Of a stretch of 64,000 nucleotides of DNA, positions 1 to 64,000 are shown in pieces. The translations under genes were made by a program, and so were the position numbers. The notes beneath the pieces were generated by a model that did no database searches, was not told the DNA's origin, and saw only the letters and a list, made by a program, of their open reading frames with translations. The DNA is from Bryopsis sp. KO-2023 (lineage: Eukaryota; Chlorophyta; Ulvophyceae; Bryopsidales; Bryopsidaceae), in the NCBI GenBank assembly GCA_030272585.1, contig BSYQ01000011.1, forward strand, positions 3,782,001 to 3,846,000. The letters run 5' to 3'. Position 1 is the stretch's first letter. Each line of letters starts with the position of its first letter.

Positions 1-831
1 CTCTTCTTTCTGTTTTTCTTTTTTTGGCTTCTGTGGGATGATCGATTCTAAAAATAGCCCGCCAGATGCATCCTCCGGTTAAATTGCATGTGCAATCTGG
101 GCCTCAGTGTCGAAACACTGTGCAAAGGCTGATGAGGGGAACTCTGTTTTTATGGGGGCAACCTGACTGAATCAAAGGGCTGGGACTGATTGTTTGCAGG
201 GAAAGAGAAAATGGGAGGGAAACTGAGAGAGAAATTGGGAGGGAAAATATTCTATCCAAAGTCTTTCAAGTGCTTACCAACATATTACCGCTCAGGTACT
301 CATCCTTGGGGCCGAAGCGGTCCCAGGGAAACCCCAACTGTTTACTGATTATCATTACCAATAATAAAATAAATTCGTGTCGAGTATCGGCTTGGTGTGC
401 GATTGGATTTTGATGAAAATACTGTTGGGATGACATCGCTAAAAATACCTATCAAAGTAATGCATCGCTCTGGGCATTTGCACTAAATAGTTCTTCTTGC
501 CTTTTCTTTTTCTTTTTATCCCCTGAGGTACTGAATTCTGTGAACAATGCTGATTTTCAAAATGCATGCGGAATGATGACCAAATCTGAACACTTCACAA
601 GCATCATTTTTTTTTATTATTTTTTTGTTGGGAGGGTGGGTGTTTTTTTTTGTTTTTTCTTTGGGGGGGGTGGAGGGGGTGAAAAAAAAAAGTGTGAGAG
701 AAGATGGAATACCTCACGAAAAAATGAAACTGGCGAAATGATAAAAGAGGTGACCGGGGTCCGTTGCACTGTTTCTGGGAAAACAGGTTCAGGTTTCCGC
801 ATTTGCCAAAATTGAGATTACCATTCCTCAA

Positions 832-3564
832 CAGAGGCAAAAAGTCCAATCCTGAGGGTTCCCTTGCCTCCCACAGCGACACCGAAATGGGCTATCCCAG
901 CACACCCAGCAGCCCATTCAACCCCGATTTGCATGACAGCAGCTACTCCGTCCAGGTGGAGGACTGCATTGGGTTCACCCAGGAATCCTACACTGTCGTG
1001 GATGTGCAACAAACCGAGGTTGCCCTTGCTGACATGGCCAGGAGCCTGGCACATCAAACAGCAAATCATCCTCCAGCGGATGGCAATATCAGCCCCGAAT
1101 GGTCAGGTAATGCGTGTTGATGTTGGGAAGGGTGTGCATTGGATTGTGCACCACTTTAGACAAGATGTGTTTTTTTTTTGTGCCTTAGTAGGGTGCTTGG
1201 GTAATTTTTTTTCTGGTGGGGATCTACTTTTGACAGAAAAGCGCCATCAAGAGTGTCTGATGCTCAGCAGCGATGTTTTAGTTTCTCACCAAGATTTGAT
1301 TGAGCGGTTTGGGAGTGCTTGTTAATGCTCGACTTGATCTGGACTGGGGAAACTGGGACTGATTTTAGGAAAATGTTTGGCCCATCCAGGCAGCAGCTGG
1401 GGTTTCAATAATATCCTTCCTGAGGTCAAGGATGATGGCGGCATGCGATCGTCCGCATCCAGCTATGTCAGGGACCGCGAATGGGTTTCCAGCCCAGATC
1501 AAGAAATTGAGAACACTTGGAAGCTCTCAGAAGAAGAAGAACAGTCGAGAAGGCGACCTTCGAGTGCTTACGGCTACGTAGAGCGCCCTCCCCCCAGGAG
1601 GACCGGTCTCGATGGTGGCTCCCGTCCACCCCCAGTGAAATCGGAACTCCCGGTTTCATTTTCTGCGATCGGGAGTCCTGCATCGGACGGTTCTGGTCAG
1701 GGCAGCTCGGTGGGGCAAATCCCACCAGTACCGAAGCTCTCGCTCGATGGCTTGGTGAGGTGTAACCGCATCTCTCAGAGCGACCGTCCTGGCCACCGAG
1801 GCTCATGCAACGAGGGAAATGGATTTGGGTCCGAGATTCCCTTGCTGGATGACGCCGCCTCGGTGGATCTGGCTCCCGAGCCAGCGAGGGGGTCTTCATC
1901 GTCCTCTTCGTGCAAGGTGCCTTTGTTCTTCACGCAACCCCTGTCGCTGGCGACCAGCCCTTTCGCGGAGGATGATCGCATCAATGACCTCAATCTGGAC
2001 GCGGAAGGAGATTACGACGATCGATACTACATCGACGACGATGAGGAATCCTCCGATGAAGGTGACATGGATGAAAGCCATGATGGCGAATGCATCACCG
2101 TGGTGACCCGCTCCGTGTCAGACTCAAACTTCGATGGGCTCGCCGATTACTATGACGAGGAGGAGGAGGAGGAGGAGATGACAGATCCCTCTGAGCCTGT
2201 CTACGATTCTGACTCCCACGTGTACCATCGCTCGAAGCATTACTATGATGATAGCCCCAGGAGCCTCAGCTCGACGGGGGTTTCAACGGAGGATCAGCCA
2301 CGGCGCAGTTCCCCGTATCTGAGGTCCAAGTCGATGGGGATGCTGAATGTGCCTGATAGTATTCTCAATGATGAGCACATCGAAGGGGCAGCAGTGGGCA
2401 ATGTGGGGCTCTTGCCACACCTTTCGGAGTGCATTGATGATTACGATCTCGATGGGGACTACCCCACCACGATCGTGAGCGACGAGACTCCCAGATCTCA
2501 TGCTGAACGAGAGTTGGAGGAGTATGACGAGTGGATGGATGATGCGCCTGTCAAGACTGTGCTCGATGCTCTCGAAGAGCGAGCTGCTCTGAAACGCAAA
2601 GAATGCAGCTACAGGATTGCCTGCCAGAGGGCGTTCGTCAGATCTTTGAAAGACAAGGTCCATAAAAGGTACGTGGTCGGTAATTCTATGCGAAACCTCG
2701 TATCAAGTGAGAAGCTAAGAAAGTGGGTGGGTGGGTGGGTGGAAGATTTTTTATTTTTTTTTGCACGACGATGGTCATTATTGAGACACTGGTGGGACGA
2801 TAATAACAAAGTGTTTGAATGAAGAGTGTTCTTTTCGACCTGAGACTTGGGATTCCTGTGTTTTCTCGTTTCACCAGTAAGATCGCTTTTAAACGATTGA
2901 AGCAAGGGCTTGGACCCCAATTGACGGACAAGGTTGCAAAGATGCGTCAGAAATTCGGCGGCAAGCTCCGTGGGCGCCGTCAAGAGAGACGCGAACGAAT
3001 GATCCAGAAAGACGAGGAAGATCTCTGGGACTTGCACTTCGACGCCGAGAGCGTAAGATAGAAAACCATACATTGAGCAACCTGCACTGTGTAGTTTGAA
3101 TGAAAAGATAGAAAACCATACATTGAGCAACCTGCACTGTGTGGTTTGAATGAAAAGACAAAGAATTGTAAATAACTAGTAAAGCCCATCAGTCTCGACT
3201 CGTAGGGTGTCCGTCTTGAATCAAGAGGTCCTGTCCATTCATTCCCTGTAAAAGCATCAACCGATCATTACAATATGGCAGAAAAGACCATCCCCGATGC
3301 AAAAGGCAGTGAAAACAAAGAAGAGTGCACGTCGAAAAGCTTGGTTGTTATATTTGCACCCGACAAGTCTCTGGCTCACTAATTGTGTCGCATTTTCGGC
3401 GTGCCAGGTGCTGATTAAGCAAGTTGACACAAAAGGTCATGCTTCTCAAAGAGAAATCTGACTAATTGATTTTTTTTTTTTTTTTTTTCCAGAATGCTGC
3501 CAAGTGTTACGATTCTGATGGCGAATCCTGGGTCACTGATGATGACCTCGCCGTCGAAGCCTGA
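832..3564 (+). CDS. Four-exon gene for an acidic, low-complexity protein of unknown function (5' end not resolved)
   Basis: Exons at about 832-1106, 1390-2668, 2878-3052 and 3493-3564 join in phase across three GT-AG introns (1107-1389, 2669-2877, 3053-3492), ending in TGA. The first acceptor (CAACAG before 832) is a guess and no ATG start was found, so an upstream exon is probably missing. The product starts with a Ser/Pro-rich part. The large second exon has a six-Ser run, many Asp/Tyr-rich acidic stretches and a run of Glu residues near 2157-2178. The third exon is strongly basic (RGRRQERRER) and the last encodes an acidic tail (DSDGESWVTDDD). No catalytic motif or known domain was recognised. 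The long open exon with codon structure and three phase-compatible introns make it a real gene. Its function is unknown; a disordered regulatory or cytoskeletal adaptor is only a guess. Confidence 0.72.
3056..3157 (+). repeat. 50-bp tandem duplication inside an intron
   Basis: Two nearly identical 50-bp units (AGATAGAAAACCATACATTG...) follow the donor site of the third intron of the upstream gene. They differ by one base (GTGTAG versus GTGTGG). The duplication is recent and does not touch the splice donor at 3053. Confidence 0.9.
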
Positions 3565-6500
3565 TCCTTTTCCTGCATTGTGTTGTATACATGCACAGAG
3601 AAATGCAGAAATGCATCTATGTGTGTGTGGTATACAGAATCTGTGCGGGGGTTGGATGGTGACTGTACTTTGAAATCAAAGCAGGGTGAAAGTGAAAAAA
3701 AAAAAAAAGGAAAAGAAAAGAAAACAAAAGAAAAAAATTAAGACTGAAAAAAATCTCGTGTTTCAATGAAGGAAAGCAAGGCTTTTGGGGGAAAGGGAAG
3801 GGGCAGATGGCTCATTTTATGGACTCTTTTTTTTTTCTCTTTTTTTTCTACCTCCGAAAGGGGGACGTCAACAGAATGAAGGGGAGAGAGAAAGAAAAAT
3901 GTTTTTCTTCTTTTGTTGAAGCTCTGGAAGAGAACAAGGGGGGGAAAAAAAAGATGCAGAAAAAAAGAAGGAAGTGAAGGGCCAATTGCCACACGTGTTA
4001 GGATTCTATTTGTGCGAGTGTGCAGGGGCGATGTGCTGGTGGAGTTGGTACGGCTTTATATGTCTTTGTTTTATAAGAGAAGTTGAAAGGAATTTGGGTG
4101 ATGTTTCTCTTGGCTATCTTTTTTTTTATATAATGTCAGAGTTTTATGAAATCCAGCCAGAGATTCTTGGGGTATCAGAAGAAATTTGTCATATGCCGAT
4201 GAGTTTTTTTTTTTTCCTTGCATTAATGTTCTGCATTTTGGCGGGTCGAGGGAGAATAGGGTATGCAGGGTTTTCTTTGTGCGTGTTTTTACTACCTTTT
4301 CTTTTGAAATTTCCCCTCGGCAAGAAAAGAGGGGTGTTTTTTTTTTTTTTTCGAAAGAAAAAAAAGGAATACGGCGATGGGTTCAATCCTCCTTTACTAT
4401 TTGAGACGATTAATCTGGGATGGATGCGGAGGGTGATGTCTCCCTTCCCCAAAGAAAGTATATAAACCAAAAAAAAAGATGGCGTCCCCCCAAAAGAAGA
4501 GATTAGGTTTGTAAAGAAGAAAAAAATGAAAAAATATATATATATACCATTAAGGAGCAAAAAAAAAAAAAGAAAAGATGAGGGGAAGAAAACAGATCTT
4601 TTTAGTTTCAGGTGGGAAGAAAACAAAAGAGGGAAGGGGGTTGGGGGGGGGGGGGGTAAAAATCGAAGCTACAATTATGGAATGCGCGCGTGCAGGATTC
4701 TCTCTTGTTCGTGTGTGTGTGTGTCCGTATAGGCCAATGCTTGAGAAGAAAATTAGTCATGAAACTAAGAAGCTGGAGGGAAGCCAACAAAAGGCAGGCT
4801 GATTTTTTTTTTTGGGGGGGGGGTTACTTTGGGGAGGGGGTTGTAAAGGAGGAATATGATGGGGTTGGGGAAGGGGAAAAAAAGTGCAAAAAAAAGAAAG
4901 AAAGAAAAAGCAAAGAGATTTGAAGGGCAGGGTTGATGTGGGTGGATGGATGCTTTTGGGGGTTTTCAGGGGGGGCAAAGCAAAAAAAAAATGGATTTTA
5001 TACGAAGGGAGGGTTTTTTGGGATTGGGAGGGTACGTTGCAATTGAAGGATTTGTTCAAACTAATGGTGGCACAGCGTTTTTTTTTTGTTTTGGCTTTTG
5101 GGTTCTTTCTGATTTTTTTTTTTTTGGAGGGCCTTGTGGGCCTTGCTACAAATGCCACCTTTTCGAATTTGGAGAAAGAGAGAGGAGAGGCGAGCGGGGG
5201 GAAGAGAATTGTAAAAGATTTTCTGTGGGAGGAAGCAAGACAGTTGCAAACAAAAAAGGTGGATGGGAAATTTCGAAAAACAAGGGGGAGAGAAATGCAA
5301 AACAGAAGGTCATATTGTTAAGAAAAGAAAAGACGGCGAAAAAAGAGAGAGAGAGGGAGGGAGGGTCTATTTGTCGATTTTTGCTTTTGAGGGGGAAAAT
5401 TGAAAAATATCCACCTTGTTCAGGAAGCATTGTTTTCTCTTTTTGACACGAATGTATTGAACGGGAAAGAGGAGGAAAATTGGATATGCACAGAATTTTT
5501 TTCTTCTCTTTTTTTCCTGGAGCATCAAGGGAGAGAAGGTGTTTAGATTTTTTTTAATCGATGGATTGCTCGTTCCCCTCTTCTTTTTTCCCCTCCGTCT
5601 TTTTTTTTTTCATTTTGTCTCTTCTTGTGTTCCTTCATATGATGGCTCTCTTTTTCCATACACACGAGAATTATTGAGAATTATTATTCGCCAGTGTGAG
5701 AGGGGGGAGCTATTATCTTTTACGATAAGATGCGTTGCAAGGACATGTTTTTTTTTTTTTTTTTTCAAAGCAAAATTTGGAGCAAATCTGTTCTTTTCAA
5801 AAGGAAAAAGGAGGGATGAAAGGGGTGGGGGATGGGGGAGGGGAAAATTACAAGACACTGTTGTCAGATTTCCCTCTCTTTTAAGATTTTCGTTCCGTTA
5901 CTTTTGTCTTCTCTGAAACCTCAGGGGAATGGGGGCACATGTTGGCACATTTTTTTTTCTCGGCTATCTTTCTTCTCATCTCCTTTTCAAAAAAAAAAAA
6001 AGTGAAAAATTCTGGGGGTAGTGGCTGTTTTTGAGTGGAAAGGGGAGGAGGGTCTAGGGTGAAACCTTGCTGTCAAATCAAAAAGTGATTGATTGTGGAG
6101 GGGGGGGGGGGGAAGCATGGGGGGAAAAAAGAAGAAGAGGGAACTCGGGTGTCGTCGTTTGAATGTGTTTGAAAAAAAAAGGGTGACTGGAAAGAATATT
6201 TAGGGAGGGGGGCAGGGGGGAAAAAAAAATCTTATCATGAAAGTATTCAAAAGATTTTTTTTTTTTTTCCGTGTCTGGATTCCTGATCGCCTGTTTTGCT
6301 GAAAGGGAAAAAAATATATATCTATATAAAAGAAAAATATACATGTAGGAACATATGTATACAATGCTTATATACATTTGTTGAAAAGAAAAATCATGTG
6401 AATGTGTCTTGCCAGATCTCGTTCCGCTGCAAAGCATGTCATTACCTCAAAAAAAAATTGATTTTTCTTTTTGGATTCTTGGTGGGAAGAGTGGATTGGG

Positions 6501-9500
6501 GGGGAAAAAAGAAAATGGATGACGCAGATATATACGTGTTTGCATGTACATGCAGAAATGAAAAAAAAAGAAAAAATCGTGGATGTGCAAATAAATATAT
6601 CTAATATCCGACACACCTCAATAGAGAAAGCAGCTTTTGCGCGTTGGGATTTCAAGGCAGGGAGGTTTAGCCAAATTTCTTTTTTTTTTTTTTTTGCTTT
6701 TTGCTTTTGGTGTGTTATGGGAAATGGAAAATACTTTTGTTCGTGTTTTTGGTTTTGGTTTTTTTTTTTCTTACAGATTTTTCGCAACGAAATCAAACAA
6801 CATTTTTCTTTTTTTTTATCTGTTATATATTGGTCAAAAAAAAAAAACAAAAAAAACACCTATGCGAAAAAAGACAAGAACGCAAGGGGAGTTTCGAAAG
6901 AAAAAAAAAGCCATCCAAAATAATGTCATTGAAAAAAAGGAAAAAAAAAAAAAAAACTGATCAAGGTTTACAACAAAAATACGTTTTGGAAATATTTTGG
7001 ATTTACGTTTTTGTAGGAGTGTTTTCCCCTACTTTTGGATTCGTTAGCTCTTTTCTTTTTGTTTTCGTGGATCTTCCTTCCAATCCCCAATATGACAGGG
7101 TTATTTAAAATATCGCATATCGCTTGCAATATATTTGAAAGGGAAGTTGTTGTTTTTTCTTTTTACCCTTGCAATGGGAGATTTAAAAAAAAAAAAAATT
7201 AAAAAAAAAAAAGAAAAAGAAAAAATGCAGGGAGGGGGAAGGGAAAGGAAAAAAAAAAAAGCAAACCAAACAAACAAAACAACTTGGGAGAAATTTTGGA
7301 CAGGAGGATCTTTTTCATTCAGCCACTTTTTTTTTCTTGACTTAGGAGAAATTCCTGGGGAAAAAAACACTAAAAAAGGCTTGCTGGCTTGCCAAGAATC
7401 GTTATTGAACGAGGGGAGAATCAAAACAAGATTGCAGGTCAGAGCATAATGAGGGTGCAGCTTGAAAGTCATTTTTCACATAACGCATCATCTTGCATAT
7501 ACGTATACAGGGTGGTGATCAGCGATCGCTTCTCCTTAAAATTCCCTGTATATGAATCAGAGTACATGCATTTTTGCCAGAGGGTTGAAAAAAAAAAAAA
7601 AAGAAAAAAAGGAATTTAAGGGAGAAAAGGGGGGAAAAAATCGCATCCATGCGAGCATGGGGTGAGCAGGATTAAAAAAAAAAAAAAAAAAACGAAACAA
7701 AGGAGAGGAGAAATATTTATTTTCTGGCATTTATGCTGCTTTTTTGTTTTCTTTTTCTTCAATACCTGAATGCACTTTTTGATCATTGCTTTATTCTGTG
7801 TTCATCTCACGCAACCCAGACCCTCCGTTGTTTATTTTTAAGAACTCCATTTGGTTTTTTTTCTTTTTCTGGGGGTAGAAGACAGAAAAAGCGATCTATG
7901 TCTGGTGGATTATCTCAATATCAAGTTGCCCGTGTTCAAATTGACTGTACAATTTGGATTGTGCTTTTTTTGGGGAGAAAAATCAATACGTATTTGGGGA
8001 AGTTTTCAAAGGATTTGGAAGGAAAAAGAAAATCGGAAAAAGGGGGGGGGGTAAAGTTGGATTAGAAAAGAGAAACGATATGTGGCTTTCCAACTGGGTT
8101 CTTTTTCCAAACGTGAAAAGGAAAGAAAAAAAAAGAAAAACCTTGTGAAAAGAAAGAAAAAGACGAAAAAAAATTCATCTAAACTATGGATGTTTTGCAT
8201 TGCAATTCTGCAGTGTTTTTTTTTTTGGTTTTGTTTTTCCTTTAAAAAAAATATTTGCTTTTTCTTTAGGAGCTGAAAGCTTGTCAAATGTTTTTTTTAG
8301 ATTGTGTGGTGGATCTTGCCGCACAAAAACGACGGGAAAGAGAAAAAACAGAAAAGATTTTTGAGAAAAAGCAACCAAGGGTGGGGCAACCGAAAGCAAT
8401 GAAAAAAAAAATGGAACGTAAAAGAGTGAATGGAAAAGTTAGTATTCCATTCATCTGTTGTCTTTTTTTTTTTTTTTTGGGAGGATTCTCAAAACAGATT
8501 TTTTTTTTTCCTGTGTGATGTTTTTGCTAAGTGGCGATGCTCCTGTTCTGTAGCTCGCCAAAGCACAGCCTTGCTGAAATGATCATATTCTTAAAATTTA
8601 GTGGGCGATCTGGGAATCCATGATATCAACCCTCACCCTCTTGAAGAAAAAAGCCTCCTTCCCATCCCCCCCCTTCCCCTCTATGTTGAAAAAAAAAAAA
8701 AAAAAAGAAAGAAAAAGACTCGTGGACTCTTAAAAGGAGGAGAAAAGTTTTCCTTTTTGCGCTTTTTTTTTCCAAACGGACAGAAGCAAGGGGGGGGGGG
8801 AAACATTTGTCATCGTGTCGAGTGTTTCCCGCTATTTTGATATGCTCCGAAACCAAAAAGGTAAAAAAAACAAAAAAAAAACTGGAGTCCGTGAGGGAGA
8901 GAATATTGGGGAAGAATTAAGGTGGGGAATGAGAGGCTGCCGATAGAAAACAGAAACGAAAAAAGGAAAAAAAAATGTAGGGTTGAATTTCAGATTTGCC
9001 CAATCCTCGAGCACCAATGAGCAGAAAAAAAAGGAGTTTGTCCGGGGCATTTTAGTTTTTGAAAGGAAAAAAAAAACATGTTGAGTTTTTGATGGTTTTA
9101 AAAATAATTTAGGTTTTCTTTTTTTCTCATCTCCCTCTCTTGAGGGAGATGAGAAGAGAGAAGGTTCTTTTTGTTTGCACGAAATCGAAACTACAGTTTC
9201 GTCGTGGATTTAAAGGATATCTATTTTGGGAGGGGAGAAAAAGCATGCAATCTTGTATATATGGTATGGGAAGGGGGGGTGTTAAAGAGCTGATACAAAA
9301 ATGAACCCCCTCCTGAAAAAAAAAAAGAGAAAATGCGAGAAGATCACAGGATTTCCCCTCGTAAAGAAGTTTAAATTTCTTCCTGGTTTGATTTCAGGTT
9401 TTCTTTTGTTGGAATCGATTTTCAAAATCCCGTTCTCAATTCACTCCATTTTCAAAAAAAAAAAAAAAAAGGAGTTCCAAGAAGAGAAACAAAAAAGATT

Positions 9501-11200
9501 GAAGCAAAAATATGTTGGGAGTGTCTGAGATGGTCTTTAGGAAACTGAAAATGTGTGTGAGAGAGAGAGAGAAGTGCCAAGTATCAATCTATGTCAGAAA
9601 ATAGCGCTGCAATTCTAAAGAAAGAAAGAAAAAAAGTTTGTTTCTGATAGGAGCTGGTAATTTTCTGAGGGTTGAATTGATATTTTCTGGGTGGAGAGGG
9701 TTGAGGTTATTATTATAAAGAAAAAATGAAGACGAGAGGGGGTGGGGTGCATTGCTCGCATGACTTTTGAGGGGGAAAAACATCATGTGTTTTTAAAAGT
9801 AAAAACAAGAAAAAGGAATTAAAAACGTCGTGGTCTCTATTTTCTTCCACTCTTTTCTCGGACTAGAATCTTGGAGTGTTTGGGGGGATATGCTTGGGGA
9901 AAACTTGCCATATTTATATATGTAAGCTGTCGAATCACACCATTTCGGTGTTTCATGTGTATTGCGAGAATAAACTTTTCGTTTTCTTCCCCCCTGACTG
10001 AAATTCTGATATTCAGCGGGGGTTGGAATGACCTCGCTCTCTGTTTTTGGTTGTCTTTTTTTTTTATTAAAAACAATGATTCATCGATTCCAGACATACA
10101 GTGTGTTTTGGGAGGAGATTGGGATTGGCTTGGCACGGGTTTGGTTCAAGAAAATGAAATGAAAAAGAGGGGGGGGGGGGGGGATTCGAAAAAGAGATGA
10201 GAATGTGAAGAAGCTTGGATTAACCCCCCAAAGATTTTTTTTTTTTTTTTTTTGGGGGGGGGGGGTCTGGGTTTTTCCCTCTTTCTTCTGTTGTGGTGGT
10301 GTTTGGGTGGGGGCAAGTTGCAAACACTGATTTGTTGAAATCGTCTTGCTCAGATTCTCTTTGGGAAGAATGTGCAAATACGATAACAGGAAAAGACATC
10401 AATGGACAAATGAGTCCATAAAATTACTGTAGTGTGTGTGGGCCAGGGGGGGGGGGGGAATGGGAAATTTTACTCAAAAGCCGTTGGGGTTTGGGGGATT
10501 AAATCAAAAGAGAATCAAAAGAGAAAAGAGGTTCAATGAAGAGGCAGTTTCTGTGAGCAGGAGTTGCTTTTAAACGCTATCGAGCATTTTGTGTAGCAAA
10601 ATTGGGTTGATGTTGAGAGTTGAATCAAGGCACGGAAAAAAAAAATTAAAGAGGGTTTTTGAAAGCAAAAAGTTTTTTTGGGGGGGGGGAGAAGAAAGGG
10701 ACAAGTCGATGGATGGATGGATGGATGGATGAATCAACATGTTTTTTTAATTTTATATACATTTGATGAGGGGATGAAAAGGGGGAAAAAGAAAAGAAAG
10801 GAGCGATGAATCAAGACTGTATGTATGAGCCAACAGACGGAAAAAAAGGCATCAAGCCAAGACAGGAAAATCAACAAAAATATGTCGTTTAAAATTCAAA
10901 AAAGAAAGAGATTCTGTCCGTGAATAAATCAAGGGGTTTTTGAAAGAGACGAGGGAAAATATATGTGAGGGGGGGGGGGGAGTATGTGTAATGCGTTTAT
11001 GTCTGGCTGCTTTGGGTTTTTTCAATCTGGCAACTAGAATCCATTCCCGAAATTGCGCAGCAACACGCTTCAACGAAGCCGAAGACCAGCTGCCAGCAAA
11101 CAAGCAAACAACACAACGCTCTGTGTGTATCTGTACTATATGTACATATATATATGTCTGCAAGTGCTCCACTTTTGTGACGAGAGGAAGGCTGCAAGGA
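3565..11200. other. About 7.6 kb of homopolymer-rich non-coding DNA
   Basis: After the stop codon at 3564 the plus strand is dominated by A runs, G runs and T runs, with many blocks such as AAAAAAAGAAAAGG or GGGGGGGG. Open frames here are accidental (poly-Lys, poly-Phe, poly-Gly). I see no exon with balanced codon use, no RNA gene and no long repeat. Small items are a TGGA tetranucleotide run near 10707-10731 and an AG run near 9559. The first part must hold the 3' UTR of the preceding gene; no clear poly(A) signal could be singled out among the A-rich tracts. Confidence 0.7.
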
Positions 11201-11314
11201 GCATTGCTGCCTGTCTAGACTCCTAATTTATCAGAGCAGAGAGGAGCTTAATGAATCCAGAAGAGGGGCAGAAAAAAAAGAAATTGAAAGAAAAGATAAG
11301 ATTTGGAGGGTGTT

Positions 11315-11403
11315 GTAGAATGCAACAGGGACAACACAGCGTGAACGTAGTGTTACAGAGAATGCAACAGGGATAACACAGCGTGAACGTAGTGTTACAG
11401 AGA
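11315..11403 (+). repeat. Two-copy 44-bp tandem repeat
   Basis: Two copies of a unit starting GAATGCAACAGGG and ending GTAGTGTTACAGA lie side by side and differ by one base (GACAACAC versus GATAACAC). No gene is seen around them. Confidence 0.85.
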
Positions 11404-11737
11404 AGCAGAGAAGCCCCTACTAATTCTAGAGTCCCGAATATATACGAAAACCGGAGGTACAGCAACCAACCGGCTGTACTGCAACCACCTCACTTCAATC
11501 TCGGGTTGACAACGAGGGAAGGAATTCCACTTCAGTGCTCCATCAATCAGAATTGAGGCTGATTGGAACATAGCTCAGTTCAAACAAACAAACATCAATA
11601 GCTCAGTTCGAGTCTGGGCTGGCCTCCAAAATTTAGTATATATACCAAGTAAAACAAACAGGTCTCAAATGCTGTGAAACAAAGAGAAAACACTGCAGTG
11701 ACCACCCCCAAAATCACTATGGGCGTCATATCGTTCT

Positions 11738-11860
11738 TTAAAACGCTGTGAAATGATCCGATAACAATGTGAACAAAAACGTTGTGAAACAGTCCGATAA
11801 CATTCTGAAAAAAACCCGCTGTGAAATGGTCCAATAACACTGTGACATTTACACGATTGG
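11738..11860 (+). repeat. Degenerate tandem repeat, about 50-bp unit
   Basis: Three diverged units share the core CGCTGTGAAATGGTCC followed by AATAACACTGTGA. The units are older than most other repeats here. No coding potential is evident. Confidence 0.65.
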
Positions 11861-11959
11861 CCTCCGATTTGACGTCTTTATCGTTCACATCGATTCACAT
11901 CGTGCTTATTGCTCGCTAAAACATATGGCCACAGCACCACCATCCAAAGTGTACATAAG

Positions 11960-12240
11960 ACTTCTAAAAAGTGTGGAAAGGGAAGCATTGTTGTGGAATT
12001 AAGCAAAACAGAGGATCACAAGTCAAATTTCGATTGCTCCGGAAACCCGGTTTTGGAATGGGCGGCTGTGTGCCACCTTCGCAGGTGGCCCCACTGTTGA
12101 CAAGTAGCACCCTTCCAGCCATGACTGTGAAAATATCCAGGAAAGCACTCGCACGCCTCCGCACTGGTTGCACCCTCCACTTTGGTCCCAGTGTTGTCTG
12201 TCCATCCATGCCAATGCTACTTATACACCCTTTGTTTTTG
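11960..12240 (-). pseudogene. Cys-rich exon with a GCC2/GCC3-like motif, copy 1
   Basis: On the minus strand one frame reads GATSAEACECFPGYF, which resembles the 'C-x-C-x2-G-Y/T-Y' pattern of GCC2/GCC3 repeats in large protist membrane proteins. A neighbouring frame reads CEGGTQPPIPKPGF, typical of the stretch between such repeats and the membrane segments. The two pieces are in different frames without an obvious intron between them, so this copy is frameshifted or mis-spliced as read. A second, 98-99 percent identical copy lies at 23.99-24.19 kb, where exons for membrane segments follow. The domain name is inference from short motifs. Confidence 0.4.
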
Positions 12241-13300
12241 GATAACTTTTGAAAAGCTTCCCCTTTCCCCCCCCCAACCCCTATCCCATCCTGCTCAGTA
12301 TGATTGTACACTTTTTTCGGGCCCAATTTCGCCACAAGGAAAGAAAATATTCAAGGTTTTCAACAGATGAGTTGATATTCAATCACCACCTGTTTCAAGA
12401 ATTATATTTAAATTTTGAAATGAAAATAATTCTGTTATCGTCGAACGGAACCATACCTGGGCATTGGACAGCACCCTGATGGGGTTGGAAAGTGTTGGAG
12501 GCACCAATTGTGACGAGGTCCCTGCTTTCAACGAGGTCTTTTTTTTTGTGTTCTCATTGTTTTATTTTTCTTCCCAGTTTTTGATCGAATGAGTAAGTCC
12601 ATGGGTCGAAATTGTCCTCCAGCAGGTCCTCGATTTTTCTCTGTGGGGTTTTGAGTTGTTCAAAACAAGCCAAACAGAAGGGTTCACTTTTTTTTTAAAA
12701 CAAATTTTTATGCGGCGAGGTTTGCTTTTAAAGTTGAACAAAAAGAAAAAAAAAACCTCGAAAATCGAACGGAGGGAAAGAAAAATGACAGCAAGAGGAT
12801 CCTTTGCGGGGTTTTTAGATTAGCAGCAAGAAAAATTACATGAAAAGTGTGATCAAAACAAGTGAAAGAAGCGAGGGGGAGAGCAAATTTCGTTTTGTTC
12901 TTTTTTGTAAAAGATGTAACGCTCCAAAAACAAAGTGGAGAAAGTTTCGATTCAAAAAAAGTCTCTTACCAGTTCCTTTTCCTGGTCCTCGAATTTTCCG
13001 CTTTCTCGCAAAACCTCGAAACTTTGTTTTTCGCAATCGTCCATGGTGAAATCGAGGGCAAAAGAAATTCAAAAAGCTTCCTCACCGATGATCCTGCCAG
13101 TTCTCTTGTTTCGCTTATTTCTGCACAAAACGTTTTCCATTTGAATGTCCAGCCCATAAGCATCCTTCAAATCAACTGTGGCAGTTCCATGCAAAAAAAA
13201 CAGGGTTCAATTTTTTATAAGCTCTAGTATTTGATTCACGACGTGTACATGTGGTGATGAGAAATAATTACCCACACCCAGGAGGATCCGGTGGCAAAAA
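12020..13300. repeat. Segmental duplication block D1, copy 1
   Basis: 12020-12457 matches 23999-24432, and 12757-13290 matches 24437-24970, with only scattered substitutions. Copy 1 has an extra ~300 bp (12460-12757) that copy 2 lacks. Inside it, on the minus strand, 13086-13175 looks like an intact 90-nt exon (reading DLKDAYGLDIQMENVLCRN) with acceptor GCCACAG and donor GTGAGG. The exon is conserved in the other copy. Confidence 0.85.
13086..13175 (-). CDS. Isolated 90-nt exon of an unrecognised minus-strand gene (copy 1)
   Basis: The reading is DLKDAYGLDIQMENVLCRN followed by a basic stretch (KRNKRTGRII), bounded by CAG and GTGAGG on the minus strand. The same exon is present at 24761-24850 in the duplicated block. 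No family was recognised. Flanking exons of the same gene could not be joined with confidence. Confidence 0.35.
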
Positions 13301-13484
13301 CATCATCCCAAAAAAAACACAAACTGATCAAAATAAATTTCCCATTCGAAAAAACAACTTCTTCAGCCTTGCCACCACTCTACCCTTCGATCGGACAACG
13401 TTGCTTATCCCTGTTGTTTCGCAGCAAGAAACCACACTATGGATAAGCTCTTTTCTCAACGCTGCATGCGTTCTGGCAAGGTTT

Positions 13485-13690
13485 TCGGTGTATTCATAAA
13501 ACGAATCGCGGCAGGCGTCGTTTCTTTCCGAGAAAACAAAAAAAAGAAAAGGAAAAGGAAGAATAACACTCGCCTGTGTCTATCCACGACGACGGGAGCA
13601 ATTGCTTGCAAGGGGTTTTCCCTTCGAATTTTTCTCTCTCGAATTTCGAGGTGGCGGCCGCCCCTCGCAGCCCCGATTTTTCCCAAAAAC
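13485..13690. repeat. Repeat D7, copy 1 (inverted copy at 62.5 kb)
   Basis: This stretch, from GGTTTTCGGTGTATTCATAA to GCAGCCCCGATTT, is found in inverted orientation at about 62552-62664. The copy here carries about 96 extra bases between GGCAGGCGTCGT and CAAGGGGTTTTCCC. The two copies otherwise agree closely. No protein was recognised in either orientation. Confidence 0.75.
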
Positions 13691-14437
13691 TGTTCGGATG
13701 GTGTGATCACAGCAGGTCGTTGATGGGGCGCCTTTCATCTTGCTCCCGGGCTCACCCTCGTCTCAACGCTCGCAGGTCACTCCGGCGGTGGCCAATGTAG
13801 GGCCACCGTCACATCGGAGGCAGGGGAGGAAACTTAAGTCACCGAGTTACCGCGCACCGCACGACGAGCGCGTGCTCCACCTTTGAGCTGGATCATCGAA
13901 CTCATCCCGGATCAGAGATCATTCTTAATCCGCGGGATTAGGATACTGGGAGTGCATCACACTCGGTTACAGTCCTGACATGGCGTGTGTCGTCAAAAAG
14001 TACGTAATCCGACTTTCCGCGTTTTTCAAGTTGGTGCAACATTTTTCCAGTTATTGGTGTGTGGATTGTGAGTCACCGATTCTGTTTGTGACTTTTCTTG
14101 CTGGCGCATCGCAATGGGGCGCATCATTGGCTTGGCGGACGATTCGATAGTTTCCGTTTGGGAGGACGGTTCGATAGGCGAGCTTGGGGATTTTTTGCAC
14201 TTGGGTTTGAAACGTTCCAAGAAGGGAGGCTTCGTTCGTCGGTTGCTGACTTCGTCTTTCCGATCTCTGGTGCTTGGGGGAGAACCCCCACTCGGGCACG
14301 TTTTCTGACAGAAAAAAATTAAAATAAAAAAATTGTTGCTGTGATTACAAAATATAAAAAACTACTAAAAATGATTATAAAAAATTTAGATTAGACATGA
14401 GATAAAATAAAACATAGATTAAAAGCCCCCTTTTATA
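13690..14437. repeat. GC-rich dispersed repeat D2, copy 1 (internally deleted)
   Basis: The element begins AACTGTTCGGATGGTG, has a GC-rich 300-bp head with a GGTGGCC/GGCCACC hairpin, and ends with an A/T-rich tail closing with GCCCCCTTTTATA. Compared with the longer copy at 22008-23158 it lacks about 175 bp after CATGGCGTG and about 250 bp after CTCTGGTGCTTG. The sharp, shared ends suggest a non-autonomous mobile element. No target-site duplication could be defined. Reading frames inside (for example MGRIIGLADDSIVSVWEDG) are conserved between copies but carry no known motif. Confidence 0.7.
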
Positions 14438-15021
14438 GCTTCTTATCTGTTCTGAACGCCAAGAGCAAAAAACAGGAAATCCTGACGTAAAATAAATGGA
14501 TTTACACACACACTCCTGTTTCTCAAATGAGAGCTATCCAAGACTGAAAACCTATCTCAACACAACATGGTTCGACTCACCAAAGCACACCACAGTGAAA
14601 GATCTGGTGTTGGTGGCTTTCAGAGTGCATGCTGCAAGTCTCAACCACACCCCTCGCTGAGACATTAGTTCGGCGTGAAGGATGAGGTTCCACGTTTTAA
14701 TTGTTTTTTGAAATTACCATAAAATGTGATCTCTTGTTCAGAAATATATCTCAAGGGATTGCTTACAAACAGCGTAATGCAAGATACCAATGTGGAGTCA
14801 CATTAAAAGGGGGAATGAAAAGAAGTAGAACTAAGGCATGGATGGACCTTTTGTTTTTCATGAATTCTTGCTACCCGAAATTGAGTCAGGCACCTGTTCC
14901 GAAATCCAGAATTTGAAGAACATCTGTTTAACATCAACAGTAATGCCTAATAACAACAGTAATAATTTTATTTGAAGCAAGGAAAACACCCAACAGGAAA
15001 ATTGGATTGATGGTTTTTTAG
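14438..15021. other. Spacer without a recognised gene
   Basis: A moderately A/T-rich stretch with no exon-like segment on either strand, up to the acceptor TTTTTTAG at 15021. Confidence 0.5.
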
Positions 15022-15600
15022 ATATCGGAAACAGAGCGTTCAAACGAAGCTCTGCTGGCTGAGCGCAAAGAAGTGGATGCCGAAGCTTCGGAAATGAGGG
15101 AAAAAATTCACCATATGGAAGCCACCGTAAGAACATTGGAAGCCAACTCCAAAAGCATGGAGACAGATTCGGGGGGATGTCCGCAACCAATGATCAACTG
15201 GTGATGGAAGTTGAATCGCTCCGAAAACAGGTGGAAGAGGTAGGGAAAATCAGCAAACGATGTTGCTAAATTCTGTGTGATGTGCATGGTGTTTCGTTGT
15301 GGAGCGCAAGCACAGTCACCTGGAGAACGGGGGGTGGACCATCGATTCCTCCTACTTTTGATTTAAAAAGAAAAATGAGAAATCTATGCAAGTTTTTTTT
15401 TTTTTCCCTCCAAGTTTTATCAAAAAATATGCATTGTTAATGTATTTTTCGGTGGTGCGTAGGCGGAGACGCGTTGCTCAGAAGTGGATTCTGAAGCTGA
15501 AAAGCTGAGGGAATAGATTGAGGTGATGTCTGGGGATGACCCAGAGAGCAAATCAACTTGCCGAATGAACGAAGAAGAAAAGGAGGTCTGTGGAAAAACA
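15022..15600 (+). pseudogene. Decayed coiled-coil gene, two exons
   Basis: Exon 15022-15239 follows TTTTTTAG and ends at a GTAGGG donor. It encodes an Ala/Glu/Lys-rich heptad-like coiled coil (ERSNEALLAERKEVDAEASE). A frame change is needed at the six-G run near 15171-15176, after which the same style resumes (NDQLVMEVESLRKQVEE). Exon 15463 onward continues it (EVDSEAEKLRE) but meets an in-frame TAG at 15514-15516 and then reads IEVMSGDDPESK. This resembles the rod of a golgin-, kinesin- or SMC-like protein, without a head domain in view. It is either a pseudogene or a gene with a homopolymer-length error. Confidence 0.5.
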
Positions 15601-15823
15601 GTCCTCTCGAATCAGCTTGATATGTTGGATTCGTTCGAATGGATGCTTTTTTTGAGAATAGGGGAGCTTTGTTTGGCTGCGGGTGAGGGTTTTTTTTGAC
15701 ATTATAAATGTTGAACTTTGCCTTTCGTATGCAGTTCTCGATAGGAACCCCCACATAGGTAAAATGGGGGACTTGCGTATGACATTTCTTTTTTTTTCAC
15801 TCGGAAGTACCACAACCCAATTT

Positions 15824-16933
15824 TCACGGAGAGCTGAGAACCACCGTTTCACCACCAGCAATAGCGTTCACTTTTTCCATCAGTTTCGCCCCCAGCTCTT
15901 CATCAGCTTGGCTCCAGAAATCAATCCAGATCCTGCGAAACCCACCCAAGACAAACTTTCATGCAAACTTAATGAATGTCTGAATACGCTACATCTGTTC
16001 CGTTTCTCATTTCAAAAATAGTTTTCATGCTCAACATTCATGTCGAGAAACAAAAGGACAGGTTTTCTTTACCGTTGCAGTTCAGGGGTGACTCTGGGCT
16101 GGAGCAGAAAGTTATCGACGATCCTCATAGCAAATCTTTCCCTGCGTTCGGAGTTCCAGCTGCGGTACAGCTCGCCAGGCTGGGCAAAATTGTTCTCCTT
16201 TGGAATCCTGGTCTTCTGGCGAATGCCACACACAGACTCCCTTGACAATGGATACTTCTCTGCGTTCACAGCTGGAACCTGTACACACACACAATTGCAC
16301 GTTGGAGATGGCACGTGAAATTGAACAAGGAAAACATTCGGGGGGGTCATGAAGTTTCAAAAAAAAAAAAAATCACCGGCGTCGATGCTCTTAACCACGT
16401 TGTCGGTCCCGCAGATCGCCTGAGCTTCACCATCCATGAAGGATTTGACACCTGGACGCACGCCCACAATGTTCAGAGAACTGCTGTGTTGCAAAAAGGT
16501 CCAGCAAGAATTCAGCATCCGTTTCTGTGCATGGAGTGGAGCGTTGTTTTTTAGGGTGCTAGCGTTCAGGAGTTTTGTGATCACCTTGCTTCGATTTCCA
16601 GTGGTATTTGATGAAGGTTTCCTTGCCATCCCTGGTCAACCATTTGAACGTGTGCACCCCGAATCCATCTTTGGGGATGCCAATGTCATCAAAGGCATGA
16701 GCAAACTACGAAACAAACGTTTCATTCATAATTGGTTCAATTGATCAGACTAGAAAAAGCATGCAGCTACTGAGTCTGACTGTGGGATTCCAGGATCAAA
16801 GAAACGAAGAGAGCTTTTGGACATAAGCAACAATACAGTAATGCAGAAGTCTCAAATACAGGATAATTTATATTAAACTCACCATGTGCAAGCTTTCCGG
16901 ATGATGAGAAAAGAAGTCCACAAACCTCCAATT
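15824..16933 (-). pseudogene. Plant-type catalase, five exons with the central part missing
   Basis: On the minus strand exons lie at 16883-16933 ([17 protein letters not shown]), 16585-16705 (GFGVHTFKWLTRDGKET, IKYHWKSKQ), 16377-16451 (GVKSFMDGEAQAI), 16073-16278 (KENNFAQPGELYRSW, ERFAMRIVDNFLLQPRVTPE) and 15824-15932 (IWIDFWSQADEELGAKLME), ending in TGA. These match successive parts of plant-like catalases, heme peroxide-dismutating enzymes usually in peroxisomes. The first three exons join in phase, as do the last two. The join between the third and fourth is out of phase, and the roughly 170 residues that belong there, including the heme-tyrosine region, are absent. The N-terminal part with the catalytic histidine is also not found upstream. 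An inactive relic is most likely. Confidence 0.82.
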
Positions 16934-17246
16934 CTGGGAGGAGGGAAACCAAACCACCAACGAAAGTTAATCTTCCATTTTAGCCAGCCGATCACAATCT
17001 CAAAAAAATAATGAAAAGAATCTTGCAATCTCACAGATCTCAAGGGTTTGTGTTGACAGCCTGGGCCTTTCCTTGGGACTTTGAATATTTGATTTTCAAG
17101 TTCAACATCTTGATTAACCCCTAAACCAATTATCCAATTTATTACAGGTTCATTATGGCTGTGAAGTGGCTGTGATATAGATATATAGTATAATATATAT
17201 ATTATGGGCTGGGGGTGGATGCTATAGACACTGACCCCCTCTGGCG

Positions 17247-17407
17247 ATGGGACATGCATCCCCGTCACGGCCAATTTGAAGGAGGCACTGAGTCTGGCGG
17301 CCGAAGTGGATGAGAGCGTCCTTGTGGATGTTTTGGCACTGCTTGGGGCTCTGTTTCTTCTCAGGGTGGCATCATACGAAGTGCTGAAGCGGAAAACTCA
17401 ACCTTGA
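17247..17407 (+). CDS. C-terminal exon with one membrane helix, ABCG-transporter-like (tentative)
   Basis: The frame reads PVTANLKEALSLAAEVDES, then a hydrophobic helix (VLVDVLALLGALFLLRVASY), then EVLKRKTQP and TGA at 17405-17407. The layout of a last helix followed by a short basic tail resembles the end of ABCG half-transporters. No upstream exon of such a transporter was found nearby, so the assignment is a guess from a short piece. Confidence 0.3.
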
Positions 17408-17732
17408 AATTGGTTTTTGAAAAAGAAAGAAAAAAAATGAGAGGGTGATTGGGTGGTTGGAAGAGCAAGGGGGGAAAAAAAAGCACAGAAAAAAACATAA
17501 AAATAAAAACATGTATGGATTTGATGAATTATCGTTGGAATAATCCTTTGCTTGGTTTAGGAGGCACTAGCTGGTGCCACTCACTAAAAACACTGAAATC
17601 CCTTTTTTTTGTTGAGAGGGCCCAGTCCAAAATGAGGGGGATACATAGAGAGTTGAAAAAAATAAAAGGAATCGAGCTGGCATCTCTTGACACCACTTCT
17701 GACTTTGGACCTGGTGCAAACATATGATTTTC

Positions 17733-18552
17733 ACAGCTGTTGTGTTTTTCCTCAAAAAATATTGATTGCTGAGGTAAGGGATTATTTGTATAATCGAGGA
17801 AAAAAAAGGTACAGGATATTGGGTGTAAAGTCACCAGAAACTACTTTTCAAGAATAGTAAGTAGGGAATCGATTTGAGAACGGGGGAACAATCCTTGGAA
17901 AATTGAAATTAATAAAATACATCCCCTTCAAAACGAAATAAAAAAATACAAAGAAACAAAAAAAAAAGCAAAAACTTGCCAAGATGCCAATGCAGAAAAT
18001 CAAGTACCTGTGTTTATTGTGTCCAATGGGTAATCATCCTCTTCGAAAAAGAAAAGTTCTGTTGAAATCCCATGCAGTCAAGAGACTCACAACCTGTTAA
18101 CAAAAAAAAAAACAGTTAAATATTAAGGCATCAGGAAAACAAAAAGGTCATATCCTCAAAAAGCGTTAGGCAGCCCCTGTTTCTTATCTTTTTTAAAATT
18201 GAAAAAAGAGTAGTAATCATTTGGAATACATAAAAAATCATTTGATCATGAAACGCAAAAATCTACCTTGCAGGGCAGTCCAGCACTTGGGTTTTCACAC
18301 AGGTTTTCGAAACCAGACAATGGTCGATTCAAATCCAGGTCCTCGATCACATGCCGAATGTCGAACAGCTCCCCTAAGGCCTTCTTCCCCAGCAAATCCA
18401 TTTCTTCTTTGCCTTCTTGTGGAAAAATATATACAGCTTTTCCTGCACACACAAAACATCATCCCAAAAAAAACAAAAAAACTGATCAAAATAAATTTCC
18501 CATTCGAAAAAACAACTTCTTCAGTTTCACACACACAAAAAAAAAAAGGGTA
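17733..18552. repeat. Segmental duplication block D3, copy 1
   Basis: About 820 bp matches 25004-25838 with few differences. It includes two minus-strand exon candidates: 18267-18442 (reading KKALGELFDIRHVIEDLDLN, flanked by TGTGCAG and GTAGAT) and about 18010-18098 (reading SLDCMGFQQNFSFSKRMITH). Near its end it shares a ~65-bp segment (CATCATCCCAAAAAAAAC...) with 13296-13360 and 25729-25800. Confidence 0.88.
18267..18442 (-). CDS. Exon of an unrecognised minus-strand gene (copy 1)
   Basis: This 176-nt exon reads GKAVYIFPQEGKEEMD, KKALGELFDIRHVIEDLDLN, then RPLSGFENLCENPSAGLPCK. It has a TGTGCAG acceptor and a GTAGAT donor on the minus strand. It is conserved in the duplicate at about 25543-25718 with one or two substitutions. 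No family was recognised. Confidence 0.4.
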
Positions 18553-20176
18553 GACCTGGAATGCAAAATTTTAGCTCCAGGGGTAAACACCCGTAGTAGT
18601 CTTTCATCCATCGCTGATGGAGCGTTTTTGTCGGCGTACAGTTTGGAGGGATTGATTTCTTGTTCTAATTTCCAGAAAACCCCCTATCCAAGGAACCCAG
18701 CAATCCCCAAGGTGAACAGAATCGTTATGATCGGAAACCTTGCCACCACTCTCACTATGGGAAAACCCCGTCTGTGCGATGTTGAAATTTCTATGCGATG
18801 TCAGTGGCCATGAAAGGCGTCCCCACCATTTTTACGAACACATCGCACAGACATCCCGTTGAAAGCTCCCGACACTTGGTTGGGGACAGTTTCATGTACG
18901 ACACTTTTTCTTCTTGATGTCCAGCACCACGCCATCTCAGTTTCTATTTTTCCTCCTTCGCTGTGAGCGCTCTAGTGCTTCGCTCGCGAGAGGGCTTTGG
19001 GGATCCCACGGAGTCGCGTCGACAATCTCCAGAAACGTTTGCGTTCGTCTTCCCTCTTCGAAAGCAACAACTGCTGCTGCATTCGTCGAGCATGCACAGT
19101 CAGTGTGCTGGGGGTTTTCGGAGCCCAGGGCTTTTCGACAGGGTTGCCGGAGAGGCTGCAGAAGGCGCTCCTGCACACTCTCCCTGGATTGGAAAAGTGC
19201 AAAATGCTGAGGGCCCATGCTGGTGGAGTACGATTACATGCCGGTGTATCAATGCAGCCACACGCTAGAAACCAAAAAAACTTTAGGACCTTTCTTCAGC
19301 GAACAAGAGGTGTTTGGATATAAGAATAATGAACAATTTGTTTTTCTTTTTTGAAGGTTATTCATATGTATGCCTGACAAGGATTTCCAGACTGGCTAGA
19401 TAAAATCCCACGTCGAAGCCAGCAAGCACGCAGTTGGAAAGCCGCTCCTGCTAGAAGCTTTGTGGGAACTCTGTTCTGGAGATGGTTTTTGCCATCCTAG
19501 GAAAGTCAAGGAAGAGGTAACAGATGCATGTAAAAAAAAGCCCCAAAAGTTGTGAAGAGGTGTATATTTGGCCACAGAGTCGAATTTGAATTCGACGCAT
19601 GTACATTGAAATATGGTGCAAGCTGGTGCTGCTTTTTCTGGTTCATTGAATTCTTGTCGAGTGGGGGATAGGTTGGCGATGTTTTTTTTGCGAGGTTTTT
19701 TATTTTTCTTTTATTTTTCCGACAGGTTTATATGGTGTCGACCCTCGAGACACGACTTTTGAGTTAGTGAAGGAGCATGCCAATTTCATAAGAAAGGTGC
19801 GGTGTCCCCCCCCAAGAAAAATCCAAAAAATCCAAGTGTATACTTTTTTTTTCGTGAGTGCTTTCACAAACAAGGTAATAATATCCTTGCGTATGTGAAT
19901 GCATGGTTTTTCGTCTTCCCCCCCCCCCCCCCCAAAAAAAAAACCAAGAAATTTACTTGAACTAAAAGCAGAAATACATCCATCAATTGATGTACACAGG
20001 TAAACAACGCTCAAGCCCCTGGGGAAGACTGCACAACGGGCTGCTGGGTTCCACACACTCGAGGCCAGCACAGGATTTGCATTCCAGCACCGCACGCCTG
20101 CAAAACTTACTGGGAAATGCCCGACAAGGATTTGGACACCAAGCAATGATTAAAGTGTGGGTTGTGGTGTACAAAG
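18553..20176. other. Region without an assignable gene
   Basis: A moderately GC-rich stretch (18600-19300) has open frames on both strands but none with a recognisable motif or clear exon borders. 19300-20170 includes a C run near 19919-19934 and ordinary spacer sequence. Exons of the downstream mnmG-like gene that should lie here were not found. Confidence 0.45.
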
Positions 20177-21285
20177 GGACACGAAGAAGCGGCAGCTCAG
20201 AGCTTGATTGCGGGGATCAATGCTGCAAGGCAAGCCCAGGGTTTGTCGGAGTTTGAGTTGTACACGGGGACTCTTATCAACGATTTGGCCACAAAAGACC
20301 TTCGAGGGCCCTACAGGATGTTGATCAGCAGATCGGAATATGGTTTGATGCTACAGTCAGACAATGCAGACGAAAGGCTGACGCCTCTCGATCGAGAAAT
20401 TGGCCAGGTGGGATGATGTTCAATGGGAAAAATTCCAAACCAAACAGGTAGGTGTGGTGGCCGATGGAAAAGTTTTGAGTTTTTGTTCGAAAGGCAATCC
20501 GACTGCTTAACCGATCGGAAAGAGATCTTTGAGGTGTATTGGGGATTTAGCGTAAATGAGGGTTGATCTGAAAAGGGGGAGGGGTAGCGACAGTCCAAAC
20601 CTTTTTTATTCTTCATTCAATCAACGTGATTTTGGTTTCTGTTGCCAACAGGACAGAATGGCAAAGCCTCCACCAAAGGCTGCAGCCGCTCCTCGTGTTT
20701 GGTCACTTTGGAGGAATTGCTGAGGTGGCTTCATGTGCACCCTGGGATTGTGGATGAGTATGACATGGGCCCTCCTGTGGTGAACTTCCGGTACTGCATC
20801 CTGATGCATTGTGGTTGTGTTGCTTTTGTTGAGATTGCTGGGCTGTTTTCATTTTTGCCCTTGCAATGGAGAGCCAACCAACCAGGTTGTAAGGGTTGGA
20901 TTTGGTGGGTTTCATCTTGTGTGCAGAGCGAAGCTTTGAATCACTTGGAGGAGTCTGTGGAGATCAACACAAAATACGAAGGTTTCATCAAGCGCCAGAA
21001 GAAACATTTGGAAAAGTGCAGGGGAAGAGGGGGAAAAAGATTCCTGACAACATTGACGACTCGACCATTCAAACGCTGTCGATGGAGGCTGGAGAGAGAC
21101 TGCAAAAGGTTGGATCCGATTGCACCCTTGGGACTGCCGGGTCAAGGCCAGAAGACTTCCAGCGGGGAGAACCATTCAGAGGGGAGCCACGATTTCTCGA
21201 TCCTGACATGGAGCAGTTGGGCCCTGGTTTGGGTCCTGACTCTGACAGGATTTGGGTGAATTTCTGGGATGGGTCGGAGGACTGA
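20177..21285 (+). pseudogene. mnmG: MnmG/GidA (MTO1) tRNA-modification enzyme, C-terminal part, frameshifted
   Basis: MnmG, with MnmE, makes the 5-carboxymethylaminomethyl group on wobble uridine of tRNAs in bacteria and organelles. Exon 20177-20447 reads [20 protein letters not shown], then [19 protein letters not shown] and [15 protein letters not shown], a near-diagnostic match to the FAD-protein family's conserved C-terminal half. A frame change near 20412 is needed to reach [14 protein letters not shown]. Exon 20652-20790 reads TLEELLRWLHVHPGIV. Exon 20927 onward reads EINTKYEGFIKRQKKHLEK, then, after a second frame change near 21019-21035 (G/A runs), GKKIPDNIDDSTIQTLSMEA and a shortened LGTAG-RPEDF end. 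The FAD-binding N-terminus is absent. This is a relic, or a real gene hurt by sequence errors. Confidence 0.82.
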
Positions 21286-22004
21286 ACATGAAATTAGATA
21301 TTCAGATATTCCTTCTCGGTTTTGTTTTCGAGTTTGCTTTAAATGATGAGAATGTGCAGTCTTTTGGTGCACTTGGAAATGCAGTACAGACTAGAAAAGA
21401 AAGAAACAGAGCGACTCTGTCAGCCACAGAAAAGTGTATGTTTTGCTTCGCCTGCCAATAGTTTCTTTTAGCAGTTTATCTTGATTTCTTGGGATTCTTT
21501 GCGTCAACAAATTTCTTGTCTCAGGTGACATGGGATACACAAGTGCAAGTTGTATTTTCGGGTAGGAGCAAAGAGCTTTTGCAGAGGTACCTTTTTGCTT
21601 ATTGGTGGGATATTTAGCTGATTTGATATTTAGCTGACGCTGATTTGGAAAGATGGCACCAGTTGCAAGTGGTTTCTTTTTTTGGAGAGAATGGCAAAAG
21701 AGCTTGTTTCTAAATCAAGGGAACAACAATATTCTGGGAAAAATAAAAGAGAGGATATCCTCGTTTACTGGCAATCAAATGAAGTGAATCAGGAATTTAG
21801 GGTATTGTTTAGTGGTTGTGTAGAGAATTTTCCAACAAAAAAAACTGACATCGCCTCTCTTTTATCATCGCATAAACGGGGGCACAACATCGCCCAACAG
21901 AACATCGCGTAAACGGTGCCAACCAGTCGCACAGCCGTGCGATGTCGCGCATACTATATGCGCTGTGGATAAAAGATTGTGCGAGGGTGTGTCAAAAACA
22001 CAAA
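21286..22004. other. Spacer without a recognised gene
   Basis: A/T-rich spacer. ORFs are short and lack exon character. Confidence 0.5.
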
Positions 22005-22007
22005 AAC

Positions 22008-23158
22008 TGTTCGGATGGTGTGATCACAGCAGGTCGTTGATGGGGCGCCTTTCATCTTGCTCCCGGGCTCACCCTCGTCTCAACGCTCGCAGGTCACTCC
22101 GGCGGTGGCCAATGTAGGGCCACCGTCACATCGGAGGCAGGGGAGGAAACTTAAGTCACCGAGTTACCGCGCACCGCGCGACGAGCGCGTGCTCCACCTT
22201 TGAGCTGGATCATCGAACTCATCCCGGATCAGAGATCATTCTTAATCCGCGGGATTAGGATACTGGGAGTGCATCACACTCGGTTACAGTCCTGACATGG
22301 CGTGTCGGGTCGCTTGATTAGACGGATATTAAATGTTTCCTCCTGACGTCATTGGTTTCTTGGGGGATCATGCGGGATGATGCGATTTCCAGACGCACGT
22401 GGATCATCCGATCAGTTGATTTGATCTTGATCCCCGTAATCCAGGATTGAATTTTAGCCCCCGTCGACAGCGAAACGCTGCGCAGCGAGCAGCGTTTTTC
22501 AAGTTGGTGCAACATTTTTCCAGTTATTGGTGTGTGGATTGTGAGTCACCGATTCTGTTTGTGACTTTTCTTGCTGGCGCATCGCAATGGGGCGCATCAT
22601 TGGCTTGGCGGACGATTCGATAGTTTCCGTTTGGGAGGACGGTTCGATAGGCGAGCTTGGGGATTTTTTGCACTTGGGTTTGAAACGTTCCAAGAAGGGA
22701 GGCTTCGTTCGTCGGTTGCTGACTTCGTCTTTCCGATCTCTGGTGCTTGCGTTGGTTTGTTTCGGAGGAAACGACTCGCAAACGTTTCTGGCGGTATTCT
22801 GGGCGCGGGTGTGGGCTAAGCCGCCCTCTGGAGCAAAGGGGATTGTTTGCACGGCAGACGACTTCTTTTTTCAACCGAGTTGAGTAACCAGGAAGATTCG
22901 TTGCTTGCGGTGGGAGCCCAGCGGACAAAACAACGTGTGCGTCGAAGAGAGGTAACTGAAGGCACTTTTGGAATCAGGGCTGAAGCAGTCCGCGGGGGGG
23001 GAGAACCCCCACCCGCGCACGTTTTCTGACAGAAAAAAATTAAAATAAAAAAATTGTTGCTGTGATTACAAAATATAAAAAACTACTAAAAATGATTATA
23101 AAAAATTTAGATTAGACATGAGATAAAATAAAACATAGATTAAAAGCCCCCTTTTATA
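22008..23158. repeat. GC-rich dispersed repeat D2, copy 2 (longest form)
   Basis: It has the same ends as the copy at 13690-14437 (AACTGTTCGGATGGTG to CCCCCTTTTATA) but keeps about 175 bp more after CATGGCGTG and about 250 bp more between CTCTGGTGCTTG and GGGGAGAACCCCCA. The 300-bp GC-rich head is almost identical in both copies (one difference, CGCACGAC versus CGCGCGAC, was noted). The head has several self-complementary segments and could be a structured RNA or an element end. Confidence 0.72.
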
Positions 23159-23185
23159 AAAAGAGTTCCAATTTTTTTTTGGCAA

Positions 23186-24190
23186 TCATGCCCTCACCCG
23201 CATTCGTATTTTCACCAAGTCCTCATGGCTCAACAGCCACACCAGCAACACCGCCATCAAATCAAACAAAACCACCCCACCCAACGTGAAACGATCCTTG
23301 GTGGCCTGCGGCAGCTGGGAATCCGAAAACATCACACCGGCATAGCCCAATGCCATCAATGCCACCAGCAGAAACGTGGTCTGTACGAACATACAAACAT
23401 GCGACATGTTTTTTGTGGATTTTACAGCATTTTTTTATTTTTTTTTCCAAAAAAAAATATATTCAGACTCACTCATGACGGATGTCCAGGCATAGCCCAG
23501 TTCGAATCGCTCATAAATGAAACCGAAACGATTCAAGGCTGAGGGGTCGATTTCCTGGTGTGGAGTCTCGTCAAAATGTAGGCTGTGAAAACCAGATAGC
23601 CAGCACCGCCATGACTGACAGCACTTTGTATTGAGTGGAGGAGCATTCGACGTCCAAACACGCGCTCATCACTTGAACCCCTCCGTAATCATGGCAATGC
23701 AGAACATCGAAGCAATATCTGAAGTTTTGAAAAAGAAACAAAACAAAAGACAAAAAAAAACTGTGAAAGTACGTAACTTCGGTTGGGGTCGTACGTTTTT
23801 TTTATGCTTTATTTGGACGTGCATATCATCAGTATGTTCGAAAACAATTACCAAAATTTTTCAGAAAGGAATGATACAGCCGATGGGATCGATTTCACCG
23901 GGGGTTTCTTTTTTCAACTCTCATCGAGCGAAGGATCCAAGTGCAGCGCTCCCCAGAAAACACTGTGGCAGGCTGTGCCTTAAATTCCCACCTAAAATTT
24001 CGATCGCTCCGGAAACCCGGTTTTGGAATGGGCGGCTGTGTGCCACCTTCGCAGGTGGCCCCACTGTTGACAAGTAGCACCCTTCCAGCCATGACTGTGA
24101 AAATATCCAGGAAAGCACTCGCACGCCTCCGCACTTGTTGCACCCTCCACTTTGGTCCCAGTGTTGTCTGTCCATCCATGCCAATGCTAC
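23186..24190 (-). CDS. C-terminal exons of a membrane protein with a GCC2/GCC3-like Cys motif upstream (partial)
   Basis: Read on the minus strand, the Cys-rich exon at about 24190-23995 (GATSAEACECFPGYF; CEGGTQPPIPKPGF) is followed by an exon around 23550-23476 (NRFGFIYERFELGYAWTSVM before GTGAGT). Next comes 23407-23186, which encodes two membrane helices (TTFLLVALMALGYAGVMF and FDLMAVLLVWLL) and stops after KIRMRVRA. Large protist proteins with GCC2/GCC3 repeats and a multi-helix C-terminus have this order. The Cys-rich exon needs a frame change to be read through, so the gene may be damaged. Its substrate or ligand is unknown. Confidence 0.42.
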
Positions 24191-24972
24191 TTATACCCTT
24201 TGTTTTTGGATAACTTTTGAAAAGCTTCCCCTTTCCCCCCCCCAACCCCTATCCCATCCTGCTCAGTATGATTGTACACTTTTTTCGGGCCCAATTTCGC
24301 CACAAGGAAAGAAAATATTCAAGGTTTTCAACAGATGAGTTGATATTCAATCACCACCTGTTTCAAGAATTATATTTAAGTTTTGAAATGAAAATAATTC
24401 TGTTATCGTCGAACGGAACCATACCTGGGCATTCGAAAATCGAACGGAGGGAAAGAAAAATGACAGCAAGAAGATCCTTTGCGGGGTTTTTAGATTAGCA
24501 GCAAGAAAAATTACATGAAAAGTGTGATCAAAACAAGTGAAAGAAGCGAGGGGGAGAGCAAATTTCGTTTTGTTCTTTTTTGTAAAAGATGTAACGCTGC
24601 AAAAACAAAGTGGAGAAAGTTTCGATTCAAAAAAAGTCTCTTACCAGTTCCTTTTCCTGGTCCTCGAATTTTCCGCTTTCTCGCAAAACCTCGAAACTTT
24701 GTTTTTCGCAATCGTCCATGGTGAAATCGAGGGCAAAAGAAATTCAAAAAGCTTCCTCACCGATGATCCCGCCAGTTCTCTTGTTTCGCTTATTTCTGCA
24801 CAAAACGTTTTCCATTTGAATGTCCAGCCCATAAGCATCCTTCAAATCAACTGTGGCAGTTCCATGCAAAAAAAACAGGGTTCAATTTTTTATAAGCTCT
24901 AGTATTTGATTCACGACGTGTACATGTGGTGATGAGAAATAATTACCCACACCCAGGAGGATCCGGTGGCAA
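23999..24972. repeat. Segmental duplication block D1, copy 2
   Basis: This is the second copy of 12020-13290. It joins GGGCATT directly to CGAAAATCGAACGG, where copy 1 has ~300 bp more. It runs directly into block D3 copy 2 after CCGGTGGCAAAAA, an arrangement not seen at the first locus. The duplicated blocks are therefore shuffled relative to each other. The 90-nt minus-strand exon is at 24761-24850. Confidence 0.87.
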
Positions 24973-25003
24973 AAAAAAAAGGTGGGAAAAACATCTTTTA
25001 AAT

Positions 25004-25838
25004 CCACAGCTGTTGCGTTTTTCCTCAAGAAATATCGATTGCTGAGGTAAGGGATTATTTGTATAATCGAGGAAAAAAAAGGTACAGGATATTGGCTGTA
25101 ATGGCAGTCACCAGAAACTACTTTTCAAGAATAGTAAGCAGGGAATCGATTTGAGAACGGGGGAAAAATCCTTGGAAAATTGAAATTAATAAAATACATC
25201 CCCTTCAAAACGAAATAAAAAAATACAAAGAAACAAAAAAAAAAGCAAAAACTTGCCAAGATGCCAATGCAGAAAATCAAGTACCTGTGTTTATTGTGTC
25301 CAATGGGTAATCATCCTCTTCGAAAAAGAAAAGTTCTGTTGAAATCCCATGCAGTCAAGAGACTCACAACCTGTTAACAAAAAAAAAAAAGTTAAATATT
25401 AAGGCATCAGGAAAACAAAAAGGTCATATCCTCAAAAAGCGTTAGGCAGCCCCTGTTTCTTATCTTTTTAAAAATTGAAAAAAGAGTAGTAATCATTTGG
25501 AATACATAAAAAATCATTCGATCATGAAACGCAAAAATCTACCTTGCAGGGCAGTCCAGCACTTGGGTTTTCACACAGGTTTTCGAAACCAGACAATGGT
25601 CGATTCAAATCCAGGTCCTCGATCACATGCCGAATGTCGAACAGCTCCCCTAAGGCCTTCTTCCCCAGAAAATCCATTTCTTCTTTGCCTTCTTGTGGAA
25701 AAATATATACAGCTTTTCCTGCACACACAAAACATCATCCCAAAAAAAACACAAACTGATCAAAATAAATTTCCCATTCGAAAAAACAACTTCTTCAGTT
25801 TCACACACACACACACACACACACAAAAAAAAGGGTAG
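25004..25838. repeat. Segmental duplication block D3, copy 2
   Basis: This is the second copy of 17733-18552, including the minus-strand exon now at about 25543-25718. It ends with a longer CA dinucleotide run (25801-25824) than copy 1, a normal microsatellite difference. Confidence 0.87.
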
Positions 25839-25989
25839 ACCCAGTTTTTCTTTTACAGCTGCTCGATTTGCCACACTTGCAAGCAAAACAAGAAGCAGAA
25901 AAACGAAAAATTGCACACAACAGAATGAATGGACTGGGGATGGTTGAGGGGGATTCTTCTGCTAACAGACATGATGCTTCTTAAGAAGA

Positions 25990-28053
25990 GATGCTGCATG
26001 GAACACTGGGGGAAATCGGCATGTCAGACAGCATCAGGTGTTTCGATTGGATCATTGCTCCCTCTCAGAGCAGAGCAGAGCAGTGTGGAACGAAGCCCAC
26101 ATTGACTCCCAAAATGAGCAGCACTCGAGGAAGGCTGCCATCATCTGATCTGGTAACAGCATTTCTGAGGGGATGTAAAACCTGGAGAGCTGCCAGGCAA
26201 TCATTCTCAGCTAGCTGTTCCACCTCCATGTGAACATCTCTGATGGAAGAGGGGTGTCTGATCAAATGCCTCATAAAATCTCTTTCGAACATCATTGGTC
26301 TTTTTTTTTTTGCTGAATTGAAACCTCAAAAAAAAAAAACCAAAAAAACCTTCAAGTCATCTAAATGTGCCTTTTTCTTTACAAGCTCGGAAATCATTGC
26401 TTCCAGCATGACACCCGGCTCGACACGCTGCAAGAGTCGCACCCTGCAACAAAAAACTGCAAAATGGGATCTAACCAACCACACCACCAGAAAAACACAT
26501 GTCACACAAGGAAAGGCTTAAAATATAAGATCAGCTTGCCAAACTTGTCAATTTAAATTCATATATAATACGAAATGAGGTGGGCAGAAAGAATGCATCA
26601 CCTTCGTAGTGATCGCGCAAAGACGTTTGTGTGGCAGTTCCAGTGCTATGATTGTACCTTTGATCCTACGAAACACCACATAATAAACACAACATTCATA
26701 AATATCCGCTCATGCCACAATGATACTGCGCATCCATGTGAGCTTTTTTTTCTTCTTCCCAACCTGTTCGGTTGCATGTCTGACAAACTTTCCATCTCTT
26801 TGTATATGTTTTTGGAAGGTTCTTCTCGTATTCAACCAGATACATCTAAGACCCTCCATATCCACAGCATCGATACCAGTGAGGTTTAAGATTGTGGCAG
26901 ACATGGATGAGCAGGAGGCCTGAGCTCCTCCATTGCAACACATCCATAAGGCTTCATTGTTATTCACCTTGAAACACAGCAATACACATGTCAAGACGCA
27001 TTAAGTGGCAGGATTCATTGCACTGTAATTCCCATTAAAAAGCACATGTCCCACCTGCTCATCAGAAAACCATCTGTCCAATGCAACCTTTTCCAAATTG
27101 TCAAACCACAGAAAAAATGGAGTGAACCCTTTCCACACCTTTGTGCCGAACTACCTCTATGCTCAGGGCGAAGAAACATCTGGTATGAAAGCTGGTATGG
27201 ACTCGGTTTGTGTGATCGCAGCATTCAAGCCTTTCCAGAGCCGTAGAAGGAAATGGTGTTTCAGGACTAGATAAAAATCCTGCCCCTACGAGTCCCCATC
27301 TGCTGGAAAAAAGCACAGGTCATCAGACAAAAAGTCGCAGCAGAACGGCAAGCGAGTAGCAGAAAACATCACTTCTCTGAAATTTTCTGTGATCGACATG
27401 TCCAATTGTTCCAATATTTAAATGAGGTTTTGTTGTCTCAAAATTTTCACGTGCCATTTTAATTAGTTTTTCTTTGATTTTTCCCTGTAAATATATATAT
27501 AGAAAACATATATATAGGAATTGAATGATATATCTCTTTTTAGTGTCAGCAGCGACACACTGAGTAATGATACACCTGTGTATCATTACTATCAAAACAG
27601 AAAGGCCTTTCTGTTTTTGACATGATCGATCGATAAGAACCCCAAAGCTGCTCTTTTGAATCTCAGACATGGACCACAGAAACCCTCTCAACGCCTGCAG
27701 AAAATGTGAAAGGTAGCAAATCCATTCTGGTGCATTCGAAATCTGGAAGCGCATAAAATTCATGTTTGCGAGTAACAGGATTGTGCTAAAATTCACCTGT
27801 TGTCCTTCGTTGCGTTTCAATGCAGCCCCATAGATAGCTCCGAGAGGAAGCAGGCTTTCCCACATTCATTCTGTTGGAGGTCAGTGGCAGCTTTAGAAAA
27901 AAGAAAAGTTTTTGGAACGAGTATCATGAGCACCAGGGACAGGACTTCGAGTGCCATCACCCCTTGGCAAGATTTCCTCCATGCCGAGGTTTGTCTGCTG
28001 TTTTCTGTTTGTAGACACTCAACAACCCATGTCGAATCTTTTTCCAACATCAA
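25990..28053 (-). CDS. Multi-exon minus-strand gene, product not recognised
   Basis: Plausible exons, reading down the minus strand: ~28010-27797 (ESLLPLGAIYGAALKRNEGQ before GTGAAT), ~27697-27630 (ALRGFLWSMSEIQKSS after TTCTGCAG), ~27155-27056 (KVWKGFTPFFLWFDNLEKVA, ending DEQ), ~26970-26764 (NLTGIDAVDMEGLRCIW; FQKHIQRDGKFVRHATE), ~26671-26604 (KGTIIALELPHKRLCAITTK), ~26447-26345 (LLQRVEPGVMLEAMISELVK) and ~26280-26085 (NDCLAALQVLHPLRNAVTRS). Most have CAG/TAG acceptors and GT donors and balanced codons, so a real gene is likely. A formin FH2-like helical pattern was considered (the KR-x-A-I stretch and the LLILG stretch) but is weak. Exon joins were not all phase-checked. Confidence 0.45.
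27389..27457 (-). pseudogene. tufA: Start of a tufA (elongation factor Tu) gene, probable plastid-DNA insertion
   Basis: On the minus strand ATG at 27457 opens MARENFETTKPHLNIGTIG followed by HVDH, the canonical EF-Tu N-terminus up to the first GTP-binding loop (GHVDHGKT). The similarity stops exactly there, and the next codons are unrelated. Codons are A/T-rich (CCT CAT TTA AAT ATT GGA), and the ~25 bases before the ATG look like an organelle leader. EF-Tu delivers aminoacyl-tRNA to ribosomes and is plastid-encoded in many algae. A ~70-100 bp plastid (less likely mitochondrial or bacterial) fragment inserted in nuclear DNA is inferred. It lies within the intron-rich minus-strand gene region. 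Confidence 0.7.
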
Positions 28054-28909
28054 AGATAGGAATGCGACTGAGTATCAACTGGCAAACTCAGAAAAAGAGG
28101 TTTTAATCAAAAATTGATTTCTTGGAAAGGGTAATAGAGAGGGTCACCTTGGCGGCGACGTAACACCACCAAGCAACATCAAACCAACCACTTATCAGAC
28201 AGTAACAACAATCGAGTGTGGGGGTGCAAACATGATATGTACTGATATTCAATTATCAGCCATACCCGATTTGTACCAGCATTCATTTTCTTATTGTGAC
28301 ACCCCCAAAATTCCACCTTGGGATGATTGAGGTCGTAGCTGCAACAGCTCTCCACAGCTGCCAGCTTGACTTGCAGGGAATCGTTCGATGAGCAACCTCC
28401 CAGCAGAAACGATGTCCAAGATTCCCTGTTCCCCCAGCCATTCAGCCATTCAGCCATTCAAATGCTACACTCCACTCCTCCACGGCAATCTCAGACGCAC
28501 GCATGAAGCTCAATTCTTGAAGCAGCCTTGGAAGTCTATGCCATTGCTTGTTGTGCCGAGCAGCTTCTTCGTGTGTATGATTTGTTGTGCATTGATCGCT
28601 GTGAGAAGTGCCTGACATGACGTGGTGGGCTGAAGGCGCTCCTTTCTGGCGTTGCGATGGACTACCTCAAACCACCAAGTCCCATCATCACCACCCTGCC
28701 CAGAAAACCTGACACACCACTGACACACCACTGACACAACACTCAGTCACACTGACACTGACACACCACTGACAACACTGACAACACTGACAACACTGCC
28801 TCCAATATCAGAAGAAAAAAAAGAAAGAAGCTCCTGAATGGACGAGTGTAAAGAATGCTGGTCTGCCATGGGAGCTCAGCCTTGCTGAAACCCACCAAAA
28901 TCTGGTGGC

Positions 28910-29275
28910 AAATGACTTGAGAAGCTGTTGCAAGCCGCTGCCAAGATGCGAACTGGACTGGATATCACGGATGCCACTTTGTTGAGGGATGAAAAGTATG
29001 GCTTCAATCACTTTGGGTTGCATCATGGTAAGGAAGTGCCACGCTATCACTTGCCCTGGCAGCTGAACTGCACCGATATTGTTTTCCAGGCTGTAGAAGA
29101 GATGAGGGAGTAGTTGGCTGAGATGGGCTTCCGCACCGTGGATGAAATGGTGGGGGCTAGCAGACATTTTGGAAATCGACCCCATGGTCATCCATAACAA
29201 TGAGAAATTGGAAGAGATCAATTTGGAGAAGATTCTGGTGCCTTCGGCTGACATTTGTCCGGGTTCGGGATCCTC
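28910..29275 (+). pseudogene. Glutamate synthase (GOGAT) large-chain fragment, copy 1
   Basis: The frame reads [30 protein letters not shown], then QAVEEMRE, an in-frame TAG (29111-29113), LAEMGFRTVDEMVG, and after a frame change at the GGGGG near 29152-29156, LADILEIDPMVIHNNEKLEE and INLEKILVPSADI. This parallels the FMN/Fe-S region of ferredoxin- and NADH-dependent glutamate synthase ('LRTG.D....ALLGAEE.GF', 'EVRE.MA.LGFRT.DEMVG', 'NNEKLENIDL..LL.PAADIRP'). The Cys-rich 3Fe-4S stretch is unrecognisable. Only about 115 of roughly 1500 residues are present. The enzyme makes glutamate from glutamine and 2-oxoglutarate, in plastids of algae and plants. This copy is not functional as read. Confidence 0.78.
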
Positions 29276-29774
29276 AGCGTTGATGAATACACATTCTCAT
29301 ACTTTAAAGTTCTTGAAAAATGTCCATTTTTTAAAACTTGTATCCGCAGAAAAAAAGGTGATTGTTTTTTTGTATTTTTTCCGGTGGTTTTCTTTGCAGG
29401 CGTGCTGAAGATCCAAATCCTGAGAAGAGGTTAGATGGCATGTGTGCCATTATTTCTACACATGGGGCCCACAGTTTCGATTCTGAGTACGACATGGAGC
29501 CCCCGATTGCATAACTCTCATGGACTGGTGGCAACGTGATTTTTCCCCACTTTCAAGGGCCTGCCATCTGGTCAAGTGGAGTTTGTGGATGATAATTTTT
29601 TTGGAAGTATATCGGGGTGCAACCGACTTGAAAAAAAAAGAGTCATGGCATGAATTTTGAGAATATTCATCATCTGAATTTTTACGAAACATAGGCCCTG
29701 TTTCACTAGGCCTTGGTATATATCTGTTTCCTTTTTTTCGGATGCTTCAAAAGGTAGAGGTGTTTCGTCTGGAT

Positions 29775-29945
29775 TTCAGGATAATCAGGACCAGCTGGTG
29801 CTGGACCATGTCGATCTGCTGCTACTGGGGGCTTCATTATCATGCTTTGGCTCAGAAGGGGCCCTCACCATTCCGACTGAAGGAGAGGGCCAGTTTGTCT
29901 TTTCCCGCAACGACGCTGGTGGATATAATGGCGTGAAGGGTCAAA
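29775..29945 (+). pseudogene. LamG / concanavalin-A-like segment, copy 1 (frameshifted)
   Basis: Homologous to 34434-34605 (see there), but the frame shifts inside: DNQ-x-QLVL is followed by a shifted frame and then returns to GEGQFVFSRNDAGGYN. The motif 'F.FSR..AGGY' is typical of LamG-like folds. Confidence 0.5.
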
Positions 29946-30164
29946 AAGAGGTATTTAATTTATTTTATATATTATTGTTTTGTTGTCTCTTAATGTGTTG
30001 CAGGAATAAGCCACCCGTGGAGCAGCCATCCCTTGATCATCAACCCCCAGCACTGGTATGTTTTTTGTTTTTTTGTTTTTCTTGTTATGTTTTTGTGTCG
30101 TTTTTTTTTCTTGTTTTTTTTCTTGTTTTGCTTTTGTATTGTTTTTTTTTGCTGAAGGGAGGAG

Positions 30165-32640
30165 TTGGATTATGAGAAGATCCTCCAGAAGCAACTCAGT
30201 GATGGCCTCCAGGAGGTGGAGGTTGTGAAAAGACACCAATGAGGAGGTGGAGAGCATCATGAGTGAGCTGGAATTAAGTCAGATTTGTGATCCTGTCCTT
30301 TTTGTTGAATTCAACAGAATTTCTTTCATTTAATCAATGACTTTTTCCTTGGATTTGTTTTTCCTATTGTATGGAAGCAGGAAGAGGGCCAATGCTGTGG
30401 CCCATCAGAGTGTATTGACTGCAGTATCCAGGTGGAAAAATACTCTCGATACCTTGAAGAATCTGGCTTGTGGCGAAGCTGTGCTTGGAAGAGCGACGTA
30501 AAGATCAGGGTAAATAGTAAGCTTTTTTCCCCAAGACAATTGTACAGAAACTTGGCTGATGAAGAAAACAATGGACTATTGGGTTGCATTGGGTTGCTGA
30601 ATCTTTTATTGTTTGTTTGTTTTTTCAATTCAGGCTTCTGGGAAGAATGTGGAGGAAAGCTTGCTGTCACGGACAGTTTCCTGTTTTGCTTCCTGGAAGA
30701 ATAACAGCTGATAATGAGCAGTGTGCTCAGAATTTGGGTGGCTGAGGAGACATTGATCCCTCCATTTTTTTTTTGCTTTTCTGGATAGATGAGTCATTTT
30801 TTGTTGCATCAATTTTTGCATCTTGAATGCTTATCCTTCTGAACGCTTTTAGGAATGCCAAGTCTAAAGTTAGCTCCGTTAAAAAAAAAAAAAAAACTGT
30901 GGGAAGTTGGATCAGAAGGAGAGAGATCAAAGTACAAAAAAGAAACCAGGAAAACAAAGATATATATGTGTATATTTGACGCCAGCACTGCGGGTTGATT
31001 GATCAGAATTTCGAAGAGCAAAAAAAAAAAAGGAAAGAAGGAAATCTTCTTCGTAGGCGTAGGTTAGCTTGCAGACAGTTTTTAAAATTGGAGTCTGTGA
31101 TATCTTAGGTTGTGCAACTTGGTAAAATGGGTGGGGTGCATGTTTCTAATAAAACTGAGTTTTTTTCCCCTTGAAAAGAAAAGAAAAACAGAAGTAATAG
31201 TATATAATGTGAGGTTATGCAGAGAGCCGAAAAAGTTTGAAGGGAAAAAAAATTCTCGTTTTTGCACCCCTTTTTTTGTGGGTTCGAATGAGCTGAAAAG
31301 GGGGTGGGGGGGGAAGAAACAAAATGCAGAGGATGAAAAGGGAAATATTTATTTTATTGTGCATGTGTGTGTCTTCTGAGTTAAATTGAAAAACGTTTTT
31401 AGGAAACGGTCGTTTGTGTGTGGATAGATCTGGAAAGGGGGAAAAAAATTGAGAAGAGATGTCAAAAGAGTGAGAGAAACCTTTATTTGGTTTCTCATGG
31501 TCGTGTGTTTCTTCTTGTCAATATCCGGGTGGGGTTTCTGTATGTTGCTATGGAGGACGGAAATATTGTTTTGCTCATAGGGCCTTATCGAGATTGTGTG
31601 GATATTGAACGAGCCAATCAATATCAGGGTAAATAGTAAATAGCTTTTTCCTCAGGACAGTCATACAGAAACTTGCCTGATGAAGAAATCAAACGACTAT
31701 TGGGTCGTGTTTTTCTGCTGAATCTTCTATTGAATGTTTGTTTTCTAATCCAGGCTTATGGGAAGAATGTGGAGGAAAGCCTGCTATCACGTACAGTTTT
31801 CCTGTTTTGCTTCCTGGAAGAATAACAGCTCATAAGGAGCAGTGTGCTTTAAAAAAAAAAAAGGTATTTTCACAATATATATATATTTTTTTAGAAAGTG
31901 GGGCAATGGCAGCATCTCCTGAGCGATCCCACTGTGTAACCAACAAACTGTTTCAGCTTGTTTGTTTTTTTCTACCCCCTTTTCAATGCAAGTTTGTTTT
32001 GAAAAATTCCACAGGGCAAGCTGGTTGTGTGGATATTCATCTCCAGGGAAGCTGGTTTTGCAGGATCAGGCTTCAGATGCTGAAAATGACTACTTTGCTG
32101 AACGCTGAATGCGCACCTGCTCGTACCACAAGGATGATGGGAAACCAATGATCCCTGCCATTCACACACAATGACAAGGTATGCTGGATATCTTCACCAT
32201 TAGGTTTGGGTACAGAAAGAAGTATCTTGGAAAAATCCTTGAATATTATTTTTTTTATTTTCAGGAAGAAAGGAATCGGTTGTATCGACGGCAAAGAGCA
32301 GTGCATGATTGCTGATGGATCATTCGAGGAGTGCTCCCCTGCTTCCAAGAGCTTTTTTGAACAAAAGAGGAGTCCGATGTCACTGGGGCTGTCATCAAAT
32401 TCACCCTTGGAGGTGAGGAACTTGCGCTCGGGCATACTTTTCTTTGTTTTTGTTTTTCTGGTACTCTGCTGTGTTTTCTTTTTGTGTGTCTTTTCAGAGT
32501 ATGTGTTGGCTTTCATGTTCAACGGCATAGTCCAGAACAGCTGTGTAAACAGGAGTGGGATGAATGCGCTCCAGACAGTGAATGTGCCAGTCAATGCAGC
32601 GGGATCGACAGAAAGAAATTTGGGATTACTAATGTGATAG
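30165..32640 (+). CDS. Cys-rich exons of a large, internally repeated gene (damaged)
   Basis: Exon-like pieces on the plus strand: 30175-30295 (coiled coil YEKILQKQLSDGLQEVE, then a frame change), ~30381-30510 (CCGPSECIDCSIQVEKYSRY, GLWRSCAWKSDVKIR before GTAAATAG), 30634-30725 (FWEECGGKLAVT), its duplicate 31754-31850 (LWEECGGKPAITYSFPVLLP), 32000-32175 (KLVLQDQASDAENDYFAE, then TGA and CSYHKDDGKPMIPAIHTQ) and 32268-32352 (KKGIGCIDGKEQCMIADGSF, EECSPAS). Regular cysteines suggest an extracellular multi-domain protein that goes with the LamG-like segments. Several stops and frame changes interrupt it. The gene could not be rebuilt and its function is unknown. Confidence 0.42.
30520..30725. 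repeat. Intragenic duplication D5, copy 1
   Basis: Matches 31625-31850 (intron plus Cys-rich exon), about 80-85 percent identical. The donor (AAATAGTAA...), the T-rich intron and the exon start (TTCAGGCTTCTGGGAAGAATG versus TCCAGGCTTATGGGAAGAATG) are all kept, so the unit that duplicated was exon plus intron. Confidence 0.85.
31625..31850. repeat. Intragenic duplication D5, copy 2
   Basis: Second copy of 30520-30725; see that entry. The frame differs slightly downstream of the WEECGGK motif. Confidence 0.85.
32165..32640. repeat. Duplication D6, copy 1 (other copy beyond the inserted element)
   Basis: 32165-32352 and 32579-32640 match 52683-52862 and 52866-52945. The second copy lacks the ~230 bp between these parts. 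The two copies now flank the 17-kb insertion, so the same gene family lies on both sides of it. Confidence 0.87.
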
Positions 32641-32880
32641 AGGGGTGCGGAGAAGGAGACAGACCCGATTCAAGCCCTCAGTCCGACAGAGAGGGAGCCT
32701 TGATGGTCTTAAAAGAGCCAGAAAAGCTGCAGTTCTGAGGGAATTCTGTGAGGAACAGAAGTGAGGGGGCCCTCAATGTTGCATCAATGGGGGCGTGAGT
32801 TTTGGGCTCTGGGGCCTTCTTTGAGGACAATGTGGTGGAAACAAATGGAGCATAGGGGGTCTGGAGGGGCAATTTGGGCC

Positions 32881-33166
32881 GATGCTGTGGACATCATCAG
32901 ATGAAGGGAGTATCTTGGAGGCCAACTCTGCTATGATGGGGGGGGTTGCTGTTTTCGGACCTGATGGGGAGCTCACGGAATGTTTTCTACATTCGAAAAG
33001 AACAAAGCAAGGACTGCGGGTGGGGCTCTTTGTGGTGAAAATTTGCCCATTGTGTGTCATTATCGATCGAGATACTGAACTAGGTTATGTTGTCCCATCA
33101 GGGAGAGTATCGAGGGGTTCTGTCAAGGCAATCTCGCATTGTGAAATGCAATCCAAGAGTGGATGA
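32881..33166 (+). CDS. Open exon of unrecognised protein, end of the Cys-rich gene (?)
   Basis: The frame from 32882 reads SILEANSAMMGGVAVFGPDG, ELTECFLHSKRTKQGLRVGL, then CVIIDRDTELGYVVPSGR, and stops at 33164-33166. Codon use looks real and it follows the Cys-rich exons on the same strand. No family was recognised. Confidence 0.38.
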
Positions 33167-33254
33167 AGAGTGGAGTTGCAGCTGAGAGCAATGAAGAAAC
33201 AGCAGGTGATCAACGACACATCTATGACTTTTACAGATTCTGTCTGATCCAAAT

Positions 33255-33515
33255 GAATCCAACTGAATCCAACTGACAACACTGACAACACTGACAACAC
33301 TGACAACACTGACAACACTGACACAACGCTGACAACACTTGACAACCACTGACAACCACTGACTCTGACACACCACTAACACTGACACACCACTGACACT
33401 GACATACCACTAACACAACTGACACAACTACTGACACAACTGACACACCTCTGACACAACACTCAGTCACACTGACACTGACACACCACTGACACCACTG
33501 ACAACACTGCCTCCA
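33255..33515 (+). repeat. Minisatellite of ACACTGACA-type units
   Basis: Units of 9-12 bp (CTGACAACA, CTGACACACCA and variants) are repeated for about 260 bp. A shorter form of the same repeat lies at 28700-28800 before the other copy of block D4. The duplicated block therefore carries this satellite at its left edge. Confidence 0.9.
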
Positions 33516-34600
33516 ATATCAGAAGAAAAAAAAGAAAGAAGCTCCTGAATGGACGAGTGTAAAGAATGCTGGTCTGCCATGGGAGCTCAGCCTTGCTGAA
33601 ACCCACCAAAATCTGGTGGCAAATGACTTGAGAAGCTCTTGCAAGCTGTTGCAAGCCGCTGCCAAGATGCGAACTGGACTGGATATCACGGATGCCACTT
33701 TGTTGAGGGACGAAAAGTATGGCTTCAATCACATTGGGTTGCATCATGGTAAGGAAGTGCCACGCTATCACTTGCCCTGGCAGCTGAACTGCACTAATAT
33801 TGTTTTCCAGGTTGTAGAAGAGATGAGGGAGTAGTTGGCTGAGATGGGCTTCCGCACCGTGGATGAAATGGTGGGGGCTTTTTTTTTGGAAATCGACCCC
33901 ATGGTCATCCATAACAGTGAGAAATTGGAAGAGATCAATTTGGAGAAGATTCTGATGGCTTTGGCTGACATTCGTCCAGGTTCAGGTTTTTCTTATTTTT
34001 CAAAACTGGTATCTATAGAAAAAAGGATGATTTGTTTTCCAGGGGTTTTCTTTGCAGGCCTGCTGAAGATCCCAATCCTGAGAAAAGGTTAGAGGGCGTT
34101 GGCATGTGTGCCATCATTCTTCCACATTGGGGTGTACAGTTTCGATTCTGAGTGTGACATGGAGCCCCCGATTGCATCCTTCCCAATGACTGGTGGACAG
34201 ATGGTCTTTCCCCTCTTCCAAGGGCCTGCCATGTGGTCGTCAAGTGAAGTTTGTGGATGGTGATGTTTTCGAAAGCATCTCGGTATGCATCTGATTTGAA
34301 AAAGAATTGTGGCATGGATTTTGAGAATACTCAACCTCTGAATAATGAAACATGTTTCACTAGGCCTTGGTCTATTATCGGTTTCCTTTCTTTCGAATGC
34401 TTCAAAAGATAGGGGTGTTTCGTCTGGATTTCAGGATAATCAGGAGCAGCTGGTGCTGTACCCTGTTGATTATGCTGCTACTGGGGGCTTCACTATCAGC
34501 CTTTGGCTCACCATGCTGACTGAAGGCAAGGGCTTCCAGTTTGTCTTTTCCCGCAACAGCGCTGGTGGATATAATGACAAAAACTGTCAAAAAGAGGGGC
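33455..34600. repeat. Segmental duplication block D4, copy 2
   Basis: Second copy of 28735-29960. It is the better preserved copy for the LamG-like part. Confidence 0.88.
33605..33995 (+). pseudogene. Glutamate synthase (GOGAT) large-chain fragment, copy 2
   Basis: Same fragment as at 28910-29275: [31 protein letters not shown] at 33832-33834, LAEMGFRTVDEMVG, then a run change (GGGGGC followed by a T run) and LEIDPMVIHNSEKLEEINLE, ILMALADIRPGSG. There is a 10-bp insertion (CAAGCTGTTG) near the start relative to copy 1. Not functional as read. Confidence 0.76.
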
Positions 34601-34605
34601 TTCAC
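34434..34605 (+). pseudogene. LamG / concanavalin-A-like segment, copy 2 (intact frame)
   Basis: The frame after TTTCAG reads DNQEQLVLYPVDYAATGGFT, ISLWLTMLTEGKGFQFVFSR, then NSAGGYND. The pattern 'Q.Q.LVL...D....GGFTISLW......FVFSR..AGGY' is that of LamG-type (concanavalin-A-like) domains, usually extracellular carbohydrate- or protein-binding modules. Only the first half of such a ~150-residue domain is present in this exon, and the following exon could not be found. Called a pseudogene because the surrounding locus is damaged; this exon itself is open. Confidence 0.55.
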
Positions 34606-34882
34606 TGGGTTTGTATTGTCAGGATTTGGAGAATGGCCCCAAAAATGCTAATTCATCCTCGAAAGCGCTTTCGAAACATGAGAAATAGACACATTTTGAA
34701 AAATGTTGTTTTGCATTCTATTTTTTAAAAATTTCCAGGTGACTGGTGGTGACCTTAGATGGCCCCCTTTATCTATGTGGCCGTTCTGTCGAGAAGCCAG
34801 ACAGGCATTTTGATGGGATGTTTCCTTCATAGGTTGGCTGAGGAAGACCACCTCTTCCATTGATGCCGGTCCCTTCAAGAGG

Positions 34883-34913
34883 GGTTAACGGGCGCCGTAG
34901 GCGCCCGTTAACC
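34883..34913. repeat. Perfect 14-bp palindrome at the left element end
   Basis: GGTTAACGGGCGCC, a three-base GTA loop, then its exact reverse complement GGCGCCCGTTAACC. The left end can therefore form a hairpin that contains TTAA twice. A related motif (AGGCGCCCGTTGTTCGCC) recurs at 36419-36436. Confidence 0.9.
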
Positions 34914-35015
34914 GCCGGAAAGCACGCCCCCCCGCGGGGTCAATACCCGTCGCAGATTGGTTTTGTTGCAGCAGTCGGGTGTTCTGGATACGTGCAACCC
35001 GTGTGGCGACTGATG

Positions 35016-36064
35016 TTTCAGTGTAGAATGTGCGCATGATACGGGCATGATTGTCACGTGGTTATCTATGGTTGTGAGGGACAGAACACTCGGAGATATC
35101 GGAGTTGCGGGGGTATATATTCTGGGACATTGGACTTTGGTTGTAATCTGATTGACTTGACACCACTGTGGTAGTGAACTGTTCGAACTGCATCCAGCCC
35201 CTCGTCACAACCCGGCGTAGAACCCGGTAACACTGGTCCGACGAGCCGGAACGCATAGGGCTCTGTGAGAGGGGCTGGTACGGGAGGACAGACCGTGGGA
35301 TTGAATTTGGCGGAGGAGGACCACGTTGACCCAGACGTCACTGACGACTCGCTATCTTGCGGTGTCGTGTATGGGTGGATTGAAGAGTGCAGAGACACAT
35401 TGAGACAATCTGTTGGGCAGACGAGTTTCCCGTCATATGCGAGGGTGTTCAGAAGGGCTCCTGCGATTTTGAGATTTCCCAAAGTGGAGACGATGATTCC
35501 CTATTCAGTGAGAAATTGAAACGTGATTATTGACGCTTTTGACGTTGGGAGAGCTCTGAGGGACGAGAGATGGTGGTAGTACGGTGGCGTTGGCATGACG
35601 AGCGACGGTGGGGTCCAGGAGTGAGGCCCGAGACACGGCAGTGCGGTGCAACGTTTGGACACGGCAGTACGGCCATGAGTGAAGGAGCTGAGACCAAGGG
35701 TGTTTGGAAGTCTTGAACTACTGTTCTTTGAGATGACGTTTCTACAGAATGGAGGGAAAGTTGATTCCTGGGAAAGCTTGACAAAGCTCAGAGTTTGACT
35801 AGACATTCGAACATTGCGGGCAAGTTCAAATGTGGGTGGATTGTGTTTCAGTGTAGAATGTGCGCATGATACGGGCATGATTGTCACGTGGTTATCTATG
35901 GTTGTGAGGGACAGAACACTCGGAGATATCGGAGTTGCGGGGGTATATATTCTGGGACATTGGACTTTGGTTATAATCTGATTGACTTGACACCACCGTG
36001 GTAGTGAACTGTTCGAACTGCATCCAGCCCCTCGTCACAACCCGGCGTAGAACCCGGTAACACT
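35016..36064 (+). repeat. 217-bp direct repeats (35016-35233 and 35847-36064) with an embedded TATA box
   Basis: The two copies differ at two positions noted by eye (TTGTAATC versus TTATAATC, CCACTGTGG versus CCACCGTGG). Each has GGGGGTATATATTCTGGG, a TATA-like box, followed by CCCGGCGTAGAACCCGG. Copy 1 leads into an open frame without an ATG start (to 35519; reads TGGQTVGLNLAEEDHVDPDV). Copy 2 leads into spacer. They may be duplicated promoters; the open frame is too weak to call a gene. Confidence 0.8.
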
Positions 36065-36240
36065 GACTATCTTGATCTCGTCTCATCATCTCCATCTATC
36101 TGTATGTATGTATATGCCTACATACGCCTCATCATCGTTCACCAACGAACCTGAACATCCTCCCAAAGTATGTAGTGATATATATATATCCGTCCGCACG
36201 TCTCAGCTTGGCGAGTTTGTGATGTTTCGATGTTCTGATG

Positions 36241-36436
36241 TTCCGTCTGTCCGTCAGTCCGTTTAGGTGCGGCCTCAGCAAGCTAGAACACATCATCATT
36301 CAACGGACTGACGGACGGACGGGCATCGAAACTGGCACCCACGCCGGTAAGGTCCGAGACATGGGAGTTTCGATCCCCGTGGATACGTCCGTCCGTCACT
36401 CCGTTTAGGTGCAACCAAGGCGCCCGTTGTTCGCCA
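36241..36436. repeat. Inverted CGTCCGTCAGTCCGT motifs
   Basis: TCCGTCTGTCCGTCAGTCCG (36242-36261) is followed by AACGGACTGACGGACGGACG in opposite orientation (36302-36321) and by CGTCCGTCCGTCACTCCGTT (36387-36406). The phrase CCGTTTAGGTGC occurs twice. This could be an extended subterminal binding site of the element. Confidence 0.75.
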
Positions 36437-36491
36437 GAAAAGATTTGCCTCATTACATAGACTCATTCTAGACCTAAATTAGTTCCTATCC

Positions 36492-37928
36492 CATCCCGTG
36501 CGAAAACTTGTTGATATCGTCGAGGACACCCACGTCCCCCCGTTCACCCCTCTGTACGCGTGCCCCCCTCCTCCCTGCCTCCGACGTCCCCGTTTACCCG
36601 TCTGTACGCGTGCCCCCCTCCTCCCTGCCTCCGTTCGAAAACTTGTTGATATCGTCGAGGACACCCACGTCCCCCCTCCTCCCTGCCTCCGACGTCCCCG
36701 TTTACCCGTCTGTACGCGTGCCCCCTCCTCCTTGCCTCCGTTCGAAAACTTGTTGATATCGTCGAGGACACCCACGTCCCCCCGTTCACCCCTCTGTACG
36801 CGTGCCCCCCTCCTCCCTGCCTCCGACGTCCCCGTTTACCCGTCTGTACGCGTGCCCCCATCCTCCTTGCCTCCGTCCGAAAACTTGTTGATATCGTTGA
36901 GGACACCCACGTCCCCGTTTACCCGTCTGTACGCGTGCCCCCCTCCTCCCCGCCCGTCCGTTAGAAAACTTGTTGATATCGTCGAGGACACCCACGTCCC
37001 CGTTTACCCGCCCGTACGCGTGCCCCCCTCCTCCCTGCCTCCGACGTCCCCGTTTACCCGTCTGTACGCGTGCCCCCATCCTCCTTGCCTCCGTGCGAAA
37101 ACTTGTTGATATCGTTGAGGACACCCACGTCCCCGTTCACCCGTCTGTACGCGTGCCCCCCTCCTCCCTGCCTCCGTGCGAAAACTTGTTGATATTGTCG
37201 AGGACACACACCCACGTTCCCCCGTTCACCCCTCGGTACGCGTGCCCCCCTCAGCCCCCGTTTACCCGTCTGTACGCGTGCCCCCATCCTCCTTGCCTCC
37301 GTCCGAAAACTTGTTGATATCGTTGAGGACACCCACGTCCCCGTTTACCCGTCTGTACGCGTGCCCCCCTCCTCCCCGCCCGTCCGTTAGAAAACTTGTT
37401 GATATCGTCGAGGACACCCACGTCCCCGTTTACCCGCCCGTACGCGTGCCCCCCTCCTCCCTGCCTCCGACGTCCCCGTTTACCCGTCTGTACGCGTGCC
37501 CCCATCCTCCTTGCCTCCGTGCGAAAACTTGTTGATATCGTTGAGGACACCCACGTCCCCGTTCACCCGTCTGTACGCGTGCCCCCCTCCTCCCTGCCTC
37601 CGTGCGAAAACTTGTTGATATTGTCGAGGACACACACCCACGTTCCCCCGTTCACCCCTCTGTACGCGTGCCCCCTTCCTCCCCCACCCGTGCCCCAACC
37701 AAACCTTTTCTTCACTGTCTCCGTGCGAAAACTTGTTGATATCGTCGAGGACACCCACGTCCCCGTTCACCCGTCTGTACGCGTGCTCCCCTCCTCCCCC
37801 ACCCGTACCCCAACCAAACCTCCTCCCTGCCTCCGTTCGAAAACTCGTTGATATCGCCGAGGACACCCACGTCCCCGTTCACCCGTCTGTACGCGTGCCC
37901 CCCTCCTCCCCCACCCGTACCCCAACCA
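36492..37928 (+). repeat. Minisatellite array with a 426-bp higher-order repeat
   Basis: The array mixes three modules: a core box (CGAAAACTTGTTGATATCGT followed by CGAGGACACCCACGT), a Pro-coding-like box (CCCGTTTACCCGTCTGTACG) and CCTCCTCCCTGCCTCCG spacers. A 426-bp block (36873-37298) is repeated almost exactly at 37299-37724. Long open frames on both strands here are a by-product of the period. The array sits just upstream of the DUF3987-like gene. Confidence 0.92.
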
Positions 37929-38039
37929 AACATGTTCACGCGGAGGGAGTGGATAGTTTTATCGTCATGGCAGGTCCATCTGTGAATAAGCGTGAATGTG
38001 ATATCGTATACGCGGATCATATACGCGGTACGAAACGTG

Positions 38040-38049
38040 AGTATATAAC
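38040..38049 (+). promoter_or_regulatory. TATA box of the DUF3987-like gene
   Basis: AGTATATAAC lies about 47 bp before the ATG at 38090. Similar TATA-like tracts precede two other genes of the element (41750-41764 and 49606-49618), which supports a shared promoter type and decides for 38090 rather than the in-frame ATG at 37967. Confidence 0.55.
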
Positions 38050-38089
38050 GTGCGTCTATCTCGAAGAGAAGAACAATCTCTCTTTTGTT

Positions 38090-40785
38090 ATGGACTCTGA
38101 AGCCCCTTCCCTTGTTCCCCCCGCGGTTCAAGCGCCCTCAATGGTAGATAATCCTGTTTACGAAGAAGGCTTGGACGAAGTCCACTCAGATCATGCAGGG
38201 TTATCCGTGCATGTCACCACTGAAGCACCCGACGAGGACGGACAAGCACCGGAAGAGGACGGACAAGCACCGGAAGAGGAGGTGCTTCAGGACGAAGAAA
38301 TATCCGAGAATATCATGACTATGTCCATCGAGGAGAGGGACGCGTTGTTGAAGAAAATGTTTCCTGGTTGCCTTGCTGGTCGTTTAAACCACGACGACGT
38401 CATGGGGGGCACAGGGGACGCGATCGGTTTTTCGTCTCGTATCCCGTCGTGGAAGCGGCTGTCGGAGAATTTCAACCTGCGACAGAAACTGGTTATGAGG
38501 TTTCTATGCGGAGACTCGGAGGGTGTAGGTGAAGTCGACGCGTACGATATGCTGGGACCGGTCCTTGGTGGTTTTCTTGTCCATGTTGCTGAGGATGTCG
38601 GTTCAAACTGGCCGGCGATGGCGGGTAGTTTCTTCTCTATATCGTCTTTTGCCTTAGGGCCTAACTTGACCGTCGTCCCATCCCGCTCCGGTCCTCTCTC
38701 CTCGTTTGAAGTTTCGTCCTTGTGGTGGTCGTGGACCTTGGCTCCATCTGGTAGCAATAAGTCGGGGGTACACAAGTTTTTTGCTCCTGTCTTGAGGATG
38801 TTGGAGGCATGGATGAATTCTGTCGCATACGGTGAGGCCTCAGGGTACCGCGTCGTTAAGGAGGAGGAAAGTTCGGGGAAGAAGGCGAGAGTAGATGTGG
38901 AATCTGATGCCCGTCAAAGCTTCAAGCCCTCCATGAGAATCAGGTTGAGTTCTGGGTTTTCGTCTGCTTGGACTGTCCGTATCCGTGCACAATTATGTTT
39001 TTGTGTTTCGTCTGCTTGTACTGTCCGTTTCCGTGTATACTAATTGTTATTTTCTTCTCGTCCAGATGCCTTTCTGCGCATACTACTTGGGAGTCCCTGG
39101 GGGAAGAGCTCATGTGTTCCTTCGAACATTCAGTTGTTGACTACAAGGACGAGATGTTCCACCGCCTCGAGCTCATGCAGCGGGGGACGGAGGTCAGCGG
39201 GCTCCTGCAGTTGCGTGAGGGTGGGGGACTGGACCGGGGCACCGTCACAAATGGTTTGTGGCGGGGTCTCGACTCCTCGTATTTCTGCCTAGTTAGTTTT
39301 TGCCAGCCCGAAAAGGCCATGGCCTTTCTACGTGGGGAACTGGACAGCGGCCTCGGCAACAAAATATCCGTGACATGTATGGCTAGGACTTCTATATCCG
39401 TGAGGTCTCTTGTGGCGAAGGCGACGGCTGCTCTAGATGACGACTGCGATAAAAGTCGCAAATACTGCTTGGTGGGGAGCGAAAAGGAGAAGGAAGACTT
39501 CGTCAAGAAGATCGAAGATACGTATGCGTCCGCATGCGAGTGGAGCGAATTTTTGAAGTCAGCTGACTGCGCTACCCCCACTGTCTACGCCAGCAAAGAA
39601 GGAGGAGGGAAGAGGGAAGTCGTGCACGCTCTTGGAGTTGAAGTCAAGGAGGATAGAAGGGACGGATGGGAAAGAAGGGATCCGGCAAACGGGAAGCCAT
39701 CTCTGAGTTTCCCCCAACGGAGGTTGCTGCGTATACTTGCGCAGATGTGGGGTTACACTCACACCCGTGGGACCGTCGACTGCATGAATGTACACCCGAA
39801 GCGTTTGTGCCTGTCTCCCGAGGCCTTTCGGTTGTACTGTAACAGTTTCGACTGGATTCTTCATGAGGTGGCGGTCGGGATGAACTCTGGGCATGCAGCG
39901 GAGGTCGGCGAGCTGAGTAAAGGCCAGGGAGCTATTCTTCAACTGGCGCTTTTGATACACTGCATGGAGCATTGTGTATCGAAACCTCTTGATGAAACCC
40001 CACCTGCAATCGTCTCCGAGGAATCTGTTCGAAAGGCCATCTCGTTCTGGCTTTTTGGATTGATCCAAAAACACGTGCTGCTCGGAAACCGAACCCTTCT
40101 GGCGAAATTCGGCAAGCATTTGTTTCGGGATGGAGGAGGGCCAAGTGGGACGGGGACGACTTCGGTGACGGGGACGGGGATTATGGGGCTTTCGCTGCCC
40201 GTCCCCTCTTCTAAGGAGGTGATGAAGGATCTTGTTCTTCCAAACAATCTGGATGGGGTGTTTGATGCGTGCAAGTTTGCACAGAAATCGCGATTTGTTC
40301 GCGATAATTCGGTTCGTTTCAGGCAATCGACTACGGAAATAATTCTTGATTTTGGTACGTTGACGATCGGGGTCTTCATCGAGAGCGTAAAGAAACTTTT
40401 CAAGGCCACGACCAACGGTCGTCGTCTGTTTATGATGAAGGACATCCCAGTTCTGCCATTGAATTCCAAGTTCAAGATCGGGACGAAGTCGATTATAGTC
40501 TCTGATAGAAAGCCTGGCCAGTTTAATGTGTCGGACATCGTTTTCTTGTTGATCGTCTGCTCTGTCGGGCACGTCGGAATTCCGCGCTTGGGGGACCTTA
40601 GGGGTTGCGGTGCTGGCAAATTTACCTGGGAGAGTTTGAGGGTCGAAGACCGGTCTGATGAATTTTATAATAAGTTACGTATTAACTTGGGAATTACCCC
40701 GGGGGAATGGTTGGACGACGAAGGGTTTGCCGACGCATTCAGGGGGGAAGATAGAGTTGATTTGGGTGCAATAGGTAATTTGTAA
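38090..40785 (+). CDS. DUF3987-like P-loop protein, 857 aa, two exons
   Basis: Exons 38090-38943 and 39066-40785 join in phase (AG|A) across a 122-bp intron with GTTGAG and TCCAG borders; stop is TAA. After an acidic tail with a repeat (EDGQAPEEDGQAPEE), the protein shows GPVLGGFLVHVAEDVGSNWP, then FEVSSLWWSWTLAPSGSNKS with a degenerate Walker A, APSGSNKSGVHKFF. Next come FCLVSFCQPEKAMAFL and, near the middle, RLCLSPEAFRLYCNSFDWIL, AILQLALLIHCMEH and SEESVRKAISFWLFGLIQKH. This order matches DUF3987 proteins ('SP..A...F', 'RLALLLHL.EH', 'I..E....A..L...'), putative ATPases tied to replication modules of mobile elements and viruses. The Walker A lacks the usual second glycine, so activity is uncertain. 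Family call is by motif order only. Confidence 0.6.
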
Positions 40786-40940
40786 TCGTGCGGTCTGGGG
40801 TGGCAGGCGAGTGAGTCGTGGGTTTCAGTTCGTGAGGGGTGCTGCAGGATGGCGTTTCGGATACCCAGGCTGGGGTATATTATGGGGACTGAGTTCGCTG
40901 TTGTTTTGTAACGGTTTCTGTTTAATTCGAAGTTTCGAAG

Positions 40941-41640
40941 AGGTTCGGTTTTGACACACAGTTCCAATGAAAGTGCCGCTCTTTTGCCGCTGAGTTTAAT
41001 TTATGGAGATGCATTAAATTGCTTTATAACAAAAAACCAATCGCGCCTCACAGGTGGTCGTTGCCTCTTTGTGTGCCGCTGTCTGTGCCTCTCTCTATGC
41101 CGCCAAAAAGAGGCGGCGGCACGGTGAGGTTCGGTTTTGACACTCAGTTGCATTGAAAGTGCCGCTCTTTTGCCGCTGAGTTTAATTTATGGAGATGCAT
41201 TAAATTGCTTAATAACGGAAAACCAATCGCGCTTCACTGGTGGTCGTTGCCTCTTTGTGTGCCTGTTTCTGTGCCTCTTTCTGTGCCGCCAAAAAGAGGC
41301 GGCGGCACGGTGAGGTTCGGTTTTGACACACAGTTGGATTGAAAGTGCCGCTCTTTTGCCGCTGAGTTTAAATTGTATTAAATATTAAATATGCATTAAA
41401 TTGTTTTAGAACGGAAAACCAATCGGGCTTCACCGGTGGTCGTTGCCTCTTTATGTGCCGCTGTCTGTGCCTCTTTCTGTGCCGCCAAAAAGGGGCGGCG
41501 GCACGGTGAGGTTCGGTTTTGACACTCAGTTGCATTGAAAGTGCCGCTCTTTTGCCGCTGAGTTTAATTTATGGAGATGCATTAAATTATTTTCAACCGA
41601 AAACCAATTTTAAACCTTAAACGCCTTTAACGGTGACAGA
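40941..41640 (+). repeat. 186-bp iteron array A, four direct units
   Basis: Unit starts (AGGTTCGGTTTTGACAC) lie at 40941, 41127, 41313 and 41509, i.e. periods of 186, 186 and 196. Each unit has GTGCCGCTCTTTTGCCGCTG, an A/T-rich ATTAAATT part, three TGTGCC words about 12 bp apart and a hairpin, GTGCCGCC-loop-GGCGGCAC. The array fills the space between the DUF3987-like gene and the transposase gene. Confidence 0.95.
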
Positions 41641-41749
41641 AGATCCCCCGAGTTGTGCAAGGAAATGACTGCAAAACCCTGCTTCCGCGGCCCTGTACGA
41701 TCGGCTTACATGCCGTCCAGGGACCATTAGAATGGGCGGTACACTTGGT

Positions 41750-41764
41750 TCATATATATATATG
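41750..41764 (+). promoter_or_regulatory. TATA-like tract before the transposase gene
   Basis: CATATATATATATGT lies about 100 bp before the ATG at 41861, right after the repeat array. Start-site position is inferred only. Confidence 0.4.
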
Positions 41765-41860
41765 TTGTATCGAAGTACTTGTAAACAGTAAGTATCCTTT
41801 CAGTCCGTCCAGATCGTTCAGAGTTTCTATGAAAAACAAACAGTAGCCGTTTCAGGAACA

Positions 41861-44417
41861 ATGAGTTCTCGAGAGCTTGCTGCAAGCGAGCAGCTGACAC
41901 AATCCCGCAAGTATCTTCGTCTAGCGCTACAAGAGTATTGTGGTGATGGTGCAAATGTCGGACGAACATGGAAGTATTGGGAGCAGTATGTTCGTCTTGG
42001 GAGGAACGACCCGCATACCATGATAATACTGAAAGAGACCGCCGTGCACATGAACCATGATTGGTCTGTGATTGAAAAAGGCCTGAAGTGTGTTGCTGCT
42101 TTTGTGGACGTCCCGACCCCCAACGAAATGGTATTGGCGTCTACCCCACTTACCAACGGCTACGTGTCCCCAAAGGTAAACTTGATTCTATTAGTCCCGT
42201 TTCTTTACCTGAGTGCACAGGTGCATTAACACCTGGTACCAACCCCGTGCGTGTAGATATCCAGGTGCGTGGTGGACGCGTGCGGTGGGACGGTGAAACC
42301 CGTCATTCACAGACGGGACGCGTGGAAGTATTCCCTGTCCGAGTGCAACCGAGTGACCCTGTTCAGGAAGGAATGTGAAGCATGTGGGACGGTGTATATG
42401 CTTCATGGATACTTCAAGGACCACAACAGAAAATCATTTACGCCTTATCGGGGTTCCGATGTGAATGATTTTTTGCAAACGAGTGTTCGCGGGGAAACGC
42501 TTATACACCACGATCTTCTGAAGAGTTTTGAAGGGTTTTTTATGCGGGCAAGGGCTGGAATGGATCCATTCGTCGATTTTGTGAACTATTCAAGAGGCGC
42601 CCTATCGCGTTTCGAAAGCACCGAAGATTACAAACTCCAGAGAACGAACAGAACGCAACAGTCTCCCGTGGAAGAACGACGCCGGCGAAGGCACACGGAC
42701 AGAAACCAGCTCTCCAGACAAAGGTTCATCGAGGGCTGGCTGTTATGGAAGGCGTTGGAGATGTTGCGGAAGGTATTCGGCGAGGAACCTATATCGGTAC
42801 CCCAAAATGTGGACGAACTAGTTGCAGTGGCGCACCCCCATATTTTCCGTTTTCTACTACGGGCTTCACATGACCACCCTCTTAGATGCCGAGATTCGAA
42901 CTGTGGAAAAGCGATTATTATCGACGGAAACGCTAAACTTCATCGAATGAGGTGCTTACACAGAGGAGAAGATGCACTCGGGGACCCCAAAGGTTTCCAT
43001 AGGTAAGCGTGTGCTTTTTCCACGATCTAAAGAAAGCGTTTGATAGTTTTGTTGATTTGAGAACGTTTGAGTTTTCGTCACACTTCATCTTGGATTCACC
43101 AACACCACTTTCACTAGTTTTTGTTTTGGTCACAGATGTCTTGGTGGGTACTGTTCGTCGTCTCCAGTCCGCGGGATGAATGGCTTCTGTTCGACGCATT
43201 TTGGAACGGCAGAGGGTGCACCAGACACGACCGGTATTTGTACTGATGATGAAGGATGTTCGTATGTTTCCTCGGCTGATTCGGGAATTGAAGAGGAGCG
43301 GGAAATGGTTGAGGCGGAGATCTCTCAGGCTATCTACCAAAGAACCAGATCGAAGAGTCAGGGACTCGTTGAACTCGAAGACGACATGTACGTGGTACAA
43401 GAAATCCTTTCAGCGAGGAAGGTTAAATCGAAAGTCTTGGTCACCGTGAAGTGGGCCGGGTACGAAGATCCCACCGAGGAACCAATCGAAAACCTGTTCC
43501 CTGAGGAGCTCCAGGCAGCTGCCATGACAATACTCGCTTGTGGCGCTATAACGAAGGACACAAAAGCGGTGGTAAACAAGTCTTCAATCTCACAAAGACA
43601 ACGAGTCGAAGTGTTGTCGAAGTTTGCGGAGGCAATGAAAATGTTCAGGGAGGCCATGAAGAAAAAAAATGGTGACACAGGGCAGGTGCATGCTGATATG
43701 AATATCGAATTACCAAATGATTTAAGGACAAGGCACGCTGGGTCCCATAAAAAAAGGAACAACGTTGGGCGAGATGGCAAGAAGAAAACGAAGCGGATTT
43801 TGGAGATCGAGAGAACCATACGCGTATTGACGACGTCTGATGTCGGTGATGAAGAGGATAGACGTCGAGTAGAGTCGCTTCCAGAGCTTTGTTCCATAAG
43901 GGACTTTTCGCACGTCGGAAAAGGTCGAACCGCAGGAACATTGTTTGCCTTTCATCACTGCGGTTTCCCCTTCCCACCCATAGAACTGATTGGGAGCGAA
44001 AGTCTGACGCAAGTTACGCACTACCTGATGACGTTGTTCAAGGCACACCAGCCACGTTATGAAGGAAAGACGGGCGACAAGCTCTTCGTGGCGTATGACA
44101 ATGGATGTCATTTAAAGGCTTTTCTCGACAACCCCATTCGGAAGGAGTCGGCGCCTGCGATGCTGAGAACTTTAGCGGAGCAGACAGTGGTGGTGGTCGA
44201 TCACTTCCACTTCGTGACACATCATACAGGAAAAAAGTGTCTACTGGAGTCTAATCCGTACCGGTACCCGGATTTGGAGGAGGTGAACACTTCAATTGCG
44301 GAGGAGCGGTTCAGCGTTATATCGTCTTTAAAGAGTGTTTTCAAAGGCATGAATGAAAACCGGATGAACTTTTTTCTGCTGGCCCTGACGGACATGTTGC
44401 CCCGGTTTTCTTTGTAA
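41861..44417 (+). CDS. KDZ-like DDE transposase with internal chromodomain, 780 aa, three exons
   Basis: Exons 41861-42175, 42257-43002 and 43136-44417 join in phase over two short GT-AG introns (81 and 133 bp); stop TAA. After a Cys cluster (ISRCVVDACGG, KECEACGTVYMLHG) come FIEGWLLWKALEML, HPHIFRFLLRASHDHPLRC and the putative first catalytic site IIIDGNAKLHRMRC. Then follows another Cys/His-rich part (FHRCLGGYCSSS, GFCSTHFG). A chromodomain follows (MYVVQEILSARK, KVLVTVKWAGYEDPTEEPIE). The core resumes with FVAYDNGCHLKAF (second Asp), VVVDHFHFVTHHTGKKC and VNTSIAEERFSVISSLKS (Glu). 'DGN.KL', 'YD..C.L', 'H....C' and a late Glu are hallmarks of the Kyakuja-Dileera-Zisupton superfamily. A chromodomain between the catalytic residues is unusual and could steer insertion to methylated histones. 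Confidence 0.75.
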
Positions 44418-44490
44418 GTAAGACTTTATGAACTTTTATCTGGTGGCCCTGACGGACATGTTGCCCCGGTTTTCTTTGTAAGACTTTATG
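44366..44490 (+). repeat. 60-bp tandem duplication of the transposase gene's 3' end
   Basis: The last codons and stop (GAACTTTTTTCTGCTGGCCC to TTTGTAAGTAAGACTTTAT) are repeated directly at about 44428-44489 with two small differences. The second copy lies after the stop, so the protein end is unaffected. Confidence 0.92.
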
Positions 44491-44644
44491 AATCCGAAGG
44501 TCAAACAAACAAACAACAGAAAAACACCCAAGTTTAAAAAGTGAATGTAGCAATATATTAACAAACCCCAAAGTTAAAACAATGAATAAAAGAGAAGAAG
44601 AAAGAAGGGGAAATAAAGAAACGGAAAGACCCCAAAATACTCGC

Positions 44645-46270
44645 TCACTGCTGACCCTGTTGGTCGCTTTTTTTAATTTTCTTCGCCCCCCTCGGGACTT
44701 TGGGTGGCGCCAGCTTCGATTCTCGGTAGTACAGCTCGTTCCAGTCGCTGACCACCTTTTTCAAGGACCCTCCCCACTTTCGCCCGACTTCCTTTTTGTA
44801 ACAGCACGGACACACTTCGAACGGCTTATCGAAGGGCTGAACAGGACACACCTCGCCACCCGTGCTACCACGCACGTTTGTCAGCAACTCCCAGTCCGTG
44901 GCCCATTTCCCGTGTTCAGCGTGATACAGGGCTGCCCTTTCAGCGATCCGCAGGCCTGCGTTGTGCGTGACGCACGTCAAGTGCCGCTGACAGGAAATAA
45001 TTCTGTCATAATCATCACGGGGAGGTCGCGTCGACGCGTTGCAGCATGGGCATATTGGATTCGGAGTAGAGCGAGGCTTAGAGTCGTCATCACAAGTCGT
45101 ACGAGTCCTTTTTTTCGTCCTCGTTCCACGCGCCTCCTCATTCTCCGTCCTCGTGGGAACGTCTGTGTCTGTTCGTCCAACGTCCTGGTGTTCCCCACTT
45201 TCCAGATCGTCCATTCCCCCCTTGTCCGTCCTTGTGTCAACGTCTGTGTCTGTTCGTCCAACATCCTGATGTCCCCCAGTTTCCATATCGTCCTCGTTCC
45301 CTCCACCCAGATCGTCCATGCCCCCTCCACCCAGATCATCCGTGCCCCCTCCACCCAGATCGTCCGTGGCCCCTCCACCCAGATCGTCCGTGGCCCCTCC
45401 ACCCAGATCGTCGGTGCCCCCCAGCAATGTTGACCCAACATCACCTCCAGCCGATTCTGGAACAATTGACGGCCGAACTTTTGGCGGCGGTGGAAACAGC
45501 GGCGCTGGATTTGGCGGAGCAAACCGTCGGCTTGAACCCTTGTCCACAACTCTTGTTTGGGAGATTGAACCATCAGGCGTGTTGACACGATCAGACGCTG
45601 TGTCGGGACGACTTCCTCCAGGCGCTGAATCTTCGTTGAGGGTCAGTATGACGCGAACAGGTTTTGGGGCTTGCACTGGCATCGGTTCTTCCACCACTTC
45701 GTGGATCATCTTGAACGCATTGTTTGTCACTCTCCGGAAATCTTCCTTCATCGTCTCCGCCACCGTTTTCATCCTCTGAAGATGCGCCCAGAGGTCGTGG
45801 GACTGCCGATTCGCAACCGACACTGCCATGACATGGTCTCTGAGTTGTCTTCTCAGCATTTCATTTGTTCTCTGGAGTTCGTCCGTTCTGTTTTCTCCCC
45901 CCATTCTTTCCGCCGCCTCCAACTTTGATTCCGCCTCCTCCAACTTAGTTTCCACCTCCTCCAACTTAGTTGCCACCTCCTCCAACTTTCCTTCCGCCTG
46001 AACCGCCTTTCCTTCCGCCGCCTCCAACTTTCTTTCAGCCTCAACCGCCCTTCCTTCCGCCGCCTCCAACATTCTTTCAGCCTGAACCGCCTTTCCTTCC
46101 GCCGCCGCCAACTTTCCTTCAGCCTCAACCGCCTTCCTTTCCGCCTCAACCGCCTTTCTTTCCGCCTCAACCGCCTTTCTTTCCGCGGCCGCCGCCTTCT
46201 CTGTGGCTTCAGCTTTTTCACGATCAGTGACTTCCTTCATCATCGCCATAACATCTTGAATACTCGCCAT
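44645..46270 (-). CDS. Coiled-coil protein with C-terminal CxxC/CxxHxxC/CxxC module, 541 aa
   Basis: Single exon from ATG at 46270 (MASIQDVMAMMKE) to TGA. Residues ~15-130 are a heptad-like Ala/Glu/Lys coiled coil built of KAVEAER-type repeats. Residues ~130-190 continue it (NEMLRRQLRDHVMAVS). A disordered linker carries TDDLGGG repeats and a duplicated GHQDVGRTDTDV stretch. The last ~140 residues contain ICPCCNAST, SCQRHLTCVTHNAG and FEVCPCCYKKE, then a basic tail. The Cys/His spacing CxxC-x16-CxxHxxC-...-CxxC suggests a zinc-binding fold. It is transcribed towards the transposase gene and away from the seven-unit repeat array. The same architecture is in the divergent neighbour at 48000-49079. 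No known family was recognised. Confidence 0.72.
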   Translation of the reverse strand: MASIQDVMAMMKEVTDREKAEATEKAAAAERKAVEAERKAVEAERKAVEAEGKLAAAEGKAVQAERMLEAAEGRAVEAERKLEAAEGKAVQAEGKLEEVATKLEEVETKLEEAESKLEAAERMGGENRTDELQRTNEMLRRQLRDHVMAVSVANRQSHDLWAHLQRMKTVAETMKEDFRRVTNNAFKMIHEVVEEPMPVQAPKPVRVILTLNEDSAPGGSRPDTASDRVNTPDGSISQTRVVDKGSSRRFAPPNPAPLFPPPPKVRPSIVPESAGGDVGSTLLGGTDDLGGGATDDLGGGATDDLGGGGTDDLGGGGMDDLGGGNEDDMETGGHQDVGRTDTDVDTRTDKGGMDDLESGEHQDVGRTDTDVPTRTENEEARGTRTKKRTRTTCDDDSKPRSTPNPICPCCNASTRPPRDDYDRIISCQRHLTCVTHNAGLRIAERAALYHAEHGKWATDWELLTNVRGSTGGEVCPVQPFDKPFEVCPCCYKKEVGRKWGGSLKKVVSDWNELYYRESKLAPPKVPRGAKKIKKSDQQGQQ

Positions 46271-46633
46271 TGTGTTACTGTGTGTTTTGTGTGTTTTGTG
46301 TTTGGTCAACGGATTTCAAAGGCAGGGACGGTCGGTAACAACAAAAACAAGAATGAACCATGAAGGTCGCCGGGGTTTTTATTCCGCTAAGTCTAGTACG
46401 CTTTCTAGTTGAAGGCCGTTTGTGACGGGACGCTACACAACAACCAATGAACCAATTTTACAGGTTGTCCAGTTTTGATCCAAGTATTGAAATTTGTTTG
46501 TTTGTTTGATTGATTTCAGTGAAAACTGTGTGATTGACGACAATGCAGGTGGGCTTTACTGGTGGTCGTTGCCTCTGTATGTGCCGTTGTCTGTGCCTCT
46601 TTCTGTGCCGCCAACAAGAGGCGGCGGCACGGT

Positions 46634-47812
46634 GAGGTTTGGTTTTGACACACAGTTGCAATGAAAGTGCCGCTCTTTTGCCGCTGAGTTTAATTTGTGG
46701 AGATGCATGAAATTGTTTTATAACGGAAAACCAATCGCGCTTGACTGGTGGTCGTTGCCTCTTTGTGTGCCGCTGTCTGTGCCTCTTTCTGTGCCGCCAA
46801 CAAGAGGCGGCGGCACGGTGAGGTTCGGTTTTGACACATAGTTGCAATGAAAGTGCCGCTCTTTTGCCGCTGAGTTTAATTTATGGAGATGCATGAAATT
46901 GTTTTATAACGGAAAACCAATCGCGCTTCACTGGTGGTCGTTGCCTCTTTGTGTGCCGCTGTCTGTGCCTCTTTCTGTGCCGCCAACAAGAGGCGGCGGC
47001 ACGGTGAGGTTCGGTTTTGACACACAGTTGCAATGAAAGTGCCGCTCTTTTGCCGCTGAGTTTAATTTATGGAGATGCATGAAATTGTTTTATAACGGAA
47101 AACCAATCGCGCTTCACTGGTGGTCGTTGCCTCTTTGTGTGCCGCTGTCTGTGCCTCTTTCTGTGCCGCCAACAAGAGGCGGCGGCACGGTGAGGTTCGG
47201 TTTTGACACACAGTTGCAATGAAAGTGCCGCTCTTTTGCCGCTGAGTTTAATTTATGGAGATGCATGAAATTGTTTTATAACGGAAAACCAATCGCGCTT
47301 CACTGGTGGTCGTTGCCTCTTTGTGTGCCTCTTTCTGTGCCTCTTTCTGTGCCGCCAAAAAGAGGCGGCGGCACGGTGAGGTTCGGTTGTGACACACAGT
47401 TGCAATGAAAGTGCCGCTCTTTTGCCGCTGAGTTTAATTTATGGAGATGCATGAAATTGTTTTATAACGGAAAACCAATCGCGCTTCACTGGTGGTCGTT
47501 GCCTCTTTGTGTGCCGCTGTCTGTGCCTCTTTCTGTGCCGCCAACAAGAGGCGGCGGCACGGTGAGGTTCGGTTTTCACACACAGTGCCAATGAAAGTGC
47601 CGCTCTTTTGCCGCTGAGTTTAATTTATGGAGATGCATGAAATTGTTTTATAACGGAAAACCAATCGCGCTTCACTGGTGGTCGTTGCCTCTTTGTGTGC
47701 CGCTATCTGTGCCTCTTTCTGTGCCGCCAACAAGAGGCGGCGGCACGGTGAGGTTCGGTTTTGACACACAGTTCCAATGAAAGTGCCGCTCTTTTGCCGC
47801 TAATTGTCATTT
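46634..47812 (+). repeat. 186-bp iteron array B, seven direct units
   Basis: AGGTT(C/T)GGTT starts lie at 46634, 46821, 47007, 47193, 47379, 47565 and 47751, a period of 186 (187 once). Units are more alike (about 97 percent) than those of array A, so this array expanded or was homogenised more recently. It fills the ~1.7-kb gap between two divergently transcribed genes and so probably holds both promoters. A partial unit precedes it from about 46540. Confidence 0.96.
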
Positions 47813-47999
47813 CACTTGATGAAGGCGACGAGCGAAAAGACTCTGAGGAGCAGTGTCAGCATTGAAACAACGCAGTTTTGGCCTCAAAACGCACGCTCTT
47901 TTTTTCGCTCTCCGCTTTTTTTTGAACGGTTGCTGCCTGTCGCTGGTTGGGTGTGTGTGTGTGGTTGTGAGAGAGAGAGTAAGAGCGTGCGTGTGCAGG

Positions 48000-49079
48000 A
48001 TGGACGCATTGAAAAAAGAAAATGAACGATTGAGGGCAGAGGTGGAGAAATGGAAAAGAAGGGCAACAAAGGAGAGGAGGAATTTGAAGAGGATCCAAAA
48101 GTCGGTGATGGAGACGCTGGACGAGGAGGATTGGACGGAAGAGGAGGAAGAGGAACGTTGGGAAGGGGGGGCGGATATGGATGAATTCCAGGAGGGTGGG
48201 GACACAGAGGGTCCGAGCAGACGTCAGAAACGGACACGGGGATCCGAGACGGAGACGGAGGCGGGGGAGGAGGCGGAGGCGGAGCTACCGATAAGGCGGA
48301 GGGGATTGACAGGGAAGGAGCCGTCAAGGAGACGGAAAAGAGCCCGCAAGGACACGCGGCCGCACCAGCCGAGGCGCACCCCGGACACCCCATGTATCAC
48401 CCCGGCCGCTTGCATCTTTTGCAAGAAGGGTGAATCGGACAGGCCGGGGGGGGGCAGCTTCAACGGCATGGCCGTGAAGTTCTGCGACGCTCACATCGTT
48501 TGTGAGAATGCCCTCTGCCGGGACAAGTTCTGGCTGACCCAGACACTCGAGGTCACCCCAACGAAGACTGTGCGCCGCGCGTTCTTCCCCGAGGCCATGG
48601 CAGCACCGAGAATCGGAGTGCACGAGCCGCCGTTCTGCCTCCTTTGCGAGAGGTCTCCGATCCCACAAACCCGCCGCCTTGCAAACCAGATCTCAAAGAT
48701 CTACAGGGAGAAGGGGAGAGCGATGGAGATCAGGAAGGTGGGGATGGTGGTGGGAGGGGATCCACTTGTGGATCCGAAAACTCTACCGGGTGTTTTTTTC
48801 ACCGTTGGGCAGGGGAATGAGCCAGAGGGGGGTCAGCCAGAGGGGGGTCAGCCAGAGGGGGGTCAGCCAGAGGGGGGTCAGCCGGGGGAGGGGGGGGAGG
48901 CACAGGGAGGTCAGCCGGGGGAGGGGGGTCAGCCAGAGGGAGGTCAGCCGGGGGAGGGGGGGGAGGCACAGGGAGGTCAGCCGGGGGAGGGGGGTCAGCC
49001 AGAGGGAGGTCAGCCGGGGGAGGGGGGGGAGGCACAGGGAGGTCAGCCGGGGGAGGGGGGGGAGGCAGGCGGGAGTTAG
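48000..49079 (+). CDS. Coiled-coil protein with CxxC/CxxHxxC/CxxC module and Gly/Gln/Pro repeat tail, 359 aa
   Basis: ATG at 48000 opens [20 protein letters not shown], a leucine-zipper-like coiled coil, then an acidic stretch ([16 protein letters not shown]) and a basic, NLS-like part ([20 protein letters not shown]). The zinc-type module follows: [24 protein letters not shown] and [10 protein letters not shown]. The tail is a repeat of EGGQP and PGEGG units and ends in TAG. The frame is open further upstream to 47853, and GTGCAG directly before the ATG could be an intron acceptor, so the N-terminus is not certain. Cys/His spacing (CxxHxxC in the middle) matches the divergent neighbour, so the two are probably paralogues. 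Function unknown; DNA binding to the array between them is a hypothesis. Confidence 0.68.
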
Positions 49080-49080
49080 C
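48816..49080 (+). repeat. G-rich coding minisatellite in the gene tail
   Basis: Units of 15 bp (CCAGAGGGGGGTCAG) are followed by composite units with GGGGGAGGGG. The G-run-rich plus strand could form G-quadruplexes. All units keep the frame. Confidence 0.9.
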
Positions 49081-49311
49081 CAAAGGGGGGGGGACTTCAT
49101 AATTGAATTTTATGATTAATGACTGACTGAATGAAAAATTGAAATATTATTTTTGTAACCAAGGTTGGTTCGTTTGTTCTGTTGCCTTGTTAATTCCGCT
49201 GATCAGTTTTATTTCATTTTTATCATAAATCAAACGGCAACCCAGTGTCGCGTCGACACGAACACGCAATGGTAGGGGCTTCCAACAGCCAACCACCTGA
49301 ACACAAACTTC

Positions 49312-49502
49312 GTGCCGCCGCCTCTTTTTGGCGGCACAGAAAGAGGCACAGACAGCGGCACATAAAGAGGCAACGACCACCAGTGAAGCCTGATTGGTTT
49401 TCCGTTATAAAACAATTTAATGCATCTCCATAAATTAAACTCAGCGGCAAAAGAGCGGCACTTTCATTGTAACTGGGTGTTAAAACCGAATCTCACCGTG
49501 TC
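49312..49502 (-). repeat. Single 186-bp iteron unit in inverted orientation
   Basis: One complete unit of the array A/B family on the minus strand, with the hairpin (GTGCCGCCGCC...GGCGGCAC), the three GGCACA words and the GCGGCAAAAGAGCGGCAC box. It lies between the zinc-module gene and the small helical gene. Confidence 0.95.
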
Positions 49503-49605
49503 CCTGACTGACGTCGTTGCAGACACTTGGGACTCCAACAAACGAAAACAATTAAATAATATAACGCCACAGGCACGCTAAAAAGCATCTTCCAACTAGC
49601 ATAAC

Positions 49606-49618
49606 CATATATATATAT
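49606..49618 (+). promoter_or_regulatory. TATA-like tract before the small helical gene
   Basis: ATATATATATATC lies about 140 bp before the ATG at 49758, in the same setting (just after a 186-bp unit) as at 41750-41764. Confidence 0.4.
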
Positions 49619-49757
49619 CCTCCAACTACACCGGTTATGTCCACCTGTTATTTCGTACACGCAGTCCCCCCTCAAACCTTGCCCTGCATAGACACGACGT
49701 CACATCCTCCGAAGACCCTGGCTGACTCAACCTATCAAAACTCCACCTATAGAAACC

Positions 49758-50084
49758 ATGGCTCCCCTGTTCTACCAACTCTGGAAAATGGATTTGGACG
49801 GCTTCCTCGAACAACTGCGACACGAACTCGCCCTTGCGCTCGCAGCATACCGGCGATTACGGGAAGCGAGGGAGGGCTTCGAGGGTGCGGAGGCGATTGC
49901 CGCCGCCAGGCGAGAATGCACGGAGTGCGATGACCGGCTTATCGGCGTGATAGGCATCGTCCTCTCGCTGTTGCCCGCAAACGCCCCCGCGAGACCCACT
50001 CTCCGACGCCTGTTCCTCCGCTACGTTCGCAGGCACTCTGTTCTCCGCAATCATGTGCCGCGGCGGAGGAATCGACGAGGCTGA
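49758..50084 (+). CDS. Small helical protein, 108 aa
   Basis: ATG in a good context (ACCATGG) opens MAPLFYQLWKMDLDGFLEQL, then RHELALALAAYRRLREAREG. After a Cys-containing stretch (ARRECTECDDRLIG) comes a hydrophobic helix (VIGIVLSLLPANAPARP), and the protein ends basic (RNHVPRRRNRRG). Codon use is GC-rich like the other genes of the element, and it has its own TATA-like tract. No family was recognised. It could be an accessory or regulatory protein of the element. Confidence 0.5.
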   Translation: MAPLFYQLWKMDLDGFLEQLRHELALALAAYRRLREAREGFEGAEAIAAARRECTECDDRLIGVIGIVLSLLPANAPARPTLRRLFLRYVRRHSVLRNHVPRRRNRRG

Positions 50085-50613
50085 ATCTGAAAAAAAAAAA
50101 AAAAAAAATCCTTTTCTTTATCAAACTGGGGTTCAGTGCATCCTGAAGGACATTATGGATTGGTAGATCCGTTGTGGTGAACGACCTGTTCAATTGGTGT
50201 TGGAGAAATTCTAAAGCCAGAAATAATGGCGGTAGATATATTAAAACCTACGGAGAGGTGTTTGGACGGACTGTACAATGAGGTATCTTTGGGAAGAAAG
50301 GGAGAGTGTTTCGGTGTTTTTTTCTTGCCAGAAGGGCTCATGGATCCTACGTATTTTTGGAGAACGTTATTGTTTGGTACTGAGTTGCGATGGGAACAAA
50401 ACAAACAAACACAGACACATGTAATCATTGATTGACTCATTGGTTTGGTATGCCTTCCGCTCTTAAAAAAACAAAATAAACCATAGTTCCAATTACAAAC
50501 AATCAATACCAAAACAATCAATTTGTCTGTCCGTAAGGAAAAAGAAATCGCCACCAACAACACAAAAACGTTTCGTTTCATAACCTCCTTCGTTTCGCTC
50601 GTTTCGTTCATTC

Positions 50614-51760
50614 AGTGTGGACGGAGACACGGACGGACGGGGAGGCGGGTTTCGTTTGCTGGCCTCCCTAGTCTGATCGACTTGTGATTTTCACTGGTTT
50701 CCTTCATTGAGTGTGGACGGAGACACGGGCGGACGGGGAGGCGGGTTTTGTTTGCTGGCCTCCCTCGTTTCGTTCATCCAGTGTGGACGGAGACACGGGC
50801 GGACGGAGAGGCGGGTTTTGTTTGCTGGCCTCCCTCGTTTCGTTCATCCAGTGTGGACGGAGACACGGGCGGACGGGGAGGCGGGTTTTGTTTGCTGGCC
50901 TCCCTCGTTTCGTTCATCCAGTGTGGGCGGAGACACGGGCGGACGGAGAGGCGGGTTTCGTTTCCTGGCCTCCCTCGTCTGATCGACTTGTGATTTTAAC
51001 TCGTTTCCTTCATCCAGTGTGGACGGAGACACGGGCGGGCGGGGAGGCGGGTTTCGTTTGCTGGCCTCCCTCGTCTGATCGACTTGTGATTTTAACTCGT
51101 TTCCTTTATCCAGTGTGGACGGAGACACGGACGGGCGGAGAGGCGGGTTTTGTTTGCTGGCCTCCCTCGTTTCGTTCATCCAGTGTGGACGGAGACACGG
51201 GCGGACGGGGAGGCGGGTTTTGTTTGCTGGCCTCCCTCGTTTCGTTCATCCAGTGTGGGCGGAGACACGGGCGGACGGAGAGGCGGGTTTCGTTTCCTGG
51301 CCTCCCTCGTCTGATCGACTTGTGATTTTAACTCGTTTCCTTCATCCAGTGTGGACGGAGACACGGGCGGGCGGGGAGGCGGGTTTCGTTTGCTGGCCTC
51401 CCTCGTCTGATCGACTTGTGATTTTAACTCGTTTCCTTTATCCAGTGTGGACGGAGACACGGACGGGCGGAGAGGCGGGTTTTGTTTGCTGGCCTCCCTC
51501 GTTTCGTTCATCCAGTGTGGACGGAGACACGGGCGGACGGGGAGGCGGGTTTTGTTTGCTGGCCTCCCTCGTTTCGTTCATCCAGTGTGGGCGGAGACAC
51601 GGGCGGACGGAGAGGCGGGTTTCGTTTCCTGGCCTCCCTCGTCTGATCGACTTGTGATTTTAACTCGTTTCCTTCATCCAGTGTGGACGGAGACACGGAC
51701 GGGCGGAGAGGCGGGTTTGGTTTGCTGGCCTCCCTCGTCTGATCGACTTGTGATTTTCAC
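50614..51760 (+). repeat. Minisatellite of GTGTGGACGGAGACACGG units with a 332-bp higher-order repeat
   Basis: Units of about 69 bp (ending CCTCCCTCGTTTCGTTCATC) alternate with about 93-bp units that carry CTGATCGACTTGTGATTTTA. A 332-bp block at 51115-51446 repeats at 51447-51778, and part of the pattern occurs earlier. Open frames (for example 204 aa) result from the period. It lies near the right end of the element, mirroring the array near the left end. Confidence 0.92.
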
Positions 51761-51841
51761 GTGAATCCCCTTCAGTCCGACTTCCGATTATTCCGTTTAT
51801 TTATATTTGGTTTAGGGTCGCGTTAGCCGCCGCATCGACCG

Positions 51842-51893
51842 CGCGACCGGCGTGCGTGTTAGACCGGCGCGACCGGCGTGCGTGTTAGACCGG
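51842..51893 (+). repeat. 26-bp tandem repeat next to the right element end
   Basis: CGCGACCGGCGTGCGTGTTA plus GACCGG occurs twice in a row, then GCGACCGCGACCGCGACCGG. This subterminal GC-rich tract may be bound by the transposase. Confidence 0.85.
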
Positions 51894-51966
51894 CGCGGCG
51901 ACCGCGACCGCGACCGGCGGACAAAGAGGGGGTAAACCCGCGGGGACCAGGCCCTGTTAACCCTTC

Positions 51967-52159
51967 CTCGGTCCCTTATGAAATCTGCTGTGTCAATGAC
52001 TGTCATGGGGTGGTCATGATGGTGCAAATTTCTCTATTCAAGGATTGCTTCAGGGGAGAGTCCCTCACCACACTCCTGATGTCCATGAAAGGAGAGGGGT
52101 GGCAAGTTGATGTTCTAGTTCTACCAGAGGCAAGTTTTGATTTCCTCATGAATAACTAA
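51967..52159 (+). CDS. Possible host exon just right of the insertion
   Basis: The frame reads SSVPYEICCVNDCHGVVMMV, QISLFKDCFRGESLTTLLMS, MKGEGWQVDVLVLPEASFDF and stops at 52157-52159. It has Cys residues like the rest of the locus but no recognised motif. The element separates it from the LamG-like exon at 34.5 kb. Confidence 0.3.
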
Positions 52160-52559
52160 AAAAATCCTGCCCTCCCACTCGTATCAATATGCAAAATGGT
52201 GCTTCCGAAAAAAAGCACCATTGGGAAACTTGAAATCGTTTAAGCAATTCAGAAAGGAAGGGTGTTTTTTGAAAACCATTGTTCTTCCTTTTTTTTTGTC
52301 TTGAGCAGGTTCTAAAAGTGGATACGGAAGCGAGGATTAGGAATCCTTCAGATTGGAAGACTGGAGTGTAGGGGTGGAAAGGGAATGGGAAGAGCTCTGT
52401 CCAGAGGACCCTCCCTATACCAAGCGACAATGCGAACCAGGTGGAATTCAGCAGGTCTTTTGCTAAACATCTACATCTGAAATCATCCTGATGCAAAACG
52501 TGGATGGTTTGGTTTTGCATGTGGAGAATTCTGTTATTTATGTTTTCTTGTTTCGCTGA

Positions 52560-53385
52560 TTGCAGAGGGAGGCTTGTTCAGGACTGCTACGAGTTGGATG
52601 GTGTTTTGAAATGCCCCAGTAAGATTGGATAGAATGTGCACCGTTTGACGATATATATATATATATATGTCATTGTGCGTGAATGACAAGGTATGCTGCA
52701 TATCTTCACCATTAGGTTTGGGTACAGAAAGGAGTATCTTGAAAAAGTTCTTGAATTTTATTTTTTGATTTTCAGGAAGAAAGGAATCGGCTGTATCGAA
52801 GGCAAAGAGCAGTGTATGATTGCTGATGGATCATTCGAGGAGTGCTCCCCTGCTTCCGAAGATAGGGAATGTGTCAGTCAATGCAGCGGGACTGACAGCG
52901 AGAAATTTGGGATCGATAAATTTGGGATTACTGATGTGGTAGAGTGATGCGAAGAGGGAGGCACGCTCGATTCAAGAATCTGCGTTTTTGAAAAATGCGA
53001 TGCTTTCCCAACAAGGAGCTTCCACCTTCAGGAGGAGGATAAATTGGGGGGATAAATTTGGGGCTCCGTGTATGGTAAGCAATGTAGATATTTTTTACTG
53101 CATGGGAGATGAGTGGTCATATTCCGTGTGGGTCGCCCTCAGTCTGACAGAGAAGCCTTGGTGGTCTCACTGGAGCCAGAAACAATGCAGGGAATTCTGC
53201 GAGGAAAGAAAGGGGGGGGGGGGGGGGCATGCAATAATGCTCTGGAGCGCCTTTGGGGGAAGTCACTGATGATCCGTTGCACCCTGGTGAGGCTTTTGAG
53301 GGCCCTGTGGAGTGCTGGGCTGAGCACATTGCAGCGGACGATGGATTTGTTTATGCCACCAAGTTTTTCTCAAGTTTTCCGATCT
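52560..53385 (+). pseudogene. Cys-rich exons continuing the interrupted locus
   Basis: Pieces: ~52566-52620 (RLVQDCYELDGVLKCPS), 52776-52862 (KKGIGCIEGKEQCMIADGSF, EECSPASE) continuing into DRECVSQCSGTDSEKFG, and ~53278-53385 (HPGEAFEGPVECWAEHIAAD, DGFVYATKFFSSFP). The middle part duplicates 32.17-32.64 kb. Frames change between pieces and a G run (53212-53227) interrupts the last one. This is the same kind of extracellular Cys-rich gene as left of the insertion. Confidence 0.42.
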
Positions 53386-53834
53386 GAAGAAATAATTTTT
53401 CTCATATGGCTGCTGGTGATGAACTGATTGCTGGTGTATTTTGGATTTTTTTTTTCGTGACGGATCAAGACGATTTTTGATTCTGGGATCTGTGGGGGGG
53501 GGCCAGAGTAGGGTTGTAAATACAGTTGTGTTTTGTTTTTTTGGGAACAGACATTTTCTTGGGAATGTAATTTTCCTGTTGAGTCCGCCATCCCGCCAGA
53601 TCGGTGAACGCTCCTATGCCAGCCCGACTGCGACGAGGCGTTCGCAGCGTTTTGAACAGCAACATTCTTCACTTCAAGTGTGTTTCCTATCTCCCAAGCA
53701 CCTGTATCAGTTTATCGCAAAATAAAATAGGCTTTCGCTTTACAAACCACAGTACTTAGTGTGGGCAAAGATAATTGGTCGCCAACGCCACTGAAAGTTG
53801 CCAGTTCTTTTCTGAACTCCTCTGATATACAACA

Positions 53835-54015
53835 GAATAGAGAACAAACTCACCTTGTTTTAATACAGCAGCCACCTAGAATGCACCGAATAGAGAACTA
53901 ACTCACACTGTCCTAAGATACAGCAGCCACCTTGAATGTCTCGAATAGAGAACAAACACACCCTGTTCTGAAACGCAGCAGTCACCTTGAATGTCCCCGA
54001 GTAGAGAACTCACGA
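53835..54015 (+). repeat. 56-bp tandem repeat, about three units
   Basis: Units begin GAATAGAGAACAAACTCAC or close variants and contain CAGCAG(C/T)CACCT(T/A)GAATG. Divergence between units is about 15-20 percent. Confidence 0.85.
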
Positions 54016-54067
54016 GTGCAATGTTGGAAAAAAAAACCTGTGCTGGAAAAGGTTGTGTGAGCCAGTT

Positions 54068-54140
54068 CAAGCGAAGGATCGAACCGCTGACGCTCGAACT
54101 CGAGCAAGCTTATGTGGCAGCTGTCCAACTCGACCAACCA
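54068..54140 (-). other. tRNA-like sequence with Pol III A and B boxes (SINE head or tRNA relic)
   Basis: On the minus strand TGGTCGAGTTGG fits the A box and GGTTCGATCC fits the B box, about 39 bp apart, as in tRNA genes. The cloverleaf is poor: there is no U33 next to a clear anticodon, and the T-stem pairs badly. A tRNA-derived SINE or pseudogene is more likely than a working tRNA. Confidence 0.35.
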
Positions 54141-54579
54141 ACCCGATGACCGCTCAAGACTGCGAATCGGCCATCAAGTACCGGAATCTGGCAGCTACTG
54201 AATCACGCCCATCCAACGACGCTTATGTCCCTGTGTCGACGACATGCATGTGTTACTGGCCCATCTGTTGACTTGACGACGAGTCAATCTCTTTGTGCGT
54301 CTTTGTGTTTGCGACAGAGTGTTTGTGTTTGGTCAGAGTGCGTTTGGGCGAATCGGGGAGCGACAGAGTGCGAATCGGGGAGCGACAGAGTGCGAATCGG
54401 AGAGTCCCATGGAGGGTGTCAGCAGGCTGCAATTTTGCCTGTCTTGGCAACGGGACGTCTTGAAGGTGGTTATATATGTCTGTCTGTCTCTGTGTGTGTA
54501 GATGTATGCCTGCAGTGTGCAATAGGATCACAACTTGTAAAAGTTGTTGTGTGGTTGAATATTGGGAATTTTTTATAAT

Positions 54580-54740
54580 TTCTTTGTTAGTGTGATTGAA
54601 AAACAACATATCTCCAGAAATCGTTTTACACTTTTCTTCTAGTGTGGTAGAAAAACAACACACATCCAGGAATTTTTACACATGTTTTTTGGTGTGCTTC
54701 AAAAACAAATCTCCAGATTTGTAGTGTGGCTGAAGGTGCA
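54580..54740 (+). repeat. Degenerate 62-67-bp tandem repeat
   Basis: Three units share GTGTG(G/A)(T/C)TGAAAAACAA, then TCTCCAGA(A/T)TT(T/C)GT. Diverged, non-coding. Confidence 0.65.
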
Positions 54741-54813
54741 AAGGGAATGCGAAACAGTCGAACAAAATGAACGGAATACAAAATGGTCAAATTTTTGTCA
54801 GTTTCTGGACGTC

Positions 54814-55020
54814 ATATTTGTTGCGATGGTAGTCGAACTGGAGCGCAGAGGCTATGACAAGACGGAGTACGAGAATGCCCAAGACGGCGTCATTGCGTTC
54901 CTTCGACAGCAGTTGAAGCGCCAGCCTGGCGCCGCCAAGGTACTATTAGGGAGTTTTTTAGGGGCTGATTCGACAATGGACGCGTCTGGGAATGAGGAAA
55001 TGTCGGACTTTGTTTTGTAA
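54814..55020 (+). CDS. Short open exon, unrecognised
   Basis: The frame reads MVVELERRGYDKTEYENAQD, GVIAFLRQQLKRQPGAAKVL, then LGSFLGADSTMDASGNEEMS and stops with TAA at 55018-55020. Codon use is GC-balanced unlike the surroundings, so it may be the last exon of a gene or a relic of a mobile element. No motif known. Confidence 0.4.
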   Translation: MFVAMVVELERRGYDKTEYENAQDGVIAFLRQQLKRQPGAAKVLLGSFLGADSTMDASGNEEMSDFVL

Positions 55021-55329
55021 ATCGGCCGCGTACTAAAGCGAAAAACCCGCCGCCCGAATGTGATTCAGTAACCGGCTTCTACTGTATTACAGACTCTACA
55101 CCCCCCAACATCCCAGATCTCCAAACATGTCCTACAATGAAAAAAATTCCCCTCCAATGGGTCGAAGCAGCCTAGTACCACTTCAAACACTTTTTGAAAC
55201 CAAAATGAATGTCACTTTCCCCACCCCAACTTAAAAACTACTTTTTTTAAGACCGCTAAAAACAGACCGCTTTGCTTTTAATTTCTAGTTTTTTTTTCAA
55301 CTCTATCATTGTAGACAAAACGACATTTG

Positions 55330-55967
55330 CTATGGAATTTGTTCTGGAACCACTGTTGGAACCTGAAAACAAACAAACATCACCACAAACTGGTTGACAT
55401 ACACACATAACATTCCTTTTTATAATTATGAAATGCTTAAAAATAAAAGCATGAAAGGGGAAACGTTTCACTTACCGCTTTGGCGTCCGGTATCGCTTTC
55501 CAAACGTCTTTGGAGTCCCAACCTGGAAATAAACTTCAATTAGATCCAAGTGTCCTTATCCTTAGTTTTTTGCTTCGTGCAATTCCAAGAAAATATCTTA
55601 AACGAAAACTTTGATCGTACCTTCTAGGAGTGAAGTTGTACCGGATCCGACCCCTCGCTTTTTAGGACTCTGCAAACAGTTTAATCATTAATCAACTTTT
55701 GTCTATTTTTATTTTTATTTTTTCAATTTCAATTTTGACGGGTTTTCCAGTCACTTTTTTCGGTTTTCTTGGGCGTGTTTTTCTTTTTCTAATGTGGGGG
55801 TTTTGTTTTCATCTTCTGGGATTTTCAAAGTTGGTGGTTGCTTGTTGGTGGGGGGTAGGAGTACTTAGGGTTATCATGAACATTTCTGTAGGGTTTTTTG
55901 AGGTGAATTTCAATTTCAATTTTTGCCTACCGGTGTCTTGAACGCCGTTGGCTCTCGCTTGGAAGGA
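55330..55967 (-). CDS. Minus-strand gene end made of micro-exons
   Basis: Four exons of 37, 49, 47 and 33 nt (55931-55967, 55621-55669, 55476-55522, 55330-55362) join in phase: PSKREPTAFKTP, SPKKRGVGSGTTSLLEG, WDSKDVWKAIPDAKA, then VPTVVPEQIP and TAG. All borders are CAG/GTA-type on the minus strand (GTAGGC, GTACGA, GTAAGT donors). The peptide has S/T-P-K-like sites that fit proline-directed kinase targets. Upstream exons were not found. No family recognised; the perfect phase over three introns supports a real gene. Confidence 0.55.
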
Positions 55968-57045
55968 CTGTAGCACTATGGGAGATTCACTATTAACGTT
56001 GTAATTTGATTTTCACGCCAACCGGATCGAAACGGGAAACACGTCGAAAAATGGCGGAACACACACAAAGACGTGCGGAAACACCTAGGTTCGACCCCTA
56101 GGCGTCTTCCGCCAAGATACAGCCGCTTCCGTCGCGTTTCGCAAGTGACGGCCTTCTGGCCTGATCAGCCAACAACGCAGACATCCACATCAACAACGCA
56201 GTTTTGAAACAAAGATAAAAAACATCACATATCACTTGAAAAAGTATTCAGGGCTCGCCACCGTCGCCTAATACGTCGTTAAAAAGCACTTTCGGGTGTC
56301 AGAAAGGGTGCCCTGGAAACAACGTTGTTAACCTACAACGTGCAGTGCCTCATATACACGGTTGCGTTTCCAGACGTCAGTTTCGGGTTCACCTGGAAAT
56401 ATCGGTGCAGCTGTGTTTTGGTTGAACTGTTATTTTGCATGGTTGATTTTCTGGAAATTACAACAATTGTGAAGTATCCACTATATTTGCAACGCTCGTC
56501 CAACCATTACATGGTTGGCAGTGCCGTTTCTCACATACACAACGTGGACCAAAACATTTACAACGTGAACTGGCCCACACGTTCACATTCCATTGTAGAT
56601 GCAATAGCGTGAATTTCCCCTCTCTCCACCATCCTGATCATTTTTGTCGGAACCGTCTCCAACAAAACCGAGTAATTTTTTTCTCCCATGCCCACGATCT
56701 TAAACACGTTGTTCAAGTCGACTGGACCTTGCCTAGGCTCGTTCCTAACCTTGGGAAACGTTGCAACGGTGTAGGAAAGCTTGTGGAGCTCCAACAACTT
56801 GTTCGCAACGAGAGCACCACCTGGGTTGGAGCGGCGCCGGTTCCTCGGAGGAACTTCCTCCCCTCCCATCCCGGCAAAGAGAACCCAAAATTCCTACAAG
56901 GCAATCCACACCGCTTTTACAACAATGCACAACGCGCAACGCCTGCAACACAGCGCTCATAGACAGACGCTCAATGCGTTCAGCCATGGAACAATGTTGT
57001 ACATAGGGTGTGCATGGTTGATTGTGTCACACGACGCAGTTTACA
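55968..57045. other. Region with ACAACG-rich spacer and one minus-strand open frame
   Basis: The motif ACAACGT or CAACG recurs many times (56320-57000). A minus-strand frame (56558-56869) reads LVANKLLELHKLSYTVATFP and DLNNVFKIVGMGEKNYSVLL but has no known motif and no clear exon borders. Similar ACAACG-rich sequence reappears near 61.98-62.05 kb. Confidence 0.35.
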
Positions 57046-57054
57046 ACAGTGTAT

Positions 57055-57405
57055 ATTTTTGTGGCCCATTGTGGCCCTTTTGGCCCATTTTGGCCCCCAA
57101 ACAAATCAGAATGGCAAATTCTGGGGCCACAAAAGGGCCAAAACGTTTTATTACAAGATGATTTTGGGGCCACAAAAGGGCCACATTTACCCAAACTTTG
57201 TAAGGCCAGGGCCACATCCAAGAAATCAATCGAGTTTCCACAAAAATCAAAACCAACAACATTGAGTAAGTGCTATATAAACACCAAGCCTTGTAATTTC
57301 TGGTTTTTAAGTTGGGGCCACATTCTATTTTTTTTCGGACAAATTGGGCCACAAAAGGGCCACAACTAGATGAAATGGCCAAATTCAGGGCCACTTTGGG
57401 GCCAG
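57055..57405. repeat. GGGGCCACAAAAGGGCCA repeat in both orientations
   Basis: TGGCCCTTTTGGCCCATTTT (57071-57090) lies in opposite orientation to several copies of GGGGCCACAAAAGGGCCA (57132, 57168 and beyond) and partial copies to 57405. The arms could form a long imperfect hairpin, as in MITE-like elements. Confidence 0.75.
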
Positions 57406-57619
57406 TGAAATCGAAAAAAAATACACTGGTTTACAACCCTGTAATCCCATTCTAGAAGGTCGTACACCTGCGAATCTCCATCTTTCGAATTTCCTTGCCT
57501 CCCATTCTGTGCGACCAACCATCGTTGAACGGCCTGCTCCCAGCCGCGACTGCACGACGTCAAGTGTGAGATTCAGGAGGACTGGCCGCGTATTCCGAGT
57601 AAAGCAAGAGGGTATTTGA

Positions 57620-57900
57620 ATACCTTTGGCTGAAAGAAAAGTCGGGGTTGAGGGCGCACGAAAGCGCGATTCTTGATATCGTCCGTTAGTGGCAACGATA
57701 TCGCGAGGAGGAGATGTCGGAGTTCACAGCGCGGAGAGACGAGTGTGCCGGCGCGCAGCGAACGAGATACAGAGAGTGGGAAGGTGAGTACCCCAGCAGG
57801 GGCGCTCGTTTCTGGACTGCTCATCCCTGTTTTTGATTTTTCCGACACACTGACTTGCCCAAAACGCATGAACTTGATGATAACGAGCTCGTCCTCGAGG
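57620..57900 (+). pseudogene. Open exon with one in-frame TAG, unrecognised
   Basis: The frame reads YLWLKEKSGLRAHESAILDI, VR, then TAG (57687-57689), WQRYREEEMSEFTARRDECA and GAQRTRYREWEG, with a GTGAGT donor candidate at 57784. Apart from the stop it has strong exon character (charged helix). A later piece reads LPKTHELDDNELVLEVT before TGA. Function unknown. Confidence 0.4.
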
Positions 57901-58078
57901 TGACCTGAGAGTTCCAGAGTGCAGAAATTGCTACCCTATGAAAATGCTCTGATTGTAGCAAGGAAATTGTTTGCCTCGGTATTTTAAGCTTGCTGATCAT
58001 TGTTGTTGGGACTCATGTTTTTTTGCAGCTTTATGTTAACACGTAAAAATTGATTCTGGTAACCTTCTGTTGGCACCA

Positions 58079-59210
58079 GCAAGCTGCTCATGTCGGCTAC
58101 TCGGACATTTCCGACAGATGTGGTTGTGTTGACATTATTGTTGTGTCTAGTTTCTACACAGAGAGGCCAGGAAGGCTCAGGGGTCGAAGTTGCGGTAAGT
58201 GGAGGACCTTCTCACCTAGTAAACGAGTTTCTTATAAAAAAACCCGCTGCTCTCTACCCCTTGCCTGCTCAACATGCTGCATGTCTGTCTGTCGGGACTC
58301 AAGAATCATAACTTTTATCCAAAGGCTTTGGAAAGAATATATCTCTTTGTTTTGACCGCACAACCTGTGGATTCCAACCTTTTTCAGAATTCCGAGTTAA
58401 ATCTTTTGTATGGCTTGGTGTGTTCAAGTCCTATGGAGTGCTGGCCAAAGATGTGGAAGTTGCACTCGATCCCTGAAAAATTCCAAGGGGAAGATGTGCT
58501 TTTTCTGCAGCAAGCCTTTATGCATGAACTGTGGAAAGCAGGTACGAATCAAATGTTCAAAGATATGTTCATCCACATCTGATCAATTCGATTATGGTCA
58601 CTTGGCCATGTCATTTCTTCACTATGGTGAAAGGATAGTTCATTGAGGAGTCTAAGCTAGTCAATTGCTGTGCAGGTAAAATGCGGCATTGTTTGCCAGG
58701 ATGAATGCCATGAGCGTTGGCTGTTGGCGGCCAATATCCCAGATTGGCAAGCGTGGGGCAAATGGGAGTTCATGGACGACGAAAGCTTGGATAGACTCGT
58801 TAAACTGCTGACTATTTTTGAAAAGGTATGGGCAACTTATGCTTCGTGATAACCAATTATGCTTGATTCTGGGACAAAGCCGCTTTCTAATGATTGCATT
58901 TTTCTTTTCTTTTTTTTTTTTGGACAACCAATTGGAGAACCAATTTGCAAATGAAGATCTTTGGTATGGACACTCAGGTCAAATACTTAATTATTTAAAA
59001 TAATTTATTTTTTGTGTATGTGTGTGTTTCTAGCATTCTTTCAAGCTGTATCCAGTCACCTTTGCCAATGACCCGCTGTCAAGGTCCAATTTCTCGTTTC
59101 TGTTCACGGAACATACTTAAGGCGAAGAGGATGGGGTCATTCACGATTGGAACAGAGCCACAGTGGGATGCCTCCTTAGGATTCTGGGACCGCTCGCTTC
59201 CCAGGAAGAT
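58079..59210 (+). pseudogene. Gene with a Cys-rich zinc-type module, three to four exons (one internal stop)
   Basis: Exon ~58410-58541 reads GQRCGSCTRSLKNSKGKMCF, FCSKPLCMNCGKQ. It joins in phase 0 to exon 58676-58825 (VKCGIVCQDECHERWLLAAN, IPDWQAWGKWEFMDDESLDR, LVKLLTIFEK). Four CxxC-type pairs in ~50 residues suggest a FYVE/RING-like zinc fold, probably a protein- or lipid-binding module. Exon 59034-59210 (FKLYPVTFANDPLSRSNFSF; DWNRATVGCLLRILGPLASQ) keeps phase but has a TAA at 59118-59120. A possible earlier exon is ~58079-58194. The start is not defined. Either a relic or a gene with a sequence error. Confidence 0.5.
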
Positions 59211-59214
59211 GTAA

Positions 59215-61360
59215 GTTTGATTTTCAGTTCATCTCTTGCTGGGGAATAGAGATTGTATTCAATGTGTTTGAACGAGAGCAATACGGAAAACAGCAGCAAA
59301 ATTGGCAATGGTTTTTTTTTTTAAATCAAGATTATATATGTACTATCAGGATTTTCTTTGGTACTACTTCTGTTAGACCGAAGCTTTTGCTCGTGAGGCA
59401 AGCAAAGGGGAAATAGGCAGCTCCAAAACAATGACAGGCCAAGTCTTGATCCAGATATCACTGCTGTTGGCACCAAAGGAAGGAAACAAACAAAAGAGAA
59501 GCCCGTGGAGGTCTTGGACCAGAAAATCTGCAAGGAACTGAGCCAGCTTCCAATAGGAAACTGATCCAGGCTATGGGAGACAGAACCCTGGTGCCTAATT
59601 ATTTTTCGATTGAGTTGCATGACCCCAAATCCGTTTACACTCCAAAAATGTTTGTCCCTTCCGAACACCAAGGTACCCTCTAGCAGTCCTGCTGAGAAGT
59701 CAGAACCGAAATCTGGACCAAAAAATCTCACTGATGCTCCCGATTGCAGCTTTCGACATTGATTTTTTTTTTTTCTTTCTACAGTTTGTGAATCGTTTTC
59801 TGGTTCTGGGTGCAAAGTTTACCCCCCCCCAAAAAAAACAAAACAAAAAATCCTTTAGGGCATGCTTCTGGCTCAATTTTTGGCTGATGTGTTGTTCAGG
59901 AAATGTACTCTGTTTCCTGCCAGTATATATATATGCTAAGTCTTCCAGGATGCCCAATGGACATGACGATTTTTTGCTGGTACTCATTGTCCTTTTTTGT
60001 ATTGATGTGGTGAAATTAGGTGAGGCAGGAAAGAGAGGAGATATTGAAGCAAAGGATGTCGCTGTTTTTTTGATAGTTTTGATGAAGGGATGATGTTTGA
60101 CTAGTCATTCGCTGATTGGTACACACTTTGCGATACATTCAGTCCAGCTTGTTCCAATTTGTGCCTAGAACCGAATTGGTGTCTTGTGTGCTGGATGGAA
60201 AAAAAATCAATTGAGGTTACAAAATTTTAGGGGTGTTTTTGCTAAAACTTTATTTTCCCTTTGTGTCATCAGGGTGTGCAATAAGAAATTTTTCTCAGCT
60301 ACAGATTCTGAATTGGTGCGCACACTGGGATTGCAGGAAGCCCACTTGGTATTTTTTTCACGAAGCTGGAGTCCACGTTTTAATCAGTCGATCCACCAGG
60401 CATTCCGGGATCCGGGAGAAAGGAACCCAAGGGCCCAGTCCAACTCAGCGTAAAAACAGGTCCTGACCAGGTACACTTGGGTTTCCTTCCAGGTTGGAAA
60501 ACCTATTCAAAAATGCATATAAAGGTCAGAGGATGGTTCCAGCTGTGACAAAGGCAAGGCAGAAACGGCTGCTGAAGCTGTTGCTGTTGCCAGTGTCTGG
60601 GAAGAGGCTGCTGTCCAGGTCAATTGCGAGGGCCGAGGTTTTGCCTGTGGTTGGTCTGCATCTGGAGGAAACACTAGGGCGGTCGCTTTCGCGGAGGCTC
60701 TTGCTCAAGCAGCAGCTGGAGCCTTGACCTGGTGTTGGTGCTTCTTGCTGTGCGAGGACCTTCAAGAGGAAGCTCTGTAACTGTTCCAAAGACGGTTGCA
60801 AGAATGGTCTATGGATCAGAATTGATTACTACAATGATGAGAAGAATACAAAGAGGTCTTTTGAAGATAGGAAGAAGAAGCAGTGCTTCTGCCTCGAGTA
60901 GAGAGATAGAGGAGATTCTTATATGTTAATCCTGAATTAACATGTAGTTCGCGATATTTCACCTTTTTATGTTTTTATTTGTCAGTTGGGATGGTAGGGA
61001 GTGACGTCCCCTATTTCATTTTTAGTTCAGCAACATTTTTGCTAGCATTATTGATGTGCTGTTTTTTTTTCCGAATTGGATTCTGACCCTCGCCTGCTGT
61101 GGATATAGAATTTACTGTTGCAGATGCTGAGCTGATTTGTGTTGTCTTTATCTCTGGAATGTATTTCAAAGCTTTGCCCTGTATTGATGTCGAAAAAATG
61201 GTGCATCAGCAATGGTGAAATCAAGTCTATAGCTTCGGGTATCGTTTGGGAAACAGACTTGTTTTTTTTGGTACAAACATTTTATGACATTTTTTATATC
61301 TGGTTGAAGTGATTGGGTATTGGTAGCTGATGGGCAGGCAGTGGCTATCATGAGGTATAC
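59215..61360. other. Region with isolated exon-like pieces only
   Basis: Open pieces include 60300-60452 (SELVRTLGLQEAHLVFFSRS before a TAA) and ~60555-60725 in one frame (AAEAVAVASVWEEAAVQVNC; ASGGNTRAVAFAEALAQAAA, an Ala-rich stretch). They lack defined borders or known motifs. The rest is A/T-rich spacer with a T run at 59761 and a C/A run at 59821-59845. Confidence 0.35.
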
Positions 61361-61394
61361 TTGTGGAGAAAGGATTTGTAATCAACGTTGCAAA

Positions 61395-61850
61395 GTGCAG
61401 AACTACCAGTGTCGAGAGGCCTGTCCGCGTTGTTGTAACCAACGTTGCAAAGTGCATACAAATCAGCGTAAACAGGCCTGTCTGCGTTGTAAACGTCATC
61501 GTTGTGGAGTGCATACTAATCGGTGCTAAATTGCCTGTCTGCGTTGTGAACGTCATCGTTGTGGAGTGCATACTAATCCGTGTAAAATCCTCTGTCTGCG
61601 TTGTAAATTGCATCGTTGTGGAGTGCATACTAATCGGTGTGAAATCCCCTGTCTGCGTTGTAAACTGTATCGTTGTGGAGTGCATACTAATCGGTGTGAA
61701 ATCCCCTGTCTGCGTTGTAAACGTCATCGTTGTGGAGTGCATACTAATCGGTGTAAAATCCCCTGTCTGCGTTGTAAACTGCATCGTTGTGGAGTGCATA
61801 CTAATCGGTGTAAAATCCTCTGTCTGCGTTGTAAACTGCATCGTTGCGAA
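61395..61850 (+). repeat. 57-bp minisatellite, six good units plus diverged ones upstream
   Basis: GTGCATACTAATC occurs at 61509, 61566, 61623, 61680, 61737 and 61794, an exact 57-bp period. The period is divisible by three, which explains open frames on both strands (reading CGVHTNRC or PISMHSTT). An inverted single copy of the core (GTATGCACTCCACAACGATG) lies at 61958-61977. No evidence that it is coding. Confidence 0.93.
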
Positions 61851-62221
61851 TGGAGCACCCAACCATGTCGTTTCCAAAAGACGTCAACCATGCTAATCGG
61901 GTCTTCTGCGTGATTCGCCGGCTGGTTCAGGGTGCTAAAAAAACCATCAATGTTAAGTATGCACTCCACAACGATGAAAAACAACCATGCAAAAGGGGTG
62001 TAGAACAACGTTAATGGTGTCATTAACCACGCGATTGTTTACAACGTATTCAGCGAATCTCCTATAGTGTAGTCGAAGGACTCCCCTTGGATGGATTTTT
62101 TTTTTTTGGGTGTCCTTGTGATTTCTTTTTTTTTCGTGGGTCCTTCGCCAGCCTGCAGACGACCCCCTTGTGGACCTTCTTCCTCGTTGGACACCTGCCT
62201 CCCACGCTTCCGGCGGCGATC

Positions 62222-62401
62222 ACCCTCCATTTGCACGACGATAGGGAAGACCTCGCGTTTGAGTCGATGAAAAAGATCAGAGGTGTCCGCCCGAACAAGT
62301 ACACGTATTCGGCCTTGATCGCTGCCTGCTCCAGCAGCGGTGAATGGGAAAGGGCTCTCGAGATGTTCGGTGCTCTGCAGAAGGCGGCAAGGAGCCCTCG
62401 C
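62222..62401 (+). pseudogene. PPR (pentatricopeptide repeat) gene fragment
   Basis: The frame reads DLAFESMKKIRGVRPNKYTY, SALIAACSSSGEWERALEMF, GALQKA. 'G..PN.YTYSALI.AC...GEWE.AL.MF..M' is a textbook PPR unit, the 35-residue RNA-binding helical repeat of organelle RNA-processing factors. Only one full repeat and part of a second are present, and similarity ends near a GTATAT at 62402. The piece is GC-rich compared with its surroundings. It is a single exon or a dispersed fragment; the rest of a PPR protein was not found. Confidence 0.68.
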
Positions 62402-62551
62402 GTATATGTATCTTTTTTTGTGGTGTTCGAAGTCCTATGTGGGTCATATCACTGAAGCTGTTTTCTCTTGTGTCTTTTTCGGGCTGAAAAGAAAAAGGTT
62501 TTGCACGGCTCCTTTCTCTACGAGGGACCTTTTTTACCTTTTCTTTCTTGG

Positions 62552-62664
62552 TGAAATCGGGGCTGCGAGGGGCGGCTCGAAATTCGAGAGAGAAGAAAGA
62601 AGGGGAAAAACCCCTTGACGACGCCTGCCGCGATTCGTTTTATGAATACAGCGAAAACCTTGTC
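62552..62664. repeat. Repeat D7, copy 2 (inverted relative to 13.5 kb)
   Basis: Reverse complement of 13485-13690 without its ~96-bp insert. It lies 150 bp after the PPR fragment. Confidence 0.75.
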
Positions 62665-62749
62665 GCTTGTTTTCGATAACCGGCAAACCCGAGCCCTGGC
62701 GCGATTCCGATAGAGCGGAGAATTGCAGCTGTTGGCAGTCACAGTAGTT

Positions 62750-64000
62750 TGCTTAGGAAAAGTCTGCTATGAAGGGGAGGGGGAGCGATTTCTGTTAGTG
62801 TTACTAATCCGACCATTTTTGATGTTCAAAAAGCTGAAAATTTGGATCCTTGTTGTGGACCGTTTCTCAGCTTTCCCGATTGGGTTCATGAACTTCCACT
62901 TTCTTCCATTTTAGTTCGTTTTGTTTTGTTTTTTTTCTTTTTTTTTGGGGGGGGGCACCAAGAAATATAAACTAAAATTCCTACACATAAATAGTCATTT
63001 TCATTTTTTTTTAAGGTTCCGATGAATTAAAAAATTTGAAGGTGTGGAGGTTGATTTTGGCAGGGTTGATTTTTGCGGTGGGGACACAGATCATCTGGTT
63101 TGTCCTGAAGGCTTTGATCCCTTGAAAGCGGGATGTGGAGGTATAGTTGAGTTTTCTTGATGTTGATATATATATATACATATTATATATATGTGGGTTT
63201 TTTCCAGAAGATAAAGTCAGAAACAAGGTTTTTTTTCCTCAACTTTGGGTTGAAAGAAAGACACAAGCGATTTGGCAACTTTTACAGTTTTCAACATTGA
63301 AGCAGTCCGTGTTGGAAAAACTGTAGGCAGGGTGAGGTGTCTTTTTTTTGTATCATTATTTTGGAATAATAAAATAAGGGGGTTTTGTTTTCCAGGTGGG
63401 GAGTGTTGTTTTTCTTCTTTTTTTTTGTTTGATTTTTTTTTTGCGGTGGGGGGGGTTGCTGAACTGAGTGTGCAATTTGTAAAGGGTGGCAAGAAAAAAG
63501 GGAAAAAAAACCCTATCGTATATGGCAATTGAAAAGAGAGAAAAAAATTGTGAAGGGGAAAAAGTGCGCATTTTTCCTTTTATTTTTGAGGGCCTTTGTT
63601 CTTTTCTATTCTTTTTTTTTTCTTCTTTTGTTGTGTGGAATTGTATGGAAAGCTATGGTTTATATTTTCTCCTGTCTTTTTTTCTTTTCTATCTAGTTAT
63701 GGTTGCACCGCCATGGGTCGATTTTTGTGGGGACTGTCAAAAAAGAAAAGAAGAAAAAAAAAGAAGAAAAAACAGGGGTAGTACTACTAGTAGTGATAAA
63801 AAAATAGGAGGGGTTATTTTCATGAAACCCAATGTAACAGAAAGGGAAAAAAAAGCAAACAAGACCATTAACTGGAAAGAATTTGAAAGAAAATCCTTCA
63901 TGATCTAGGGTGGTGGGTACAAGAGGATAGTCGAATTTTGATTGAGTTTAGGGGTTTTTTTTGGGAGGGGGGGGGGGATAGTGGGTGAGAGAGAAAAACT
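62750..64000. other. Homopolymer-rich spacer to the window end
   Basis: The same style as 3.6-11.2 kb: T, A and G runs and an AT dinucleotide run near 63166-63192. No gene is seen. Confidence 0.6.

What the first reader, a model, noticed from the sequence alone, without database searches (positions are those of the whole stretch)
34885..51960. A 17-kb transposon that pairs a KDZ-like transposase with a DUF3987-like replication protein and iteron arrays
Seen: inverted TTAA-containing ends, a spliced transposase with DGN/YD/E motifs, a spliced protein with DUF3987-like motif order, two zinc-module coiled-coil proteins and 12 copies of a 186-bp unit between genes. Known: KDZ elements are cut-and-paste DNA transposons; DUF3987 proteins occur next to replication genes of mobile elements. 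Inference: the element may be able to replicate extrachromosomally or control its copy number through a protein-iteron system. I know of no described element with this combination.
Basis: partly seen in the sequence, partly recalled or inferred. Interest (0 to 1): 0.92.

Follow-up and report, generated by a model that had tools for sequence, protein, structure and literature searches.

The report
KDZ-like transposon with helicase-type gene
A recently active, roughly 17,000-base jumping gene in an unidentified eukaryote carries, beside its cutting enzyme, a gene of a kind otherwise described as a predicted DNA-unwinding motor of bacterial viruses and islands, and that gene has been kept working by selection.

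Summary
The block is a discrete DNA transposon at window 34876-51969 (17,094 bp). Seven full-size copies and two ~570-bp derivatives share its ends, all nine with perfect 8-bp target duplications. Two insertion sites have uninterrupted paralogous empty sites at 99-100% identity. It encodes a three-exon transposase with sub-threshold CxC5, chromo and KDZ signals and a two-exon protein matching DUF3987 (46.7 bits, cut-off 27). The DUF3987 gene is intact in 6 of 7 copies, and its two alleles show strong purifying selection (dN/dS 0.18; 0.13 in the domain). The two coiled-coil/zinc proteins are related to high-copy protein families of this genome. A motif near both ends is kept in the short derivatives, so those arrays are most likely transposase-binding sites. 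The 186-bp units (12 here) matched nowhere outside the seven copies and are probably regulatory. Extrachromosomal replication is not shown. Giant KDZ elements with accessory genes are known; a DUF3987 accessory in a eukaryotic transposon was in none of the papers I could search. New variant of a known kind.

The parts
34868..34875 (.). target duplication, left (GGTCCCTT)
34876..51969 (+). whole transposon, 17,094 bp
   Evidence: same ends in 9 loci, all with 8-bp duplications
34876..34889 (+). left terminal repeat CAAGAGGGGTTAAC (11 of 14 like the right end)
34884..34912 (.). left-end palindrome, 13-bp arms around GTA; fully paired in 8 of 9 copies, with matching changes on both arms in copy C7; one mismatch in C4b
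   Evidence: (z -3.03)
35014..36066 (.). later insert of a small LTR-like element (222-bp direct repeats), not in the other six full copies; not part of the transposon proper
36243..36412 (.). left subterminal repeats with core ACGGACGGACG, 6 hits on both strands
36490..37931 (.). left GC-rich tandem array, upstream of the DUF3987 gene; differs between the two allele groups
38090..40785 (+). DUF3987 gene, exons 38090-38943 and 39066-40785, 857 aa; Walker-A-like SGSNKS
40940..41608 (+). 186-bp unit array 1 (4 units), upstream of the transposase
41861..44417 (+). transposase gene, 3 exons (41861-42175, 42257-43002, 43136-44417), 780 aa; CxC5, chromo and KDZ regions
44645..46270 (-). gene C, 541 aa, coiled coil plus C-terminal zinc module; the module is shared with a high-copy family of this genome
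46553..47801 (+). 186-bp unit array 2 (7 units), between divergent genes C and D
48000..49079 (+). gene D, 359 aa, coiled coil plus zinc module and Gly/Gln/Pro-rich repeat tail; weak relative of another high-copy family
49311..49500 (-). single inverted 186-bp unit
49758..50084 (+). small ORF E, 108 aa, 98.5-98.8% alike in DNA to the other six copies; coding status not tested
50598..51757 (+). right subterminal array (70/96-bp units) with the ACGGACGGACG core (12 hits)
51956..51969 (-). right terminal repeat
51970..51977 (.). target duplication, right (GGTCCCTT)

Best explanation
This is a young, autonomous KDZ-like cut-and-paste DNA transposon of a eukaryotic genome that has taken in a DUF3987 P-loop ATPase gene as a working accessory. 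Shown: exact ends, 8-bp target duplications, empty sites, intact genes, purifying selection on the DUF3987 gene, and two allele groups of the left part in otherwise similar copies. Inferred: the transposase binds the subterminal ACGGACGGACG repeats at both ends and moves the element. Inferred: the DUF3987 protein, whose prokaryotic relatives are predicted helicases of mobile elements, acts on the element's DNA (opening ends or arrays, or helping the element be copied during host replication) and so raises its copy number. Inferred: the 186-bp arrays are regulatory DNA for the transposase and for genes C and D.
For: Nine loci with common ends and 8-bp duplications. Empty sites: 3 of 5 matches for the C9 site and 37 of 40 for the C12 site run unbroken through bases 1-299 or 1-300 of the joined flanks; in both cases the element's own two flanks are the matches that break at the junction. 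CxC5, chromo and KDZ signals in one protein. DUF3987 46.7 bits; dN/dS 0.179 overall, 0.126 in the domain, with the intron kept in both alleles. Within this genome the search with the exon-2 ORF found that gene only in the seven copies and, as two C-terminal fragments, on C2. ACGGACGGACG: 20 hits in the element, 0 in 46.9 kb of window flanks, 0.35 expected; 4 and 3 hits in the two short derivatives. 186-bp unit: 85 matches, all inside the seven copies.
Against: KDZ, CxC5 and chromo scores are below Pfam cut-offs, and the KDZ family search of the genome rang nowhere, its control genomes included. The DUF3987 protein has a variant Walker A (N before K). It matched no phage record, no PDB chain (47), no NCBIfam model (73) and PHROGs only at E 0.37 (35). 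A profile of nine phage/plasmid DUF3987 proteins did not score it significantly. No expression data. A role in movement is not tested: purifying selection would also fit anti-silencing or another trans role. Only two alleles could be compared.
Confidence: 0.55

Rival explanations
1. The element has an extrachromosomal or replicative phase: DUF3987 loads at the arrays as a replicative helicase and host polymerases copy an excised circle.
For: DUF3987 domains in prokaryotic mobile elements take the place of replicative helicases next to primases (passages of PMC5862659). 186-bp arrays are present in all seven full copies.
Against: No primase or polymerase recognised in the ORFs scanned. 186-bp unit shows no special fold. 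End-proximal arrays are explained by transposase binding. All nine copies have an ordinary 8-bp duplication. No circle data.
Confidence: 0.15
2. DUF3987 and the zinc proteins C and D counter host silencing or regulate the element, as TET/JBP is proposed to do in fungal KDZ elements; DUF3987 is not used in DNA movement.
For: KDZ and other elements carry epigenetic accessories (PMC12730594 abstract and passages; ParB-methyltransferase in algal Sola1, PMC12477816 section 5 part 2). C and D are related to high-copy families of this genome. A chromo-like segment lies inside the transposase (below cut-off).
Against: DUF3987 relatives are placed with replication proteins; I know of no link to chromatin (recalled, not searched).
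Confidence: 0.2
3. DUF3987 is a captured passenger of no use to the element, like Pack-type cargo.
For: Giant algal transposons that carry accessory genes, some without any transposase, are reported (PMC12477816).
Against: Intact in 6 of 7 copies, dN/dS 0.126 in the domain with dS 0.52, kept even in copy C8 that lacks transposase and gene C; no host copy outside the element family was found.
Confidence: 0.06

Closest known systems
KDZ (Kyakuja-Dileera-Zisupton) DNA transposons, including giant algal and fungal forms
   Same: Transposase with a KDZ-like catalytic part and a Cys cluster; 8-bp target duplications as reported for Zisupton, a Puccinia Dileera and Cryptococcus KDZ1 (PMC12730594 and PMC12810828, passages); over 10 kb with accessory genes as in Ectocarpus (PMC12477816)
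   Different: A chromo-like segment between catalytic blocks, very short imperfect terminal repeats, a DUF3987 gene, and element-only 186-bp arrays. Kyakuja elements are reported with 7-bp duplications (PMC12730594)
DUF3987 putative helicases of phages and islands (fused to PrimPol-PV1 primases)
   Same: DUF3987 domain above the curated cut-off; Walker-A-like, QPE and C-terminal blocks in order (motif names recalled)
   Different: Spliced, no primase domain recognised, atypical Walker A, own C-terminal 240 aa; too distant for direct phage matches
Sola1 giant transposon with ParB-methyltransferase accessory (Ectocarpus; PMC12477816)
   Same: A eukaryotic giant DNA transposon carrying a prokaryote-type DNA-acting accessory
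   Different: Different transposase and a different accessory
TET/JBP-bearing fungal KDZ elements (PMC12730594)
   Same: KDZ element with a captured DNA-acting gene
   Different: No TET/JBP match among the ORFs scanned here; DUF3987 instead

Membership tests
KDZ DNA transposon | 8-bp target duplication | tested here: met
   9 of 9 loci; note that Kyakuja is reported with 7 bp and Cryptococcus KDZ2/KDZ3 with 4-8 bp
KDZ DNA transposon | Catalytic part related to the KDZ profile (PF18758) | tested here: inconclusive
   E 4e-4 to 7e-4, better than chance, but 19.7-20.6 bits against the curated cut-off of 26.6; genome search with the profile rang nowhere, controls included. Hence KDZ-like
KDZ DNA transposon | KDZ-associated Cys cluster (CxC5, PF18718) | tested here: inconclusive
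   22.1 bits against 26.9, E 1.8e-4
KDZ DNA transposon | Catalytic acidic triad in the expected blocks | tested here: inconclusive
   IDGN, YDNGC/VVDHFHF and AEERFS seen by eye; block pattern recalled; not modelled, structure prediction was off
KDZ DNA transposon | Terminal inverted repeats | tested here: met
   imperfect, 11 of 14; short compared with the 139-241 bp of Cryptococcus KDZ1-3
KDZ DNA transposon | Place in the Kyakuja, Dileera or Zisupton subgroup | not tested
   no reference set of transposases held
DUF3987 (PF13148) | Profile score above cut-off | tested here: met
   46.7 and 46.8 bits against 27 for the two alleles
DUF3987 (PF13148) | P-loop (Walker A) with K and S/T | tested here: inconclusive
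   SGSNKS in both alleles; N instead of G before K
DUF3987 replicative helicase | Helicase or ATPase activity | not testable with these tools
   a prediction for the prokaryotic members too (PMC5862659 passages)
DUF3987 replicative helicase | Association with a primase | tested here: not met
   no primase match in the ORFs scanned; the small ORFs of the element were not all scanned
Iteron-controlled replicon | Direct repeats bound by the replication protein at an origin | not testable with these tools
   arrays are present, but end-proximal repeats fit transposase binding and the 186-bp unit has no special fold

The most novel reading that the evidence does not exclude
A eukaryotic cut-and-paste transposon that has turned into a self-amplifying replicon: the DUF3987 motor, loaded on the element's own arrays, drives copying of the excised or integrated element with host polymerases, so that movement and copy number are run by the element and not by host replication timing.
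Probability: 0.12. Interest if true: 0.88.

Novelty: new variant of a known kind. Interest (0 to 1): 0.62.

Why it matters
Cut-and-paste transposons are thought to gain copies only through host repair and replication timing (established view, recalled). An element that carries and conserves a mobile-element-type helicase gene gives a concrete system in which to ask whether a DNA transposon can act on its own copying. It also adds a new type to the short list of prokaryote-type accessory proteins in giant eukaryotic transposons.

Tried and rejected

Led nowhere: the search for related loci in viral contigs with one exon each of the two large proteins (pattern hits, none a relative); phage tblastn at E up to 1 (46, none); PDB at E up to 5 (47, none); NCBIfam (73, none); PHROGs (35, E 0.37 only); KDZ profile over the genome (21, none, controls silent too); profile of nine phage/plasmid DUF3987 proteins (70: not significant, score -4.0 for one allele and no hit for the other; hhalign E 0.32, probability 0.2%, though its aligned C-terminal block is the expected one); C against D zinc modules (78, E 0.074); Pfam on ten ORFs of the window outside the element (81, nothing over a curated cut-off), Rfam (82) and tRNA (83) scans of the window, both empty: host not identified. 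One search's TSD column, element lengths and stated element coordinates are wrong (loose pattern); redone. In one search the DUF3987 gene and transposase exon 1 were translated out of frame by a wrong start; redone.
Full report
THE ELEMENT IS REAL AND EXACTLY BOUNDED. The window lies in a 91-Mb genome of 28 contigs, unnamed; introns in the genes and the genome size point to a eukaryote (inference). Searches with the two ends found nine matching end pairs on eight contigs. Stretches around nine loci were fetched and compared with the window's copy. Seven are full-size: C11, this window, 17,094 bp; C10 16,667; C12 20,078; C8 9,978; C5 16,801; C9 17,389; C4 16,126. Two are derivatives of 569 and 568 bp (C4b, C7). 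All nine start CAAGAGGGGTTAACGG and end CTGTTAACCCTTCCTC. All nine are flanked by a perfect 8-bp duplication of differing sequence, and none extends to 9 bp. A tenth locus (C4:2582813) keeps only a left end. The element in the window is 34876-51969.

EMPTY SITES. Two copies lie in repeated DNA. Their flanks, joined with one copy of the duplication, were searched in the genome. For the C9 site, 3 of 5 matches run unbroken through all 300 bases at 99%; the other 2 are the element's own flanks, which break at the junction. For the C12 site, 37 of 40 matches run through 1-299 or 1-300 (21 at 99-100%, 16 at 89-91%), one covers 75-299, and the remaining two are the element's own flanks, which break at the junction. 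The target of C12 is thus a family with many near-identical members, which suggests a young insertion (inference).

GENES. Exon borders were read from the sequence and checked against small indels between copies: those at 42232 and 43033-43044 lie in the two proposed transposase introns, and among C11, C5, C10, C9 and C4 no exon indel was seen except one in C10. The transposase (41861-42175, 42257-43002, 43136-44417; 780 aa) shows CxC5 at 103-216, Chromo at 439-475 and KDZ at 665-768, with E of 1.8e-4, 1.1e-3 and 7.4e-4. All are below Pfam's curated cut-offs, so the name KDZ-like is fair and the subgroup is open. The 8-bp duplication agrees with Zisupton and a Puccinia Dileera (PMC12730594, passages) and with Cryptococcus KDZ1 (PMC12810828, passages); Kyakuja is reported with 7 bp. 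The DUF3987 gene (38090-38943, 39066-40785; 857 aa) scores 46.7 bits against a cut-off of 27. The ORFs holding exon 1 and exon 2 match different parts of the profile: positions 8-69, E 0.017, and 235-349, E 1.4e-6.

THE DUF3987 GENE IS UNDER SELECTION. Copies C11 and C5 carry one allele, the other five another. Between C11 and the other group the windows from 36.07 to 40.3 kb are mostly 72-90% alike (short matches inside the left array reach 91-94%, a 200-base piece 96% and a 49-base piece 96-98%), and from 40.3 kb to the right end mostly 92-100%, down to 89% inside the 186-bp arrays; the left terminal 138 bases are 99% alike. So the left part exists in two forms in otherwise similar copies, which points to exchange between element lineages (inference). 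Across 846 codons (C11 against C9) dS is 0.425 and dN 0.076 (ratio 0.179). In residues 150-611 dS is 0.521, dN 0.066, ratio 0.126, Fisher p 2.8e-40; in residues 701-857 dS is only 0.089. The intron is kept in both. The frame is intact in 6 of 7 copies; C10 has an insert in exon 1 and a further frame break in exon 2. Transposase: intact in 4 of 7 (C11, C5, C9, C4); frameshifted in C10, split by an insert in C12, absent in C8. Between C11 and C9 it differs by 6 silent and 11 amino-acid-changing bases, so selection on it cannot be judged from these copies. Gene C: intact in 6 of the 6 copies that have it. Gene D: intact in 6 of 7, broken in C9. All four are intact in C11, C5 and C4. C8 has lost the stretch between the two 186-bp arrays, as recombination between them would do (inference), and keeps DUF3987 and D.

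WHAT IS THE DUF3987 PROTEIN? In prokaryotic mobile elements DUF3987 sits beside primases in the place of known helicases and is predicted to be a helicase (passages of PMC5862659). Here no primase or polymerase was recognised in the ORFs scanned; not every small ORF was scanned. Relatives were not found in viral contigs, phages, PDB or NCBIfam. A home-made profile of nine phage/plasmid proteins did not score significantly, although its best segments fall on the P-loop (SGSNKS against sgiGK) and on the expected C-terminal block. The P-loop is atypical. Membership rests on the Pfam score; activity is unknown.

ARRAYS. The core ACGGACGGACG (up to 1 mismatch) occurs 20 times in the element; 20 first-order Markov resamples of the element gave a mean of 0.35 and at most 3. 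It occurs 0 times in 46.9 kb of window flanks and once in 43.2 kb of flanks around the nine copies. It is crowded near both ends (18 of 20 in the first 1.7 and last 1.5 kb), and present 4 and 3 times in the two short derivatives. This is what transposase-binding subterminal repeats look like (inference). The left end also carries a 13-bp-arm palindrome (fold z -3.03), fully paired in 8 of 9 copies, with matching changes on both arms in C7 and one mismatch in C4b. The 186-bp unit occurs 11 times direct and once inverted in this copy, and all 85 genome matches lie within the seven full copies (coordinates compared by eye). The units stand before the transposase, between divergent genes C and D, and, inverted, after D. 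Unit numbers differ between full copies (5 to 12 direct). The fold is ordinary (z -0.27). Regulation of transcription is my best guess.

GENES C AND D. Of 80 matches listed for gene C, 6 are the element copies, 3 are short matches to its middle part, and 71 are matches to its zinc module elsewhere, 69 of them without an internal stop (lower bound, 80 of 159 candidates scored). Of 76 listed for gene D, 8 rows are the element copies and 68 lie elsewhere, weakly (E 4e-6 to 1e-3), most in frames of about 410 aa. One of these, read in part (L067), has the same coiled-coil then zinc-module order. None of the 71 lies within 20 kb of any of the 68. So the two zinc modules are shared with two separate high-copy, presumably mobile, gene families of this genome; the link is firm for C and weak for D.

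MECHANISM. Most likely: transposase binds subterminal repeats, excises and reinserts the element with 8-bp staggered cuts (insertion with 8-bp duplication is shown; excision is inferred). DUF3987 acts as an ATP-driven helper on element DNA (inferred). C and D are nucleic-acid- or protein-binding accessories (inferred from architecture).

COMPARISON. Giant KDZ elements with accessory genes are known from Ectocarpus, and a 31.7-kb active one is cited there for Chlamydomonas (PMC12477816, passages and section 5 part 2). A prokaryote-type ParB-methyltransferase is known in Sola1 of the same alga, and TET/JBP in fungal KDZ elements (PMC12730594, abstract and passages). A search for DUF3987 in the held library gave 10 papers, none of which, by title and abstract start in the listing, concerns a eukaryotic transposon; DUF3987 with transpos- and eukaryot- gave 2, both on prokaryotes. 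The founding KDZ paper (Iyer et al. 2014) and the Chlamydomonas paper are not held, and Repbase could not be searched, so an unheld precedent is possible.

Noticed in passing
window 35014-36066: LTR-like small element (222-bp direct repeats, TG...CA, about 4-5-bp duplication by eye) inserted in this copy and not in the other six full copies; other matches at C6, C8 and C7.
   Followed up: partly
window 34884-34912 and copy C7: 13-bp-arm palindrome at the very left end of the transposon; one short copy has changes on both arms that keep it.
   Followed up: partly
G000 C14:31694, 38740, 45786 and others: High-copy family of about 412-aa coiled-coil/zinc proteins weakly related to gene D; three places 7,046 bp apart in a row.
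   Followed up: partly
G000 places: Second high-copy family sharing gene C's zinc module, 71 places listed (lower bound).
   Followed up: partly
G000 C2:5646043-5650261: Degenerate relative: match to the CxC5 exon (44%, one stop) about 4 kb from a broken D-like match, perhaps an older KDZ element; letters could not be fetched.
   Followed up: no
L053 and L054 (G000 C2:4540871, C2:6190753): Two 98% alike stretches with a 79%-alike fragment of the C-terminal part of the DUF3987 gene, probably a relic of a relative.
   Followed up: partly
copy C8 (L027, L028): Transposase and gene C missing between the two 186-bp arrays while DUF3987 and D remain.
   Followed up: partly
window 61376-61846: 57-bp tandem repeat array of about 7 units outside the element.
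   Followed up: no
window 28709-28798 and 33247-33503: ACTGACAAC-like minisatellites outside the element.
   Followed up: no
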